Positions 1 through 64,000 of a DNA stretch of 64,000 bases are shown here, piece after piece. Position 1 is the first letter of the stretch. Each line of letters begins with the position of its first letter. This stretch comes from Arcobacter nitrofigilis DSM 7299 (GTDB lineage Bacteria; Campylobacterota; Campylobacteria; Campylobacterales; Arcobacteraceae). The translations under genes were made by a program, and so were the position numbers. Under the pieces are notes generated by a model. The model saw only the letters and a list, made by a program, of their open reading frames with translations, was not told the origin of the DNA and did not search any database. Location: contig NC_014166.1 of the NCBI RefSeq assembly GCF_000092245.1, forward strand, positions 1,736,001 through 1,800,000, written 5' to 3'.

Positions 1-636
1 TTAGTTGAAGAGATTTTAGAGGTTTGTCCTTTTTGGTTGGATGGCCATTATTATGCTTTTAATATTTTAGAAAAAACTAATAACAATATAGAATCTTTTG
101 AAGCAAAAAAAACTTTCTTAAATTTTATAGAAATAAATGAAAATATTGAAAAATTATATTTTAATGATGAAACTCCTTTTGCCTCAAATAAAGTAAAAAA
201 TTGGTTAAAAGAAAATTTAATTAATAAGCTTGAGGAACCTAAGAATTTATTAGTTCAAAGTACAAAAGATAAAGATGATTTAGATAAAGCTTACAAATTA
301 GCCGAAGAAAATAAAATAAAGGATGCGATGAAACTATTAGAAGGAAATTACAATTATGCTTCATCTTTTGAAGATAAATTTAACTGGCGTTTAAATCATG
401 CAAAACTATCTTTGCAATATAACAAAAATGATATTGCTTTAGTTTTATTAGAAGATTTAGAAAAAGAGATTGATAGGTTTTATCTATATGAATGGAATCC
501 AAAGTTAGCTGCAAATGTTTATACTTTAATTTTGAGTTCTTTTAATAACACAGATATAGATACTGAAAAAATAAATACTATTTATAACAAGCTATGTAAA
601 ATTGATATAAATAGTGCATATGAACTTAAAATTTAA
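1..636 (+). CDS. tssA: TssA, T6SS cap/baseplate assembly protein (3' part only)
   Basis: The reading frame is open from the first base, so only the last 211 codons of the gene are present. The motif CPFWLDGHYYAF near the left edge is typical of the C-terminal region of TssA (ImpA/VasJ family). The rest is helical and charged, as in the TssA C-terminal oligomerisation region. In the family TssA primes baseplate and sheath assembly in the cytoplasm. It sits 11 bases upstream of tssB, which has its own AGGAGA ribosome site, so it looks like the upstream member of the same operon. The TTG at base 37 is not a real start because the conserved motif begins before it. Confidence 0.85.
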   Translation, partial: LVEEILEVCPFWLDGHYYAFNILEKTNNNIESFEAKKTFLNFIEINENIEKLYFNDETPFASNKVKNWLKENLINKLEEPKNLLVQSTKDKDDLDKAYKLAEENKIKDAMKLLEGNYNYASSFEDKFNWRLNHAKLSLQYNKNDIALVLLEDLEKEIDRFYLYEWNPKLAANVYTLILSSFNNTDIDTEKINTIYNKLCKIDINSAYELKI

Positions 637-647
637 TAGGAGAACAA

Positions 648-1136
648 ATGAATAAACAATCAGAATCACCAAAAGAGAGAATTAATGTCACTTATAAACC
701 AGCAACAGGGGATGTTCAAGAAGATGTAGAAATTCCTTTTAAAATAACATTATTAGGTGAATATAATCCAAATGAAGAGAAAAAACCAGTTGAAGAAATA
801 AAAGCAATAAAAGTTGATAAAAATAATTTTAACGACGTATTAAAAGGACAAAATTTATCTGTCTCTTTTAATGTTGAAAATAAATTAGTGAAAGAAGAAG
901 ATAGTTCTTTGGGGGTGAATTTAAAAATTAACACAATTAAAGATTTTTCACCAGAAAATGTCGTTGAAAATGTTCCTGAAATGAAAGTTTTAATGGAATT
1001 AAGAAAATCATTAATGGCATTAAAAGGCCCACTAGGTAACGTTCCTGCATTTAGAAAAGCAATTGAGAGTGCTATTTATAATAAAGAGGAAAGAGATAAA
1101 TTAATGTCTGAATTAAATTTAGATTCAAAAGAATAA
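648..1136 (+). CDS. tssB: TssB, T6SS contractile sheath small subunit
   Basis: This 162-aa protein has the usual TssB/VipA/IglA length. Its N-terminus has the family pattern around SPKERINVTYKPATG, and the C-terminal half reads like the TssB core, with a run of leucine and methionine near MKVLMELRKSLMALKGPLGN. TssB and TssC form the cytoplasmic contractile sheath around the Hcp tube. The ATG is preceded by AGGAGA at the right spacing. tssC follows after 9 bases, the order seen in nearly all T6SS loci. No odd features are seen. Confidence 0.95.
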   Translation: MNKQSESPKERINVTYKPATGDVQEDVEIPFKITLLGEYNPNEEKKPVEEIKAIKVDKNNFNDVLKGQNLSVSFNVENKLVKEEDSSLGVNLKINTIKDFSPENVVENVPEMKVLMELRKSLMALKGPLGNVPAFRKAIESAIYNKEERDKLMSELNLDSKE

Positions 1137-1145
1137 AGGAGTTTT

Positions 1146-2621
1146 ATGTCAACGAATGAAGTTTTAGAACAAAATAATGTAAGTACTACAAATAGCTTAT
1201 TAGATGCAATTGTTGCACAAACAAAATTGACTCAAGATGATGATACATATGATGTAGTTAAATCAGGAGTAGGGGCTTTAATAGAAGAACTTATAAGTTC
1301 AAATAATAATGAAGAAAAAGTTAATAAATCAGTAATTGATAAAATGATTGCAGAAATTGATAAAAAAATATCTTCTCAAATGGATGAAATATTACATAAT
1401 AAACAATTCCAAGCATTAGAATCAAAATGGCGTGGGTTATATATGTTAGTTGAAAGAACAGATTTTAGACAAAATATTCTTATGGAATTTATTAATGTTT
1501 CGAAAGAAGACTTAATTGAAGACTTTGAAGAGAGTTTAGATATTACACAATCTGGTTTATATAAACACGTTTATTCATCAGGATATGGTCAATTTGGTGG
1601 AGAACCAGTTGGTACTATAATTGCAGATTATGAATTATCTCCATCAAATGTTGATATTAAGTTTTTAAATAAAGTTGCAGCAATTTCAGCAATGGCACAT
1701 GCTCCATTTATAGGAGCAGCTGGTCCTAAATTTTTTGGACTAAATAGCTTTGAAGGTTTACCTGATTTAAAAGATATAGAAGATGTAATGAGTTCTCCTC
1801 AGTTTGCAGCATGGAGAGGATTTAGAAAAAATGAAGATTCTAGATATGTAGGTCTTACTTTACCTAGATTTTTACTAAGAGCACCTTATGATCCAGAAGA
1901 TAATCCTATTTCAAATTTTGTTTACAAAGAAGATGTATCAAAAGACCATGAAAATTATTTATGGGGAAATACTGTTTATGCATTTGCAAGTAAATTAACT
2001 GATAGTTTTGCAAGTTTTAGATGGTGTACAAATATTATTGGTCCAAAATCAGGGGGAGAAGTAAAAGACTTACCTGTTCATACTTTTGAGAGTATGGGAG
2101 ATATTGAAATGAAAATTCCTACAGAAGTTTTAGTTTCTGATAGAAGGGAGTATGAGTTATCTGAACAAGGTTTTATTCCTTTAATTATGAGAAAAGGAAG
2201 CAATACTGCTGCTTTTTTTGCTGCAAGTTCTGCTCAAGAACCGAAGATTTTCCCAAATACTCCAGAAGGGAATGAAGCTCAATTAAATTATAAATTAGGA
2301 ACTCAATTACCATATTTATATGCAATTACAAGAATGTCTCACTATATCAAAGTTTTACAAAGAGAACATATTGGTTCGTGGAGAGAAAGGGCTGATTTAG
2401 AAAGAGAACTAAATAGATGGGCTAAACAATATGTTGCAAATCAAGAAAATCCTACTGCAGAAATTAGAAGTAAAAGACCATTTAAAGATATTGCAATTAA
2501 TGTAGAAGATGTAAGTACTGATCCAGGTTGGTATAAAGTAAGAATTTCTTTAAGACCTCATTTTAAATATATGGGTGCAAGTTTTGAATTATCTTTAGTT
2601 GGAAAGCTAGATAAAGAATAA
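1146..2621 (+). CDS. tssC: TssC, T6SS contractile sheath large subunit
   Basis: This 491-aa protein has the length and layout of TssC/VipB/IglB (EvpB family). Recognisable blocks are the LESKWRGLYMLVE segment near residue 95, the APFIGAAGPKFFGL block near 185, and the conserved C-terminal region with KRPFKDIAINVEDV and a final beta-rich stretch. It pairs with TssB in the sheath, and ClpV recycles the contracted sheath. The start has an AAGGAG site. tssE begins one base after the stop, so the two are probably translationally coupled. Confidence 0.97.
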   Translation: MSTNEVLEQNNVSTTNSLLDAIVAQTKLTQDDDTYDVVKSGVGALIEELISSNNNEEKVNKSVIDKMIAEIDKKISSQMDEILHNKQFQALESKWRGLYMLVERTDFRQNILMEFINVSKEDLIEDFEESLDITQSGLYKHVYSSGYGQFGGEPVGTIIADYELSPSNVDIKFLNKVAAISAMAHAPFIGAAGPKFFGLNSFEGLPDLKDIEDVMSSPQFAAWRGFRKNEDSRYVGLTLPRFLLRAPYDPEDNPISNFVYKEDVSKDHENYLWGNTVYAFASKLTDSFASFRWCTNIIGPKSGGEVKDLPVHTFESMGDIEMKIPTEVLVSDRREYELSEQGFIPLIMRKGSNTAAFFAASSAQEPKIFPNTPEGNEAQLNYKLGTQLPYLYAITRMSHYIKVLQREHIGSWRERADLERELNRWAKQYVANQENPTAEIRSKRPFKDIAINVEDVSTDPGWYKVRISLRPHFKYMGASFELSLVGKLDKE

Positions 2622-2622
2622 T

Positions 2623-3039
2623 ATGTATAGTGGCAGTTTATTTGAAAGATTATCTTCTAGTTTTAATCCTAATGATTATGATAATGAAGATGAAGCAGTA
2701 TATGCATCAATTGCAAATAATCTATCAAAAATGTTTTCAACAAATGCTGGAAGCTCAGAAATAGCAAAAGATTATGGGCGTCCAGATTTAAATAATATTG
2801 ATTTTAGTATGAATGATTCCATTGAAATTATTGAGAAAAAATCAGAATTATGTATAAAAAAGTATGAACCTAGACTTTATAAAGCAAAAGTTGCTGTATC
2901 AAAAAAGAAACTAATTTTAAATGAAATGAATATCTATATAGAAGGTCATGTATTTATTAATGGAAAAACTAAAAAAATCAATTATAGAGCAGATTTATTA
3001 AAAAATGGTAAAGTGAAGATATATAAAGATGGCATTTAA
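2623..3039 (+). CDS. tssE: TssE, gp25-like T6SS baseplate protein
   Basis: This 138-aa protein matches the TssE family in size and in the sequence YGRPDLNNIDF, the typical N-terminal gp25/lysozyme-like signature. A beta-rich gp25 core follows, roughly residues 60-135. TssE is a baseplate wedge component that starts sheath polymerisation. The ATG lies directly after the tssC stop, and the end overlaps tssF by 11 bases in another frame. Divergence is high, as is usual for TssE, but position and motif agree. Confidence 0.9.
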   Translation: MYSGSLFERLSSSFNPNDYDNEDEAVYASIANNLSKMFSTNAGSSEIAKDYGRPDLNNIDFSMNDSIEIIEKKSELCIKKYEPRLYKAKVAVSKKKLILNEMNIYIEGHVFINGKTKKINYRADLLKNGKVKIYKDGI

Positions 3040-4801
3040 CGATTATTATAAAGAAGAATTAATTACACTTAGAAATGACGGAGCAGAGTTTTCTAAAAAG
3101 AATCCTGGATTATCAACTTATCTTTCAAAAGAGGGTCAAGATCCTGATGTAGAAAGGTTGTTAGAGGGGTTTTCTTTTTTAACAGGAAGATTAAAACAAA
3201 ATTTAAATGAAGAATTGCCTGAAGTTGCACATACCTTAGTTCAGCTACTTTGGCCAAATTATGTAAAGCCTATACCTTCATATTCTATTATCCAATATGA
3301 TTCAATAAAAGATTCAACTGAAAATAGTCACATTAAAAAGCATACTGAAGTTTTAAGTAAAATTAATTCGAGCAAAACCCAATGTAAATTTAGAACTATT
3401 TATGATATTGATATCATGCCTTTTATGCTAAAAAATATTAATTATTTTATTCATGGTAAAAAAAGTACCTTAGAGTTAAATATGGATATGACAGCATCTG
3501 GAACACTAAAAAATTTAGTTTTTAAAGATTTAAGAGTTTATTTAAGCGGTTCTAAGTTTATTGCACAAAATTTATATTTATTTTTAACAAAATTTATTGA
3601 AAGAATTGAAATATCGATAAATAATGTTGATAATAAATCTATTTACAATATCAATATAGATAATAACTCAATTACCCCTGTTAGTTTTGATTTAAGAAAT
3701 AATATGACACCTTATTCTTCAAATCTATTTGACGGATATATCCTATTACAAGAATATTTTTCTTACAAAGATAAATTTCTTTTTTTAGATTTTAAAAATT
3801 TATCTAAAATAGAGAGTATTCCACATGAAATACTTGAAAATAGTAAAAACTTTACAATAAAAATTGAATTTAGAGAATCACTGTCTCGATCAGAGATACC
3901 AGATAAAAGTAACTTCTCTTTATATTGCACTCCAATTATAAATTTATTTGAAACGGATTCTATACCTATTCGAAAAAATGAAGAAATAGAAGAATTTTTA
4001 GTTGTACCTTCTGATTTAAATAAAGATGCATGTGAAGTTTTTTCTATACAAAATGTAAGAGGATGGATTAGTAATAAAAAAACTTACCAAGACTACTTAC
4101 CTTTTGAATCATTTGAACATATAGATGAAGAGAATGAATACTATTCATCAAGAGTAAAATTAACCTCTGATGGAAAAAGAACAAATACATATCTTCGTTT
4201 TTCAACAGCCAAAGGAAGAGAAAACAATTTTTTAACTAGTAATTCTACAGTTTCTGTAAAAATTTTATGTACAAACTTAAATATACCATCAACTCTTTTG
4301 CTAGAAGATATTTGTGTTCCAAGTGCATCTTCAGCAAATAGTTTATCTTTTAAAAATATAACTATTCCAACAATAAGTTATCCCCCTCCAATAAATGGGG
4401 ATTTTTTATGGAAAATTATTTCAAATATGTCATTAAATTATCTATCTTTAAAAGATATTAAAGCACTTAGAACAATACTTGAAACACACGATTTTTTTGG
4501 TGCATTTGACATAAAACAAAAAGATAAGACAAATATGATTTTAAAAGGCATTGAGTCTATTTCTTTTACTACTGCTGAACTTATTGATAAAGGATTACCA
4601 ATAAGAGGAATGAACATAAGTCTGGTAATTGAACCAAGTAATTTTTCCTGCATAGGGGAAGCATATTTATTCTGTTGTGTATTAAATGAATTTTTTTCAT
4701 TATATGGAAATATAAATTCATTTCATAGATTAACAGTTAATATGAAAAATGAATATTTAATTGAGTGGGTACCTAGAATGGGTAGCTTAACATTAATTTA
4801 G
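3029..4801 (+). CDS. tssF: TssF, T6SS baseplate protein (ImpG/VasA)
   Basis: This 590-aa protein is in the normal TssF range. The N-terminus MAFNDYYKEELITLRNDGAEF and the following FSFLTGRLKQNLNEELPE and LVQLLWPNYVKPIPSYSI blocks are hallmark TssF sequences. The C-terminal end, with IEWVPRMGSL, is also typical. TssF forms the wedge of the T6SS baseplate with TssG and TssE. It overlaps tssE by 11 bases, and tssG follows after 8 bases. Confidence 0.95.
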   Translation: MAFNDYYKEELITLRNDGAEFSKKNPGLSTYLSKEGQDPDVERLLEGFSFLTGRLKQNLNEELPEVAHTLVQLLWPNYVKPIPSYSIIQYDSIKDSTENSHIKKHTEVLSKINSSKTQCKFRTIYDIDIMPFMLKNINYFIHGKKSTLELNMDMTASGTLKNLVFKDLRVYLSGSKFIAQNLYLFLTKFIERIEISINNVDNKSIYNINIDNNSITPVSFDLRNNMTPYSSNLFDGYILLQEYFSYKDKFLFLDFKNLSKIESIPHEILENSKNFTIKIEFRESLSRSEIPDKSNFSLYCTPIINLFETDSIPIRKNEEIEEFLVVPSDLNKDACEVFSIQNVRGWISNKKTYQDYLPFESFEHIDEENEYYSSRVKLTSDGKRTNTYLRFSTAKGRENNFLTSNSTVSVKILCTNLNIPSTLLLEDICVPSASSANSLSFKNITIPTISYPPPINGDFLWKIISNMSLNYLSLKDIKALRTILETHDFFGAFDIKQKDKTNMILKGIESISFTTAELIDKGLPIRGMNISLVIEPSNFSCIGEAYLFCCVLNEFFSLYGNINSFHRLTVNMKNEYLIEWVPRMGSLTLI

Positions 4802-4809
4802 AGGTTATT

Positions 4810-5802
4810 ATGAGAATTGATGAAATTAACTATAATATAAAACCTTCGACTTTTAAATATACTTTACCACAGGCAATAAGAATTTGTTTTGGATATTTAA
4901 AAATGATTTATAAAAATAAAAATTCTGATGATTTGTATAACAATCATATAGTTTTTAAATCAAACCACAGTTTATCTTTTCAAAGATCAGAATTATCAAA
5001 TATTGATTTTATAGAAACAAAAGAAAAAATATATGTGGAAATTACATTAAATTTTTTAGGAATATTTGGAAGTGCATCTCCTCTTCCTGTACATTACAGT
5101 GAATTAGTACTAGAAAGTTTTGATTCAGATAGAATTTTATATGATTTTTTAAACTTATTCAATCATAATTTACAAAAATTTATCTATCCTATTTGGGAAA
5201 AACATAGATATTATGTTCAATATAAAAAAGGACTTAAAGATAGATTTTCGAAATATATTTTATCTTTTTTAGGACTATATGGGCACCTTGAAAACTCATC
5301 TTCATTAAACCTAGAAAAACTAATACCATACATGGGTATTCTAATAATGAAACATAAATCAGCAGGAACATTAAAATCAATATTAAGACACTATTTATCT
5401 CATGATGAAATTGAGATTATTCAGTGTATTCCTGCAAATTATAATATACCTTCTTTTCAATACTCTTCTTTAGGACAAAAAAACATATCTTTAGGAAGTA
5501 ACTTCCTAATAGGGGAATCAATATTAAGTAAAAATATTAAATTTAGAATACTTCTCAAAAATGTAACTTCTGAAGATCTAATAAAATTTAGTATTAAAGG
5601 GGATAAGTTAACTCAAATAAGTGATTTAATATCTTTTTCTCTCAATGAACCTCTTGAACACGAAATTTGTTTGAAAATAAAAAAAGAAAATAAAGTTAAG
5701 TTTTTATTGAGTAAGAAAGAAGATAGATATATAGGTATAAATACTTGGTTAGGGATATCTGACTATGACGAAGAAATAATAATGGCACAAGAAGGAAAAT
5801 AA
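4810..5802 (+). CDS. tssG: TssG, T6SS baseplate protein (ImpH/VasB)
   Basis: This 330-aa protein has the TssG arrangement. An early FxQAIRI-type segment (TLPQAIRICFGYL) is followed by the FLGIFGSASPLPVHYSEL block, near residues 84-103, which is the strongest TssG signature. The middle is helical and the C-terminus beta-rich. TssG forms the baseplate wedge with TssF. Its stop codon shares one base with the clpV start (TAATG), which implies translational coupling. Confidence 0.93.
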   Translation: MRIDEINYNIKPSTFKYTLPQAIRICFGYLKMIYKNKNSDDLYNNHIVFKSNHSLSFQRSELSNIDFIETKEKIYVEITLNFLGIFGSASPLPVHYSELVLESFDSDRILYDFLNLFNHNLQKFIYPIWEKHRYYVQYKKGLKDRFSKYILSFLGLYGHLENSSSLNLEKLIPYMGILIMKHKSAGTLKSILRHYLSHDEIEIIQCIPANYNIPSFQYSSLGQKNISLGSNFLIGESILSKNIKFRILLKNVTSEDLIKFSIKGDKLTQISDLISFSLNEPLEHEICLKIKKENKVKFLLSKKEDRYIGINTWLGISDYDEEIIMAQEGK

Positions 5803-8336
5803 TGAAAATTGAATTAAATGAAATAATAAATGCACTAGATGTTCAAACAAAGTTTTATATAGAAAGTTCTGCACAAAGATGTATAGAAAGAAGTGGAAAT
5901 GAAATATTAATAGAAGATATTTTATATACGATGTTAGAAAAAGATAACAGTCTTTTTAATAAATTATTAGAACACTATGAAATAGATATACAAGAAATGT
6001 ACAATCTATTACAAATGAGTACAAAAATAACAAATACAGAAAGTACAAATCCTATCTTTTCTACTATGTTAGTACAATGGTTAGAAGAGGCATTTTATAC
6101 TTCTAAAATGTCATTAGAAATAAATGAAATAACAGAATCATCATTAATTTTATCTTTATTTGATAACTCTGTAAAATATTCAACTACTTCATATTTTAAA
6201 CTTATAAAAAATATAAATACCAATGAATTAAAAGAGTTAATTTTAGGATTAAATAAAAAGAAAAGAGAAAGAAAAAGCAGTCAAAGAACTGAAACAAGTG
6301 AATTAGATAAATACACAACAAACTTAACTAAACTAGCAAAAGAGGGGAAAATTGACCCTGTTTTATGTAGAGATGATGAGATAAAGCAAGCAATTGATAT
6401 TTTGCTAAGAAGAAGAAAAAATAATCCTATTTTAGTAGGAGAAGCAGGGGTTGGGAAAACTGCAGTAGTTGAAGGACTAGCTTTAAAAATTATAAATAAA
6501 GAGGTTCCTGATTATTTATATGAAGCACAAATTTTATCTTTAGATTTAGGTGCCCTACAAGCAGGTGCAAGTGTAAAAGGTGAATTTGAAAGAAGATTAC
6601 AAGCTGTGATAAGAGAAATACAATCAAGTACTCAAAATATTATACTATTTATTGATGAAGCACATACACTTATAGGTGCAGGAGGAAATGAAGGAGGGGG
6701 AGATGCTGCTAATTTATTAAAACCTGCCCTTGCAAGAGGAGAGCTAAAAACAATTGCTGCAACAACTTGGCTTGAATACAGAAAATATTTTGAGAAAGAT
6801 CCAGCATTATCAAGAAGATTTCAAAAGATAAACCTTCTTGAACCAAGCGTAGAACAAGCAATTACAATATTAAGAGGACTTTCAAAAAAATATGAAGATG
6901 TTCATAATGTCTATATAGAAGATGATGCCTTAAGATCAGCTGCAATTCTCTCTGCAAGATATATTACAGGAAGACAATTACCAGATAAAGCAATCGATGT
7001 TTTAGATACTGCTTGTGCAAATGTAAAAATAAGTAAAACAAATATACCTCATACTTTGCAAAAAATTAATACTCAAATTATAGAAAAACAAAGGGAAATT
7101 GATTTTCTAAAAAGAGATCACGAAAATGAAATAAAAGATTATCAATCAGATATTCTAAAACTTCAAGAAGATTTAAAAGAATTAGAAAGAGAGCGTGAAG
7201 TTATAACAAATTTATGGAATGAACAAAAATTATTATTAAACAAAATATACGAAACAAAAGATAAAGAAGAGTTAAGTCTTTTAAATATCAAATTAAATCA
7301 ATTGCAAAAAGAGTATTCATATATTTATAAAAATGTTACAAAAGAACAAGTAGCTGAAGTTATTGCTTCATGGACGGGAATACCTTTAGGAAATATGGTT
7401 CAAGGACAAATAAAAAATATTATGAAACTTGAAGATAATATTAAAGAGCGAATAATTGGACAAAATGAAGCAATATCTTATTTAACTACATTCCTACAAA
7501 TATCAATAGCTGGGTTAAAAAAAGAAGATGCTCCAAATGGAGTATTTTTATTAGTTGGACCAAGTGGCGTTGGCAAAACTGAAACTGCAAAAGCAATCGC
7601 TGATTTAATGTATGGTGGAGAGCGATTTATTACTACTATTAATATGACAGAATTTCAAGAAAAACATACTGTTTCTAGATTGATTGGTTCACCTCCTGGT
7701 TATGTTGGATATGGAGATGGTGGTCAATTAACAGATCCTGTTAGAGTTAAACCATATTCAGTTGTATTATTAGATGAAATCGAAAAAGCACATCCTGATA
7801 TTTTAAATCTTTTCTATCAAATATTTGATAAGGGAGTAGCAAATGATGGAGAGGGTAGAGTAATAGATTTTAAAAATACAACTATTATCATGACTTCAAA
7901 CTTAGCAACAGAAAAGATAACTGAGTTGTGTGTAAGTAAACCTGATTTGACCATGGATGCTTTAACAAAAGAAATTATACCAACTCTTTCTTCTTATTTG
8001 CAACCTGCTTTATTAGGAAGAATGAATGTAATTCCATATTTTAATTTAAAAGATGAATCTTTATTTGAAATTGCTAATTTAAAACTAAATGTAATAAAAG
8101 ATCAATTAATGAAAAAAAATATCTCACTACAAGTAGATGATAAACTTTTAAAATACATCGTTACATTAAGCAATACAGTAGATACAGGTGCAAGAAATAT
8201 TGATTTAATTATTAATATCAATATTATGCCAAAACTATCAAAATATATTTTAAATTGCATAGTTAATGATATATCTATTGATAAGTTAAGTGTGTCTATT
8301 AATTTAGACAATGACATATTAATATCTCATGATTAA
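5802..8336 (+). CDS. tssH: TssH/ClpV, AAA+ ATPase that recycles the T6SS sheath
   Basis: This 844-aa Clp/Hsp100 protein has an N-terminal domain (about residues 1-150) and two AAA+ modules. The first Walker A is GEAGVGKTAV near residue 213, with FIDEAHTLIGAGG after it. The second is GPSGVGKTE near 586, with LLDEIEKAHPD. A coiled-coil middle domain lies around residues 410-520. ClpV pulls contracted TssB/C sheaths apart. Its place between tssG and the fha/membrane genes separates it from housekeeping ClpB. The start overlaps the tssG stop by one base. Confidence 0.96.
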   Translation: MKIELNEIINALDVQTKFYIESSAQRCIERSGNEILIEDILYTMLEKDNSLFNKLLEHYEIDIQEMYNLLQMSTKITNTESTNPIFSTMLVQWLEEAFYTSKMSLEINEITESSLILSLFDNSVKYSTTSYFKLIKNINTNELKELILGLNKKKRERKSSQRTETSELDKYTTNLTKLAKEGKIDPVLCRDDEIKQAIDILLRRRKNNPILVGEAGVGKTAVVEGLALKIINKEVPDYLYEAQILSLDLGALQAGASVKGEFERRLQAVIREIQSSTQNIILFIDEAHTLIGAGGNEGGGDAANLLKPALARGELKTIAATTWLEYRKYFEKDPALSRRFQKINLLEPSVEQAITILRGLSKKYEDVHNVYIEDDALRSAAILSARYITGRQLPDKAIDVLDTACANVKISKTNIPHTLQKINTQIIEKQREIDFLKRDHENEIKDYQSDILKLQEDLKELEREREVITNLWNEQKLLLNKIYETKDKEELSLLNIKLNQLQKEYSYIYKNVTKEQVAEVIASWTGIPLGNMVQGQIKNIMKLEDNIKERIIGQNEAISYLTTFLQISIAGLKKEDAPNGVFLLVGPSGVGKTETAKAIADLMYGGERFITTINMTEFQEKHTVSRLIGSPPGYVGYGDGGQLTDPVRVKPYSVVLLDEIEKAHPDILNLFYQIFDKGVANDGEGRVIDFKNTTIIMTSNLATEKITELCVSKPDLTMDALTKEIIPTLSSYLQPALLGRMNVIPYFNLKDESLFEIANLKLNVIKDQLMKKNISLQVDDKLLKYIVTLSNTVDTGARNIDLIININIMPKLSKYILNCIVNDISIDKLSVSINLDNDILISHD

Positions 8337-8348
8337 AAAGGATACAAA

Positions 8349-8480
8349 GTGATAAAAAAAAGTTTAATTATTTTAAATATTATGATCGTTTTGACTTTAA
8401 GTGGTTGTGCTTCTTTTAAAGAAACATATAAACCCCTATATCAAGTAAAACCAGAAACAAAAACAATTGATGGATTTTGA
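8349..8480 (+). CDS. Small T6SS-locus lipoprotein, 43 aa, unknown function
   Basis: This short reading frame starts with GTG, seven bases after an AAGGA ribosome site, and fills the gap between clpV and tagH. It encodes a hydrophobic signal segment ending in the lipobox LSGC, with the lipidated cysteine at position 20. A mature peptide of only about 24 residues follows (ASFKETYKPLYQVKPETKT and four more). The next gene starts 3 bases later. It is not TssJ, which is encoded separately downstream. By position it may assist the membrane complex, but no function is known to me. Confidence 0.7.
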   Translation: MIKKSLIILNIMIVLTLSGCASFKETYKPLYQVKPETKTIDGF

Positions 8481-8483
8481 TAA

Positions 8484-9767
8484 ATGAAACTTATTTTTGA
8501 CATAATAAAAAGCGGAAGAGATATCCCAAATAAAAACAACTTTCATTTTGATATGAATGGTGGAAGTATAGGTCGTTCAAGTGAATCTGATTGGCAATTA
8601 CCAGATAGACAAAATTATATTTCAAGCGAACACATTTTAATAAAATTTATTGATGAGTCTTACTTTATTCAAGATGAAAGTACAAATGGCACATATTTAA
8701 AAGAACCTTATAGAAAACTACCAAAAAATAAGCAAATAAAAATCAATTCTAATGATATTTTTATTGTAGGTGAATATGAAATTCAAGCTAGATTTATTGA
8801 TAATGATTATTCAACAAAGGACATTTTACAATCAAACTATAGTAACTTATCATCCACTAAATCTATGGGAACAATTATTCCTGATGATTTTGAAATAATT
8901 GAAGATATGAATAGTTCATTTATTAAAGAGGATTCTAAAATAGAAATAAATGATACTCTTTTTAATCTATTTGATGAAGATAATAAACATAGCTCAGAGA
9001 TAATTTATGATTTTGAAAAAGAAGAAATTTTATTTGAGAATGAGGAAGAGGATAGTGTAACAAGAAATCCAATGCAAGAACATATTATCGTTCCATCTTT
9101 TAACAAAAAAGAAGAAGAACTAAAAGAAAGTGAAATTGAAGAAATAGATCTTGAAGAGACTATTCAATCTAAAAAAAGCAATAAGAAAGATTCTAATATT
9201 AGTTCAGAAGATAAAAGTTTAAAATATTTAGAAGAAAAACTAGGAATTAAGCTCTCTTCTTTAAGTGATATTGAACAAAAAAGAATATTACACGAAATAG
9301 CTAATATTGTAACATATTCATTAGATGGTTTAAAAAATTCATTAAAATTAGTTGATAAAGTAAAAAAAGATTTAAACATAGAAGATTCCTTTTCACATCA
9401 AAACGTTAATAACCCCGTTTTATTAGGACAATTTGCACTAAATACAGATAATAAAATAAGTTTATCAGATGCTGTGAAAAAATCATTTAAACAACTTGAT
9501 AATCATAATATAGCATTGCAGATGTCAAGTAAAAACCTTGTAAATATTACACTAAATAAATTTAATCCAAAAAGTTTAGAGCATCATTTTAACAAGCAAG
9601 GTTATATAAATTCAATCTTGCCTAAAAAAGCTCAAATGTGGGATTCTTACGAAAAGATGTTCGATAAATTAACTAGTGATTCTAATCTTGGTATAGATTT
9701 AATTTCTGAAGATTTTACAAAAGAATACAACAAAATTGTTTATACAATTAAATTAACATCAATTTAA
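8484..9767 (+). CDS. tagH: TagH/Fha, FHA-domain T6SS regulator
   Basis: This 427-aa protein has an N-terminal forkhead-associated domain (about residues 20-100) with the phosphothreonine-binding motifs GRSSESDWQLPD, SSEHILI and STNGTYL. A long acidic linker (about 110-240) follows. The C-terminal domain, about 250-427, resembles the TagH C-terminal region. In Pseudomonas the equivalent Fha1 is phosphorylated by PpkA and switches on secretion. The kinase and phosphatase genes at the end of this operon suggest the same control here. Confidence 0.9.
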   Translation: MKLIFDIIKSGRDIPNKNNFHFDMNGGSIGRSSESDWQLPDRQNYISSEHILIKFIDESYFIQDESTNGTYLKEPYRKLPKNKQIKINSNDIFIVGEYEIQARFIDNDYSTKDILQSNYSNLSSTKSMGTIIPDDFEIIEDMNSSFIKEDSKIEINDTLFNLFDEDNKHSSEIIYDFEKEEILFENEEEDSVTRNPMQEHIIVPSFNKKEEELKESEIEEIDLEETIQSKKSNKKDSNISSEDKSLKYLEEKLGIKLSSLSDIEQKRILHEIANIVTYSLDGLKNSLKLVDKVKKDLNIEDSFSHQNVNNPVLLGQFALNTDNKISLSDAVKKSFKQLDNHNIALQMSSKNLVNITLNKFNPKSLEHHFNKQGYINSILPKKAQMWDSYEKMFDKLTSDSNLGIDLISEDFTKEYNKIVYTIKLTSI

Positions 9768-9777
9768 AAGGAAAAAA

Positions 9778-10227
9778 ATGAATATTAAATTTAGTATATT
9801 TATGTTAATAAGTTTTATTATACTTATTACAGGCTGTGCTTCTAAACCTACTCATTTAGAGTTAGTAATAAAGTCTGCAAAAGATTTAAATCCCGATATT
9901 GATACTGTTTCTTCTCCACTTATGTTAACTTTTTACGAACTAGAAAGTGCTGAGAAGTTTTTAAAATATGATTTTTGGAGAATAGTAGATGATTCTGGTA
10001 AAAATCTTGAACCTGAATTGATTTCACAATCAAAACAAATTATTATTCCTTCTCAAGAACAAACATACAATATTGTTTTTGATGATAAAGCAAAATTTTT
10101 AGGAATTATTGCAAAGTTTAGAAATATTGATGGAAATAATTGGAGACAAGTAATCAATTTAGAAAAAGATTCTTACAATTTTTCCGAGTTTGAAATAAAA
10201 AAATTTACCATAAAGAGAGTTGAATAA
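9778..10227 (+). CDS. tssJ: TssJ, outer-membrane lipoprotein of the T6SS membrane complex
   Basis: The 149-aa product begins with a lipoprotein signal peptide with lipobox ITGC; the lipidated cysteine is residue 20. The mature part is a small beta-rich domain, as in TssJ (VasD/Lip). TssJ anchors TssM to the outer membrane. An AAAAGGAAAA ribosome site precedes the ATG. The stop shares a base with the tssK start. Position between tagH and tssK fits the standard order tssJ-tssK-tssL-tssM. Confidence 0.9.
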   Translation: MNIKFSIFMLISFIILITGCASKPTHLELVIKSAKDLNPDIDTVSSPLMLTFYELESAEKFLKYDFWRIVDDSGKNLEPELISQSKQIIIPSQEQTYNIVFDDKAKFLGIIAKFRNIDGNNWRQVINLEKDSYNFSEFEIKKFTIKRVE

Positions 10228-11558
10228 TGCAAAATAATGTTGTATGGAAAGAGGGACTATTTATTAGACCCCAACATTTCCAACAAAGTGATAGATATTA
10301 TAATAATGAAATAATAACAAGAACCTTGAATGCAAGACCTAATAATTGGGGTTTTTATAATTTAGAAATTGATGAACACTTACTAAATACAGGAAAGATT
10401 GTCATTAAAAGAGCATCAGGAATAATGCCAGATGGGACACTTTTTAATATAGATCCAAAAGTTAATAGTCTAATTTTAAATATTGAAAAAATAGATAGTG
10501 GGAAAAATGTTTACTTGGCTTTGCCAATATTTATAGATAGAAGTGATACTGTACATTTTGAAGATCAAAAAAACTTATCTACTAGATTAAAAGCTGTAAA
10601 TAGTTCAAATATACCCAATACTAACGCAGGTGAAAATAGTAGCTGTGATATTTTAACAGCAGAATTAAATTTCAAACTTTTATTAGAAGAGGAATTAAAT
10701 GAAAACTATACATCATTATTAATTACAAAAGTAGGTTCTGTTTCAACAAGTAATATTGTTTCTTTAGATACAAATTTTACTCCTACATTTTTGCATTTAG
10801 ATTCTGCATCAGTTTTATCATCAAAAATAAAAGAAATTTTATCAATGATTTCATATAGAATTAAAAAATTATCTGAAAAAATTAGTGATTCCTCTTTGCA
10901 AGCAACAGAGCTTTCTAATTATTTGATGCTTCAACTATTAAATAAAGCCGAAAATAAATTTCATTTTTTAATTTCACAAAATAAAGTTCACCCTGATATT
11001 TTATTTTATGAATTAAGTAATTTAGTAGCTGAACTAGCCATTTTTATGAAAAAAGAAAAAAGAATCATCAATCATATTACTTATCTTCATTACCAACAAA
11101 GTGAATCTTTTGATAAATTAATTACAGAACTTAAAGATATGCTTACCTTAGTTCTTGATGAAAATAGTATTTCTTTACCTATAGAAAAAAGAAAATTTGG
11201 TATTTATATATCTGCTTTAAAAGACAAAAAAATCGTTCAAGATTCAACATTCATTTTTTCTGTTTCAACAAGTATGCCTTCGAATAAAATCAAAGAAATA
11301 TTAGTAGCAAGTCTTAAATTAGGGACAATTGAAACAATAAAAAATCTTGTTAATTTTCATTTAATTGGATTTAAGATCAAGCCTCTTTCTACACCTCCTA
11401 AAGAGATTCCATATAGAGTAAATTTACTTTATTTTAAAATTGAATTAACTCAAGAAAATAGAGATGAATTGATGAAATCTGCTGGTTTTGCTTTCCATTT
11501 AGGTTCTGAAATTCCAGATATAAGTTATTCTCTATGGGCAATAAAAAACAATAATTAA
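10227..11558 (+). CDS. tssK: TssK, T6SS baseplate-to-membrane connector
   Basis: This 443-aa protein carries the unmistakable N-terminal TssK signature VVWKEGLFIRPQHFQQSDRY. The usual beta-rich N domain, helical middle (about residues 190-310) and C-terminal domain follow. TssK trimers join the baseplate wedges to the TssL/TssM membrane complex. The start overlaps the tssJ stop by one base, and the next gene begins after 17 bases. Length and order are as expected. Confidence 0.96.
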   Translation: MQNNVVWKEGLFIRPQHFQQSDRYYNNEIITRTLNARPNNWGFYNLEIDEHLLNTGKIVIKRASGIMPDGTLFNIDPKVNSLILNIEKIDSGKNVYLALPIFIDRSDTVHFEDQKNLSTRLKAVNSSNIPNTNAGENSSCDILTAELNFKLLLEEELNENYTSLLITKVGSVSTSNIVSLDTNFTPTFLHLDSASVLSSKIKEILSMISYRIKKLSEKISDSSLQATELSNYLMLQLLNKAENKFHFLISQNKVHPDILFYELSNLVAELAIFMKKEKRIINHITYLHYQQSESFDKLITELKDMLTLVLDENSISLPIEKRKFGIYISALKDKKIVQDSTFIFSVSTSMPSNKIKEILVASLKLGTIETIKNLVNFHLIGFKIKPLSTPPKEIPYRVNLLYFKIELTQENRDELMKSAGFAFHLGSEIPDISYSLWAIKNNN

Positions 11559-11575
11559 AAGGTTAATGAATATTT

Positions 11576-12442
11576 ATGAATAATAAAACAATATTAATAT
11601 CAAATAATCAAAATAGAAATTTTTCTAATAATTTGACATCAAATCAAAGAAAAACTATAAATAGGGATAATATAAATAATTATCAAAGTAGATTTAAAAG
11701 ATCAAAACAATCAAAATTTAAAAATTATGAAATAAGTTTTAATCCATTTATCACAGCTGCTATGCCAATCTTCAAATTAGTTTTTGAGATTAAAGAAGAT
11801 ATTGAAGATGCAAGTATAAATGATATAAGAGAAGAGTTTATAGACAAAGTAAATACTTATACAGAAACTGCTTCTTCTCTTGATATAGATGAAAATGAGA
11901 TATTAGTAATACGTTATGTATTATGTTCATTTGTTGATGAATTTATGAATTCACATTTTTTAAGCAAAGATTACAATTGGTCAAATAATAGTTTGCTAAG
12001 TATATTTCATAATGAGACTTATGGAGGAGAAAATTTCTTTCATTTACTTAATAGATTTTTAAAAACTCCTGCAAAATATATCCATATCCTTGAGTTATTA
12101 TATTCTTGTCTTGCTTTAGGTTTTGAAGGGAAATATAGAGTAATAAGTAGAGGAGAAGTTGAATTAAATAATATCAAAGATAGTTTATTTAAACAAATAA
12201 AAATCGTACAAGGAAGAGAACCATTCCCTTTTTATAGCAAACAAATACCTGCACAAGAGAGTTATAAATTATTTAATAAAATTCCTTATTCAACACTATT
12301 TTTTAGTGTGTCATTATTGTTATTAATCATTTACTCAGGATTAACGTTTAGTTTATCTAATCAAAATAATGATTTTATAGATTTGATTAATAATAAAACA
12401 ACAATAGAAATAGATGATTTATATACAGGAGATAAGAAATGA
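11576..12442 (+). CDS. tssL: TssL, DotU-like inner-membrane T6SS protein
   Basis: The 288-aa product has a DotU-like cytoplasmic domain (about residues 55-230) with the pattern FVDEFMNS and a C-terminal single membrane helix at about residues 238-262. The first 45 residues are rich in asparagine and basic residues and look disordered. No peptidoglycan-binding OmpA-like domain follows the helix, so this is the short TssL form. It forms the membrane complex with TssM and TssJ. The stop overlaps the tssM start in ATGA. Confidence 0.92.
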   Translation: MNNKTILISNNQNRNFSNNLTSNQRKTINRDNINNYQSRFKRSKQSKFKNYEISFNPFITAAMPIFKLVFEIKEDIEDASINDIREEFIDKVNTYTETASSLDIDENEILVIRYVLCSFVDEFMNSHFLSKDYNWSNNSLLSIFHNETYGGENFFHLLNRFLKTPAKYIHILELLYSCLALGFEGKYRVISRGEVELNNIKDSLFKQIKIVQGREPFPFYSKQIPAQESYKLFNKIPYSTLFFSVSLLLLIIYSGLTFSLSNQNNDFIDLINNKTTIEIDDLYTGDKK

Positions 12443-15400
12443 AAAAACCTTTTTACAAAAATATTATATTTTGGATAATATTTGTTTCATTTTTTATTTC
12501 TTTGTTAATTATATTTCTATTCCCTTATTTATTTGATTCTTTTAAAGAGTTAAATTTTAGATTATTACTCTCTTTTAGTTTATTTTTTGGCACAATAATA
12601 GCAATATTACTTTATATTGTATTTAAAAAAGAAGAAACCCAAGAAATACTAAAAGAAAGAGCTGAACAAAAAGAGTTAGAAAATGAATACAAAAAAGTCA
12701 TTTCAGAAAAAGTCAAAGATTTAAAAACAAAATTTAAAGATGCAGTAAGAATAATCAAAAAATCCTCTTTATATAAAAATAGAAGCAAAATTAATTATGA
12801 ATTACCTTGGTACCTTGTAATAGGAGATAAAGCTGAAGGGAAATCAACATTATTAGAATCTTCAGGATTAAACTTTCCTTTAAATGTAAACTTTGAAAAA
12901 AGAATAGCAATAGAAGAGACAACAACAAAAGCTTTCCAATGGTACTTTTCTGAGAAATCTGTTTTTGTAGATATTCCAGGAAATTATATTGAACTAAATG
13001 AAAACCCAGAAGATAAAATTATTTGGAAAGAATTTTTAAAACTATTTACAAAAAAAAGATGGAGAAGACCAATCAATGGAATCATCTTAACAATTAGTGT
13101 TGATAGGCTATTAAAAAATGAAAAAGAGTTAGAAAAGTATGCAAAAGATTTAAGAGATAGATTTGATGAATTATCTGTATCATTCATGTCTAGTATTCCA
13201 ATTTATTTGATGATAACAAAGTTAGATAAGATAGATGGATTTAGTGAATATTTTATTAATTTATCAGAAAATGAAAAAGATGAAATATTAGGTGTTACCT
13301 TTGATGAAAATAAAAAAAATATTGATTCAAGTATTTCAAAAAGTGAACTTGAAAGCCTACTAAAAAAATTAAATAGTTCAGTATTAGAAAAGATGCATTT
13401 TGAATGGGAAAAAGAGAATAGGTCTAAAATATTTTTATTTACAGAATATTTATCTGATTTATTTGATAAAACAAACCTTTTTGTTGATATATGTTTTTCA
13501 CAAACAAGATATAGAAAACCACTACTTTTAAGAGGTATTTATTACACAAGTACTCCTTGTAGCGGTAATCACCAACAGTTAGTTTCAATTGATAATTTAG
13601 AATATTCAAGAGATAAAAAAGGGCTATTCATAAGAAAAGTCTTAAGTGATATCATTTTCCCTGAATCAGAAACAATAAAGATGGATGATAATTATCGAAA
13701 AAAAGTAAAAAAGAACCAAACTATTGCTTTAATTATTTCATTTGCATTTATAGCTCTTGTTAGTACTTTTTATATTAATGATTTTATTAATCAAAATAAT
13801 AGCTTAAGAAAAATGGAAAAGACCTTTGAAGTATACAAAGTCGCCAAAAATAAGTTTTTGCCTTCAGATAAAGTTGATGATATTTTAATTTTATTGAATA
13901 ATATAGAAAGAATTAGGAAATATAATGATATTCAAGATAAAAGTTTTTGGAATCTATTATTTTATAAATCAGAAGAAAGACATAATGAACTAACAAAAAT
14001 TTATTACAATGACTTGTTAACTTTTTTATTACCAAGAATAGCTACAGTTATGGAACAAAATATTTCAAAAGATTTAAATGATTTTGATTCGACTTGGGAT
14101 AATACAAAAGCATATGTAATGCTTGAAAATAAACCACACAGAGATATCAAGTTTTTATCTAAATATATGGCAGAAGAGTGGAGTAAAAGATACCCTTACA
14201 ATACTAAAGTACAAAGTGAATTAAACTATCACTTCACAAAATTATTAAATTTTGGGTTTAAGCCTTATTCACTAAATGAAGATATATTAAAAACAGCAAG
14301 AGCTAGACTTACAAAATTAGGATCTGAAAGATTAACATATAAAGAATTAATATTAAAATCAAAAGATATGAGACTAGAATCTTTTAAATTCTCTTCAGTT
14401 ATGTTAAATAATATAAATGAGTTCAAAAGAAATGACTATGAAATACCTGGTTTTTATACAAAGAATGGATTTAATATTTTGATGAAAGATGGTATGTCTT
14501 TAACAAAAAATATATTATTAAATAATTGGGTTATAGGCAAAAAAACAAACCTTAGTCCTATTGAGATTAGTAAACATTACCAAAAAGTTTTAAGTTTGTA
14601 TTTCTTAGATTATAAAGAATACTGGCTAAATGCACTTAGTAATCTTGCTATTCCTATTAAGACGAATACATCAAGTTTAAATGCCCAATTAGCTGTGTTT
14701 TCATCTTCAGACTCACCAGTATTATCTGTATTAAAAGCTTTAAAAGAAAATACTAATATTTATACTCCAAGTGAAATTATAAAAATGAAATCGAGTAAAA
14801 GCAATGTTTCTAGCCAAATTATAAATGCAACTGTTAGTAGTCAAATTGGAAAAACTATTGCAAAAGAAGCATTAAATGATATTGAAAATGAGGTAGATAA
14901 TAGAAGTATAGAAAGTATGAGAAACTTCTTTAAGGATTATAATACTTTAATAAATAAAGAAAATTCACCTGATGCTATTTTAGGAAATTCAATTAATAAA
15001 TTAAATACTATTTATCAATTGATGTCATCAATTTACAGTAGTATAAACCCAGATTTTGATGCTTATAAAATTATAAATGATAGAATAAATGGAAATACTA
15101 CATCTTTTACAAATGACTTAAACAAACTACCTTTATATGTGAAAAATTGGTATTTACAATTACTTCGTTCAAATTGGGATAATATTTTAAGATATGGTAA
15201 AAATTACATTGAAAAAAGATTTAAAGAAGATGTATACTCTTTCTATAAAACTAACTTAATAAATAAATATCCAATAGATAGAAAAAGTTCTACTTATGTG
15301 AGATTAGATGATTTTAGTGAATTCTTTAAACCAAAAGGAATTCTTGATTCATTTTATAATGATTATATTTCAAATTTGGTTTCTATTAATTCTCAATTCA

Positions 15401-15906
15401 ATAGTTATTCTCCTAAAAACTTAGATGGTAGTATCATGAATTTTAATAAAAATTTCATGATTGGGTTAATGAAATCACTTAAAATAAGAAATCTGTTTTT
15501 TACAAACTCTGGTATTCTTAAAATAGAAGGTAATATCAAACCTTACGTTTTAGCTTCAAATTTAGCAACTATGGACTTCTTTTATGATGATGATTCTATT
15601 ATTTATGAACATGGACCAATAAAAACTACTAAAATAATTTGGCCACCAAAATCATCAAATTATATTGTGAAGTTTGATTTATTTGATTTATCAAATAATT
15701 CTGTTGTTGAACACTATTTAGATAATGAATGGGCTTTATTTAAAATAATAGATACCTTTAGAATTTCAAGAAATCTAAATAATTCAATAATATTAAAATA
15801 TTCAAATAAAAAATTTACAGGTTCATATTATTTAAGTGGAGATTTAAGTAATATATTTGGTACAAGTAATTTATTGTCTGAGTTTAACTTAAGTGAAAAA
15901 CTATAA
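12439..15906 (+). CDS. tssM: TssM, IcmF-like inner-membrane T6SS protein
   Basis: This 1155-aa protein has two N-terminal membrane helices (about residues 7-30 and 37-61), a cytoplasmic domain with a Walker A motif GDKAEGKST near residue 130, a third helix at about 425-448 and a large periplasmic region. This is the full TssM architecture. The periplasmic part spans the envelope and contacts TssJ. The intact Walker A suggests nucleotide binding, though many TssM proteins work without it. It overlaps tssL by four bases and the phosphatase gene by one. Confidence 0.96.
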   Translation: MKKPFYKNIIFWIIFVSFFISLLIIFLFPYLFDSFKELNFRLLLSFSLFFGTIIAILLYIVFKKEETQEILKERAEQKELENEYKKVISEKVKDLKTKFKDAVRIIKKSSLYKNRSKINYELPWYLVIGDKAEGKSTLLESSGLNFPLNVNFEKRIAIEETTTKAFQWYFSEKSVFVDIPGNYIELNENPEDKIIWKEFLKLFTKKRWRRPINGIILTISVDRLLKNEKELEKYAKDLRDRFDELSVSFMSSIPIYLMITKLDKIDGFSEYFINLSENEKDEILGVTFDENKKNIDSSISKSELESLLKKLNSSVLEKMHFEWEKENRSKIFLFTEYLSDLFDKTNLFVDICFSQTRYRKPLLLRGIYYTSTPCSGNHQQLVSIDNLEYSRDKKGLFIRKVLSDIIFPESETIKMDDNYRKKVKKNQTIALIISFAFIALVSTFYINDFINQNNSLRKMEKTFEVYKVAKNKFLPSDKVDDILILLNNIERIRKYNDIQDKSFWNLLFYKSEERHNELTKIYYNDLLTFLLPRIATVMEQNISKDLNDFDSTWDNTKAYVMLENKPHRDIKFLSKYMAEEWSKRYPYNTKVQSELNYHFTKLLNFGFKPYSLNEDILKTARARLTKLGSERLTYKELILKSKDMRLESFKFSSVMLNNINEFKRNDYEIPGFYTKNGFNILMKDGMSLTKNILLNNWVIGKKTNLSPIEISKHYQKVLSLYFLDYKEYWLNALSNLAIPIKTNTSSLNAQLAVFSSSDSPVLSVLKALKENTNIYTPSEIIKMKSSKSNVSSQIINATVSSQIGKTIAKEALNDIENEVDNRSIESMRNFFKDYNTLINKENSPDAILGNSINKLNTIYQLMSSIYSSINPDFDAYKIINDRINGNTTSFTNDLNKLPLYVKNWYLQLLRSNWDNILRYGKNYIEKRFKEDVYSFYKTNLINKYPIDRKSSTYVRLDDFSEFFKPKGILDSFYNDYISNLVSINSQFNSYSPKNLDGSIMNFNKNFMIGLMKSLKIRNLFFTNSGILKIEGNIKPYVLASNLATMDFFYDDDSIIYEHGPIKTTKIIWPPKSSNYIVKFDLFDLSNNSVVEHYLDNEWALFKIIDTFRISRNLNNSIILKYSNKKFTGSYYLSGDLSNIFGTSNLLSEFNLSEKL

Positions 15907-16583
15907 TGAATTTCAAAAGTTATTCCTTTACTCATCCTGGACATTTAAGAACATTAAATGAAGATTCTTTTTATTTAAATGATGAAAAAAATCTTTGGAT
16001 TGTATGTGATGGGATGGGAGGACATGAAGAAGGAAACTTTGCAAGTCGCTTAATAACTGATATTTTCGAAAATTTTACATTAGAAGGAACTTTTGAAAAT
16101 AAAATTGAAATGATAAATAAGCAAATAAAAATTATTCATAATTTATTGATAAATAAAGTAGAAAAAATAGGTGGAAATATAATTATTGGTTCTACTTTAA
16201 TGCTATTACACATAGAAGATGAAAAAGGTGTTTGTATTCATGCTGGAGATACAAGATGTTATTGCTTACAAAATAATACTTTAAGAACTATTACAAAAGA
16301 TCATGCCATTCAAATAAATGATTTTTATGGTTCAAGAAGATATTTAACATCTGCACTTTCTGCACCTGGAAATTTATTTATTGAAACTACTAGATTTACT
16401 GTTTGTAAAAATGACGTTTTTTTGATTTGTACAGATGGGTTATATGATTATATTTCAAATAAAGTTATAAAAGAAGCAATGAGTCAAGATAATATACAAG
16501 AGGCTTTGTTCAAGCTAAAGTTAAGTGTTTTAGCAACTTCAGCAGAAGACAACATTACCACAGTGACAATTGAAAACAAATGA
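15906..16583 (+). CDS. pppA: PppA-like PP2C protein phosphatase of the T6SS
   Basis: This 225-aa protein shows the PP2C metal-binding motifs in order: NEDSF near residue 18, CDGMGGHEEG near 35, HAGDTRCY near 115, CTDGLYDY near 175 and EDNITTVTI at the end. PppA reverses phosphorylation of Fha/TagH and so turns T6SS activity down. It is coupled to tssM (one shared base) and to the kinase gene (four-base overlap), which supports a paired on/off switch. No membrane segment is seen. Confidence 0.9.
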   Translation: MNFKSYSFTHPGHLRTLNEDSFYLNDEKNLWIVCDGMGGHEEGNFASRLITDIFENFTLEGTFENKIEMINKQIKIIHNLLINKVEKIGGNIIIGSTLMLLHIEDEKGVCIHAGDTRCYCLQNNTLRTITKDHAIQINDFYGSRRYLTSALSAPGNLFIETTRFTVCKNDVFLICTDGLYDYISNKVIKEAMSQDNIQEALFKLKLSVLATSAEDNITTVTIENK

Positions 16584-17458
16584 AAAAAACATTTAAAGAA
16601 AATATAAAATGCATAAAAAAAGAAAATATATCTATATTGAATAATAGGTATATCTTAGGAGAAGAAATAGGAAGAGGGGGATTAAGTATAGTGCATAAAT
16701 CATTAGATTTATATAATGAATATTTTAATGTAAAAAGTAATATTGCAATAAAAATACCTACAAAAGAACTATTAACAAAAAAACAAATAGAAGACTTCGT
16801 ATTTTCTGAATATTTATTTTTAAAAGAACTTAATAATGAAAATATTGTAAAAGTATTAGATTATGGAATTGATAAAAAGTCTAATATTCCATATTTGGTC
16901 TTGGAATACTTAGAAGGAAAGTTATTAAGCCAACTACCAATACCTACTTTAAGTAAAAAATTTAAAATAAATCTATTTATAGATTTATTTACTTCTTTAT
17001 TATATATTCATAAAAAAGGAATAATTCATGCTGATATTAATCCTTCGAATATAATTATCAGTCAAAATCAAAAGTCAAAGATTTTTGATTTTGGTATATC
17101 TCAATATGTAGATGCAACAGATAAAATTCAACTTGATTATAAACAATTCAAAGGTTTTAGTCCTCAATATTGTGCCCCTGAAATTTTAAATGGTGAAAAA
17201 CCCTCTTTTGAATCTGATATTTTTTCTTTTGCAGTTATGATGTATGAACTTTTCACTCTAAAATTACCATATTCTAAAAATTCATTAGAATTAATAAATC
17301 ATAAATTTACAAATAAAGAACTTGAGAATATTCCATTTTTTTTAAGATTTTGGTTCAAGAAAACATTAAATAGCAACCCTAAAACAAGGATTAATAATAA
17401 TTTTGTTTATTTTCTAACAAAAAACAAACAAATAAGTAATTTTTTAATTGTTATTTAA
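16580..17458 (+). CDS. ppkA: PpkA-like Ser/Thr protein kinase of the T6SS (short, soluble form)
   Basis: The 292-aa product is a Hanks-type kinase: glycine loop GEEIGRGGLSIVHK near residue 28, lysine in AIKIP near 55, catalytic loop HADINPSN near 150 and metal-binding DFG in KIFDFGIS near 170. The loop has HAD where many kinases have HRD, so it is a non-RD type. Unlike Pseudomonas PpkA it has no membrane helix or periplasmic sensor domain, so it is probably cytoplasmic. Its likely target is TagH. It is the last gene before the intergenic gap upstream of hcp. Confidence 0.88.
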   Translation: MKKTFKENIKCIKKENISILNNRYILGEEIGRGGLSIVHKSLDLYNEYFNVKSNIAIKIPTKELLTKKQIEDFVFSEYLFLKELNNENIVKVLDYGIDKKSNIPYLVLEYLEGKLLSQLPIPTLSKKFKINLFIDLFTSLLYIHKKGIIHADINPSNIIISQNQKSKIFDFGISQYVDATDKIQLDYKQFKGFSPQYCAPEILNGEKPSFESDIFSFAVMMYELFTLKLPYSKNSLELINHKFTNKELENIPFFLRFWFKKTLNSNPKTRINNNFVYFLTKNKQISNFLIVI

Positions 17459-17506
17459 TTATATTGTAGATATTATTTTGTGCATTTAAATTAAGAAGGA
17501 AAAAGA
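17459..17506 (+). promoter_or_regulatory. Possible hcp promoter region
   Basis: This 48-base gap separates the kinase gene from hcp. It holds AT-rich TATTAT-like sequence around 17470-17477 and an AGAAGGAAAAAG ribosome site just before the hcp ATG. Hcp is usually needed in large amounts, so an extra promoter here is plausible. Only the ribosome site is clear; the promoter call is weak. Confidence 0.3.
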
Positions 17507-18031
17507 ATGAACAACCCTATATTTATTTCGATTGAAGGTAGTACACAAGGTTTAATTACTGAAGGTACATTTACACCAGAGTCTGTTGGAAACTCTTATC
17601 AAAAAGGTCATGAAAATGAAGCTTTGTTAAAAGGTTTTTCTCATAATATTAGAATACCAAGAGATCCACAATCTGGTCAACCATCAGGACAAAGAGTACA
17701 CGAACCAGTTATTATCACTAAATTGATTGATAAGTCTTCACCTCTTTTATATAACGCATTAACAAAAGGTGAAACACTTACAAAAGTTGAGTTAAAATGG
17801 TACAGAACAAGCTATGCTGGTAAGCCTGAACATTATTTAAGTATTGTACTTGAAGATGCTGTAATTGTAGATATGCACACTTCTCTTGATACAGAAGAAA
17901 ACCTAACTAAGAGCCAAGTTGCTCCTTTAGAAACAGTTTCTTTAGCTTATAGAAAGATTACATGGAGACATGAAATTGCAAGTACTTCAGGTGAAGATGA
18001 TTGGAGAATTGGAGTAGGATTAAACGCTTAA
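17507..18031 (+). CDS. hcp: Hcp (TssD), T6SS tube protein
   Basis: This 174-aa protein has classic Hcp sequence: NPIFISIEGSTQGLIT at the N-terminus, the HEPVIITKLIDKSSPLLYNAL block in the middle and a C-terminal beta strand region with TWRHE. Hcp hexamers stack into the tube that carries effectors and is pushed out by sheath contraction. It has a strong ribosome site and is followed at once by a perfect hairpin. It therefore may be the end of the structural operon or its own short transcript. Confidence 0.97.
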   Translation: MNNPIFISIEGSTQGLITEGTFTPESVGNSYQKGHENEALLKGFSHNIRIPRDPQSGQPSGQRVHEPVIITKLIDKSSPLLYNALTKGETLTKVELKWYRTSYAGKPEHYLSIVLEDAVIVDMHTSLDTEENLTKSQVAPLETVSLAYRKITWRHEIASTSGEDDWRIGVGLNA

Positions 18032-18044
18032 TCTTATTTTTACT

Positions 18045-18081
18045 AATAGTGACATATAAATTACTTTTATATGTCACTATT
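18045..18081 (+). terminator. Hairpin after hcp
   Basis: A perfect 16-base inverted repeat (18045-18060 with 18066-18081) with a 5-base loop starts 14 bases after the hcp stop. The stem arm reads AATAGTGACATATAAA. The sequence after it is AT-rich but not a pure T run, so it could end or attenuate transcription, or protect the hcp mRNA 3' end, rather than stop it fully before vgrG. Confidence 0.7.
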
Positions 18082-18153
18082 TATATAGTTTATTCTAAAA
18101 AGATTAATATTTATTAATTATTTTTAGAGTAAATTCTAACAAAAAGAGAATCA

Positions 18154-20078
18154 ATGTCAAAAGAGATAATAAGAAATAATGTAGAAGAGATAGAAGAGGG
18201 ACTAAAGAGTGGGGTAAACTTAAAAGAGCTTAGACGTGAAGTTAAACAAGATATAAATGCAAGAATAAAACTATTAAACTATAAACCAAATGCTACAGTT
18301 GGCATTATAGATGGAAGTTTTAATGTTTATAAACTTTTAGGTTCTAGTAGTGTTAATACTCCTTACTCTTTTACTATTACTTTTGTTAGTGATGATTTTA
18401 TTAATATTGAAGATATTGTTGATACTGATATTGAGTTAAATATTAAAGATAATGTTAATCCTTTAATTAAAAAAACAATATATGGTAAAATATTTAAAGC
18501 TAGTGAAGATTCTATTGTTGCAAAGAAACATCTTTATATTATAGAAGTTGTATCTCCTATTTATTATCTTAGTTTAAATAATAAATATGAGATATTTCAC
18601 AATAAAAAAACATCTGATATTATTGTTGAGATAATAAATAGATATAACCAATTATTAAATTTAAAAATAGATATTAAATTAGATTTAATTAAAGCTCCAA
18701 CTAAAGAGTATACAACTCAATATAATCAAAATGATTTAGAGTTTATTCAAATGCTTTGTGAGAAGGAGGGTTATAGTTTAATTCTTGATTATTCTTCTAA
18801 TGATCCATATACTATAACTCTTTGTGAATTAAATGAACATGCTATTGTAAATACTTATTCTTCTACTTGTAGTTTTAATCATAGTAAAGAGTTTAAATCT
18901 ACAAACTATGTACAAGACTTTTATGATAAAGATAAACCAAGTTTACAATATAAAATCCAAACAGGTTCTAGTATAACTTCTAGTGTTGAAGACAATGAAA
19001 GTACTAGACAGTTAAGAACTGATATAAAAAGAGAAAAGTTTAGAGATAAGTTAAATGTATTAGACGAGTCTTATTATAAAGACTTAAATAGATACAGTAA
19101 AATAGACTCTCAAAGGGAATATGTAAAATCAAATATTATAAAAGGAACTTCTGAGGAGTTAAATATAAATGACTCATTATGTATAACATTAGAAGATGAA
19201 AAAGCAAATAAGCATATTGATTCTATTATCTTAGAAGTAAAATATGAAGGCTTCTTTCCAAATGCTTTAGATGAGTATAAACAAAACATAGATGAGAGTA
19301 AAAAACATCAACTTCAATATGAAGTAGAATTTACAGCCATTCCAAAAGATATAATATATAAACCACCATATAAAATAAAAAAGCCTAAAATAAACTCAAT
19401 ACAAACAGCAATAGTATCTAATGGCAATTCTAATACAAAAGATTATACTAATACAATAGATGTGGATGAACAAGGTAGAATAAAAGTATTGTTTCACTTT
19501 GAGACTAATCAAATAACTTCTTGTTATTTAAGATTATCAAATATGTTTAGTGGTGATGGATATGGTTCTCAATTTCTTCCAAGAGTTAACTCTGAAGTAA
19601 TAGTAAGCTTTATAAATGGTGATCCAGATTTACCTATTATAATAGGAACTTTGCATAATGGTGAAAATAAAAATCCATATAATCTTCCAAAAGAGAAAAC
19701 AAAATCTTTTATAAAAACCCATTCTATTCCACAATATGAAGACAAAATAGGGTACAACGAAATAGCCTTTGAAGATAAAAGAGGAGATGAGAATTTATCT
19801 TTAAGAGCACAAAAGGATATGAATACCCTTGTACTTAATAATGAGTTCAAACATATAGAGAATAATTCAAAGACTATTATTAATAATGACAAAGAAGAGA
19901 CTGTAGAAGCTAATTCTATTTTAACTATAAATAAAGACTATACCCAAAATATAAAAGAAAATCAGATAAATACTGTAGAAAAAGAAAAACTTACTACTGT
20001 TAAAGAAGATTATGAAATTCACGCACTTAAAGATTTGAACACTATTGTTAAGAATGACATTAAGACTATTGTGGAAAA
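18154..20078 (+). repeat. Long direct repeat, copy 1 (5' part of vgrG1)
   Basis: This segment matches 24774-26698 at a fixed offset of 6620 bases. By reading the two copies side by side I see no difference from the start codon to 19839, including at silent sites. A handful of mismatches follow up to 20078, and then there is abrupt divergence. The repeat starts at the ATG; the upstream flanks differ. The pattern suggests recent duplication or gene conversion of the spike core. Confidence 0.95.
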
Positions 20079-21060
20079 AGACATGATAACAAGAGTAAAA
20101 GGAACTTCAACAGAGTATATAGAAAAAGATGTAAAGAAAAAATACTTAGAAAATCTATTTACTCAAGTAGGAAAAGACTATAGACTTGATGTTCAAAATA
20201 ACTATCATCTTAAAAGTAATAATATAAAATTAAATGCAGATATTATAGAACTAATAGCAGAAACAGGAGTTACTTTAAGATGTGGGGGAAATGTATTAAC
20301 AGTAAATCAAAGTGGAATACACCTAAAATCAGGAAATATCGATACAACTTCAAGTAATGGTGGAGTAAATGCACAAGATGTTGCAAAACCACTTATTAAA
20401 AAACCATTGTATGAAAAGATAAGAGTAATCTCTTTAGATGCTACAGTTACAAAACAAAATACTATAGACGAAGCATTGACTTTCACAGCAACAGTAGAAA
20501 AATATGAAAATGATGCATGGAGTCAAACAACTGATTTAAACGAAACCCAATTAGCTCAACTGCAATGGTACTTCATAAAAAACAATGATGAAAGTGATAC
20601 TGACATCATAACAGATAATCCAACAAATGATAATATCACAATAAATGGTCTTACTCTTACAGTAAATGTTCAAGAAGACAATATATATAAATGGGGACAT
20701 GCGCATTGTTATGTTGTAAATAGTGAAGAAGAAGGTTATGCAATAAGTGAACTTGAAAGATATCTTGAAGTGGAAGATATCAAAGGTTCTTACCCAAAAA
20801 AAGAAGAGGGTAAATGTAAAGCTATATTAAATGTAGAAGAACCAAGAGATGAAGAGTTAGCACAAATAAGATGGACAGTAGAAGGAAGAGAAGAATCAAA
20901 ATATAATGGACAAGTGATAATCAATCATAACCTTAAAGATGAAAAAGCATATGAAATAAACTTCCAAGCATATATTGAAGGCAAAAAAGAAGATGCTGCC
21001 AATGGAAGACTTTATTATGATGAAAATAAAAATCAAGAAGTAAAAAGCAATACAAAATAA
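18154..21060 (+). CDS. vgrG: VgrG1, T6SS spike protein with extended C-terminal domain
   Basis: This 968-aa spike protein has the gp27-like N-terminal region (about residues 35-400), the gp5 OB-fold (about 430-510, with VDEQGRIKVLFHF and VIVSFINGDPDLPIIIGTLHNG) and a repetitive beta-helix region (about 540-720). An extra C-terminal domain of about 240 residues follows; it looks beta-sandwich-like and has no enzyme motif I recognise. This tail may act as the docking site for the downstream Tle1-type effector. The first 1.9 kb is nearly identical to vgrG2. A GAGA-rich weak ribosome site precedes the ATG. Confidence 0.95.
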   Translation: MSKEIIRNNVEEIEEGLKSGVNLKELRREVKQDINARIKLLNYKPNATVGIIDGSFNVYKLLGSSSVNTPYSFTITFVSDDFINIEDIVDTDIELNIKDNVNPLIKKTIYGKIFKASEDSIVAKKHLYIIEVVSPIYYLSLNNKYEIFHNKKTSDIIVEIINRYNQLLNLKIDIKLDLIKAPTKEYTTQYNQNDLEFIQMLCEKEGYSLILDYSSNDPYTITLCELNEHAIVNTYSSTCSFNHSKEFKSTNYVQDFYDKDKPSLQYKIQTGSSITSSVEDNESTRQLRTDIKREKFRDKLNVLDESYYKDLNRYSKIDSQREYVKSNIIKGTSEELNINDSLCITLEDEKANKHIDSIILEVKYEGFFPNALDEYKQNIDESKKHQLQYEVEFTAIPKDIIYKPPYKIKKPKINSIQTAIVSNGNSNTKDYTNTIDVDEQGRIKVLFHFETNQITSCYLRLSNMFSGDGYGSQFLPRVNSEVIVSFINGDPDLPIIIGTLHNGENKNPYNLPKEKTKSFIKTHSIPQYEDKIGYNEIAFEDKRGDENLSLRAQKDMNTLVLNNEFKHIENNSKTIINNDKEETVEANSILTINKDYTQNIKENQINTVEKEKLTTVKEDYEIHALKDLNTIVKNDIKTIVEKDMITRVKGTSTEYIEKDVKKKYLENLFTQVGKDYRLDVQNNYHLKSNNIKLNADIIELIAETGVTLRCGGNVLTVNQSGIHLKSGNIDTTSSNGGVNAQDVAKPLIKKPLYEKIRVISLDATVTKQNTIDEALTFTATVEKYENDAWSQTTDLNETQLAQLQWYFIKNNDESDTDIITDNPTNDNITINGLTLTVNVQEDNIYKWGHAHCYVVNSEEEGYAISELERYLEVEDIKGSYPKKEEGKCKAILNVEEPRDEELAQIRWTVEGREESKYNGQVIINHNLKDEKAYEINFQAYIEGKKEDAANGRLYYDENKNQEVKSNTK

Positions 21061-21094
21061 AATTTATATACAATACATTAAAAAGGAAATAAAC

Positions 21095-22183
21095 TTGAAA
21101 ATAATCTCAATAATATTTTTATCAATACTTTTTTATTCATTTTCAAATGCAAATGAAGCAATTATAAAAAAAGAAACCTACAATATAAAACAATGTAATA
21201 AAGAAAGTTACACAAAAGAAGACTTAAAATCGTATGAAACGCTAATAAAAGAGGGAGAACTTCAAGGATATAACTGTGTAGGTCTCTATTATATGAGAGA
21301 TAAAGATTATAAAACAGCAGAAGAGTACTTTAATAAAGGAAAAGAAAAAGGAAGTATAGAATCCTATGCCCAATTAGGAAGTTTATACTCAATCTTTTTA
21401 AATGATAAAGAAAAAGCTATAGAATACTATACCTATGCAGCCAATAAAGGCCATGCCAAAGCAGCACATAACTTAGGTGTAATATATGATAAAAAATTTG
21501 CATATGAAAAAGCTCTAAAATGGTATAAAAAGTCTTTTGAGAAAGGGGATACTTATTCACTTTTAGCAATAGCACATATTTATAGAAAACAAAAAAAATA
21601 TGATAAAGCAATTAAAACTTTTGAAAAAGCTGGTAAATTAGGTGAGAGTGAAGCTTTTTTTGATTTAGGCGTATTTTATGACAAAATAAAAAAAGACAAA
21701 GAAAAATCAAATACTTATTTTCTCAAATGTTATAAACTAGGTTTAGGAAAATGTGCAGGTGCTATTGGCGAAGCTTATGAAGATTTAAAAGATTATGACA
21801 AAGCAATACAATGGTATAAAAAAGGGTTTGAACTTGGAAGTGAAAAATCAGTTATAGGATTAGGACTTTTATATTCAGATATATTAAAAGACTATGATAA
21901 ATCAATATATTGGTATAAAAAATGTTTTGATAAATTTCAATATATAGGTTGTGCATTAAATATAGGGTTAACATATGAAATAGATTTAAAGAATTATGAT
22001 AAAGCAATACAATGGTATAAAAAAGGGATTGAGCTAGGAGATAATAGGTCTGCAAATAATTTAGGATATTTTTATCACCATGTAAGAAAAGATAGAAAAA
22101 AAGCTATATATTGGTATAGACAAGCTATTAAATTAGGAAGTACCAAAGCAGAAAACAATTTAAGAGATTTAAATAATGAGTAA
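21095..22183 (+). CDS. Secreted Sel1/TPR-repeat protein, candidate immunity to the Tle1-type effector
   Basis: The gene starts with TTG after an AAAAGGAAAT ribosome site. The 362-aa product has a signal peptide (about residues 1-19, ending near SNA) and then about eight Sel1-like repeats with the pattern YDKAIQWYKKGFELGS. It is probably periplasmic. It lies between vgrG1 and the phospholipase gene and overlaps the latter by 8 bases, so the two are made together. Immunity proteins to periplasmic lipases are also periplasmic, so immunity is the likely role. This is inferred from position and export; the repeats alone only say protein binding. Confidence 0.75.
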   Translation: MKIISIIFLSILFYSFSNANEAIIKKETYNIKQCNKESYTKEDLKSYETLIKEGELQGYNCVGLYYMRDKDYKTAEEYFNKGKEKGSIESYAQLGSLYSIFLNDKEKAIEYYTYAANKGHAKAAHNLGVIYDKKFAYEKALKWYKKSFEKGDTYSLLAIAHIYRKQKKYDKAIKTFEKAGKLGESEAFFDLGVFYDKIKKDKEKSNTYFLKCYKLGLGKCAGAIGEAYEDLKDYDKAIQWYKKGFELGSEKSVIGLGLLYSDILKDYDKSIYWYKKCFDKFQYIGCALNIGLTYEIDLKNYDKAIQWYKKGIELGDNRSANNLGYFYHHVRKDRKKAIYWYRQAIKLGSTKAENNLRDLNNE

Positions 22184-24764
22184 TGACACTACCATAGGAA
22201 GAGCCTATTTTAAAGGAAAGGAAGGATTACATCTAAATGAATTTTGTTCAAGAGTTGATGAAACTGCACTTAGTGAAGATAAAAAAGTAAGAATAGCTTA
22301 TCTCATAATAAGTGATAAAGAATGTAGAAACTTAAATCAAGATGAAAAAGACAAAGAGAAAATCTTAAAAAAAGTAAAAGAAAAGTATCAAAAATATTTG
22401 ATAAAAGCTGTTAAACAAGAGAGCCAAAGAGAGGGGAAAGCTTTAACTTTTCATCAATTAAAAGATAGAACAGAAAAAGAGATATATAAAAAGCTAATTT
22501 TCTTATCTAGAGTATCTTTATTTAGTACAAAATCATATGGAACTGTTTTAAAATCAAATGAATATGCCCATGCTTATAATCAAAAGTTAGAAAACGATTT
22601 AAAAGAAAAGAATGAAGACATCAGCACTACTTCTTTAGTATATACTTTTGATAGCTCTCAAAAACTTCTTTGTTATGAAAAAGAAAAAACAGATGAATTA
22701 AAGCAAGATGAACAAGCCTTTATAATAGTATCTATGCCTTATGTTTACAATATAGTAAAAACCTCACAAAAAGAAGAGTTAGAATTAACTTATTATGAAG
22801 ATAAAATTATAGCCTCTTTTATGCCAGAACTAATTGTTGAATATGGAGTATTTTTTGATGGTACAAATAATAATATCTACAATATCGATTTTTATAAAAG
22901 TTTTACAGAATTTTTAATTAAACCAGCTGAATTTATTAATAAAAATAAAGGAAGAGATTTGAAAGAAGATTCTAATATTAGAACTTTTAATACTATCCAA
23001 GAATACATTCTCTCAACTCCAAACCCAGAACCTTCTGATGAAGTGATAATTTTACTTTTAAATCAAATGAATACTGCAGAAAAGCCAATAAGATATTTCG
23101 ATCAAGAATCAAATCTTTCTTTAGGTGAAAAAGAAGTTTTAAAAAGTACAAAAGCAAATCATGCAAAAAAAGTTTTTACCTTTTTAGTTGGTGTGAAGAA
23201 TGGCTCAAAGAAGACTGAAGAAAAAGACATCGCAAATTTTGTCAGAGAAAATATACTTATAGATGATGATGAAGGAAGTAGTTACTCCAACGGAGAGACA
23301 AATATTAGTAGACTATATAAAGTATATAATGCAGATGATGTAAAAAATAGTATTGATGTAGCTGCAACCACAAGATTTAAGCTTTATGAAAGTGGCTCAG
23401 GAACTCATAATCCTTTTGTATCAAAAGATTATAAAGGGGATTCTACTTGGGGATTAGGATTAGCCATTGGAGAAACAGGTATAAAAGCACACATCATCTA
23501 TAGTTGTATAAAGATTGGTGAACAGTTACATGAGGCTTCAATTAATCGCATAGATGAATTAGTATTTGATGTCTTTGGATTTAGTAGAGGGGCTGCAACT
23601 GCTAGACATTTTGTATGTTCAATCTTAAAAGAAGCAGAAATTATAAAAACTACAAGAAGAGATTATACTATTTCTATGAAAAATAATAAAGATATCTTTT
23701 ATTCATTTTTTGGAGATAAAGGTTATATAAATATTGCAGGAAAACTTTTTTTTAATCCTTTACGAAATGATGTTAAAGAAGGAGTGTTAGGAAAAAGAAA
23801 GTTTAAAAACCCATATTATAAAAGTACGAAAATAACTATTGATTCTATATCTTTTAGATTTGTTGGGATATATGATACCGTACCACATTATGGTCTTTAT
23901 CAAGATAATGATGAGGATGACTTAAACCTAAACTTTTTTGAAAAAAGAAATGATAAGAAAGTAGGACAAGTAGTTCATCTGATGGCAGATGATGAATATA
24001 GATTTAATTTTGATGCCTATTCTATTTTTCCAACAGTAAATAAAAAATTTAGAAAGATAGAAAAAAAACTACCAAAAGGTGGTTATAAATTTGAAGAATA
24101 TTATATACCAGGAGCACATTCTGATGTAGGGGGAGGATATAATCTATCTAATGAAACAATTCTTATAACTAAACAGTTATCAAGATCCTCAAATGTTTCT
24201 GTTACATTGAAAAATAAAATTATATCGTGGAATAAAAATTATAATTGGTTAGACTCTAATAATCTTAATATTTCAGATAAAAATACAATCAATGAGATAA
24301 AAGAGTTAACAGAAAATGGATTTTACTATATCCCAAGGCGTTTACCAAATAGTTCACAATATGTTCTATTTGTATATATGCATAAAACAAAAGTTTTAAA
24401 TAAATATGAATATGTAGCCCTGAAACTTATGTATAATCGAGCTATTTATCAAGATGTAACAGAAGAATTAGTTGATAAAAAAAATATTAATCCTTTTGAA
24501 AGAGTTCCTTTGGGAAAACTAACTTCTTATAAATTTAATGATGAAAAGAATATATTAAATGACACTTATAAAGTATTAGAAGCTAATAAAGATCTGAAAG
24601 TATTTGATTCAAATACATATAAAAAATTAAAATATAAGTATATTCATCACTCTTCGGACAACGATAGCTTTGTAAATAGAGCTTCAAGTGAAGAAAAAAA
24701 AGATGAGTTCTATGGCAAAAGAGTTATCTATAGTGCCACAGGTACAGAGTTTGTAAGAGTATAG
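22176..24764 (+). CDS. Tle1-type (DUF2235) T6SS phospholipase effector
   Basis: This 862-aa protein contains the DUF2235 alpha/beta-hydrolase core found in Tle1 effectors. The entry motif GVFFDGTNNN is near residue 226 and the nucleophile motif GFSRG puts the serine at 470. A likely catalytic aspartate is in GIYDTVPHYG (567) and a histidine in GAHSDVGGGY (648). The Tle1 family cleaves phospholipids of the target cell membrane. The first 220 residues are helical and of unknown role. It is encoded just after a putative immunity gene and 9 bases before vgrG2, within the spike cluster. Confidence 0.88.
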   Translation: MSNDTTIGRAYFKGKEGLHLNEFCSRVDETALSEDKKVRIAYLIISDKECRNLNQDEKDKEKILKKVKEKYQKYLIKAVKQESQREGKALTFHQLKDRTEKEIYKKLIFLSRVSLFSTKSYGTVLKSNEYAHAYNQKLENDLKEKNEDISTTSLVYTFDSSQKLLCYEKEKTDELKQDEQAFIIVSMPYVYNIVKTSQKEELELTYYEDKIIASFMPELIVEYGVFFDGTNNNIYNIDFYKSFTEFLIKPAEFINKNKGRDLKEDSNIRTFNTIQEYILSTPNPEPSDEVIILLLNQMNTAEKPIRYFDQESNLSLGEKEVLKSTKANHAKKVFTFLVGVKNGSKKTEEKDIANFVRENILIDDDEGSSYSNGETNISRLYKVYNADDVKNSIDVAATTRFKLYESGSGTHNPFVSKDYKGDSTWGLGLAIGETGIKAHIIYSCIKIGEQLHEASINRIDELVFDVFGFSRGAATARHFVCSILKEAEIIKTTRRDYTISMKNNKDIFYSFFGDKGYINIAGKLFFNPLRNDVKEGVLGKRKFKNPYYKSTKITIDSISFRFVGIYDTVPHYGLYQDNDEDDLNLNFFEKRNDKKVGQVVHLMADDEYRFNFDAYSIFPTVNKKFRKIEKKLPKGGYKFEEYYIPGAHSDVGGGYNLSNETILITKQLSRSSNVSVTLKNKIISWNKNYNWLDSNNLNISDKNTINEIKELTENGFYYIPRRLPNSSQYVLFVYMHKTKVLNKYEYVALKLMYNRAIYQDVTEELVDKKNINPFERVPLGKLTSYKFNDEKNILNDTYKVLEANKDLKVFDSNTYKKLKYKYIHHSSDNDSFVNRASSEEKKDEFYGKRVIYSATGTEFVRV

Positions 24765-24773
24765 GAAAAGTAT

Positions 24774-26698
24774 ATGTCAAAAGAGATAATAAGAAATAAT
24801 GTAGAAGAGATAGAAGAGGGACTAAAGAGTGGGGTAAACTTAAAAGAGCTTAGACGTGAAGTTAAACAAGATATAAATGCAAGAATAAAACTATTAAACT
24901 ATAAACCAAATGCTACAGTTGGCATTATAGATGGAAGTTTTAATGTTTATAAACTTTTAGGTTCTAGTAGTGTTAATACTCCTTACTCTTTTACTATTAC
25001 TTTTGTTAGTGATGATTTTATTAATATTGAAGATATTGTTGATACTGATATTGAGTTAAATATTAAAGATAATGTTAATCCTTTAATTAAAAAAACAATA
25101 TATGGTAAAATATTTAAAGCTAGTGAAGATTCTATTGTTGCAAAGAAACATCTTTATATTATAGAAGTTGTATCTCCTATTTATTATCTTAGTTTAAATA
25201 ATAAATATGAGATATTTCACAATAAAAAAACATCTGATATTATTGTTGAGATAATAAATAGATATAACCAATTATTAAATTTAAAAATAGATATTAAATT
25301 AGATTTAATTAAAGCTCCAACTAAAGAGTATACAACTCAATATAATCAAAATGATTTAGAGTTTATTCAAATGCTTTGTGAGAAGGAGGGTTATAGTTTA
25401 ATTCTTGATTATTCTTCTAATGATCCATATACTATAACTCTTTGTGAATTAAATGAACATGCTATTGTAAATACTTATTCTTCTACTTGTAGTTTTAATC
25501 ATAGTAAAGAGTTTAAATCTACAAACTATGTACAAGACTTTTATGATAAAGATAAACCAAGTTTACAATATAAAATCCAAACAGGTTCTAGTATAACTTC
25601 TAGTGTTGAAGACAATGAAAGTACTAGACAGTTAAGAACTGATATAAAAAGAGAAAAGTTTAGAGATAAGTTAAATGTATTAGACGAGTCTTATTATAAA
25701 GACTTAAATAGATACAGTAAAATAGACTCTCAAAGGGAATATGTAAAATCAAATATTATAAAAGGAACTTCTGAGGAGTTAAATATAAATGACTCATTAT
25801 GTATAACATTAGAAGATGAAAAAGCAAATAAGCATATTGATTCTATTATCTTAGAAGTAAAATATGAAGGCTTCTTTCCAAATGCTTTAGATGAGTATAA
25901 ACAAAACATAGATGAGAGTAAAAAACATCAACTTCAATATGAAGTAGAATTTACAGCCATTCCAAAAGATATAATATATAAACCACCATATAAAATAAAA
26001 AAGCCTAAAATAAACTCAATACAAACAGCAATAGTATCTAATGGCAATTCTAATACAAAAGATTATACTAATACAATAGATGTGGATGAACAAGGTAGAA
26101 TAAAAGTATTGTTTCACTTTGAGACTAATCAAATAACTTCTTGTTATTTAAGATTATCAAATATGTTTAGTGGTGATGGATATGGTTCTCAATTTCTTCC
26201 AAGAGTTAACTCTGAAGTAATAGTAAGCTTTATAAATGGTGATCCAGATTTACCTATTATAATAGGAACTTTGCATAATGGTGAAAATAAAAATCCATAT
26301 AATCTTCCAAAAGAGAAAACAAAATCTTTTATAAAAACCCATTCTATTCCACAATATGAAGACAAAATAGGGTACAACGAAATAGCCTTTGAAGATAAAA
26401 GAGGAGATGAGAATTTATCTTTAAGAGCACAAAAGGATATGAATACCCTTGTACTTAATGATGAGTTTAAACATATAGAGAATAATTCAAAGACTATTAT
26501 TAATAATGACAAAGAAGAGACAGTAGAAGCAAACTCTATTTTAACAGTAAATAAAGACTATACACAAAATATAAAAGAAAATCAGATAAATACTGTAGAA
26601 AAAGAAAAACTTACTACTGTTAAAGAAGATTATGAAATTCACGCACTTAAAGATTTGAACACTATTGTTAAGAATGACATTAAGACTATTGTGGAAAA
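24774..26698 (+). repeat. Long direct repeat, copy 2 (5' part of vgrG2)
   Basis: This is the second copy of the 1.9-kb repeat also present at 18154-20078. Differences appear only after 26459 and are sparse until 26698. Such long direct repeats can recombine and delete or expand the 6.6 kb between them, including the phospholipase cassette. Confidence 0.95.
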
Positions 26699-27308
26699 TG
26701 ATGTAACAACTTCGATTAAAAATATACTTTTAAAATATGTAGAAAAAGATGCAAGTGATAAATACCTAGAAAGTCTTTTTATTCAAGTAGCAAATGAACT
26801 AGGAGTAAATATAAAAGATAGCTTCCATCTTGATACAACAAACGCCTTATATGAAGGTTCAAATGAGATAACCTTAGAAGCAAAAACAGGAATAAGTCTA
26901 AGATGTGGAGGAAATATAGCCACTGTAGATAGTTCAGGAATACATTTTAATACTCCTAATTATGTTAAGAATTCAGGGAATGATGGGGTTAATGGGGTGG
27001 AAGTACAATATACAGGAGATATAATAAATTTAAGAGCTGATGATACAAATAGAGTATTTCTTAGTGAAGTTATAGAAGATGATTATATTTTAAGAGCAGA
27101 TACAAGTCTAAAAGAAGGAACAAGTGTTGAAGCAACTTGTTTTATATTAGGTGAAGAAGAAAAAATTTTAGCACAAAAAAGTAAAACAATAAATGTTAAA
27201 AACTCACAACTTGAAGCTGTTTTTGATTTGGATGAAATAAAAAATAAAAACCAATTAGATATCAATGATATAGAAAAGTACAAGGGAAAGATGCAATGGG
27301 AAGCTTAG
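24774..27308 (+). CDS. vgrG: VgrG2, T6SS spike protein
   Basis: This 844-aa protein is identical to VgrG1 through the gp27-like and OB-fold regions and the first part of the beta-helix, up to about residue 640. It then has its own beta-helix end and a shorter C-terminal tail of about 120 residues. The unique tail probably selects the Tae4-type cargo encoded next. The last 13 bases overlap the start of the amidase gene. It begins 9 bases after the phospholipase stop. Confidence 0.95.
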   Translation: MSKEIIRNNVEEIEEGLKSGVNLKELRREVKQDINARIKLLNYKPNATVGIIDGSFNVYKLLGSSSVNTPYSFTITFVSDDFINIEDIVDTDIELNIKDNVNPLIKKTIYGKIFKASEDSIVAKKHLYIIEVVSPIYYLSLNNKYEIFHNKKTSDIIVEIINRYNQLLNLKIDIKLDLIKAPTKEYTTQYNQNDLEFIQMLCEKEGYSLILDYSSNDPYTITLCELNEHAIVNTYSSTCSFNHSKEFKSTNYVQDFYDKDKPSLQYKIQTGSSITSSVEDNESTRQLRTDIKREKFRDKLNVLDESYYKDLNRYSKIDSQREYVKSNIIKGTSEELNINDSLCITLEDEKANKHIDSIILEVKYEGFFPNALDEYKQNIDESKKHQLQYEVEFTAIPKDIIYKPPYKIKKPKINSIQTAIVSNGNSNTKDYTNTIDVDEQGRIKVLFHFETNQITSCYLRLSNMFSGDGYGSQFLPRVNSEVIVSFINGDPDLPIIIGTLHNGENKNPYNLPKEKTKSFIKTHSIPQYEDKIGYNEIAFEDKRGDENLSLRAQKDMNTLVLNDEFKHIENNSKTIINNDKEETVEANSILTVNKDYTQNIKENQINTVEKEKLTTVKEDYEIHALKDLNTIVKNDIKTIVENDVTTSIKNILLKYVEKDASDKYLESLFIQVANELGVNIKDSFHLDTTNALYEGSNEITLEAKTGISLRCGGNIATVDSSGIHFNTPNYVKNSGNDGVNGVEVQYTGDIINLRADDTNRVFLSEVIEDDYILRADTSLKEGTSVEATCFILGEEEKILAQKSKTINVKNSQLEAVFDLDEIKNKNQLDINDIEKYKGKMQWEA

Positions 27309-27886
27309 AGATTAAGACAAAACAAAAGATAATAAGATTTAGTGAATTATGGAATAATTATCCAAAAGATACAATTCAACATCCAGGGAAAGATTCAAAT
27401 AACACTTGGCAAGAAGATTTAATGGATGATCATTGTGCAATTAATGTAAGTGAGGCACTACTTAATTCTGGAGTATCCTTAAAAAAAACTAAAGCAGTTA
27501 AATGTTGGGGAGAATGTCCAAATAAAAAGTATCCCAGTCAACATATTATTAGAGCAACCGAATTAGCAAAATGGTTAGAACAAAAGACACAATTTAAAGG
27601 ATGTGCTAAACCTAAATATTATACAGGGCAAACATTTAAAAAGTTTTTAGACAATAAAAAAGGTATTATATATTTTGAGGATTACTGGATAGATCATGAT
27701 GTTAGAAGTGGTGATCATATTGATTTATGGGATGATAATGAGTTGGCAAGTGGTGGATATTTAGGAAGTTTAATAAGAAACTCTATGCCAAACCTTGTAG
27801 AGGCAGTAACAGGTTTTTTAGGTGATAGTACTAGAATAACAAGTCTTGAACGATCAAAAAGAGTAATCTTTTGGGAGATAGATTAG
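27296..27886 (+). CDS. tae4: Tae4-type T6SS peptidoglycan amidase effector
   Basis: This 196-aa protein matches the Tae4 amidase family. The catalytic cysteine lies in DDHCAINVSEAL (residue 47) and the histidine in SGDHIDLW (residue 141), with nearby aspartates. The HIIRATELAKWLE segment is also characteristic. Tae4 enzymes cut the peptide stems of peptidoglycan in the target periplasm. No signal peptide is present, as expected for cargo carried by the needle. The start overlaps vgrG2, and the stop overlaps the next gene's GTG by one base, so spike, toxin and putative immunity are coupled. Confidence 0.88.
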   Translation: MGSLEIKTKQKIIRFSELWNNYPKDTIQHPGKDSNNTWQEDLMDDHCAINVSEALLNSGVSLKKTKAVKCWGECPNKKYPSQHIIRATELAKWLEQKTQFKGCAKPKYYTGQTFKKFLDNKKGIIYFEDYWIDHDVRSGDHIDLWDDNELASGGYLGSLIRNSMPNLVEAVTGFLGDSTRITSLERSKRVIFWEID

Positions 27887-28143
27887 TGTTAGTAAAAAAT
27901 AATATTTTAAAATTTTTATTTATATTCTTAATATCTTTTATCTTAGAATTTATAATGTTATATTTATTTGGCGAAGATTTATTTAAAATCTATATAACCA
28001 TATTTTTTGGTGAATTATCTTATGAAAGATTAGAAAGAGAGAATCAGTCTATGAGCTTTCTAATATATTTCATTCCAATCATGTTTATTATTGTTATTTT
28101 ATCACTTCATTATTTATTTAAAAAGTTTGTCAAACAGAAATAA
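27886..28143 (+). CDS. Small two-helix membrane protein, candidate immunity to the Tae4-type effector
   Basis: I place the start at the GTG at 27886, eight bases after GGGAG and sharing one base with the amidase stop; an in-frame TTG at 27871 has no such site. The 85-aa product has two membrane helices (about residues 8-29 and 56-78) and a charged loop with GEDLFKIY and ERLERENQS. Known Tai4 immunity proteins are soluble and periplasmic, so this is not a recognisable Tai4. Position directly after the toxin suggests immunity, but this is inference. Confidence 0.6.
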   Translation: MLVKNNILKFLFIFLISFILEFIMLYLFGEDLFKIYITIFFGELSYERLERENQSMSFLIYFIPIMFIIVILSLHYLFKKFVKQK

Positions 28144-28145
28144 AA

Positions 28146-28658
28146 ATAGATACACGTACCGTTATATTAAGTAATAGATATAAATTATTGAAAATAAAAA
28201 CAGATGATGAATCTAATAATAACTTGAATAAAAAAAATCAATAAGGAAAACAAAAGTAATAGAAAACACAAATACTAAACAATCAGAAGATAAAATAGTT
28301 CTTTTAAAGAATTATTTAAAATAATAGATAATGATAATATGATAGAAGTATTAGAAATAAAAGAAGCTGCAAAATAAGTATAGTTTTAAAGAATGATTCA
28401 GTCAATTTGACACCAATAGCAAAGATTAAGACTTTAGCTAATGTAAGAATCTTATTCTTATCATCCAATGATATTAAAAGCTTATGTGACTTAAAAGATT
28501 TACAATCTTTAGAAAGATTGTATTTATTTAACAATAATCTAAAATCATTAAAATATATAGATCAATTTAAAAATTTAAAAGAAATAAGAATAGAAAGAAA
28601 CCCAATAACAGATTTAACTCCACTTATAAATATTAATTTTCCCCAATTCTTAAATTAA
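28146..28658 (+). pseudogene. Decayed leucine-rich-repeat gene
   Basis: Several short open stretches in different frames read as pieces of one protein. A piece at about 28146-28245 contains DTRTVILSNRYKLLKIK. A second runs from about 28252 to 28317. A third, ending at 28376, contains NDNMIEVLEIKEAAK. A fourth, about 28374-28658, reads ISIVLKNDSVNLTPIAKI and then three leucine-rich repeats with LFLSSNDIKSL and LYLFNNNLKSL. Joining the last three needs frameshifts near 28315 and 28372. The end runs into the 3' end of the opposite-strand ATPase gene. It looks like a dead gene, perhaps once linked to the T6SS cargo region. Confidence 0.6.
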
Positions 28659-29316
28659 TTTCTTTTATTATATTTGTCCAATCTTTTGCGAATCTTTTAT
28701 ATTCTATCTTTAGGTCATCACTTAAAGATAAATATGTTCTTAAATATGTCCTTTTTTTTGCGAAAGACTCTGTGATAATTTGATTGCATTTTGATAAACC
28801 CATTACTTTTAGTTTTTCAAAGTTTGGGTATTTACTTTTTATTTTATTAAACTCAAACATTGTATCTTTTAATTTATCATTTTCTATTCCAGTTGTAATA
28901 AATAATAAATTTGGATTCAAATCAAATAGATTATTTGCTGTAATTAAACAACCCGTATGATCTAAATATGGATTTTCTCCTGTAGGTAAAATAATCAAGT
29001 TTGATTTTTCTATAAGTCTCAAAATAGTTCTATCTAAGACAAAACAACCAGCTAAATCAACCATTACTATATTTGACTTTTCAAGTTTTTCATCTACTTT
29101 AAAATCATAAGTATAATATGTATTTTTATAAAACTGAATACCACCAGATAGGGCAGAGCCTTCATCATTTGTAATATATGGGATATCTAGTTCTTTTGCT
29201 ATTCCTAATGAAATTATAGTTTTACCTATACCTCCTTTATATCCTGCACTAAAAATTACGTATTTATTTTTTAGTGAATTTATTAGTTTTGTATTCGTTC
29301 TAAAAAAATCAATCAA
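28633..29316 (-). CDS. ParA/MinD-like ATPase, role unknown
   Basis: This 227-aa protein has the deviant Walker A motif KGGIGKT near residue 30 and a MVDLAG segment near 85 that fits Walker B, placing it in the ParA/MinD/Soj superfamily. A start at TTG 29316 is supported by an AAGGA site six bases upstream. No ParB-like partner or parS repeats are visible, so plasmid-type partitioning is not supported. It is divergent from the membrane-protein gene at 29448 across a 131-base gap, so the two may share control. An orphan ParA that positions a surface or secretion machine is one possibility. Confidence 0.7.
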   Translation of the reverse strand: MIDFFRTNTKLINSLKNKYVIFSAGYKGGIGKTIISLGIAKELDIPYITNDEGSALSGGIQFYKNTYYTYDFKVDEKLEKSNIVMVDLAGCFVLDRTILRLIEKSNLIILPTGENPYLDHTGCLITANNLFDLNPNLLFITTGIENDKLKDTMFEFNKIKSKYPNFEKLKVMGLSKCNQIITESFAKKRTYLRTYLSLSDDLKIEYKRFAKDWTNIIKEINLRIGEN

Positions 29317-29390
29317 AGTATTCCTTGTAATTTATAATATTAAAGTCACTATTATATAACTAATTTGATTATATTTTACTTTATTTAAAC

Positions 29391-29410
29391 TAACTTTAAC
29401 TAACTTTAAG
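29391..29410. repeat. Tandem 10-base repeat in divergent promoter region
   Basis: The 10-mer TAACTTTAAC occurs and is repeated directly with one change at its last base. It lies between the ParA-like gene and the divergent gene at 29448. The spacing of one helical turn would suit a regulator binding site. The surrounding gap is AT-rich and must hold both promoters. No regulator is identified. Confidence 0.4.
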
Positions 29411-29447
29411 CAATAATTTCCCTATTATTTTAAAGGAGTACATTAAA

Positions 29448-30446
29448 GTGAATTACGAAAATTATAATAATATTTATAAAGAAATACTTGAAGATAAGGA
29501 AGGGCAGTTATCTACAAATTATTTATTAAATAAATATAATATTGTACATGATGAAGAATTAATCAATATTCTAAATCAAATTAAAAAAAATGAATATATT
29601 AATAGTGATAATGAATTAATTAACAATTTAATAAATGAATTAGATGAAAATGAAGATATTTTAAATATTAATGAAATAATCGATTTAAAAGACAAAATTA
29701 TAAATTTAGAAGAGTTAAATGAAAACTATATAGAAAAAGACAAGTCAATAAAAACCAATAAAATTGAAAATCAAAATAACAAAACTACTAATCACTTTAT
29801 AAAAAAAATAAAAACTATTCTTTTAAAATATACATCTAAAATCAAATTCAAAGAAATAAAAAGTTTTTTTTCTAAAATTGATTTAACTTATATCAATAGC
29901 TTAGGTATGAAAAAATATATTTTATTAATAATTCCTATATTTATAGTATTAATTTCTTTTATTTCTTTTAACAATAAAACATCTAATACCTCTTCTAATA
30001 TACAATTAACAAGCAAAGATATCATTTCTCTACCAATAGTAGAAGAAACATTTGAAAGAAAAGAGATTGATTCATCTTATATTAATAAAGCTACTATACC
30101 AAATGAGAATACTCTAGCGAATTCGGAAAAAATTCTTAATGCACTCGATACAACAAAAGTAGAAAATGTAGAAGAGGGCAAAGCAAATAATAACTCAGAA
30201 AATACTATAAAAGAACAAAATAATCAACAGATAGATTCTAATGATACTCAAAAACTTGAAGATTTGAACGCCATAGCAAAATATATGAAGAATATAAAAT
30301 ATGAAAATAATAGCATTATTTATAAAGACAAAATATATAAAGAAGGAGATGATATATTTGGATTTAATATTTATAAAATCTCATCAGCATATATAAAGTT
30401 TGAAGACAAAATAACAAAAGTTAGAAAAAGATACTTATTTAAATAG
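29448..30446 (+). CDS. Single-pass membrane protein with GspB/PilP-like C-terminal tail
   Basis: The gene starts with GTG after AAAGGAG. The 332-aa product has a charged, asparagine-rich cytoplasmic part (about residues 1-150), one membrane helix at about 154-175, a low-complexity linker and a C-terminal domain (about 275-332). That tail's pattern, IIYKDKIYKEGDDIFGFNIYKIS followed by a short basic end, resembles the small beta-domain at the end of GspB or PilP proteins of type II secretion and pilus systems. The resemblance is by eye and weak. A lipoprotein gene follows after 12 bases, and the two probably form an operon. Confidence 0.6.
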   Translation: MNYENYNNIYKEILEDKEGQLSTNYLLNKYNIVHDEELINILNQIKKNEYINSDNELINNLINELDENEDILNINEIIDLKDKIINLEELNENYIEKDKSIKTNKIENQNNKTTNHFIKKIKTILLKYTSKIKFKEIKSFFSKIDLTYINSLGMKKYILLIIPIFIVLISFISFNNKTSNTSSNIQLTSKDIISLPIVEETFERKEIDSSYINKATIPNENTLANSEKILNALDTTKVENVEEGKANNNSENTIKEQNNQQIDSNDTQKLEDLNAIAKYMKNIKYENNSIIYKDKIYKEGDDIFGFNIYKISSAYIKFEDKITKVRKRYLFK

Positions 30447-30458
30447 AAAGAGGGGAAT

Positions 30459-30857
30459 ATGAAAAATTTTAATGTAATAATTTTATTATCAATTTTATTA
30501 ATTACTGGTTGTACAAATGCATTTCAAGTAAATAAAACTACACCAAAAGAAGAAGTTGTTCAAACTTCTGATGCAGAAGATAATACAAAAGTAAATATAC
30601 AAGAAAAAAGGGCTGATGAAAAATGGATATATTACACAATGATAAATCCAAAAACAGAGATTTTTGTTTATAAGGGTGATTACGCGAAAGATAATGGTGT
30701 ACTTGAAGATAGACAAATAAAAAGTTCTTTTTACTTAAGTGGTAAATCAGTTAGAATCTCAAAAATATTTAAAACTAGGATTGGAGATAAATATGGGAAG
30801 ATAGCAAATAAAGCTCTTCTTATCTCTATGGATGACTTAACAACATACAAAAAATAA
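30459..30857 (+). CDS. Small lipoprotein, unknown function
   Basis: The 132-aa product begins with a lipoprotein signal peptide; the lipobox ITGC puts the lipidated cysteine at residue 18. A polar linker follows (about 20-55), then a small beta-rich domain with KWIYYTMINPKTEIFVYKG and a SVRISKIFKTRIGD stretch. I do not recognise the family. Its ribosome site is AGAGGGG. It is co-directional with, and 12 bases after, the GspB/PilP-like membrane protein, so the pair may span inner and outer membranes. The stop codon lies inside a terminator stem. Confidence 0.65.
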   Translation: MKNFNVIILLSILLITGCTNAFQVNKTTPKEEVVQTSDAEDNTKVNIQEKRADEKWIYYTMINPKTEIFVYKGDYAKDNGVLEDRQIKSSFYLSGKSVRISKIFKTRIGDKYGKIANKALLISMDDLTTYKK

Positions 30858-30879
30858 GATTTTATTTTTTGTATGTTGT
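30840..30879 (+). terminator. Terminator overlapping the lipoprotein stop codon
   Basis: A perfect 18-base inverted repeat (30840-30857 with 30862-30879) has a 4-base loop GATT. A-rich and T-rich arms mean it could work in both directions, serving the lipoprotein operon on the plus strand and the che operon on the minus strand. Confidence 0.75.
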
Positions 30880-30887
30880 CAAAAAGT

Positions 30888-30919
30888 AAAACTATATTTA
30901 GTTTGAAAATTATAGTTTT
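30888..30919 (-). terminator. Possible terminator of the che operon
   Basis: A 9-base inverted repeat AAAACTATA/TATAGTTTT with a 14-base loop lies 33 bases past the cheB stop on the minus strand and is followed by a short T run in that direction. The stem is weak and AT-only apart from one pair. The stronger hairpin at 30840-30879 may do the job instead. Confidence 0.35.
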
Positions 30920-30951
30920 CAATACTAATTAATATATTTTAATTATATAGC

Positions 30952-32028
30952 TCATCTTTTTAAATTCTTAGAGAAATCTATTATATATTGAGCTATTTCA
31001 TCTAAATGTACAATATCTTTTACCGCACCTATTTCAATCGCTTTTTTAGGCATTCCAAAAACTACGCAACTTTCCTCATTTTGAGCAATAGTATAAGCAC
31101 CATTATCAAATAGCTCTTTTATTCCTATCATCCCATCATCACCCATACCTGTCATCATCACAGCCATAGCAGAACTTCCTATTACATTGTTTACAGATCT
31201 AAACATAATATTTACACTTGGTTTATGATGTGATATTCTTATTCCATCAATTAGCTTTGTATAATATTCATTCCCTTTTTTTTCTATACTTAAGTGCATA
31301 TTACCAGGAGCTAAAAAGGCTTTACCTTTCTCTAGTTTCATACCATCTTTTGCTTCACAAACATCAAGAGCTGATTCAGTGTCTAATCTTTGTGCAAATG
31401 ATCTTGAAAACCCATAAGGAATATGTTGCGTGATAACTATTGGAGGTAAATCATTAGGTAATGATTTAAAAACCCTTAAAAGTGACTCAACTCCACCTGT
31501 TGATGAGCCAATAGCAATAACTTTTGTACCACCTAATCTTGCAGGAGTTGATTTAAGTAACTCATCTGGATGATTTTTAGTATTATTTTCTACTTTACTT
31601 TTTCTATTTTGAGTAATTTGAGCTTTTGGTTTTTTAAGTGTGTATTGTTTTAATAAGAATGTTAGATTTAATAAATTATCCTTTACTCTTGCTTGAAAGG
31701 ACATCATTGATTCACCATTAGCAGGTTTTTCTATATATCCAACAGCACCATCATCGAAGATGTCATTTCCTCTTGCACCCTCACCTGATACTACAACAGC
31801 TGGCATGGGATGAAGTCTCATTAAGTTTCTTAAAAAAGTAACTCCATCCATTTTAGGCATATTTATATCAATAGTTACCATGTCTGGTTCATATTTTTTG
31901 ATTTTTTCTCTTGCATCAAAAGCATCAACAGCTTCATCAATAACTTCAAATTCATCAATAGAATTAATAATGTCTTTTAAAATTCTTCTCATTGATAAGG
32001 AATCATCGATTACTATAACTGTATACAT
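30952..32028 (-). CDS. cheB: CheB, chemoreceptor methylesterase/deamidase
   Basis: This 358-aa protein has a receiver domain (about residues 1-120) with phospho-acceptor D54 in DINMPKMDG, and a CheB methylesterase domain (about 165-355). The esterase domain has IGSSTGGVESLL (nucleophile serine), the histidine in ITQHIPYGFSRSF and the aspartate in MTGMGDDGMIG. It removes methyl groups from chemoreceptors to reset sensitivity. Many Campylobacter CheB proteins lack the receiver, so the full form here is worth noting. It is the last gene of the cheY-cheA-cheR-cheD-cheB operon. Confidence 0.95.
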   Translation of the reverse strand: MYTVIVIDDSLSMRRILKDIINSIDEFEVIDEAVDAFDAREKIKKYEPDMVTIDINMPKMDGVTFLRNLMRLHPMPAVVVSGEGARGNDIFDDGAVGYIEKPANGESMMSFQARVKDNLLNLTFLLKQYTLKKPKAQITQNRKSKVENNTKNHPDELLKSTPARLGGTKVIAIGSSTGGVESLLRVFKSLPNDLPPIVITQHIPYGFSRSFAQRLDTESALDVCEAKDGMKLEKGKAFLAPGNMHLSIEKKGNEYYTKLIDGIRISHHKPSVNIMFRSVNNVIGSSAMAVMMTGMGDDGMIGIKELFDNGAYTIAQNEESCVVFGMPKKAIEIGAVKDIVHLDEIAQYIIDFSKNLKR

Positions 32029-32041
32029 TTTTTAACTACTC

Positions 32042-32719
32042 CTAAAATAGTTCAATATCCATCTCAGGAGCTGGTTCTGGATCATTACCAAATAAATCCA
32101 CACCACCAACATACTCTTTGAGAACTGGTGCTTTTGTAATTTCCACTTGTAAAGATTTTTCTTCTTGGATAACTTTTGAATCTGTTTCATTTTTATTTGT
32201 AACTTTAATAAATGTTTCAAAATCATTAGTCATCAAAATTAATCTAGCGTGATCACCTCGTGTATGCTCAGAAAGTATTTTAAAGCCCTCTGATTTACAA
32301 AAATCTTTAGCAAATTCAACATTTCTATGCCCTATTGAATTAATACTACTAGCCATAAGCTGCATAATATCTGCACCACCAGAAATTTTTGCCCTTAAAT
32401 CTTTCTTTTGGCAACCAAGTTTATACATTTCATTTAGCATCGCCTCAACTGAATAAAGTCCATATTTCATATCTTCATTTGAGTTACTTGTAGTTGGAAG
32501 CAAAAAATGATTCATTGCTTTTATTTTTTTAGCTGTATCATAAAACATAATAGCAACACAAGAACCAAGTAAAGTTTTAAAAGCAACATTATCGTCATCA
32601 GAACTAACTGCAAATTCTCCACCAATCACAGTATGTGCTCTATAACCTTTTATTACTTGAGTAGAAAGATTATTAGAGATTTTTTCGATGCTTCCATCTT
32701 TATGACCTAAAATTATCAA
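32042..32719 (-). CDS. cheD: CheD, chemoreceptor glutamine deamidase
   Basis: The 225-aa product contains the CheD core: TLLGSCVAIMFYD with the catalytic cysteine near residue 71, the histidine in MNHFLLP near 90, and ISGGADIM near 130. A poorly conserved acidic tail of about 45 residues follows the core. CheD deamidates receptor glutamines and often interacts with CheC or CheY-type proteins. It overlaps cheR by four bases and is followed 13 bases later by cheB. Confidence 0.92.
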   Translation of the reverse strand: MIILGHKDGSIEKISNNLSTQVIKGYRAHTVIGGEFAVSSDDDNVAFKTLLGSCVAIMFYDTAKKIKAMNHFLLPTTSNSNEDMKYGLYSVEAMLNEMYKLGCQKKDLRAKISGGADIMQLMASSINSIGHRNVEFAKDFCKSEGFKILSEHTRGDHARLILMTNDFETFIKVTNKNETDSKVIQEEKSLQVEITKAPVLKEYVGGVDLFGNDPEPAPEMDIELF

Positions 32720-33558
32720 GATACTTCCTTCTCTTTAATAAAAATATTTTGCCCTATTCTTCTAACATAAGCTTCAAGTTTACCAGGACTTTCAGAATGC
32801 CCAATATACAAGGTTCCTCCAATTTTTAGATGCCTAAATAATCTAAATAAAATCTTTTCTTGGTCTATTGCAGAAAAATAAATTAATACATTTCTACAAA
32901 ATACTACATCAAATTGATTCTTTGCAAAAGGATAATTAGCATCATTTAAATTCATTACTTGAAAAGTAACCATTTTTTGAAGTTCTGGTTTTACTTTTAT
33001 AAGAATTTCTTCAGATGCTAAATTTTTCTCAACTCTTTTTTTAAAATACTTTTGAGGTTTTAACCAACTTGGAAACTCTTTTGAACTTTTAGAAAATCTA
33101 TATATACCATTTGCAGCATATTGAAGAACATTTGTGTCAATATCTGTTGCAATAATTGTTGCATTTATTTTTTTACCTAATTCTTCTTGAGTCTCTAAAA
33201 TTGTCATTGCCATAGAATAAGGTTCTTCTCCTGTTGATGAAGCAGAACAATATAATTTTACATCTTGATTATGTTTCAATAACTCAGGTAAAACTCTATT
33301 TTTTAAATCAGCAAAATGAAACTCTTCTCTAAAAAAATGCGTTTTATTAGTAGTAAAAGCATTTATAAATTCTGTCTTGTAATTACCTTCTTTAATAGCT
33401 TCCAATAAATCATCTAAAGAGCCATGAAATGATGCATTTCTCTTTAGTTTGTGAAGCCTATTAGAAATCATAATATCTTTATTTTCGGTAAGCGTTATAC
33501 CTGTAAAAGAGTATAACAACTCTTTTACTTTTTCATGTAAATGTAAAGTATCATCCAT
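32716..33558 (-). CDS. cheR: CheR, chemoreceptor methyltransferase
   Basis: The 280-aa protein has the helical CheR N-domain (about residues 1-75) and a SAM-dependent methyltransferase domain. The latter contains SASSTGEEPYSMAM near residue 105, ATDID near 138 and FCRNVLIYF near 220, all standard CheR motifs. It methylates receptor glutamates, opposing CheB. It begins 2 bases after the cheA stop and overlaps cheD. Confidence 0.96.
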   Translation of the reverse strand: MDDTLHLHEKVKELLYSFTGITLTENKDIMISNRLHKLKRNASFHGSLDDLLEAIKEGNYKTEFINAFTTNKTHFFREEFHFADLKNRVLPELLKHNQDVKLYCSASSTGEEPYSMAMTILETQEELGKKINATIIATDIDTNVLQYAANGIYRFSKSSKEFPSWLKPQKYFKKRVEKNLASEEILIKVKPELQKMVTFQVMNLNDANYPFAKNQFDVVFCRNVLIYFSAIDQEKILFRLFRHLKIGGTLYIGHSESPGKLEAYVRRIGQNIFIKEKEVS

Positions 33559-33560
33559 TC

Positions 33561-35612
33561 TTATGAAGCTTTAACAATACCTAATTCTTTTTCTTTTTTG
33601 ATTTGTGCATTAATGATTCCTAATACATCTAAAATCAATCCGATACTTCCATCTCCTCGAACAGTAGCAGCACCTACTCCTTGAACTGGTCTAAAGTTTT
33701 TATCTAAAGGTTTTACAACTACTTGATATTGATTTAAAAATTCATCAATAGCAATTGCAATTTTTGTATTACCTTGTTTTACTACAATTAACATTCCATC
33801 TTCAAGTTTATGGTATGCTGGTTCTACTCCAAAAAGTTTATGAAGTTTTACAATTGGAATAAATTCTTCTCTTAACATTAGTAAATCTTGTGCACCATCA
33901 CCAATTTTTTTAATCATTTCTGAAGTTGGTTGTAATGATTCAACAATTGAGTTTAATGGTAAAATATATCTTTCTTCACCAACTGCAATGTCAAGACCAT
34001 CAAGAATAGCAAGTGTTAATGGTAACATAATAGTAATAGTAGTACCACCACCAATTGTAGTATCTAAATTAATTGCACCACCTAGTTTATGAATATTAGT
34101 TTTAACAACATCCATTCCAACACCACGCCCTGAAATATCTGTAACTTGATCAGCTGTTGAGACCCCTGCTCCAAATACTAACATTGCTTTTTCATTATCT
34201 GTCATTTTAGATAATTGATTTTCATCAATTAAACCATTATCTAGAGCTTTTTGAGCAACTCTTTCTCCATCAATTCCTTTACCATCATCTTCAATTGTAA
34301 TAATCATTTGACCATTAGCTTGTTCTGCAGAGATAATAATTTCACCCATTTCATTTTTCCCAGCTGTTACCCTATTTTCAGGAGTTTCAATACCATGATC
34401 TAATGAGTTTCTAATAATATGCATTAAAGGATCTGTTAACCCTTCAATCATAGCTTTGTCAATCTCAACATTATCACCAAAATGTTTGAAATCAACTTTT
34501 TTATTAAGTTTTTTAGAGATATCTCTTACAACTTTTGGAAATTTAGAGTAAATTGATTCCATAGGAACCATTCTTATGCTCATAATAGAATCTTGCATAT
34601 CTCTAATATGTCTTTCTAGTTGTTCTAATCTCTCGTATACAGAATTTTGTACTTTATTATCTTCTATAGAAGAAGTAAATTGTTTAAGCATAGCATTTGT
34701 AATAACAAGATCACCTACGTTATTCATTAATAAATCTATTTTATCAAGATTAACTCTAATATTATTAGTTGCAGCCGCAGGTTTCTTTTCTTCTCTATTT
34801 CGTGCCGCTGGTCTAGCAGCAGCTGTTGGAGTAACTGCTGGTGTAGCTGCTTTAGGACTTGGAGCTTCTTCTTTTGACTCTTCTACTTTTTGAGTCACTT
34901 TTTCTACTTCTGGTGCTTTTATAGTTGCAGTTGGTGTAATCTCTTCTGCATCATCAAAGAATCCAAAATTTTCATCATCTGAACTTTCGTGATTATTTGT
35001 ATTTGAGATTCTTATATTGTCATTAAAAAAGCCAAAAGAATCATTTTCTAATGAATCTTCAACATCAATATCATCTTCAAAAATTCCATATGAATTTGAA
35101 TTTGACTTAACTTCTACATTAGATTCAGAATTACTAACAGCTTCTTCTTTAGGTTCTTCTTGAACAAGCTCTGTTGAAGAAGATACTTCCTCTTGTAAAG
35201 AAGGAGATTTTCCATTGATATATGCTCTAATTTGAACTAAAAGTTCAGCAGTCATTGATTCAAAGGTTTCTCTTGTTATATCTTCTGCAACTTCCAATTC
35301 AAGAATTTCTTTCATTACATCCATACAATCAATTAAAACACCTGCCATCTCTGGAAGATACTCTATTTGATGATTTCTCAATTTATCCATCATATTTTCA
35401 ACATCATGAGTAAATTCAGCAAATAATGGAAGTTCTACTGAAGCCCCACTCCCTTTTAGAGTATGAACGTCTCTAAAAAGTTGACCCATTTCTTCTTCAG
35501 TAAGAGAGCCATTTGTTTCAGCTTCTAATAAAACATTATCAGCAGATTCAAAAAGTTCTACTGCTTCTTCTAAAAACATCTCTCTATATTTTGATATATC
35601 AAAACCAGCCAT
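33561..35612 (-). CDS. cheA: CheA, chemotaxis histidine kinase
   Basis: The 683-aa protein has an HPt domain with the phospho-accepting histidine H50 in DVHTLKGSG and an acidic linker (about residues 135-285). The dimerisation domain spans about 290-350. The HATPase domain carries IIRNSLDHGIE (N box) and GRGVGMDVV, and a CheW-like domain closes the protein (about 545-683). The linker contains three similar aromatic-acidic motifs (GIFEDDI, GFFNDNI, GFFDDAE near residues 175, 192 and 214) and an alanine/proline-rich stretch. No receiver domain is fused, unlike Helicobacter and Campylobacter CheAY. cheY is directly upstream. Confidence 0.96.
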   Translation of the reverse strand: MAGFDISKYREMFLEEAVELFESADNVLLEAETNGSLTEEEMGQLFRDVHTLKGSGASVELPLFAEFTHDVENMMDKLRNHQIEYLPEMAGVLIDCMDVMKEILELEVAEDITRETFESMTAELLVQIRAYINGKSPSLQEEVSSSTELVQEEPKEEAVSNSESNVEVKSNSNSYGIFEDDIDVEDSLENDSFGFFNDNIRISNTNNHESSDDENFGFFDDAEEITPTATIKAPEVEKVTQKVEESKEEAPSPKAATPAVTPTAAARPAARNREEKKPAAATNNIRVNLDKIDLLMNNVGDLVITNAMLKQFTSSIEDNKVQNSVYERLEQLERHIRDMQDSIMSIRMVPMESIYSKFPKVVRDISKKLNKKVDFKHFGDNVEIDKAMIEGLTDPLMHIIRNSLDHGIETPENRVTAGKNEMGEIIISAEQANGQMIITIEDDGKGIDGERVAQKALDNGLIDENQLSKMTDNEKAMLVFGAGVSTADQVTDISGRGVGMDVVKTNIHKLGGAINLDTTIGGGTTITIMLPLTLAILDGLDIAVGEERYILPLNSIVESLQPTSEMIKKIGDGAQDLLMLREEFIPIVKLHKLFGVEPAYHKLEDGMLIVVKQGNTKIAIAIDEFLNQYQVVVKPLDKNFRPVQGVGAATVRGDGSIGLILDVLGIINAQIKKEKELGIVKAS

Positions 35613-35624
35613 AATAACACCTTT

Positions 35625-35993
35625 CTATCTATTTAAAACTATATTAACAGCTTTTAGTAATTGATCTGGAACAAATGGTTTTACAATCCAACCAGTAGCT
35701 CCTGCCGCTTTCCCTTTTGCTTTCATATCATCACTTCTTTCAGTTGTTAAAACTAAAATAGGTTTTGTTTTGTATTTATCTACTTTTCTTAGTTCACCAA
35801 TTAATGTTAATCCATCCATATTTGGCATATTAACATCTGTAATAATTAAATCAAAGTTATTTCCATTTGCTTTTTCTAAACCGTCTACACCGTCTACTGC
35901 TGCAATTACATCACTATATCCACCCTCTTTGAGAGCGTATGTTAACATGTCTCTTAACATAGTCGAATCATCCACTATTAAAAGCTTTGCCAT
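35625..35993 (-). CDS. cheY: CheY-like single-domain response regulator
   Basis: This 122-aa receiver domain has the acidic pair D8/D9 in LLIVDDS, phospho-acceptor D53 in TDVNMPNMDG, the switch threonine in VLTTE and the lysine in IVKPF. It is probably phosphorylated by the CheA encoded 12 bases downstream. As the first gene of the operon it has an AAGGAAATACT ribosome site. Whether it binds the flagellar motor or acts as a phosphate sink cannot be told from sequence. Confidence 0.93.
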   Translation of the reverse strand: MAKLLIVDDSTMLRDMLTYALKEGGYSDVIAAVDGVDGLEKANGNNFDLIITDVNMPNMDGLTLIGELRKVDKYKTKPILVLTTERSDDMKAKGKAAGATGWIVKPFVPDQLLKAVNIVLNR

Positions 35994-36063
35994 AGTATTT
36001 CCTTAATACGAAAAAATAATATTTATAAATAATAACTAAAGAACTATTAAATTAGTATAAAAA

Positions 36064-38241
36064 TCAAATATTAGCTGAAGCTAACTCAATTCTATCTCTA
36101 CTAACTTTTAATACTTTTAATTCTACTTTATCACCAACACTTAAAACATCAGAGACATTTTTAACTCTCTCTTTAGATATTTTAGAGATATGTAACAATC
36201 CTTCACCACCTTTTGGTAGTTTCATAAATGCACCAAAATCAACTATTCGCTCAACTATACCTTCTAAAACTTCCTCTTCTTTATACAAAGAATCAAAAAT
36301 AATTTTTTCGTTTTGTTTTCTTGAAGGGGCATTATCTGAAATTGTTTTAATATGTGCACAAGCATCTAATACATTTTGTTTATTGTCACCAGCAACTTTA
36401 ACATTACCACTATCTCTATCTAAATCAATAGAGACAGAAAATTTTTCAATAATTTCTTTAATTGTAGAGCCTGCTTTTCCAATAACTACCATGATTTTAC
36501 TAGGATCAATTGCAAATTGTTCCATCAATGGCAATGCTGGACTTGGAATAATTTCAGCAGATGCTTCTTCCATAAGAGTTAAGATATGTTCTCTTCCTTC
36601 TTTTGCTTGTAAAAGAGCCTCTTTTAAAACACTTAATTCTATTCCACCAAGTTTAATATCCATTTGTAAAGCAGTAATTCCTGTTTTTGGACCAGCAACT
36701 TTAAAATCCATATCTCCATCATGGTCTTCTAATCCCATAATATCTGTTAATACACAATGTTTATCACCTTCAACAACCATTCCCATAGCAACACCTGCAA
36801 CTAAACCTGATATTGGTACTCCTGCTGCTTTTAAGGCTAAAGAACCACCACATACTGTTGCCATTGATGAAGAACCATTTGACTCTAAAATTTCAGATAC
36901 TAATCTTACTGTATCTGCAAAATCTCTATCAATAGTAGCTTCTAATGCTCTTTTACCTAAGTTACCATGTCCTAGTTCTCTTCTTCCTACACCAAACATA
37001 GGTTTTGCTTCACCTACTGAAAACCCAGGGAAGTTATAATGAACCATGAAGTTTTCCATAGATGTTGATTTTTCATTTAATGTTTCAAACATTTGACCAT
37101 CTTTAGCACCTGCTAATGTTGCCACAACTAAAGCTTGTGTTTCTCCCCTTGTAAATAAACAAGAAGAGTGAGCAGATGGTAAAATATTTGTATCAATAGA
37201 TATAGGTCTAACAGTTTTTAAACCTCTTCCATCAGCTCTTACATGATCATTTACAATCATTGCTCTTACAACTTCTTTTTTTACAATTGAAACTGCTTCA
37301 TAAACATTTTCAAAAGGAAACTCATTTGAAGTACAATATTCATCTTTTGCAATTTTTTTAGCTAAATCTTTTAATTCAGTTGCTCTTTCACTTTTAGCTA
37401 ATTTTTTAACAGCATCTTTTACATCATGTAAGTATGTATTTTTTACATGTACTATCAAATCTTCAGAAATTGTAAATTCGACTAATTCAACCTCATGTTT
37501 TTCTTTACAAACATTTTCAAAACCAGTTTCATATGTTGAGTTAGCTTCTTTTAAAGCTATTTGAGCAATTGAAATAGCTTCAACTAATTCTTCCTCTGTC
37601 ATCTCATTTGTTTTATGGATTTTTGAAAAAGCTTCAATATCCACTTCAACCATATCTTCAGATGAAATAGCTCTCATCTCAATCATAAGAAGTTCATCTT
37701 TTGAACCTGCTACATATAAATCTAAAGTTGAATTTACCATATCTGTAACATTTGGATTTACAATATATTCTCCATCTATTTTAGCAATTCTTACACCTGC
37801 AACTGATTTTTTAACAGGAATATTAGAAGTATATAAAGCTGCACTTGCAGCATTTAATGCTAATGTTTGTAAATCAACATCTTTATCTGCACTTAAAACC
37901 ATAACTGTAATTGTTGTAGGATAAACATAACCTTTTGGGAAAAGTGGTCTTAAACTTCTATCTATAATTCTTGAAGTTAAAGTTTCTAATTCACTTGGTT
38001 TACTCTCTCTTTTGAAAAAACCACCTGGAATTTTTGCTGCTGCATATGCTTTTTCAATATATTGTACTGTCAATGGAGTAAAATCTTCAGAACCAGGATT
38101 ATCAAACTCACTTACAACTGTTGCTAATATAACTGCATTACCACATTTTGCTAAAACTGACCCATTAGCTTGTTTTGCAACTTTATTAAACTCAAAAATC
38201 TCATCTTTTCCATTTAATTCAAACTCGCATACTGTTGACAT
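36064..38241 (-). CDS. pnp: Polyribonucleotide nucleotidyltransferase (PNPase)
   Basis: This 725-aa enzyme has two RNase PH domains (about residues 1-220 and 320-540), a KH domain with MVVIGKAGSTIKEI near 587 and a C-terminal S1 domain (about 655-725) with IVERIVDFGAFMKL. It degrades RNA from the 3' end using phosphate. The active-site region LEDHDGDMDFKVAG is intact. The upstream phosphoribosyltransferase gene ends two bases before the pnp start, so they are likely cotranscribed. Confidence 0.98.
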   Translation of the reverse strand: MSTVCEFELNGKDEIFEFNKVAKQANGSVLAKCGNAVILATVVSEFDNPGSEDFTPLTVQYIEKAYAAAKIPGGFFKRESKPSELETLTSRIIDRSLRPLFPKGYVYPTTITVMVLSADKDVDLQTLALNAASAALYTSNIPVKKSVAGVRIAKIDGEYIVNPNVTDMVNSTLDLYVAGSKDELLMIEMRAISSEDMVEVDIEAFSKIHKTNEMTEEELVEAISIAQIALKEANSTYETGFENVCKEKHEVELVEFTISEDLIVHVKNTYLHDVKDAVKKLAKSERATELKDLAKKIAKDEYCTSNEFPFENVYEAVSIVKKEVVRAMIVNDHVRADGRGLKTVRPISIDTNILPSAHSSCLFTRGETQALVVATLAGAKDGQMFETLNEKSTSMENFMVHYNFPGFSVGEAKPMFGVGRRELGHGNLGKRALEATIDRDFADTVRLVSEILESNGSSSMATVCGGSLALKAAGVPISGLVAGVAMGMVVEGDKHCVLTDIMGLEDHDGDMDFKVAGPKTGITALQMDIKLGGIELSVLKEALLQAKEGREHILTLMEEASAEIIPSPALPLMEQFAIDPSKIMVVIGKAGSTIKEIIEKFSVSIDLDRDSGNVKVAGDNKQNVLDACAHIKTISDNAPSRKQNEKIIFDSLYKEEEVLEGIVERIVDFGAFMKLPKGGEGLLHISKISKERVKNVSDVLSVGDKVELKVLKVSRDRIELASANI

Positions 38242-38243
38242 AA

Positions 38244-38915
38244 TTATTTATCCTTTATATTTTTAATATCTTCAAATGTTACTTCTTCTAACTCATTATA
38301 ATAATAATTAATTGAGATAAAATGATCTAAACTCTCTACATAATACAAATCATCAGCAATAGATTCAATTGTTTGGATACTAGCATTTGGTAGTATTGGA
38401 ATTGCAACTGAAACTGATTTTGCACCTAAATTAATAGCTGTTTTAATACAAGCCATCATAGTAAGTCCTGTATTTAATCCTTCATCAACAAGAAGAATAT
38501 TCTTATCTTTTATATCTTTTATTCTTTCTCCTGATCTAAATTTACTTAACTTATTTAAAATCATACTTTCATATACATATTTTGACTTTGAATAAATAAA
38601 ATCTAAACTTAAATCAAAAGAGCGAGCTAGTTCTTCATGAATAACAACCTCTTCACTCTCTGTTACAATTGCAATTTCACACTCTTCATTATTTGGAGCC
38701 AATACTTTTTCAGTAAAAAGTATTTTAAATTGAGCATCTAGTTTTTTAGCAATTATTTTTGCAATTGAAAATCCACCAAAAGATGAAGCAACAACTGTCC
38801 AATCTTCTAATCTCATTTTTTCTATTGGTAAAATCTCAATTAATTTATGTGCAGCATCTTCTCTATTTTTAAAATAAATTTTACTTCCACTACATTTTAC
38901 TTCAAAATCTTCCAA
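38244..38915 (-). CDS. Type I phosphoribosyltransferase-family protein
   Basis: The 223-aa protein has the PRPP-binding signature near residue 140 as LLVDEGLNTGLTMMACIKTA, with the usual hydrophobic strand and acidic pair partly changed (VDEG rather than VDDG). An early SSFGGFSIAKIIAKKL segment fits the substrate loop region. This looks like the generic ComF/Orf223-type phosphoribosyltransferases seen in many genomes, and its true substrate is unknown. It sits between lptD and pnp with essentially no gap, so it is part of that operon. Confidence 0.8.
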   Translation of the reverse strand: MEDFEVKCSGSKIYFKNREDAAHKLIEILPIEKMRLEDWTVVASSFGGFSIAKIIAKKLDAQFKILFTEKVLAPNNEECEIAIVTESEEVVIHEELARSFDLSLDFIYSKSKYVYESMILNKLSKFRSGERIKDIKDKNILLVDEGLNTGLTMMACIKTAINLGAKSVSVAIPILPNASIQTIESIADDLYYVESLDHFISINYYYNELEEVTFEDIKNIKDK

Positions 38916-41012
38916 CTACTTATCCTCTTTTACTGTATATTGCTGTTTAAAACCACCAATTGGTTTTAATGTTAATTCAAGAAAAACTATATCTTGTCTT
39001 CTAGAGTTTCTTATTGTTGAAGAAGATGGAGTTATCTCTTTTGTATAACTTAAGTTCAAATCCCAGCACTTATCATTAATTCCGAGAATAAAAGCTTGTT
39101 TATTTCTAAGTTTTTTTTCTATATTGTAATTTTCTTCATATGTAAACTTATAATCTTTATAAAAAGTAAATCCTGTATTTAAAGTATATGATTCTAAATC
39201 TTCTTTTCCAGAATTAGGAGTATTTTTAGACATATAATGTGTTGCATTAAAAAAATAGTTTTCATAATTAAATGAAAAGCTTGTAGAAGATTCTGTTAAT
39301 TTATTATCTAAATTACTATATACAATCCTATTTGAAATACTTCCCAAAAAGTAATTATATCTAATTTCATTCTCTAAGTCACCTAGTTCTGTATTATTAA
39401 AATCATCATAAATTATAGATTGACTAATTTTGTGATTAATTATCTCTTTTAAATCTTCAAGATCAGTCCATGACTGATTTAGAGAAAAAGTTATTGTTTT
39501 AGTTGTTTTTGATAAAGGAAAAGGAGACAGCTCACTTGAAGTATTAGTTAAAGGATAAATATCACCTTCAGATTTTACAACATTTGGTATTACAAAATCT
39601 GTATTAAAATTAATTGTATGAATTCCAGTATCATATTTTTTTACTAAATTTGTATTCAAGGTAACTTTATGTCTATTTTCTACAAAAGTAGCATTTTTAT
39701 AATTACCATTAGCGTTTGAATAATTAATTTTTGAGACAGTAACTTCTTCTTGTAAAATTACTCTTAAATAATCATCAAACATAGAAAAACTATAAGAAAC
39801 AGGAACATTTAAATCAGTTTTTACAGCATCAATACCTGTTTGTCTTGTATAATTAGTAGATTGTAAATCAGCTGAATATAGAAGTTTATCAAAAAATAAG
39901 TTATCACTAAAAGAGTGTAGTTGGACTTGTGGTAATTGTTGCAGTGTAGTTTTATTAGAGTCTAAATTAGTATCCATATAATGTCGTAAATATGTTCCAA
40001 AATAGTAATCATTATTTTTATAATAATAATTAACTTTTGACTCTACTTTTTTCTCAACTGATGAATTTTTTTGACTACTATCTTCTAAATTGTAATATTC
40101 AATATCATTTAACCATTTTATTGAAGCATATAATCCATCATCACTATCATTCCCACTAAAAATATTATTTCTAAGATAGTCAATATTCCAACCAAAATGA
40201 TTATCATTTCTTAAAGAGTTTTCTTTAACATAATCATCTTTTTCTTTAAAATATCCACTTCCAATTTTTAAAATGGAATCTGGTGAATCAGCATATCTAT
40301 AATATGCATACATACCATATCCTCTATTTAGTCTTACTTGTGGAATAAGTTCAACATCATAATTATCAGCAGGAGCTATAAAAATTGGTTGAGAGTACAA
40401 AAAACCTTCACCTGATGAATAACCAACTGTTGGTCGTAAAAGTCCAGTTCTTCTAGTTTTATCTGTTGAGAACCCTATATAAGGAGTATACATCACTGGA
40501 ATATTTTTAATATAAAGTCTAGCATTATAAGCATTTAGCCACTGATCTTTTGTATCATAATCTGCACTAGAAAATCTTATATTCCAAGCAGGATCGATAC
40601 AATCACAACTTGACATTATTGAATCTTTAAAATGATAAGAATCTTTTTCTTTATTTGCATCGTGAGATGTTACCCATAATTGTGATTTATTATCTAAAAG
40701 AAGTATTGGGTTTTCTGTTACACTTTCATTATTTAAATCAACAAAGGCATAATCACTTTGAGTTTGAATTATATTATCTTTTAAAATAACAACATTATCA
40801 AAAAGTTCTAAAGTACCATTTTCTTTATCATAAATTACTTTTTGTGCGGAGATATAATACTTAGGAGAAAATATTACTACATCACCCTTTGCTATTACTA
40901 TATTATCTTTACTATTTAGGTCATTAGACAGTATCTGAAGTTTTTCTTTTTGAAAATCTTTTGAATATAAACTACCAAGAAGTATTGGTAAAATTAGAAG
41001 TGATTTATGCAT
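38916..41012 (-). CDS. lptD: LptD, outer-membrane LPS assembly protein
   Basis: The 698-aa product starts with a signal peptide (about residues 1-18) and continues with an LptA/OstA-like domain (about 25-130) with VIAKGDVVIFSPKYYISAQK. A long outer-membrane beta-barrel region (about 180-690) follows. A cysteine pair in SSCDCIDPAW near residue 135 may take part in disulfide bonding. LptD inserts lipopolysaccharide into the outer leaflet with LptE. The gene overlaps the RDD gene by 8 bases. Confidence 0.93.
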   Translation of the reverse strand: MHKSLLILPILLGSLYSKDFQKEKLQILSNDLNSKDNIVIAKGDVVIFSPKYYISAQKVIYDKENGTLELFDNVVILKDNIIQTQSDYAFVDLNNESVTENPILLLDNKSQLWVTSHDANKEKDSYHFKDSIMSSCDCIDPAWNIRFSSADYDTKDQWLNAYNARLYIKNIPVMYTPYIGFSTDKTRRTGLLRPTVGYSSGEGFLYSQPIFIAPADNYDVELIPQVRLNRGYGMYAYYRYADSPDSILKIGSGYFKEKDDYVKENSLRNDNHFGWNIDYLRNNIFSGNDSDDGLYASIKWLNDIEYYNLEDSSQKNSSVEKKVESKVNYYYKNNDYYFGTYLRHYMDTNLDSNKTTLQQLPQVQLHSFSDNLFFDKLLYSADLQSTNYTRQTGIDAVKTDLNVPVSYSFSMFDDYLRVILQEEVTVSKINYSNANGNYKNATFVENRHKVTLNTNLVKKYDTGIHTINFNTDFVIPNVVKSEGDIYPLTNTSSELSPFPLSKTTKTITFSLNQSWTDLEDLKEIINHKISQSIIYDDFNNTELGDLENEIRYNYFLGSISNRIVYSNLDNKLTESSTSFSFNYENYFFNATHYMSKNTPNSGKEDLESYTLNTGFTFYKDYKFTYEENYNIEKKLRNKQAFILGINDKCWDLNLSYTKEITPSSSTIRNSRRQDIVFLELTLKPIGGFKQQYTVKEDK

Positions 41013-41448
41013 TTACAACCAATGTTTTTGAAATTTTATCATGAAATGTTTGTTTACCCTCGTTAAAAAATGCGAATATAAAGCCAATATAAAAAAACAT
41101 TTCACTTAAAATTCTACCAAATGATCTTAACGCAGATTGTATCAAACTAATTTTAGAAAAGTCATCATAATCAATAACTCTTATTTTTGCTACAATTTTA
41201 CCAAGTGTAGCACCATAATACCATACAAAAAATGTTTGATAAACAAACTTTAAAACTAAAACTTGAAAAACAAATTTATTCATTAAAATTAAAACTGTAG
41301 TTAAATCACTTCCATTATTAACAATAGTATCCCAAAATATAGCTAATATAATAAATGTAATTAACATATCATCGATTATAAATGCTATTATTCTAGAGTT
41401 AATTGTTGCAAGTTCAAAATTATCACTATTTGTTTGTTTATCTATCAT
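41005..41448 (-). CDS. RDD-family membrane protein
   Basis: This 147-aa protein has an RDD domain: a first helix around residues 18-40 with IAFIIDDMLITFII, a second helix at about 52-72 and a third at about 110-130, with the FYGATLGKIVAKIRV-like block between. The function of RDD proteins is poorly known; some are linked to ion transport. It lies between purD and lptD and overlaps lptD, a fixed neighbour in many Campylobacterota as far as I recall. Confidence 0.85.
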   Translation of the reverse strand: MIDKQTNSDNFELATINSRIIAFIIDDMLITFIILAIFWDTIVNNGSDLTTVLILMNKFVFQVLVLKFVYQTFFVWYYGATLGKIVAKIRVIDYDDFSKISLIQSALRSFGRILSEMFFYIGFIFAFFNEGKQTFHDKISKTLVVNA

Positions 41449-41452
41449 AAAA

Positions 41453-42721
41453 CTACTTTAATGCTTGATATGCGATATCTGTTCTACATTTTTTACCAGC
41501 AAAATGAACTTGCCCACAAAGTGCATAAGCTCTATCTCTTGCTTGTTTTATTGTTGTACCAAACCCAACACAAACTAAAACTCTTCCACCTGTTGCAAAA
41601 AGTTTATCATCTTCTTTTTCAACTCCGGCATAAGAGATATGAGTATTATTTAAAATATCTTCATCAACTATATCATCAACTATTATTTCAGCTGGTTCAC
41701 TTGAGCTATATGGATAGTTTTTACTAGCCATAACAACGCCAACACTAAACTCATCTTTGATTTTTATATCAAGTGATTTTAAATCTTTTGTTGCACCTTT
41801 ATAAAAAAGTTCAGAAACAGGAGTTTCAAGTAATGGCATCAAAATTTCACACTCAGGATCTCCAAATCTTACATTATATTCTAATATAATTGGTTCACCT
41901 TTTACTACCATAACACCTATAAAAAGGACACCTTCATAAGCAGCTCCTTCTTTTCTCATACCTTCTAAAGTTGGTTTAATAACTCTTTCTTCAACTTTTT
42001 TATAAATATCATCATTTACTAAAGGTGTTGGAGCATATGCACCCATTCCACCAGTATTTGGCCCTGTATCACCATCCCCTATTCTCTTATGATCTTGGGC
42101 AGCTGGTAATACTTTATAATTTTCACCATCACAAATGGCAAAAATTGATAATTCATAACCATCTAAAAACTCTTCTACCACAACGCAGTTTCCAGCATCT
42201 CCAAAAGATTCACCGCTTAGCATATCTGAAACTGCTTGCTTTGCTTCATCTTTTGATTGAGCGATTATTACACCTTTTCCAGCACATAATCCATCTGCTT
42301 TTACTACTATTGGTGTATTTTTCATATTATCAATGAAACTATGAGCTTCATTTTCATTACTTGTTTCTATAAATGCAGCTGTTGGAATATTATATTTTTT
42401 TAATATATTTTTCATATAAACTTTTGAACCTTCAAGTCTAGCAGCTGCAGCACTTGGTCCAAAAATAGTTAAATCATTCTCTTTAAAGATATCTACAACT
42501 CCCTCTACTAAAGGAGCTTCTGGTCCAACAATTGTTAAATCTATTTTATTATTTTTTGCCCATAAAGCTAATTCTTTATAATCTTTAATATTTATATTAG
42601 TACCTAAATTCTGTGTAGCCCCATTTCCTGGCATAAAATATATATCGTGCTTATTCTCTTTAGATATAGCTAATCCAATAGAGTACTCTCTACCGCCGCT
42701 ACCAAGTATTAAAATATTCAC
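41453..42721 (-). CDS. purD: Phosphoribosylamine-glycine ligase
   Basis: The 422-aa enzyme starts at the GTG at 42721, giving [15 protein letters not shown] as in other PurD proteins, with an AAGGAAAATCATA leader as ribosome site. The frame stays open upstream to 42799, but that part overlaps the 6S-like RNA and has no family similarity. The ATP-grasp core includes [15 protein letters not shown] and [12 protein letters not shown]. It makes glycinamide ribonucleotide in purine synthesis. The RDD gene follows after 4 bases. Confidence 0.96.
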
Positions 42722-42747
42722 TATGATTTTCCTTAATAATTGTAAGT

Positions 42748-42921
42748 TATCCAAGTAGCCGTTAACCATCAAACCGGCCCTAAAAGCCAACTCTAGCACA
42801 TAAGAACTAATATTTTAGGAGCAGAAATACTAAAAGCAAACGCTGCACACCATATCGTTACATTACGTACAAAAAAACAGTATCGGACCCTCAACGATGG
42901 AAATCCCGAACTACTTAGATA
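42748..42921 (-). ncRNA. ssrS: 6S RNA candidate upstream of purD
   Basis: This gene-free segment is less AT-rich than its surroundings. On the minus strand its two ends pair: TATCTAAGTAG (42911-42921) with CTACTTGGATA (42748-42758), 11 pairs with one G-U. Nested inside are CCATC/GATGG (42896-42900 with 42766-42770) and GGTCC/GGGCC (42885-42889 with 42776-42780). The rest folds toward a terminal hairpin. The result is a long rod of about 174 bases with internal loops, the 6S shape. As I recall, 6S in Helicobacter and Campylobacter also lies next to purD. 6S RNA binds the housekeeping RNA polymerase in stationary phase. Confidence 0.7.
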
Positions 42922-42926
42922 GTATT

Positions 42927-42932
42927 ATTTTA
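42927..42932 (-). promoter_or_regulatory. Likely -10 box of the 6S RNA candidate
   Basis: On the minus strand the hexamer TAAAAT lies about 7 bases before the first base of the outer 6S stem, within the AT-rich context AGATAAAATAATACTATC. This is the right place for a sigma-70 type -10 element. No clear -35 is seen, as is usual in this group. Confidence 0.45.
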
Positions 42933-42948
42933 TCTAATTATGATTGAA

Positions 42949-43593
42949 TTAAAGATTAATTTTATTGAAATGTTTTGCAAGTTCAATACATGCTTCAATT
43001 GACTGAGTAGGAGAGGTTTTATATTTTATATTTTTAGGCATATATTTTGCAGTTGTATTTCCTATTACAATAGCTTTATAACTCTCATCCCAAACAATTT
43101 TGTCAAAGAAACACTTCACACAAGAAGGGGAAGTAAAGATAATAATTGAATTTAAAGCTGGAACTTTTAGATCTTTTTTATTGCAAATAGTTTTATAAAC
43201 TATTAATTCTTCTACATTTATTTTATTATCTTTCAAAATATTAAATAACTTTGAAACACTCTTTTCCCCTTTTACATATAAAACTTTTTTATTTTTTAAT
43301 AAGGGAATTAATTCATAAGCAAAATTATCTCCATGGGAAGAGACACCTGTAAAAACTACATTTGAATTATGTTTTTTCAAGATATCAGAAGTTTTTTTAG
43401 CAATGGCATATGAATCTAAGTTAGTCCAGGGTAAAGAGGCTTTATCAAGGGCATAAATGGCATTTTTTGATGTAAAAATCAAAGAATCATATTCTTGCAA
43501 GTTTATCCTAATATCAAGATACTCAATATCAAAAACAGGAAGATTTTCTACTCCTTCATATTTTGCATTTGAAAGTAAAACTATATTATTCAT
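42949..43593 (-). CDS. hemD: Uroporphyrinogen-III synthase
   Basis: The 214-aa product has the two-lobe HemD pattern: an N-terminal segment with DSLIFTSKNAIYAL near residue 36 and a C-terminal lobe with IIFTSPSCVKCFF near 150 and AIVIGNTTAKYM near 170. HemD closes and rearranges the linear tetrapyrrole in haem synthesis. HemD is poorly conserved, but these S/T-rich turns and the length fit. The start overlaps the SulP transporter gene by 8 bases. Confidence 0.85.
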   Translation of the reverse strand: MNNIVLLSNAKYEGVENLPVFDIEYLDIRINLQEYDSLIFTSKNAIYALDKASLPWTNLDSYAIAKKTSDILKKHNSNVVFTGVSSHGDNFAYELIPLLKNKKVLYVKGEKSVSKLFNILKDNKINVEELIVYKTICNKKDLKVPALNSIIIFTSPSCVKCFFDKIVWDESYKAIVIGNTTAKYMPKNIKYKTSPTQSIEACIELAKHFNKINL

Positions 43594-45169
43594 GTATTTG
43601 TAGGTTCTCTTTTTGAATTTTATTTATTGCTAAATCCATATTCTTATAAATAAGTGTATTCTTAAATATCTCACTATCTTCAATCTTTACTAGTCTTCTT
43701 CTATCTCTCTCTTTTACGACCAAGGAAACATCAATATTATAATCTTTTAATAAATTAATAATTTCTTCAATTGTGATAATTGCAGAAATATCTAAAAAAG
43801 CTATATCCCTACAATCAATAATAATATATTTAGCTTTTAAAACTTTTTTTATTCTTCGTTCAAGTATCATAGCACTTCCAAAGAAAAAAGCTCCATCAAT
43901 TCTTAATATTCTTATATCAGTATTATCAATATCTATATCAAAAGGACTATCTTTGAACGATTTTATTGTTTGAATTCTTGTCTCTTTTGATATTTTATAA
44001 ACAGCTGATATTGCTGCAAAAGTAATACCTGCACCAACTGCCATAATTAAATCAACAAATACAGTTAATAATAAAACGGTAATCATAATTAGTATGTCAT
44101 TTTTATGCAAGACTTTCATGATTCTAAAAAATCTATAATCAATAATATCAACACCAACTTTTATCAAGATTCCAGATAAGACAGCCAAAGGAACTTGAGA
44201 AGCATATTTAGCGAAAAAGACAACAGTGATTAAAAGCATAATAGAGTGAGTCATTCCAGAAATTCTGGTAACTCCTCCACTTTTTATATTAATTACAGTT
44301 CTCATAGTAGCCCCTGCTCCTGGTATTCCTCCAACAAAAGCACATAATGAGTTACCAATTCCCTGCCCTATTAACTCTTTATTTGGTCTATGTTTTGTTT
44401 TAGTCATAGAATCTGCTACTAAGGATGTTAATAAAGTATCAATTGTTCCTAGTAAGGCTAATGTAAGTGCATACATAAAAATATCTTTTAACTTTAAAAT
44501 ATCAAAATTAAAAGGTAAAACAAAATTAGGTAAAGATGTTGGGATTTCACCTATTACTTTAATATCATATCCATAATAAATACTAAAAGATGTCATAACT
44601 ATCAAAGCAATTAGTGCAGAAGGTATAATTTTTGTAATAACTTTAGGAGTTAAAAACATAATTATTAAGGTGATATAAGCGATTATCAAAGAGTCATTAT
44701 TAGCTAACTGAAAGGTATTTGGAATTTCAATTAAAGTATGAATTACAGAACCATAACCATCAACTCCTAAAAAAGGATTGATTTGTAAGATGATTATTAT
44801 AATACCAATTCCAGTCATAAATCCAGAAATAACAGGATAAGGAATAAATTTAATCCATTTACCAATGCCAAAAATACCAAAAGAGATTTGAATTATTCCT
44901 GCTAAAAATATCACCGTCATAACTGAAGCTAAATCATCTTTAAAAGCAACTATAGCAGCAGCTGTGATAACAGTCATAGGACCTGTTGGTCCTGATATTT
45001 GAGTTGGAGTTCCACCAAATAAAGCCGCAAAAAAACCAAGTATAATGGCTCCATAAATACCAGCTTCAGCCCCTGCTCCACTTGCGACTCCAAAAGCCAA
45101 AGCTAATGGTAAAGCTACAACTGCTGCAGTTACTCCCCCTAAAATATCATTCTTAATATTTTTAAACAA
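43586..45169 (-). CDS. SulP-family anion transporter with STAS domain
   Basis: This 527-aa protein has about 11-14 membrane helices (residues about 5-400), with the SulP signatures LPLALAFGVASGAG and TQISGPTGPMTVITAA near the N-terminus. A cytoplasmic STAS domain (about 425-520) follows, with YIIIDCRDIAFLDISAI. SulP proteins carry sulfate, bicarbonate or other anions; the substrate cannot be read from sequence. The start is TTG with an AAAGGG site seven bases upstream. It is between der and hemD in a minus-strand run. Confidence 0.9.
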   Translation of the reverse strand: MFKNIKNDILGGVTAAVVALPLALAFGVASGAGAEAGIYGAIILGFFAALFGGTPTQISGPTGPMTVITAAAIVAFKDDLASVMTVIFLAGIIQISFGIFGIGKWIKFIPYPVISGFMTGIGIIIIILQINPFLGVDGYGSVIHTLIEIPNTFQLANNDSLIIAYITLIIMFLTPKVITKIIPSALIALIVMTSFSIYYGYDIKVIGEIPTSLPNFVLPFNFDILKLKDIFMYALTLALLGTIDTLLTSLVADSMTKTKHRPNKELIGQGIGNSLCAFVGGIPGAGATMRTVINIKSGGVTRISGMTHSIMLLITVVFFAKYASQVPLAVLSGILIKVGVDIIDYRFFRIMKVLHKNDILIMITVLLLTVFVDLIMAVGAGITFAAISAVYKISKETRIQTIKSFKDSPFDIDIDNTDIRILRIDGAFFFGSAMILERRIKKVLKAKYIIIDCRDIAFLDISAIITIEEIINLLKDYNIDVSLVVKERDRRRLVKIEDSEIFKNTLIYKNMDLAINKIQKENLQIHE

Positions 45170-45187
45170 AAACTTACCCTTTGTTTA

Positions 45188-46630
45188 TTAATTTGTCTCT
45201 TCGTCCTCTTCTCTTTGACCTTTTTTACGAGTTAAAATATGAATAGGTGTCCCTTCAAAATTTAATTGTTCTCTTAAGATATTTATTAAATATCTTTTAT
45301 ATGAGAAATGCAGTAAATTTGGTTTATTCATAATAAGTGCAATTCTTGGAGGTTTAGTCTCAAATTGTGTTGTATAATATATTCTTAAATATGCACCATT
45401 TGGACTTGGAAGAGCATGTCTGATTAGTGCATGTTCTATGATTCTATTTAATTCAGAGGTAGAAACTCTTTGACTATAATTTTCATAAATTTCAATTAAC
45501 TTATCTTTTAGTTTATCAATACTTCTACCTGTTTTTGCAGATACTGCAATTATTGGAGCATAATATAAAAATTTAAATTTGCTTCTAATAGTTTCTTGTA
45601 TTTTTTGGAATGTATCCATATTCTCATCCCATTTATTTAAAACAATTATTGTTCCTAATCCATACTCATCAACTAAACCAGCAATCTTTTCATCTAAATC
45701 AACTAATTCAGAAGAAGCATCTAAAACAACTAAAGCTAAATTTGCTTTTTCAAGCATCTCTTTAGTTCTCATTAAAGCAAATTTTTCAATTCCTTCAATA
45801 CTTCCTCTTCTTCTCAAACCTGCTGTATCAACAAAAGTAATATTTTTATCTTTATATTCAAATGACTCATCAACGGGGTCAATTGTAGTTCCCGCTATTG
45901 GAGAAACTACTGAACGCTCTTGTCCGATCAAAGCATTTAAAATAGATGATTTACCAACATTAACTCTACCAATAATAGCTACTTTAATATTATTATCATC
46001 TACTTCTTCTTCAACTATTTCATCTTCCAAAGGATATTCTCCTTCAGCATATTCAGAATCATCATCACCTAATATTTCTCTATTTATAATAACTTCACTC
46101 TCTGGTAATTCAGGTAATACATTATAAATCCAGTCAAATAAATCTTTTGTACCTCTATTGTGAGAAACAGATATTCCAAAAAGATTTTCATCTTTAATAC
46201 CAAATTCAAAGAACTCCCAAAGTCTCTCTTTTTCTTTATCATTATCAATTTTATTTACAACTAAAGCTAATTTTTTTCCTAAGGCTTGAAGCTCATAAAA
46301 TAATTCTTTATCTTTATCATCTGGAAGCTTTTTACCATCAACCATAAAAAGTATTATATCAGCCTCTTTTGCAGTCTCTACAGCTTTTCTTTTTACTGTT
46401 GAAAAGATTGCATCATTTGTTTCATCAATACCACCTGTATCTAACATCAATGCTTTTTTATCAAATATCTCTACTTCATGTTTTCTAACATCTCTTGTTG
46501 TTCCTGCTTGATCTGATACTATGGCTATTCTTTGTTTTGCTATTCTATTAAATAGTGAACTTTTACCAACATTTGGTTGTCCCACTAGTGCTATTTTCTT
46601 CAATTCATCTTTACTATTAATTACTTGCAT
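45188..46630 (-). CDS. der: Der (EngA), ribosome-assembly GTPase
   Basis: The 480-aa protein has two GTPase domains in tandem: GQPNVGKSSLFNR (about residue 17) with NKID, and GRVNVGKSSILNAL (about 220) with NKWD. An acidic linker separates them, and a C-terminal KH-like domain (about 390-470) closes the protein. Der is needed for 50S subunit maturation. A short basic tail ending in TRKKGQREEDEETN is typical. The ATG has an AGGAA site. Confidence 0.97.
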   Translation of the reverse strand: MQVINSKDELKKIALVGQPNVGKSSLFNRIAKQRIAIVSDQAGTTRDVRKHEVEIFDKKALMLDTGGIDETNDAIFSTVKRKAVETAKEADIILFMVDGKKLPDDKDKELFYELQALGKKLALVVNKIDNDKEKERLWEFFEFGIKDENLFGISVSHNRGTKDLFDWIYNVLPELPESEVIINREILGDDDSEYAEGEYPLEDEIVEEEVDDNNIKVAIIGRVNVGKSSILNALIGQERSVVSPIAGTTIDPVDESFEYKDKNITFVDTAGLRRRGSIEGIEKFALMRTKEMLEKANLALVVLDASSELVDLDEKIAGLVDEYGLGTIIVLNKWDENMDTFQKIQETIRSKFKFLYYAPIIAVSAKTGRSIDKLKDKLIEIYENYSQRVSTSELNRIIEHALIRHALPSPNGAYLRIYYTTQFETKPPRIALIMNKPNLLHFSYKRYLINILREQLNFEGTPIHILTRKKGQREEDEETN

Positions 46631-46664
46631 CTATTTCCTAATTTTTTCAATTTCGTATTATAAC

Positions 46665-46704
46665 AAAAAAAAGGGCGTTAGCCTCAAGACTAACACCCTT
46701 TTTT
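46665..46704 (-). terminator. Rho-independent terminator of hpf
   Basis: On the minus strand the stem GGGTGTTAG/CTAACGCCC (46690-46698 with 46673-46681, one G-U pair) has an 8-base loop and is followed by a run of T. It starts 19 bases after the hpf stop. The same DNA read on the plus strand has a C-A mismatch, so the minus direction is preferred. Confidence 0.85.
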
Positions 46705-46722
46705 AATAATTCGTTAAAAATT

Positions 46723-47265
46723 TTAGTATAAACCAAATTTTCCTTCATCACTTGTTTTATATAATACTCTCATATTATCATCTTTGTCATAGAAAACTTT
46801 AAATGCAGAACCAGAAGATTTTAAATCATTTAATGCTTCTTCAATATCAATTGGTTTATATGAAGTTAATCTAACTGGAACTATTTCAGCTTCAAGTCTA
46901 TCTAATTCATTTGCAATTGCATCTTCAATTTCTGTAGAAACAACTTCAGAAAGTTTAGTAGCTTTGTGAGTACTTACTTTATCATGATGTCTTCTTAGTA
47001 CTTTTGAAACTCTATCAACTGCAATATCAACCGCAGAATATAAGTCTTTATCTTTTTGTTTTACAACAATTGTATCTAAATGTGCTACATTAATTGTAAA
47101 TTCGAAAACGAATACAGGTTTACTATTTCTCTCTTCTTTATCAATAATAGAATTAACTGAAATAATGTCTAAGTTATACTTTTTTAAAATATCTACTGAA
47201 CTATTTACATAGTCTTTTATCGCATCTGTTAATTCTATGTGTCTTCCTACAATACTTGTATTCAT
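46723..47265 (-). CDS. hpf: Long-form ribosome hibernation promoting factor
   Basis: I place the start at the ATG at 47265, which has an AAGGAG site and gives MNTSIVGRHIELTDAIKDYV, the usual HPF beginning. The frame continues upstream to 47307 without family similarity. The 180-aa product has the S30AE/YfiA domain (about residues 1-100) and a C-terminal dimerisation domain (about 120-180) with VPVRLTSYKPIDIEEAL. Long HPF pairs 70S ribosomes into inactive 100S dimers in starved cells. It stands alone between ftsK and der with its own terminator. Confidence 0.94.
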   Translation of the reverse strand: MNTSIVGRHIELTDAIKDYVNSSVDILKKYNLDIISVNSIIDKEERNSKPVFVFEFTINVAHLDTIVVKQKDKDLYSAVDIAVDRVSKVLRRHHDKVSTHKATKLSEVVSTEIEDAIANELDRLEAEIVPVRLTSYKPIDIEEALNDLKSSGSAFKVFYDKDDNMRVLYKTSDEGKFGLY

Positions 47266-47349
47266 AACATACTCCTTAGTCTTAATATAATTAATATAAT
47301 AACACAATGATTATTAAAATAATAATAAATTTCAATTATTATTTAATAA

Positions 47350-49491
47350 TTAAAGTAATATCTCACGATTACCTTTTGCATTAACTTCTGATAAAACACC
47401 TGTCATTTCAAGTTGTTCTACAATTGTAGCTGCTCTATTGTAACCGATTCTTAGTTTTCGTTGAATATATGAAATTGAAGTTTTTTTATCCGTTAATACA
47501 ACTTGTTTTGCATCTTCATAAAGTTCATCTAAAGATGACATATCACCACTTGAAATTGCAGTTCCATTTCCATCTTTATCTTTGACAAAATTCATATCAT
47601 ATTCAACTTCTCTTTGTGATTTTAAGAAATCAACAACTTTTTCAATTTCATCTTCTTTTGACCAAGGAGCATGAAGTCTTACAAGTCCTGAACTTCCAGG
47701 AGGAGTAAATAACATATCCCCTCGTCCTAGTAAAGACTCTGCACCCATTGCATCAAGTATAATTTTAGAATCTACTTTTTGCCCTACTTTGTATGAAATT
47801 CTACTTGGTAAGTTTGCTTTAATCAATCCTGTAACAACATCAACAGAAGGTCTTTGAGTAGCAACAATCAAGTGAATACCACTAGCTCTTGCCATTTGTG
47901 CAAGCCTTGCAATAGAAAGTTCCACATCTTTTCCACTTGTCATCATAAGATCAGCTAGCTCATCAATAATAACTACAATATATGGTAAAGGGTCAAATGT
48001 TTCTTTTTTTGATTTTTCATTATAATTTTCGATATTTTTTGTTTTTGTTTGAGACATTAATGTATATCGTCTTTCCATCTCTAAAACCATATTAGATAAA
48101 GCTGTAATAGCCTCTTTAGGTTTTGTTATAACAGGAGTTAATAAATGTGGAATATCATTATAAATAGAAAACTCTAACATCTTTGGATCAATCATAATAA
48201 GCTTTAAATTATCAGGTGAATTCTTATATAAAAGTGAAAGAATCATTGCATTTAATCCAACTGATTTTCCTGAACCTGTAGTTCCTGCAATAAGCAAGTG
48301 TGGAAGTTTTTTTAAATCAGTAATAAATGGTTTACCAACTATATCTTTTCCTAAAATCATAGTTAAAGGAGAAGTTGCTTTATTAAATATTTCGCTGTCA
48401 AGTAACTCTTTTAAATAAATTACATGCATATTCTCATTTGGAACTTCAATTCCTATTACATCTTTACCTGGAATTGGGGCTTGGATTCTTATTGTTTCCG
48501 CTTTAAGTGCCATTGCTAAATCATCTTGAAGATTTAATACTTTTGATACTTTTACATGAGGAGCTGGTTTAAATTCAAAAGTTGTAACAACTGGACCTGT
48601 ATAAGTTCTAACAACATCACCCTCAATTTTAAACATTAAAAGTTTTTCTAATAAATCAGCAATTTTTCTATCAATTATCTCTTCATTAATCTTTGAAGTT
48701 GAAATTTTGGGAGGAGTTTGGAAAAAGTTGCTACTTGGAAGTCTGAAATCTTTTGGTTTCTCTGATTCTCCAACTTCTATTTCATCTTGTAACTTTTTAT
48801 TCTCTTCCAATTCATCAACCATAATAGAATGTTTTTCTTCAACATTATCACTAACTTTTGTTTCTACTATATTTTCACTATTACCATTTTTAGATTTTTT
48901 ATCTTCTTTATTATCTTCTTCGATAATTAAAATTTCAGCTGTATCACCTACTTCTTTAACTGTTACTTTTTCTCTTCTTTTTTCTCTTCTTGAGTCATTA
49001 TTTTTTGGTTGAAATAAAACTACATCTTTTTTTATATTTGAAGCTATTTTTTGTACATTTACTGTTTTAATCTCTTTTCCATCAACAAATATTAAAAATG
49101 TAATCAAAAAGCCAATTAAGACTAATAACCATAGCCCTGCAAAACCAATAAAAGGGAAAAATGAACTAATAATTCCATCTCCAATTAAACCTGAAAGCTT
49201 ATCTGCTTTTGTAAAAACTAAAGATTGAAAAATAAGTGCTGATAAAAGAAAAATAAATATTCCAAAGTACTTTAAATACTCTTTTTTCTCTTCATGTTTA
49301 AAATTAATTTTATAAATAGGATATAAAATCAAAAATAGATAAACATAAGATAAGTAACCAAAATATAAATGTGAATATGAAGCAAAAATAGAGCCTACTT
49401 TTCCAACAGTAACCTTATCAGATACAATTGTTGCATACTCAAAATATACTATTAAAAATAGTGATATTAAAGATAATATTTTTTTAACTAT
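47350..49491 (-). CDS. ftsK: FtsK, DNA translocase of cell division (apparent ATA start)
   Basis: The motor domain has Walker A IAGTTGSGKSVGLNAM, and the C-terminal gamma winged helix (about the last 65 residues) has SISYIQRKLRIGYNRAATIVEQ. FtsK segregates chromosome termini at the septum. The first ATG/GTG/TTG in frame is at 49332 and would remove the first two of four membrane helices. The frame is open upstream and encodes them (VKKILSLISLFLIVYFEYA, then HLYFGYLSYVYLFLILYPIYK). The best start there is ATA at 49491, six bases after AAAGGG. The length would be 713 aa. The linker (about residues 150-270) is acidic and variable. Confidence 0.85.
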   Translation of the reverse strand: MVKKILSLISLFLIVYFEYATIVSDKVTVGKVGSIFASYSHLYFGYLSYVYLFLILYPIYKINFKHEEKKEYLKYFGIFIFLLSALIFQSLVFTKADKLSGLIGDGIISSFFPFIGFAGLWLLVLIGFLITFLIFVDGKEIKTVNVQKIASNIKKDVVLFQPKNNDSRREKRREKVTVKEVGDTAEILIIEEDNKEDKKSKNGNSENIVETKVSDNVEEKHSIMVDELEENKKLQDEIEVGESEKPKDFRLPSSNFFQTPPKISTSKINEEIIDRKIADLLEKLLMFKIEGDVVRTYTGPVVTTFEFKPAPHVKVSKVLNLQDDLAMALKAETIRIQAPIPGKDVIGIEVPNENMHVIYLKELLDSEIFNKATSPLTMILGKDIVGKPFITDLKKLPHLLIAGTTGSGKSVGLNAMILSLLYKNSPDNLKLIMIDPKMLEFSIYNDIPHLLTPVITKPKEAITALSNMVLEMERRYTLMSQTKTKNIENYNEKSKKETFDPLPYIVVIIDELADLMMTSGKDVELSIARLAQMARASGIHLIVATQRPSVDVVTGLIKANLPSRISYKVGQKVDSKIILDAMGAESLLGRGDMLFTPPGSSGLVRLHAPWSKEDEIEKVVDFLKSQREVEYDMNFVKDKDGNGTAISSGDMSSLDELYEDAKQVVLTDKKTSISYIQRKLRIGYNRAATIVEQLEMTGVLSEVNAKGNREILL

Positions 49492-49504
49492 TTGAGACCC
49501 TTTA

Positions 49505-50446
49505 TTATAATAATTTAGAAATTTTAGCTTGTAATTTTAGCCAAGTTTTATGTTCAAACAAAGGGAATCCTGCCCATTGTTTTTTTGGTTCTTTTATACT
49601 TTTTGTAACTCCACCACGAGCAGCAATTGTAGTAAATGGTGCAATTTCAAGATGTCCTGATGTTGCACTTTGTCCACCCATAATAACATATTCATGCAGT
49701 ATTGAAGAACCAGAAAGTCCAACTTGTCCAGTTAAAATACATCCCACTCCAAGTTTACAATTATGACCAATATGAACTAAATTATCTAATCTAACCCCAT
49801 CACTTATAATTGTAGACTTAAAAGCAGCTCTGTCAATAGAAGTATTAGAACCAATTTCAACATCGTTTCCAATTTCTACATTTCCATTTTGATAGATTTT
49901 TATATATTTACCTTTACTTTGAGCAAAACCAAAACCATCACTTCCAATTACAGTACCTGCATGTATTATACAATCATTTCCTATATTGCAATCCCTATAA
50001 ACAGTAACATTTGGATAAATAATTGTATTGTTTCCAATATTTACATTATCTGCAATATATGCACCACTCATAATAGTACAATTATTACCAATAATAGAGT
50101 TTTTACCTAAATAGACATTTGGCATAATTGTTGAATTATCTCCAACAACACAATCAATGCCATCACTTTCTACAAGTTTTGGTGCAAATAGTTTTGAAGC
50201 AAGAGCTAATTTAACATAAGGTTCATCACATACAAGGGCAATAGTATTTTTTGGAACTTTTGTGACAAAATCTTTTTTTACTAAAACAGCAGCAGCTGTA
50301 GTTTTTTCTAAATCGTTAGTATATTTACTATTTTCTAAAAATGTTAATTCATTAGCAGTTGAATCAACTAATGTATTTAATCCACTTATTTCTATTTCAC
50401 TGTCGCATTTTATATCTAATGCGATTGCTATATCTTTTAATTTCAA
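49505..50446 (-). CDS. lpxD: UDP-3-O-acylglucosamine N-acyltransferase
   Basis: The 313-aa enzyme has the LpxD N-terminal domain (about residues 1-95) and a left-handed beta-helix of hexapeptide repeats (about 100-270) such as GKNSIIGNNCTIMSGAYI. It includes a catalytic histidine in HIGHNCKLG and the TAIAARGGVTKSI-type block near residue 283. LpxD adds the second acyl chain in lipid A synthesis. It lies between ilvH and ftsK; ftsK begins just 13 bases after its stop. Confidence 0.95.
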   Translation of the reverse strand: MKLKDIAIALDIKCDSEIEISGLNTLVDSTANELTFLENSKYTNDLEKTTAAAVLVKKDFVTKVPKNTIALVCDEPYVKLALASKLFAPKLVESDGIDCVVGDNSTIMPNVYLGKNSIIGNNCTIMSGAYIADNVNIGNNTIIYPNVTVYRDCNIGNDCIIHAGTVIGSDGFGFAQSKGKYIKIYQNGNVEIGNDVEIGSNTSIDRAAFKSTIISDGVRLDNLVHIGHNCKLGVGCILTGQVGLSGSSILHEYVIMGGQSATSGHLEIAPFTTIAARGGVTKSIKEPKKQWAGFPLFEHKTWLKLQAKISKLL

Positions 50447-50485
50447 ATCATTATCCTTTATTCAAAAAACGATAAGAGAAAACTC

Positions 50486-50983
50486 TTATCGTTCCATTGC
50501 AACTACACCACTTTTAACTATTTCGATTGGGTTATAGTTTTTGATAACTTTTACAAAATTTGCAATCCTGCTTGGTTCATCTGTTGCAGATATGATAATA
50601 CAATCTTGAGTAACATTTTGAATTGAACCATTATAAGCACGAGCAAGTACATCTACATCACTTAAATTTTGATCAACTGGTATTTTTACAAGAACTGTCT
50701 CTTTTTCTACAACATCAAAATGCTCATTTACTCTTAAAACAGGAATTAATTTATTTAATTGCTTAACAATTTGATCTATCACCCTTCTATCACCTGTTGT
50801 TACAATTGTCATTCTTGAGTATTCTGAATCACTAATTGGGGCAACAGTTAAAGAGTCAATATTATATCCACGTGCAGAAAAAAGACCTGCAATTCTTGAT
50901 AAAACATTGTTTTCATTTAAAACAATAACAGAGATAACTTTTCTAGCATTTTCTGAATCATAGTAGTGATTAAAATTATTCAT
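50486..50983 (-). CDS. ilvH: Acetolactate synthase small (regulatory) subunit
   Basis: This 165-aa protein has an N-terminal ACT domain with VISVIVLNENNVLSRIAGLFSARGYNI and a second, C-terminal half with VDVLARAYNGSIQNVTQDC, as in IlvH/IlvN. It binds valine and controls the large subunit. Its start overlaps the ilvB stop by 8 bases, so the subunits are coupled. lpxD follows 39 bases later. Confidence 0.96.
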   Translation of the reverse strand: MNNFNHYYDSENARKVISVIVLNENNVLSRIAGLFSARGYNIDSLTVAPISDSEYSRMTIVTTGDRRVIDQIVKQLNKLIPVLRVNEHFDVVEKETVLVKIPVDQNLSDVDVLARAYNGSIQNVTQDCIIISATDEPSRIANFVKVIKNYNPIEIVKSGVVAMER

Positions 50984-52670
50984 CGTTATCTCCTAAAAGC
51001 ATCATTTCATTTAAGGCATGTCCATTTGGAACCATTGGTAAAACCTCTTCATTTCTATCAACTATAACTTCTATCATTGCAACTACTTTTTTCTCCATTG
51101 CATCTTTTAGTGCTTCATCAAACTCTTTTTTAGTAGTAACTCTATACCCTATTCCACCAAAAGCTTCAACTAGCTTTACAAAATCAGGTTGTGCACTCAA
51201 ATCAGTTTCAGATAACCTATTTTCATAAAACATTGTTTGCCATTGCCTTACCATTCCAAGATAGTTATTATTTAAAATAATATTAATAACTGGAAGCTTT
51301 TGCTCCACACAAGTCATAAGCTCTTGTATATTCATTAAAATAGAACCATCACCTGTAAAATTTATAGAAACTTTATCAGGTCTTGCTTTTGCAACACCCA
51401 TTGCACCTGGTAATCCAAATCCCATAGTTCCTAGTCCACCTGAAGTATTCCATTGTCTAGGATAAGAAAATGGATAAAACTGTGCTGACCACATTTGATG
51501 TTGTCCTACATCAGTTGAGATAATTGCATTATCTCCAACTAGTTCACCAACTCTAACTATTGGCCATTGTGGTTTAATTTTAACATCAGAGTCTTTAAAT
51601 GCTAATGGATGTTGAACTCTATAATCTTGTAATAGGGCTACCCAATTAGTATAATCATTAAATTCAAACTCACCTATTGAATCAATCATTCCTTGAACAG
51701 TAACTTTTAAATCTCCAACTATTGGAAAGTTTGTATGTACAAGTTTAGCAATAGAAGCTGGATCAATATCCACATGAATAACTTTTGCTTTTTTAGCAAA
51801 TTCATCAAGTCTTCCAGTAACCCTATCATCAAATCTAGCACCTAAAGAAATCAATAAGTCTGTTTCATGAGCTGCCATATTAGCTGCATATTCACCATGC
51901 ATTCCTAACATTCCAAGCAATAATGGATTTGTATGTCCCATAACTCCTCTTGCCATAAGTGTTTCAACAGCAGGAATATTTAGTTTTTCTGCCAATTCTC
52001 TTATTTCATATGCACAATTTGATAAAATCGCTCCACCACCAATATAAAGCAATGGCTTTTTAGCTTTTGAAATAGCTTGCATTGCTCTTTTTAATTGCTT
52101 TTTATTATAATTAACTGTTGGCTTATAAGTTGGTAAATTAACCTCTTTTGGATAGATATAATCTCCAACTTCTGCTGTAATATCTTTTGGAATATCAACA
52201 TGAACTGGTCCTGGCCTTCCAGTACTAGCTATATGAAATGCTTCTTTAATAATTCTTGGTAAATCTTCAAGTTTATTAACTAAATAGTTATGTTTAGTAC
52301 AAGGTCTAGAAATTCCAACTGCATCAATTTCTTGAAAACCATCAGTACCGATAATTGTAGTTGGTACTTGCCCTGTAATTACAACCAAAGGAATAGAATC
52401 CATATAAGCATCAGCTAATCCAGTAACTGCATTTGTAAATCCAGGTCCAGATGTAACTATAGATACACCTACTTTTCCTGTTGCTTTTGCATATCCTTCA
52501 GCTGCGTGAATAGCTGCTTGTTCATGTCTAGTCAATATATGTTCAAAATGTGTTTGTTTATAAATTTCATCGTAGACATTCATAATAGCGCCACCAGGGT
52601 AACCGAATACAACTTCTACCCCTTCATTTTTTAATGATTCTGTTACCATTTTTGCGCCTGTCATTTTCAT
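50976..52670 (-). CDS. ilvB: Acetolactate synthase large subunit
   Basis: The 564-aa enzyme has the three TPP-enzyme domains. The N-terminal catalytic glutamate is in TRHEQAAIHAAEGYA, the central domain has LISLGARFDDRVTGRL, and the C-terminal TPP/metal-binding motif is GDGSILMNIQEL near residue 440. It makes acetolactate in branched-chain amino acid synthesis. The ATG has a CGGAGA site. A small hairpin lies just upstream of that site. Confidence 0.97.
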   Translation of the reverse strand: MKMTGAKMVTESLKNEGVEVVFGYPGGAIMNVYDEIYKQTHFEHILTRHEQAAIHAAEGYAKATGKVGVSIVTSGPGFTNAVTGLADAYMDSIPLVVITGQVPTTIIGTDGFQEIDAVGISRPCTKHNYLVNKLEDLPRIIKEAFHIASTGRPGPVHVDIPKDITAEVGDYIYPKEVNLPTYKPTVNYNKKQLKRAMQAISKAKKPLLYIGGGAILSNCAYEIRELAEKLNIPAVETLMARGVMGHTNPLLLGMLGMHGEYAANMAAHETDLLISLGARFDDRVTGRLDEFAKKAKVIHVDIDPASIAKLVHTNFPIVGDLKVTVQGMIDSIGEFEFNDYTNWVALLQDYRVQHPLAFKDSDVKIKPQWPIVRVGELVGDNAIISTDVGQHQMWSAQFYPFSYPRQWNTSGGLGTMGFGLPGAMGVAKARPDKVSINFTGDGSILMNIQELMTCVEQKLPVINIILNNNYLGMVRQWQTMFYENRLSETDLSAQPDFVKLVEAFGGIGYRVTTKKEFDEALKDAMEKKVVAMIEVIVDRNEEVLPMVPNGHALNEMMLLGDNDE

Positions 52671-52686
52671 TATAATATTCTCCGTT

Positions 52687-52708
52687 GTAAAATAGGTATT
52701 TATTTTAC
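52687..52708 (-). promoter_or_regulatory. Short hairpin just upstream of the ilvB ribosome site
   Basis: An 8-base perfect inverted repeat GTAAAATA/TATTTTAC with a 6-base loop lies immediately before the CGGAGA ribosome site of ilvB. It could affect ribosome access or mark an operator. It is short and AT-rich, and I see no leader peptide, so an attenuator is not supported. Confidence 0.3.
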
Positions 52709-52786
52709 AAAAATTTAGTTTAATACATCTTTAAAGCGCACTTCCTAGGACTTTTGTGTTTAATGGCAAATTTATTATTTTTCTAA

Positions 52787-52792
52787 TATAAT
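52787..52792 (+). promoter_or_regulatory. -10 box (TATAAT) for the flagellin-like gene
   Basis: A perfect TATAAT lies 25 bases before the GTG start and 12 bases before the AAGGAG site of the gene at 52818. This suggests a housekeeping sigma-70 promoter rather than a flagellar sigma-28 promoter; no sigma-28 consensus was noticed nearby. Confidence 0.5.
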
Positions 52793-52817
52793 TTACAATA
52801 ATTGAAGGAGTCTTAAA

Positions 52818-53627
52818 GTGGATGTAAATAATCTTGCTAGTGTAAGTAATGTTGCTGTAAATAATGTACCCAAACAATATGTTGATAAAGCACGATTTAA
52901 TGGTTCAGTTAATGCAGTTGATAATGAAGATGCATTAAAAGTATCTATCCATGAAGTTTATAATAAAAAAAGAGATGAATTATCCCATTCACTTAGAAAC
53001 CTAAATGAAGGTATCGCAATTACACAAATTTCTATGAACTCCCTTTCAAAACAACAAGACAACTTAAAAAATATTGGAAATGCCTTAGTAAAATTAGATA
53101 GTAGTGGAGATTACGAAAATAAAAGATTTGAAACAGCAGAAGAGATTTCAAATCAACTAAACAACTATAATCAAGAAGCAGAAAAGGCAAAATTTAATAA
53201 AAAACTGCTTTTAGATGACCAATATGGTGATGAAATAATAAATGTAGTTACTCAAGAAAAAGATTTTAAAATAACTGGTGTAAATACAAAAGAAATATCT
53301 CAGACTTTCGTTAATAGTTTACAATCTAATACTTTGTCTTCAAGTGAAGATGTAAATACTGCCTTGGAAAATTTAGATGAAGCTTTAAAAAAAAGTGAAA
53401 CATTTACAAACAATTTTTCAAAAATGAATAGTGAAATGAAACAAGTTGCCAGAGGAACATTAAATGAACAAATAAATTTACTAAAAGAAAATAGTAAATT
53501 AAAAGATTTAAGTTTTGGCTCTGATTTTAATAACTTTTCAAAAACAAATATAACGAGCCAATTAGGTAATTTAGCGGCATCACAAGCACATATTATTCAA
53601 GAGCAAACTTCAAAATTACTTGGCTAA
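52818..53627 (+). CDS. Flagellin-like protein (possible FlaC-type secreted protein)
   Basis: The gene starts with GTG after AAGGAG. The 269-aa product resembles flagellin at both ends and has no signal peptide. The N-terminal part has LNEGIAITQISMNSLSKQQDN (about residues 63-85) and AEKAKFNKKLLLDD (about 121-136), like the flagellin D1 region. The C-terminus, with QLGNLAASQAHIIQEQTSKL, resembles the flagellin D0 helix. It is too short and divergent to be a main filament protein. Campylobacter FlaC is a comparable secreted flagellin relative. It ends head-on with ppx/gppA, overlapping by 12 bases. Confidence 0.65.
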   Translation: MDVNNLASVSNVAVNNVPKQYVDKARFNGSVNAVDNEDALKVSIHEVYNKKRDELSHSLRNLNEGIAITQISMNSLSKQQDNLKNIGNALVKLDSSGDYENKRFETAEEISNQLNNYNQEAEKAKFNKKLLLDDQYGDEIINVVTQEKDFKITGVNTKEISQTFVNSLQSNTLSSSEDVNTALENLDEALKKSETFTNNFSKMNSEMKQVARGTLNEQINLLKENSKLKDLSFGSDFNNFSKTNITSQLGNLAASQAHIIQEQTSKLLG

Positions 53628-54533
53628 TTTTAAAGCATAATCTATTGCTACACCTTCTCTTAATCCATCATCAAATACTATTGACTTATCTTTGTTTAAT
53701 ATAGTGTAAAACAGTTTAAAAATAAATACTCCAGACTCAATAAAATCAGTTCTTCCACCACCAACTAAATCAAGTATTTCTTCTTTTGATAAGGTTCTAA
53801 ATTTATGTAAAAAGTCTTCAATTTCATTAAGAGTTAATTGGGTTCCATTTATAAGGTTTCTATCATAGTTATTAAAATTCAATCCCAATTTAACTGCAGC
53901 AATAGTTGTAGGTGTTCCAGCTGTGGCCACAAAATTAAACTTATCTAAATCAATATTTAAACTTTTGATAAAAAGAGAAATTTCTTTTTTTCTTCCATCT
54001 AATTCCTTTAATAAACCATTTTGATTATTTTTATATTTTTGAGATAAAGTTACAATTCCAATATCAAAACTTTTTGCAAAATATTCATGCCCATTATTGA
54101 TAATCAATTCTGTAGAACCACCACCAATATCAATTAAAGCAAAATGTTCAGACTCTTTTTTTTCTCTTTTTAAAGCATATTTAACGGCCAAAAGAGTCAA
54201 TCTTGCCTCTTCTTCACCATTTATTATTTTAAAATCAAGACCACATTCATCTTTAAATCTTTTTAATACTTCTTTTGAATTATTTGCCATTCTCATAGCC
54301 GCAGTTGTCACACAAATAGCATCTTTTGGATTAAATTTGAGCTTTTCAATTGATCTTTTAACAGCTTCTATTACCCTATCTTGAGCTTCAATTGAGATTT
54401 GTTTAGTATCAATTAGTCCATCAGCCATGCCTACAACTTCTTGATACTCATCTATTATTTTATGATTTAAACCATCATAAAGTAAGGTTCTAAAAGAATT
54501 AGAACCTAAATCTACGGATATGACATTTCTCAT
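53616..54533 (-). CDS. Ppx/GppA-family phosphatase
   Basis: The 305-aa protein has the sugar-kinase/actin-like fold motifs of the family: VDLGSNSFRTLLYD at the N-terminus, TAAMRMANN near residue 84 and ALIDIGGGSTELI near 138. This short form lacks the C-terminal HD-type domain of full-length exopolyphosphatases, which is common in Campylobacterota. It may hydrolyse polyphosphate or (p)ppGpp. Its start shares one base with the pssA stop. Confidence 0.9.
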   Translation of the reverse strand: MRNVISVDLGSNSFRTLLYDGLNHKIIDEYQEVVGMADGLIDTKQISIEAQDRVIEAVKRSIEKLKFNPKDAICVTTAAMRMANNSKEVLKRFKDECGLDFKIINGEEEARLTLLAVKYALKREKKESEHFALIDIGGGSTELIINNGHEYFAKSFDIGIVTLSQKYKNNQNGLLKELDGRKKEISLFIKSLNIDLDKFNFVATAGTPTTIAAVKLGLNFNNYDRNLINGTQLTLNEIEDFLHKFRTLSKEEILDLVGGGRTDFIESGVFIFKLFYTILNKDKSIVFDDGLREGVAIDYALKLAK

Positions 54534-55090
54534 TAAGGATGTGGAATTTTAATTTTTGAATTAAGTAAATACCCTATAACAATCATAGATATTAAAACTA
54601 CAGTTTCAGGTAAGATTCCTGTTAACCAAATAAGATACACCACAAAAAGCATGATAGCCCCAAGAGGTGTAGGAATACCTGTAAAGTATTTTTCTACTTG
54701 CCCTTCTTGTGCATCTATATTAAATTTTATCAATCTTCTAAGCCCTGAAATTATGTAATATACAAAAGTAAATAATACTAGTACTGTATTTAATTCTAAC
54801 TCTTTACCATCAATTATTGCAAAATAAATAAACATACTAGGAACAATAACAAAAGATAAAAAATCAGCATATGAATCAAGTTGTATTCCAAACTCTGTTG
54901 ATAAGTTGTATTTTCTTGCAATTTTCCCATCAACTATATCAAAAGCACCTGCTACCCATGCAAAAAGCGCCGCACCAAAAAACTGTCCATGTGTAATAAA
55001 ATATATTGCTAATATACCAGCACCTATATTAAAAAATGTAGCTAAATTAGCTAAATTAAAATGATTATATTTATTAAATAAAAAACCCAA
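54533..55090 (-). CDS. pssA: CDP-alcohol phosphatidyltransferase, probably PssA
   Basis: The 185-aa membrane protein has the family motif DG-x2-AR-x8-G-x3-D-x3-D (residues about 50-72: VDGKIARK, then FGIQLDSYADF) and about five or six hydrophobic helices. The length and the FNLANLATFFNIGAGILAI start fit CDP-diacylglycerol-serine phosphatidyltransferase, the first step to phosphatidylethanolamine. PgsA is the main alternative, but the sequence around the motif fits PssA better. The start is TTG after AAGGA. Confidence 0.8.
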   Translation of the reverse strand: MGFLFNKYNHFNLANLATFFNIGAGILAIYFITHGQFFGAALFAWVAGAFDIVDGKIARKYNLSTEFGIQLDSYADFLSFVIVPSMFIYFAIIDGKELELNTVLVLFTFVYYIISGLRRLIKFNIDAQEGQVEKYFTGIPTPLGAIMLFVVYLIWLTGILPETVVLISMIVIGYLLNSKIKIPHP

Positions 55091-55099
55091 AATTTTCCT

Positions 55100-56197
55100 T
55101 TATATTGTATATTGGTTTCTACCATTTTGTTTAGATTTATATAACTTTTCATCAGCAAGTTTATACAATCTATTTGTAGATACATTTGAACCTGGTTCAT
55201 AAATAACAGCTCCAATAGATACTGTTACATATTTATTTGCTTTACTCTCTTTGTGTTCTATTTTCAAAAACTCAACTAACTTTAAAATTGCTGCTAAACA
55301 ATTTTCTAAAATCTCTTTGTCCACATCAAATAATATGGCACCAAACTCTTCTCCACCTAGCCTAAAAACATACTCATACTCTTTGTTAAAGTACTTTTTC
55401 AATTCATTTGCAACTGCTTTTAGAGTTTTATCTCCCATATCATGACCGTAAGTATCATTATATTGTTTGAAGAAATCAATATCAAACATTATAAAAGCTG
55501 TTTGCCATTTGTTTGAATTTGATACAACCGGAATACTATCAAATATTGTATCAAAATACCCCCTATTATATAACATTGTCATAGAATCTGTTATAGATTC
55601 TATTTTATATTTTTTATTTAATATTGTTAGATGGTTATCTTTTTTAATAATACTATATGTTAGATAAATAAAAATAGCAAAAGAGAAAATAACTAAAGCA
55701 ACAATATTATAAAAAAGTAATTTTTTCATATTTTCATATCTATTTAAAAACTCTTTTCTTTGTTTTCTAGCATTATTTATCTCATATTCAATTAAAAAAT
55801 TTATTTTTTGAATCATAATTGTATATTTCATACTATTTTTATCCATAAATGAAACTTTTATATCTTCATCTATAGAGTCAACAACTTTTCTCTCTTGTAT
55901 GGTTTTATAAGCTTTAAAATAGGCATTCCAATTTGATTGAATTATTCTTTGACTTTTTTTGATTGAACAAAGTTTTTCTCTATTTTGAAGACATATAATC
56001 ATGTCTTTGTAGCTTGAAGATATGTTTTGAAGATTTGTAACAGGAATAAAATTGCCAAAATATATTTTATCTATTTGTTTTTTTAAGTTTTCAATTTGTG
56101 AGTTGAATATAAAACTAGCTGTAACAAGCATCATTATTATAGTTATTAACAATAATACCAATTTAAAACTAACTGAGTCAAAAATACGTTTTTTCAT
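55100..56197 (-). CDS. Membrane diguanylate cyclase (GGDEF)
   Basis: The 365-aa protein has two membrane helices (about residues 12-33 and 155-180) flanking a four-helix-bundle-like periplasmic sensor. A cytoplasmic GGDEF domain (about 195-365) has the active signature GGEEF and FDIDFFKQYNDTYGH. It should make cyclic di-GMP. The RxxD inhibitory site five residues before GGEEF is not present, so product inhibition by that route is unlikely. The gene stands next to pssA with a 9-base gap. Confidence 0.92.
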   Translation of the reverse strand: MKKRIFDSVSFKLVLLLITIIMMLVTASFIFNSQIENLKKQIDKIYFGNFIPVTNLQNISSSYKDMIICLQNREKLCSIKKSQRIIQSNWNAYFKAYKTIQERKVVDSIDEDIKVSFMDKNSMKYTIMIQKINFLIEYEINNARKQRKEFLNRYENMKKLLFYNIVALVIFSFAIFIYLTYSIIKKDNHLTILNKKYKIESITDSMTMLYNRGYFDTIFDSIPVVSNSNKWQTAFIMFDIDFFKQYNDTYGHDMGDKTLKAVANELKKYFNKEYEYVFRLGGEEFGAILFDVDKEILENCLAAILKLVEFLKIEHKESKANKYVTVSIGAVIYEPGSNVSTNRLYKLADEKLYKSKQNGRNQYTI

Positions 56198-56301
56198 TAT
56201 TTCTATTATATAAAAATAATTATTAAACCAAGTAAAAATTATATTTGCTTTTTATTAGAAAATTTAGATAAAATTAACTATATCCTTTGAAAGGACACAT
56301 T

Positions 56302-56550
56302 ATGGAAATAAATAGCAATCTTAATGCAATGAGATTAGAAGAACTCAAACTCAATGATTCTGCTAAAAATATTGCAAATCCAAAAACATATGCAAATCCA
56401 AGCAATGAAGAAGTTACACAAGAAGTAACTCCTGATCTAATAAAGTCTATTACAGAGCAAATACCTATTCCTATAGCATATCAAGCAAATGCTAATAGTA
56501 TAAAAGTACAAAATGAAGTTTTTGCATCAACAATAAATATAAAAGCATGA
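56302..56550 (+). CDS. Mini flagellar rod/hook-like protein, 82 aa
   Basis: The ATG at 56302 follows AAAGGA at the right spacing; an in-frame TTG at 56287 overlaps that site and is unlikely. The N-terminus, NSNLNAMRLEELKLNDSAKNIAN, looks like the conserved helix of flagellar rod and hook proteins, which ends in NIAN. The C-terminus, YQANANSIKVQNEVFASTINIKA, looks like their closing helix. The large middle domain is missing. It could be a minimal axial protein or a regulator exported by the flagellar system. trxC follows after 4 bases. Confidence 0.65.
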   Translation: MEINSNLNAMRLEELKLNDSAKNIANPKTYANPSNEEVTQEVTPDLIKSITEQIPIPIAYQANANSIKVQNEVFASTINIKA

Positions 56551-56554
56551 ATTC

Positions 56555-56986
56555 ATGGAGAAAATAAAAGTAGTTTGTTCTTTTTGTAATAGTGTAAATT
56601 CTATTCCCAAAAAAGATAGTTATAAAGTAGCCAATTGTGGTAAATGTAAAGAATCACTTCTAAATACAAAACCACTTAATTTAAATGATTCAAACTTTGA
56701 TTTACAAATTGTAAATTCAGATATTCCTGTAGTTGTAGATTTTTGGGCACCCTGGTGTGGACCTTGTAAAATGTTTGCACCTACATTTGAAGAGATTAGT
56801 GCAAAATATCCCTTAAAAGCAAAATTTGCAAAAGTAAATACAGAAGTTGAGCAAAACTTAGGCTCAAAATATCAAATACGCTCAATTCCCACTTTAATTA
56901 TCTACAAAGCAGGAAAAGAGATACAAAGAGTATCCGGAGCATTGGATTCTACAAGATTAGATATGCTAATTAATAAATATATTTAA
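56555..56986 (+). CDS. trxC: Thioredoxin 2 with zinc ribbon
   Basis: The 143-aa protein has an N-terminal zinc ribbon with cysteines at residues 8, 11, 28 and 31 and a thioredoxin domain with the active site WCGPCK (cysteines 68 and 71). This is the TrxC (Trx2) type, involved in oxidative stress defence and disulfide reduction in the cytoplasm. It follows the mini rod-like gene after 4 bases. The stop overlaps the ttcA-like gene's stop on the other strand by 4 bases. Confidence 0.93.
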   Translation: MEKIKVVCSFCNSVNSIPKKDSYKVANCGKCKESLLNTKPLNLNDSNFDLQIVNSDIPVVVDFWAPWCGPCKMFAPTFEEISAKYPLKAKFAKVNTEVEQNLGSKYQIRSIPTLIIYKAGKEIQRVSGALDSTRLDMLINKYI

Positions 56987-57735
56987 TCTAATAACTCTTT
57001 ATCAAAGAAAGTTGAAGTTTGAATATTTTTGAATGCTGCTTTCATAGAAACAAACATTTGAGGATTTTCTTCTTCCATTTTTTCTAATAACTCTTTTGTT
57101 GAAGCTCTTGCATGTGGCATTTTAATATCAAATCTCATAGCAGGACAAGCTTCATCACCTATTACACTTATTTCATTGGTTTGAGCAAAAGCTCTTAATT
57201 GTCTCTCTCGACAAAAAATAAGTGGACGAATCACTTCTAGTCCATTTTCAGCTTTATATCTAGGAGGCATAGATCTCAAAGCCCCATTATAAAGAAAATT
57301 CATAAAAAATGATTCCATAGCATCATCTAAATGATGTCCTAAGGCCAATTTATTATATCCTTGCTCTTGCGCAGTTGAATATAAGTACCCTCGTCTCATT
57401 CTTGAAAAAAATGAACAAAATGAAGAATTTTTTCTTATTTTTTCTTTTGATAATTCAAAAATTTCTGTATCAATAATCTCATGTTCTATTCCATGCTTGG
57501 CACAATGTTTTGACAAAAACTCAACTTGTTCACCCATACCATAGGTTACAGTAACTGCTTTAAATTCAAAATCAAATGGTGTGACTTTTTTTATATGATT
57601 TAAGGCATGAATTAATGTCGTAGAGTCTTTTCCACCTGAAAATCCAACTAAAACTCTATCACCTTCTTTTATTAATCCATACTCTGCATTTGTTCGTCCA
57701 ACTACACTTGAAATTTTTTTACTTAATTCAATCAA
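56983..57735 (-). CDS. ttcA: TtcA-like tRNA thiolation protein with altered CxxC
   Basis: The 250-aa protein has the PP-loop SGGKDS (residues 33-38) and the ALGHHLDDAMESFFMNFLYNG block of TtcA. TtcA makes 2-thiocytidine at tRNA position 32 with a 4Fe-4S cluster held by a CxxC pair and one later cysteine. Here the pair reads CSFF (C107, F110), so one ligand is replaced by phenylalanine. The later cysteine C197 is kept (EACPAMR), and C175 is an extra candidate. The start is TTG at 57735 with AGGA nine bases upstream, so the start is less certain. Confidence 0.8.
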   Translation of the reverse strand: MIELSKKISSVVGRTNAEYGLIKEGDRVLVGFSGGKDSTTLIHALNHIKKVTPFDFEFKAVTVTYGMGEQVEFLSKHCAKHGIEHEIIDTEIFELSKEKIRKNSSFCSFFSRMRRGYLYSTAQEQGYNKLALGHHLDDAMESFFMNFLYNGALRSMPPRYKAENGLEVIRPLIFCRERQLRAFAQTNEISVIGDEACPAMRFDIKMPHARASTKELLEKMEEENPQMFVSMKAAFKNIQTSTFFDKELLD

Positions 57736-57924
57736 TTTTTCTTATCCTAAACTTTTTTCGCGATTATATCATAATTTATATGGAAACCTATTTTAATCAA
57801 AAAATCTTATGAAATTTTATCTATTTCTTTTTATTTAATATTCCTTGATAAAATACTTCAAAATTAACTACAGTTTTAGAAAAAGTTACTATAATTTGGA
57901 GATAATTTAATATAAAGATAAAAA

Positions 57925-58113
57925 ATGACAACAGAAGAAATAAGCCAATTTAGAGAAAAAATAAATGAAACTATTATGCCTATTGCTCAAAATATGAAAG
58001 ATGCCGACATAAAAGAGTTAATAGCACATATTGAAAAAGAAAACCCTGAACTTCCTGAAGGCTTTGGAAATATGCTTTATGAGCAAGTTCTTATGTTAAA
58101 ATATAATAAATAG
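57925..58113 (+). CDS. Small hypothetical protein, 62 aa
   Basis: This short, acidic, helical protein (MTTEEISQFREKINETI at the start, LPEGFGNMLYEQVLMLKYNK at the end) is soluble and has no known motif. The codon use and amino-acid makeup look like real coding sequence. The ribosome site is weak (AAAGATAAAAA before the ATG). It stands alone in a gap between two minus-strand genes. I do not recognise the family. Confidence 0.55.
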   Translation: MTTEEISQFREKINETIMPIAQNMKDADIKELIAHIEKENPELPEGFGNMLYEQVLMLKYNK

Positions 58114-58156
58114 ATTTATTTTTTATATTTTAACTTCAAAGTGTTAAATACAAATA

Positions 58157-60028
58157 TCAAATTTCTTCGTGAAATTCTTTTTTATTTGTATTTTCTACAA
58201 CTTTTTCTGCTATTTTATTTACTTCATTAGCTACATGATTAGCTTCAGAAGCAACAACTGCATTTTGTTGTGTCACTTGGTCCAATTTATTAATCGTACT
58301 ATTAATTTGTTCCATAGCACTAAATTGCTCTTTTGAAGAGTTAGAAACTTCTGAAATAAGAGATAAGGTATTATGAATATTTTTGTTTAATCTTTCATAT
58401 CCATTTATCATATCAGTTGATATTTTTTTACCTTCATTTGTTTTTTCTGTTGCATTTTCAACCAACTCTTTTATTTCATGTGCTGCTTCAGCGCTTCTTG
58501 AAGCTAGATTTCTAACCTCTTGCGCAACTACAGCAAAGCCTTTCCCAGCTTCACCAGCAGTTGCTGCTTCAACTGCTGCATTAAGACTTAAGATATTTGT
58601 TTGAAAAGCTATTTGATCAATAATTGTAATTGCCTCTGCAATAGCTTGTGTTTGTTCATTTATTTCATCCATTGAAGAAGCTGTTTTTGAAGCTAAGTCT
58701 TCTCCTTGGGTTACTGAATTGGAAACTTCATTTGCATAATTATTCATTTGTACTATATTATTAGAACTATTTTTCATATTTGATGTTATTTCTTCAATTG
58801 CAGCAGCAGATTCTTCTAATGATGCAGCTTGATTATTTGCTGAAATAGTTAAACTATCTACACCTTTTGACAATTTATGCGCATTTGTTGATAAATCTAC
58901 TCCCATCTTTTTATTTTCAATTAACATAGTCGTTATTGCATGACCTAAATTATTTATATCATCACAAAGTGCTTTTAAGTCACCCTCCTCCATATGAGTT
59001 GTATCTATTTTAGCTCTATAATCATAATTTGTATAAGAAGATAATACCTTCATTGCATTTTGAATATTTTCTCTTACTACAAAAAGCATTTGATTGATAA
59101 CTTCTTTTAATTCATGAAGTGTAGGATTTGGAGTATCACCATTAATAGATACATCTAAGATACCTTTTTTAGCCTCATTTGCACAATGAATTGCACTATC
59201 AACTAATACTCTATCTTTTTCAATAGCAATTTTAGTTTTTGAAATACTGTTATTTATAATTTTTGCCATACTTCCTAATTCATCTGAAGAGTTCAATTGA
59301 ATCTCTTTTGCATCACTTTTTTCTTGATTTAAATATTGAAAAAAATCTAATAATCCATCCTGAAATATAGAAAGAGGTTTTTTAATTGAATTGGTAACTC
59401 CAATAATAATAAAAAATAACAGACTAATCACCACAGCAACAAGTGCATACAGAGTATATCTAGTCTTTTCTATTTTATTTAAAGCCAATTCATAACTTAA
59501 ATTATTTTGTTTATATGCAAATTCATTGATATTTTTTAAATCTTTAGAAATTTTAGTAAAGGGAATATCACTCTCTAAAATTTTATCTAGATAGATATTC
59601 ATAACATCATTCATTGCATCAGTAATTTGCCCATTATAATCTTTTAAATTAACATCAATATCTTTAATTAAATTTTTTACTTTTTTATCATTTACAACTG
59701 ATTTTAATAGTTTTTTATAATCTTCATCAACTACTTTTCTGATATCATTTAGTTTTTTTATTTCTGCATTGATTTCTGGTTCATCATATGCCCCAGTCAC
59801 ATAATTAAAAACTTTATACAAAACTCCATTATATAACTCAATATCAGATAAAAACTTGCTACTTGTTTGATAAAGTTCAAATTTTACTTCAACTATCTCT
59901 TTTAATGTATTTTTATTTGAAGTTAAAGAGTTATTTGCAAATATTGCTAATGTCAATAAAAATAGTAATGCAATACTTGGTGCAATTAAAACTTTAGAAC
60001 CGATTTTTAGATTTTTTAATCCAAACAT
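58157..60028 (-). CDS. Methyl-accepting chemotaxis protein
   Basis: The 623-aa receptor has a first membrane helix (about residues 12-32), a periplasmic helical sensor (about 35-190), a second helix (about 192-213), HAMP-like segments and a cytoplasmic signalling domain. That domain carries the conserved hairpin tip [21 protein letters not shown] and [19 protein letters not shown]. It should feed CheA. The ligand is unknown. No C-terminal CheR-docking pentapeptide is seen. Confidence 0.94.
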
Positions 60029-60039
60029 AAATTTCCTTC

Positions 60040-61737
60040 TTATTTTTTAATTAATATTCTTCTCTCAAATAAAGCATCCATATCATCATGGATAATTGAG
60101 TCTTTATCTAAGAAAATTAATCTATCTTTATTTAGTTGATTTACATTTTTTAAGCCCATTACAGCAAGTAAACTTTTCATACTTTTTAAAATATTTTTAT
60201 GATAGTTTTTAACATTACTTGCATGTTTTTTTACAAAATAATGCTTTCTTTTTTTAATATCTTGTGTTGCTAATCCAACTGGACATTGATGTTCCCCTGC
60301 ACCTGAACAATATCTTGCTCTAATACACCCTGCACTCATCATAAAACCTCTAGCGATTTGCACAAAATCAGCACCCAAACAAAGCGTTATAACTACATCA
60401 TCAGGAGTCAAGATTTTACCACTTGCTGATAATTTTACTTTGTCTCTAACTCCATAATCTTTTAACACTTTATCAACCAAATATAAAGCATCTCTAATAT
60501 CCATACCAATTCTTTCCATCATATCCAATGGAGCAGTAGCACTTCCTCCACTTCCTCCATCAATAGAGATATAATCAGGATAAGGTAAACCTAATTTTTC
60601 TCTTCTTTTCATCTCTTTTGCTATTGGAACGATATTGTCATAATCAGAAATAACTATTTTTATTCCTACTGGTTTTTTTGATGCTTCTTGCAACTGGCCT
60701 ATAAAATCAAATAGCTCTTCAGTAGTATTTGCATAAGGAAATCTATTAGGAGAAAAAGCATCTTTGTGAGCTTCAATATTTCTGTAATAAGCAATTGAAG
60801 GAGTTACTTTTTCTGCGATTAATTTACCACCTGTTTGTTTAGCACCTTGAGCAATCTTTATTTCTGTCATTTTACAAAAACTCATTTGTTTTTTATAACG
60901 CTCTTTATCAAACTTCCCATCTTTTGTTCTAACACCATATAGACCTGAACTTATTTGTAAAATAATATCTGGCATATCTTCAGGTACTTCATTTGGAAAA
61001 GCTTCAATAGGGGCGTCCCAATTAGGTCTAAAAAAACACTCTTTATCTTTATTAAAAACATATGTATCTGCTTCTAAATCTTTTTTAAATAAACTTCTTC
61101 TATAAAAATCAATAGCTACAGGTTCATTAAATAAGATTTTTGATAATCTAAAGATTTTATGTTGTAAAGCATTACCTGTAACTTCTTTCATATACTTTGT
61201 ATCATAATTATAATGTGTTACAAAAAAATTAGAAGTCAAACCACCCTCACCTGAATTTATTGGGAAATCACCGTCCTTTGCTCCATAAACAAAGGCTCTA
61301 GTTCCTTCAGGAGAAATAGATCCATCACTCATAGGACCACGTCCTAGAATAGAATTTGCCACAAAAGGCTTTTCTCTATTTTCACCAAATGTAACTGAAA
61401 ATTCATTATCAATTTCGTCTTCATTTAATACAATATTTGTGTGTCTTAACATAAATTTTGGTTTAGGTAATGGCTGAGAAGGTGAAAAAGATGCAAAATT
61501 GACTTTATCCCTTGAAGCACTATATACCCAATCTAGTTTATCCATTGATTCATAAAATTTTTCATCACCAAAATATTGTCTAAAAGGTTCTCTAAACTCT
61601 TGGAAAACAAATCTCAAACGGCCAACAATTGGATAATTAACTAAAATTTGATGTGTTCTTTGAACATATTTATCATGAACATACCACATAAATATACCTA
61701 AAACAAAAACAACTAATACTATGAACCAAGTTTCCAT
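60040..61737 (-). CDS. FMN-binding glutamate-synthase-like membrane protein
   Basis: I choose the ATG at 61737, seven bases after AGGA, over the TTG two codons upstream. The 565-aa protein has an N-terminal membrane helix (about residues 3-22) and a domain like the FMN/Fe-S part of glutamate synthase (about 130-540). That domain carries [21 protein letters not shown] and the Fe-S cluster cysteines in [18 protein letters not shown]. The glutaminase domain is absent. Such stand-alone proteins are common, but their reaction is not settled. It follows putA after 98 bases of non-coding sequence. Confidence 0.85.
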
Positions 61738-61814
61738 ATACAATTCCTATTATATTTTTTAGGGCTTTTTAACATCACGAAAGGCATAAAAGTGGAGTTA
61801 AAATTAAAGAAAGT

Positions 61815-61840
61815 AATAAGAAGGAAAATTCCTTCTTATT
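61815..61840 (-). terminator. Terminator overlapping the putA stop codon
   Basis: A perfect 11-base inverted repeat AATAAGAAGGA/TCCTTCTTATT with a 4-base loop includes the putA stop (61836-61838). On the minus strand it is followed by a mixed A/T stretch with a short T run, so it likely ends putA transcription. Confidence 0.65.
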
Positions 61841-64000
61841 TTAAACCTCTTGCACCGATATTCCCATATCTATGGAAAGAGTGAGAGATTGATTGCTCAA
61901 TGAAATAATTAAGAAGTTCTAATCTTCCTTCCATCATTGGAGCTTGTCTTACTATGTATGTAAGAGATCTTGATGTAGCTTCAAAAATTGAAGCTGGAAC
62001 TTTACTAATATCAGAGTAAATAACTCTTTGATAATCTTTTATTGTATTTGCAAAAGCTTTGTCATCTTCTTCAATAACATTATTAGTTCCTAATAAAACA
62101 GTTGATTTAGTTAAGAAGTCTTTAATTGCAGCATTACTATTAATCGAAACAGTAAAGTTTACATTTGAAATTCTTGCTGCTAAGATTCTAGATACTACTT
62201 CAAAAATTGTGTCATCAGAGCTTACTCTAATTACAACTTTATCCAATGGTAAATATCTAAAGTGATTATCTTCACCTCTTACTTCACAATAATCTTTTGC
62301 TTTACTAAATTCATTTTCATAATTTTCATAATATGATTGAACAGCAACTGATAATTTTTCAAAGTCTTCTTTATTTTCACCTTTTGATTTACAAGAATCA
62401 ATAAATTTAACTAAATCAGAGTTATATTTTTTACTTACTATTGGATTTGATTTTTCAGTAAAGTTAACAAATTGAGTAATATAGTTAAAAATACCAACTT
62501 TTCTTCCTGCACCAATAGCAGATTTACCCATACCACCAAATGGTTGTCGCAGGACAATCGCACCAGTTGTTCCTCTATTTACATAAAGGTTCCCAGCTTT
62601 AAGATTTGCTTTCCAGTAAGAAACTTCTCTTTCATCAAGTGATTCAATACCTGAAGTCAATCCATATCCTGTATCATTTACAATTTTTACTGCATGTGCT
62701 AAATCTTTGGCTTTTATAACAGCAAGTACTGGTCCGAAAAGTTCATTCATATGAATGAAACTACCCTCTTCTACTCCCCATTTAATTGCAGGTTTTAACA
62801 TATATTCATTACCTTCTGCATAAGAAGGAGCCAATAACCACTCTTCATTACCTTCTAAAGTCTCAATAGCTTTTTTAAGATTTCCAGAAACAGGATTTGC
62901 TAAAGTACCAATTCTATTTTTGAAATCCCAAATAGAACCAACACTCATAGAACGTGCTGTATCAACTAAAGCTTTTTTAAATGATTCATCATTATAAACT
63001 TCTTCTTCTAAAACTAAAAGTGAAGTTGCAGAACATTTTTGACCAGAATTATTAAATGCACTTAAACATACATTTTTAATTGCTTGTTCTCTATCAGCCA
63101 TATTTGTAACAATAGTTGCATCTTTTCCACCAGTTTCTGCACTTAATTGTAAGTCTGGTCTTGTTTTTAACATTGTTGCAGCTGTATCTTCACCACCAGT
63201 TAAAATTACAAAATCTACATCTTTGTTTGCTATTAAATGCTCACCTGCAAGTGCTCCTGGACAAGGAACAAATTGAAGTACATTTTTAGAAATACCAGCA
63301 TCCCAAAAACATTTACACATCTCATAAGCAGTTAAAGCAGCAACTGATGCCGGTTTGATAATTACTGTATTTCCAGCAGCTAAAGTAGCAGCAACTCCAC
63401 CTAATGGAATAGCAACAGGGAAATTCCATGGTGGTACAACTACACCTACACCTTTACCAGTAAACTCTATATTTTCATATTTGTCAAAATGATGTGCACT
63501 ATATGGATAAAATTCTACAAAGTCAACTGCTTCAGAAACTTCAACATCAGTTTCAGTAAATACTTTACCAACTTCTGCAGCAGCAACACCTATTAGGTCA
63601 GCTCTTCTTTCTTTTAACTTATTACTAACATTTTTAAGTGCAGCATGTCTTTGTTCATGTGTTAAACTTCTCCAACCATCAACGTCAGCCTTTGCTACTT
63701 CAACAGCTCTTTTAAGATCTTCAGCATTTGCATTTGCAAACTTTCCTGCTAATACACCATCTTCAATTTGACATTTATCAATAGCTTCAACAACTGTTCT
63801 ACCTTCAACAATATCTTCACCACCAACAACAATTGGAGTAATTTTATGTTCTGTGTCTTTTGAGAACTTCCATTTTTTAACAATATTTTTTGCCCACTCT
63901 TGATTAGCTGATAAAATAAAATCTGTATCAGCTTCTGCATGGTATTCTTTTGTATCATATGAAGTATGTGAGAAGTCATTCCATTTTTCTGTAAGTCTAT
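61836..64000 (-). CDS. putA: PutA, delta-1-pyrroline-5-carboxylate dehydrogenase part (5' end outside window)
   Basis: The frame is open to the right edge, and about 720 codons are visible. They encode an aldehyde dehydrogenase of the L-glutamate gamma-semialdehyde type: VVPPWNFPVAIPLGG, the catalytic glutamate in SAETGGKDATIV and the catalytic cysteine in NSGQKCSATSL. A C-terminal extension of about 190 residues follows, ending in HSFHRYGNIGARGLK. The upstream part probably holds the proline dehydrogenase domain, as in bifunctional PutA. The enzyme oxidises proline to glutamate. The ATG at 63320 is internal, not the start. Confidence 0.92.
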   Translation of the reverse strand, partial: RLTEKWNDFSHTSYDTKEYHAEADTDFILSANQEWAKNIVKKWKFSKDTEHKITPIVVGGEDIVEGRTVVEAIDKCQIEDGVLAGKFANANAEDLKRAVEVAKADVDGWRSLTHEQRHAALKNVSNKLKERRADLIGVAAAEVGKVFTETDVEVSEAVDFVEFYPYSAHHFDKYENIEFTGKGVGVVVPPWNFPVAIPLGGVAATLAAGNTVIIKPASVAALTAYEMCKCFWDAGISKNVLQFVPCPGALAGEHLIANKDVDFVILTGGEDTAATMLKTRPDLQLSAETGGKDATIVTNMADREQAIKNVCLSAFNNSGQKCSATSLLVLEEEVYNDESFKKALVDTARSMSVGSIWDFKNRIGTLANPVSGNLKKAIETLEGNEEWLLAPSYAEGNEYMLKPAIKWGVEEGSFIHMNELFGPVLAVIKAKDLAHAVKIVNDTGYGLTSGIESLDEREVSYWKANLKAGNLYVNRGTTGAIVLRQPFGGMGKSAIGAGRKVGIFNYITQFVNFTEKSNPIVSKKYNSDLVKFIDSCKSKGENKEDFEKLSVAVQSYYENYENEFSKAKDYCEVRGEDNHFRYLPLDKVVIRVSSDDTIFEVVSRILAARISNVNFTVSINSNAAIKDFLTKSTVLLGTNNVIEEDDKAFANTIKDYQRVIYSDISKVPASIFEATSRSLTYIVRQAPMMEGRLELLNYFIEQSISHSFHRYGNIGARGLK

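Follow-up and report, generated by a model that had tools for sequence, protein, structure and literature searches.

The described gene that stands closest to the locus analysed here is orfX of the H2-type type VI secretion systems (T6SS) of Pseudomonas. It is reported as PA1664 in P. aeruginosa, located between sfa2 and fha2 (PMC9602442, PMC9846239), and as PSPTO_5423 in P. syringae DC3000 (PMC7283901), and both genes stand with neighboring T6SS genes in published expression tables (PMC10413270, PMC7146990). In P. syringae DC3000, an in-frame deletion of PSPTO_5423 is reported to impair secretion of Hcp2, and three other mutants, not including the orfX mutant, are named in the accessible text of that report as being without cellular Hcp2 (PMC7283901). 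This phenotype may act through the adjacent fha/tagH gene, the in-frame design of the deletion being the only counterpoint. In its accessible parts, the literature describes orfX as a gene of unknown function, though its deletion affects secretion. The portion of the literature that was covered, mostly without subscription papers, held no description of OrfX as a lipoprotein and none of a small T6SS lipoprotein in Campylobacterota.

Lipoproteins of secretion systems and of the cell envelope offer further comparisons for the small lipoprotein (sLP) that is the subject of this report. TssJ is a lipoprotein of the outer membrane and is encoded in the same operon as sLP, but it comprises 149 aa with a domain of its own and is the product of a separate gene (Table 1). 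To our knowledge, depictions of the TssJ-TssM complex usually show no such lipopeptide, and we know of no T6SS model with a VirB7-like lipopeptide subunit. VirB7 is a small protein that docks in the form of an extended peptide. It is described as a lipoprotein that is required for the stability of the trans-envelope type IV secretion complex at the outer membrane and that is joined to VirB9 by a disulfide (PMC3213119). Its likeness to sLP is an analogy between small lipoproteins and in presumed mode of action only; VirB7 belongs to another machine and has the VirB9 disulfide, whereas the only Cys of sLP would be lipidated. TagV of Serratia marcescens, described as an accessory outer-membrane T6SS lipoprotein needed for full activity, is like sLP a lipoprotein of a T6SS cluster beyond TssJ; however, TagV is a 166-aa protein for which an SH3b domain is predicted, and it is encoded immediately upstream of tssJ (PMC7614798), whereas the window protein, with 43 aa, has no room for an SH3b domain and matched no Pfam family at E <= 0.1. 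Braun-type lipoprotein (Lpp) differs in its C-terminal Lys for cross-linking, which is missing in the window protein (its last residue is Phe).

Position and features of the small lipoprotein gene

The window, which is the whole 64,000-nt stretch of Arcobacter nitrofigilis DSM 7299 DNA that was analysed, contains a run of T6SS genes for which NCBIfam and Pfam models give the order TssA (its end), TssB, C, E, F, G, and H, TagH, TssJ, K, L, and M, a PP2C phosphatase, and a Ser/Thr kinase. The run ends with a VgrG gene (NCBIfam/Pfam), preceded by a gene that we take, by its position and size, to be hcp. At 147 nt, the gap between clpV/tssH and tagH is the widest in the run from tssA to vgrG; the remaining gaps are at most 17 nt as far as ppkA, 48 nt between ppkA and hcp, and 122 nt between hcp and vgrG. 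A preliminary description had assigned to this gap a 43-aa frame with a GTG start, a ribosome site, an LSGC lipobox, and a mature peptide of about 24 residues, and each of these particulars was borne out (Table 1). The frame reads MIKKSLIILNIMIVLTLSGCASFKETYKPLYQVKPETKTIDGF, with GTG as its first codon, and 3 nt separate its stop from the start of tagH. Its predicted signal part consists of a basic n-region followed by a hydrophobic stretch and LSGC, and predicted cleavage ahead of Cys20 would leave a mature sLP of exactly 24 residues.

Table 1. Coordinates of the small lipoprotein gene, its signals, its neighbors, and other features named in the text.
Feature	Sequence	Positions	Strand	Remarks
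clpV/tssH	Window	5802..8336	+	Upstream neighbor; TIGR03345 (NCBIfam)
Shine-Dalgarno AAGGA	Window	8338..8342	+	6 nt 5' of GTG; from sequence
Small lipoprotein gene (sLP, OrfX-type)	Window	8349..8480	+	43 aa, GTG start, TGA stop; clpV-tagH slot in 24/24 distinct Campylobacterota loci
Lipobox LSGC	Window	8397..8408	+	Residues 17-20; Cys20 predicted to be lipidated, +2 = Ala
Mature-peptide core Y-K-P-L-Y-Q-V-K-P	Window	8427..8453	+	Alignment A3 of 22 sequences
tagH (FHA protein)	Window	8484..9767	+	Downstream neighbor; TIGR03354, PF20232
tssJ (core-complex outer-membrane lipoprotein)	Window	9778..10227	+	TIGR03352, PF12790; possible sLP partner
tssM (membrane-complex pillar)	Window	12439..15906	+	TIGR03348; possible sLP partner
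First VgrG-like gene	Window	18154-21060
Second VgrG-like gene	Window	24774-27308
Tae4-type amidase effector gene	Window	27296-27886		PF14113, E 1e-30
Hydrophobic frame	Window	27886-28143		85 aa
Further lipoprotein-like frame	Window	30459-30857		132 aa, ITGC
OrfX, WP_071556059.1	L130	12358-12498		46 aa; public annotation 'type VI secretion protein'; 17 nt before tagH
tagH	L130	12516-13712		Early in-frame stop; unannotated
Lipoprotein-like frame	L052 (genome G093)	1501-1623		41 aa, lipobox SGC, E 1.1e-5

The features of a lipoprotein signal (a short basic n-region, a hydrophobic h-region, and a lipobox ending in Cys) were recognized by eye in all 24 sLP sequences identified below. The Pfam model LPAM_1 scored below its cut-off in one of three sLP sequences scanned and was absent from the other two. 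Assignment to a known family was rejected, as the NCBIfam matches, none better than E 0.023, were weak and fell far below their cut-offs. A single-sequence search at E <= 10 recovered one copy of sLP in its own genome.

Conservation in Campylobacterota and matches elsewhere

Every examined locus with a window-type tagH encodes a conserved small lipoprotein frame that is under purifying selection. A first search of 60 genomes, that of A. nitrofigilis included, identified sLP in eight genomes at E <= 0.0013, and all eight matches lie between clpV and tagH. A profile built from these eight sequences and run over 104 genomes of the family returned 18 strong matches (E <= 1.4e-9) and a weaker one in genome G068 (E 2.5e-5), which was retained because of its position beside tagH. 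Window-type TagH is encoded in 19 of the 104 family genomes, and sLP lies directly upstream in the same 19. A second family is represented by three genomes with TssK in a 397-genome sample of the phylum, and sLP occupies the same slot of the same operon in all three. Scanning of genome contigs yielded 12 stretches that fit the pattern, seven of which were confirmed, all from Campylobacterota (Malaciobacter halophilus, Arcobacter sp. CECT 8985, a Sulfuricurvum MAG, a Helicobacteraceae MAG, and three others); five of the seven had already been counted and two were new. This gives 24 distinct Campylobacterota loci (19 + 3 + 2), in each of which sLP is flanked by clpV upstream and tagH downstream. 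In each of the 24 the frame is open and has its lipobox, and the stops or frameshifts that the preliminary description had named as evidence against the gene did not appear in these relatives.

The lipobox ends in Cys and the mature length is 22-25 residues in all 24 sequences, and none has Asp at +2. Of the 22 loci whose upstream DNA was covered, 20 have an ATG start codon and two a GTG, and a purine-rich Shine-Dalgarno sequence is visible by eye in every one. In alignment A3 (22 sequences), Cys20 and Pro35 are invariant and Y27, K28, P29, L30, and Y31 are each conserved in at least 90% of sequences, with the core loosened in G463 (YTPMNQVKP) and G003 (YKLLYEVQP). Pooled over seven pairs of relatives, pN/pS is 0.21 for the mature part versus 0.50 for the signal part. 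Over 13 single pairs, dN/dS ranges from 0.04 to 0.52; the loosest pairs are G070-G073 (0.46) and G100-G097 (0.52), and the values for G000-G001 (0.38) and G032-G118 (0.37) both come from few changes. Collectively, we regard sLP as almost certainly a real gene and very probably a component of the T6SS. A strictly conserved T6SS gene can thus hide in a 147-nt gap.

Searches at permissive thresholds returned many further matches, with the short query matching in 37 of the 60 genomes at E <= 1 and the profile in 99 of the 104 genomes at E <= 0.1. Among the matches listed, those beyond the 19 were nearly all to the signal part (approximately positions 1-30) of longer open reading frames, and they were left out of the tally of sLP genes. 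Six of the further matches outscore that of G068 (E 4.8e-6 to 2.1e-5); five lie inside open reading frames of 186-353 aa and the sixth is in genome G093. The G093 frame is lipoprotein-like, is without the YKPLY core, and is encoded in a genome without a match to window-type tagH; it may be unrelated to sLP or a distant relative. No copy of sLP was found in viral contigs, and no credible copy was found in plasmids with the window protein as the query.

T6SS loci of other Campylobacterota were also screened. TssK (PF05936) was detected in 72 of the 397 phylum genomes, 71 of them above the cut-off, and these genomes divide into 11 from the window's family, three from the second family with sLP, and 58 from families f10 and f13, which are taken to be Campylobacter- and Helicobacter-like. 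The 27 f10 and f13 loci that were examined, out of the 58, differ from the window's locus in gene order and sequence. No counterpart of sLP was identified in these 27 loci, where profile matches at E <= 1 comprised the signal part of longer proteins and a few short chance frames. A scan of gaps for small lipobox frames, which covered the same 27 loci together with 12 Pseudomonadota plasmid loci, returned three short frames, of which none is lipoprotein-like beside a tagH. Of the 12 plasmid loci, 11 had a detected tagH, as did six of the 27 stretches, some of them truncated at a contig end; because it was detected in only six, an equivalent gene in f10 and f13 may lie outside the stretches that were fetched. 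In a control, the gap scan recovered 16 of 19 true loci and missed L084, L120, and L130, and therefore some real genes can escape it; the scan left out L131, L132, L134, L135, and L147, stretches in which no tagH was seen. Two loci, L098 and L102 (genomes G200 and G433), have a TssK on a very long separate branch and a ClpV gene that is only 42% identical, and they represent a further T6SS lineage within Campylobacterota.

Relation to OrfX of Pseudomonas

A plasmid of P. frederiksbergensis carries an H2-type cluster (L130) in the order tssA-B-C-E-F-G-H, a sigma-54 regulator gene, a 46-aa coding sequence, tagH, and tssJ-K-L-M. Like sLP, OrfX occupies the slot directly upstream of fha/tagH, and the two operons share the order tssA-B-C-E-F-G-clpV-(sfa)-x-tagH-J-K-L-M; the sigma-54 activator gene lies between clpV and the small gene in L130 but not in the Campylobacterota loci. 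The two proteins are of similar size (46 versus 43 aa, with mature parts of 25 versus 24 residues) and both have a lipobox (GGC in L130) and a T-Y-[KR]-P-L core (TYRPL in L130 versus TYKPL in the window), a comparison that on the OrfX side comprises one Pseudomonas sequence from a cluster with an in-frame stop in tagH. Outside the core, in contrast, the sequences hardly match. A Y[KR]PL motif is expected by chance in approximately 4e-4 of peptides, for a motif that was picked after the match was seen.

Phylogenetic reconstruction of TssK places L130 with the sLP-carrying Campylobacterota loci. In a tree of 59 rows, 18 Campylobacterota carriers of sLP and L130 stand alone on one side of a branch with support of 100/99; the tree is rooted for drawing only and comprises one H2-type row and many plasmid rows with an odd letter make-up, some on long branches. 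L130 is also at the top of the best 30 of 227 plasmid records that match the window TssK, with 304 bits versus 270 for the next record listed. Comparison of the peptides themselves gave more limited signals. In shuffle tests, 140 of 20,000 shuffles (HMM) and 13 of 2,000 (BLOSUM sums) scored as high, which gives modest support. The Pseudomonas peptide was absent from the matches of profile A2 at E <= 1 and had no Pfam match, the other result being one weak match to YgdI/YgdR. Its own searches of plasmids gave two weak matches, one among metabolic genes and the other on an unannotated record. By sequence alone, a relation between the sLP and OrfX peptides is no more than suggestive.

Taking together the slot, the size, the lipobox, the core motif, and the TssK tree, we consider sLP likely to be an ortholog of OrfX. 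What the preliminary description presented as a tiny unannotated lipoprotein is accordingly upheld as a real and conserved gene of the T6SS operon but, given the match to orfX, is probably not of an unnoticed kind. Through this match, orfX would gain a likely chemical identity as an outer-membrane lipopeptide and a conserved core motif, and its reach would extend to a second phylum, the Campylobacterota.

As a separate observation, the early stop in the tagH of L130, together with the lack of an annotation for this gene, suggests that the L130 cluster may be inactive.

Proposed role and alternative explanations

We propose that sLP would be exported by Sec, lipidated at Cys20, and moved to the outer membrane. 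Sorting of lipoproteins by an Asp at +2 is a rule known from E. coli, and the outer-membrane destination is predicted because sLP has no Asp at this position. The 24-residue peptide that would be left in the periplasm is presumably too short to fold alone. As a part of the T6SS that is expected to be exported and lipidated and to be unable to fold by itself, sLP would most likely dock on something. Because it reaches across the periplasm as far as the outer membrane, and because VirB7 offers a precedent, the TssJ-TssM complex is a natural partner. The periplasmic portion of TssJ and/or TssM would receive the Y-K-P-L-Y...P core as an extended strand, and the docked peptide would help to insert or stabilize the membrane complex at the outer membrane, as VirB7 does for VirB9. 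Loss of sLP would leave the complex unstable or in the wrong place, and secretion of the tube protein (Hcp) would fall.

The whole reading, namely that sLP is the Campylobacterota OrfX and an outer-membrane lipopeptide that helps to assemble or stabilize TssJ-TssM in a VirB7-like manner, is one that we hold to be somewhat probable. For the specific step of binding to TssJ or TssM, we put the chances slightly below even; the suggestion in the preliminary description that sLP may be an accessory to the TssJ-TssM complex is thus a plausible one. Correlations of pairwise distances between sLP and ten T6SS proteins were positive for all ten (r 0.58-0.90, 45-91 pairs) and did not discriminate among them. 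The broader proposal that the whole branch of H2-type and Campylobacterota ClpV-type T6SS has one more obligatory component of the membrane complex, a minimal 22-25-residue lipopeptide threaded onto TssJ/TssM at the outer membrane in the manner of VirB7, is put forward tentatively, as a possibility that falls short of an even chance. If these T6SS do need the lipopeptide, the outer-membrane anchoring step would become testable with a 24-residue peptide.

The main alternative is that the lipopeptide tethers the machine to peptidoglycan, either by binding or by an Lpp-like cross-link through a C-terminal Lys. Of the 24 sLPs, 14 end in Lys, as does the Pseudomonas peptide, and peptidoglycan binding is described, in the accessible text of one report, as common among Tag proteins and is proposed there for TagV (PMC7614798). 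However, a Lys at the C-terminus is not a conserved feature, which defeats the Lpp-like version: the window sLP and its nearest relative end in Phe, and Gln, Val, Arg, Asn, or Glu is the last residue of some others. Neither Pfam nor NCBIfam returned a match of sLP to a peptidoglycan-binding family, and conservation sits in the core rather than in the tail; we therefore regard a tether as unlikely. It is also conceivable that translation of sLP sets the level of tagH while the peptide itself has no role, as the sLP stop lies close to the tagH start (about a dozen nt away at most) in all 22 loci covered, five of which show an ATGA overlap. Yet the mature peptide, with its lower pN/pS than the signal part, is under selection at the amino-acid level, and the lipobox is kept in all sequences and Cys20 and Pro35 in all 22 that were aligned, down to an overall identity of 28-33%, although two sequences have a loosened core. 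These features would be dispensable in a pure leader, and their conservation counts against this explanation, which we judge improbable.

Immunity and lysis functions are common among small lipoproteins, and sLP could be such a lipopeptide carried in the operon. One relative matches NF045617, the NCBIfam model of a putative T6SS immunity lipoprotein, although very weakly (E 0.075, 13 bits versus a cut-off of 43). Against this, sLP lies among core genes and not beside an effector, is found as a single copy, and is present where tagH is present, which together make an immunity or lysis function very improbable. A chance frame without a product might be suspected from the short length and GTG start, but none of 20,000 random 147-nt sequences with the dinucleotide statistics of the window contained an open reading frame of at least 38 aa with a Shine-Dalgarno sequence and a lipobox. 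With this simulation and the conservation of the frame in 24 of 24 loci, we rejected the chance frame and leave it only a negligible probability.

Other features were observed further along the window. The two VgrG-like genes are almost identical in their N-terminal parts and different at their C-terminal ends, and between them are encoded a repeat protein, which from its appearance we take to be Sel1-like, and a protein of 862 aa that no NCBIfam model matched. The Tae4-type amidase effector gene shares 13 nt with the end of the second vgrG, and the hydrophobic frame that follows the effector gene may be the corresponding immunity gene or may have a different identity. The further lipoprotein-like frame lies downstream of the T6SS region.
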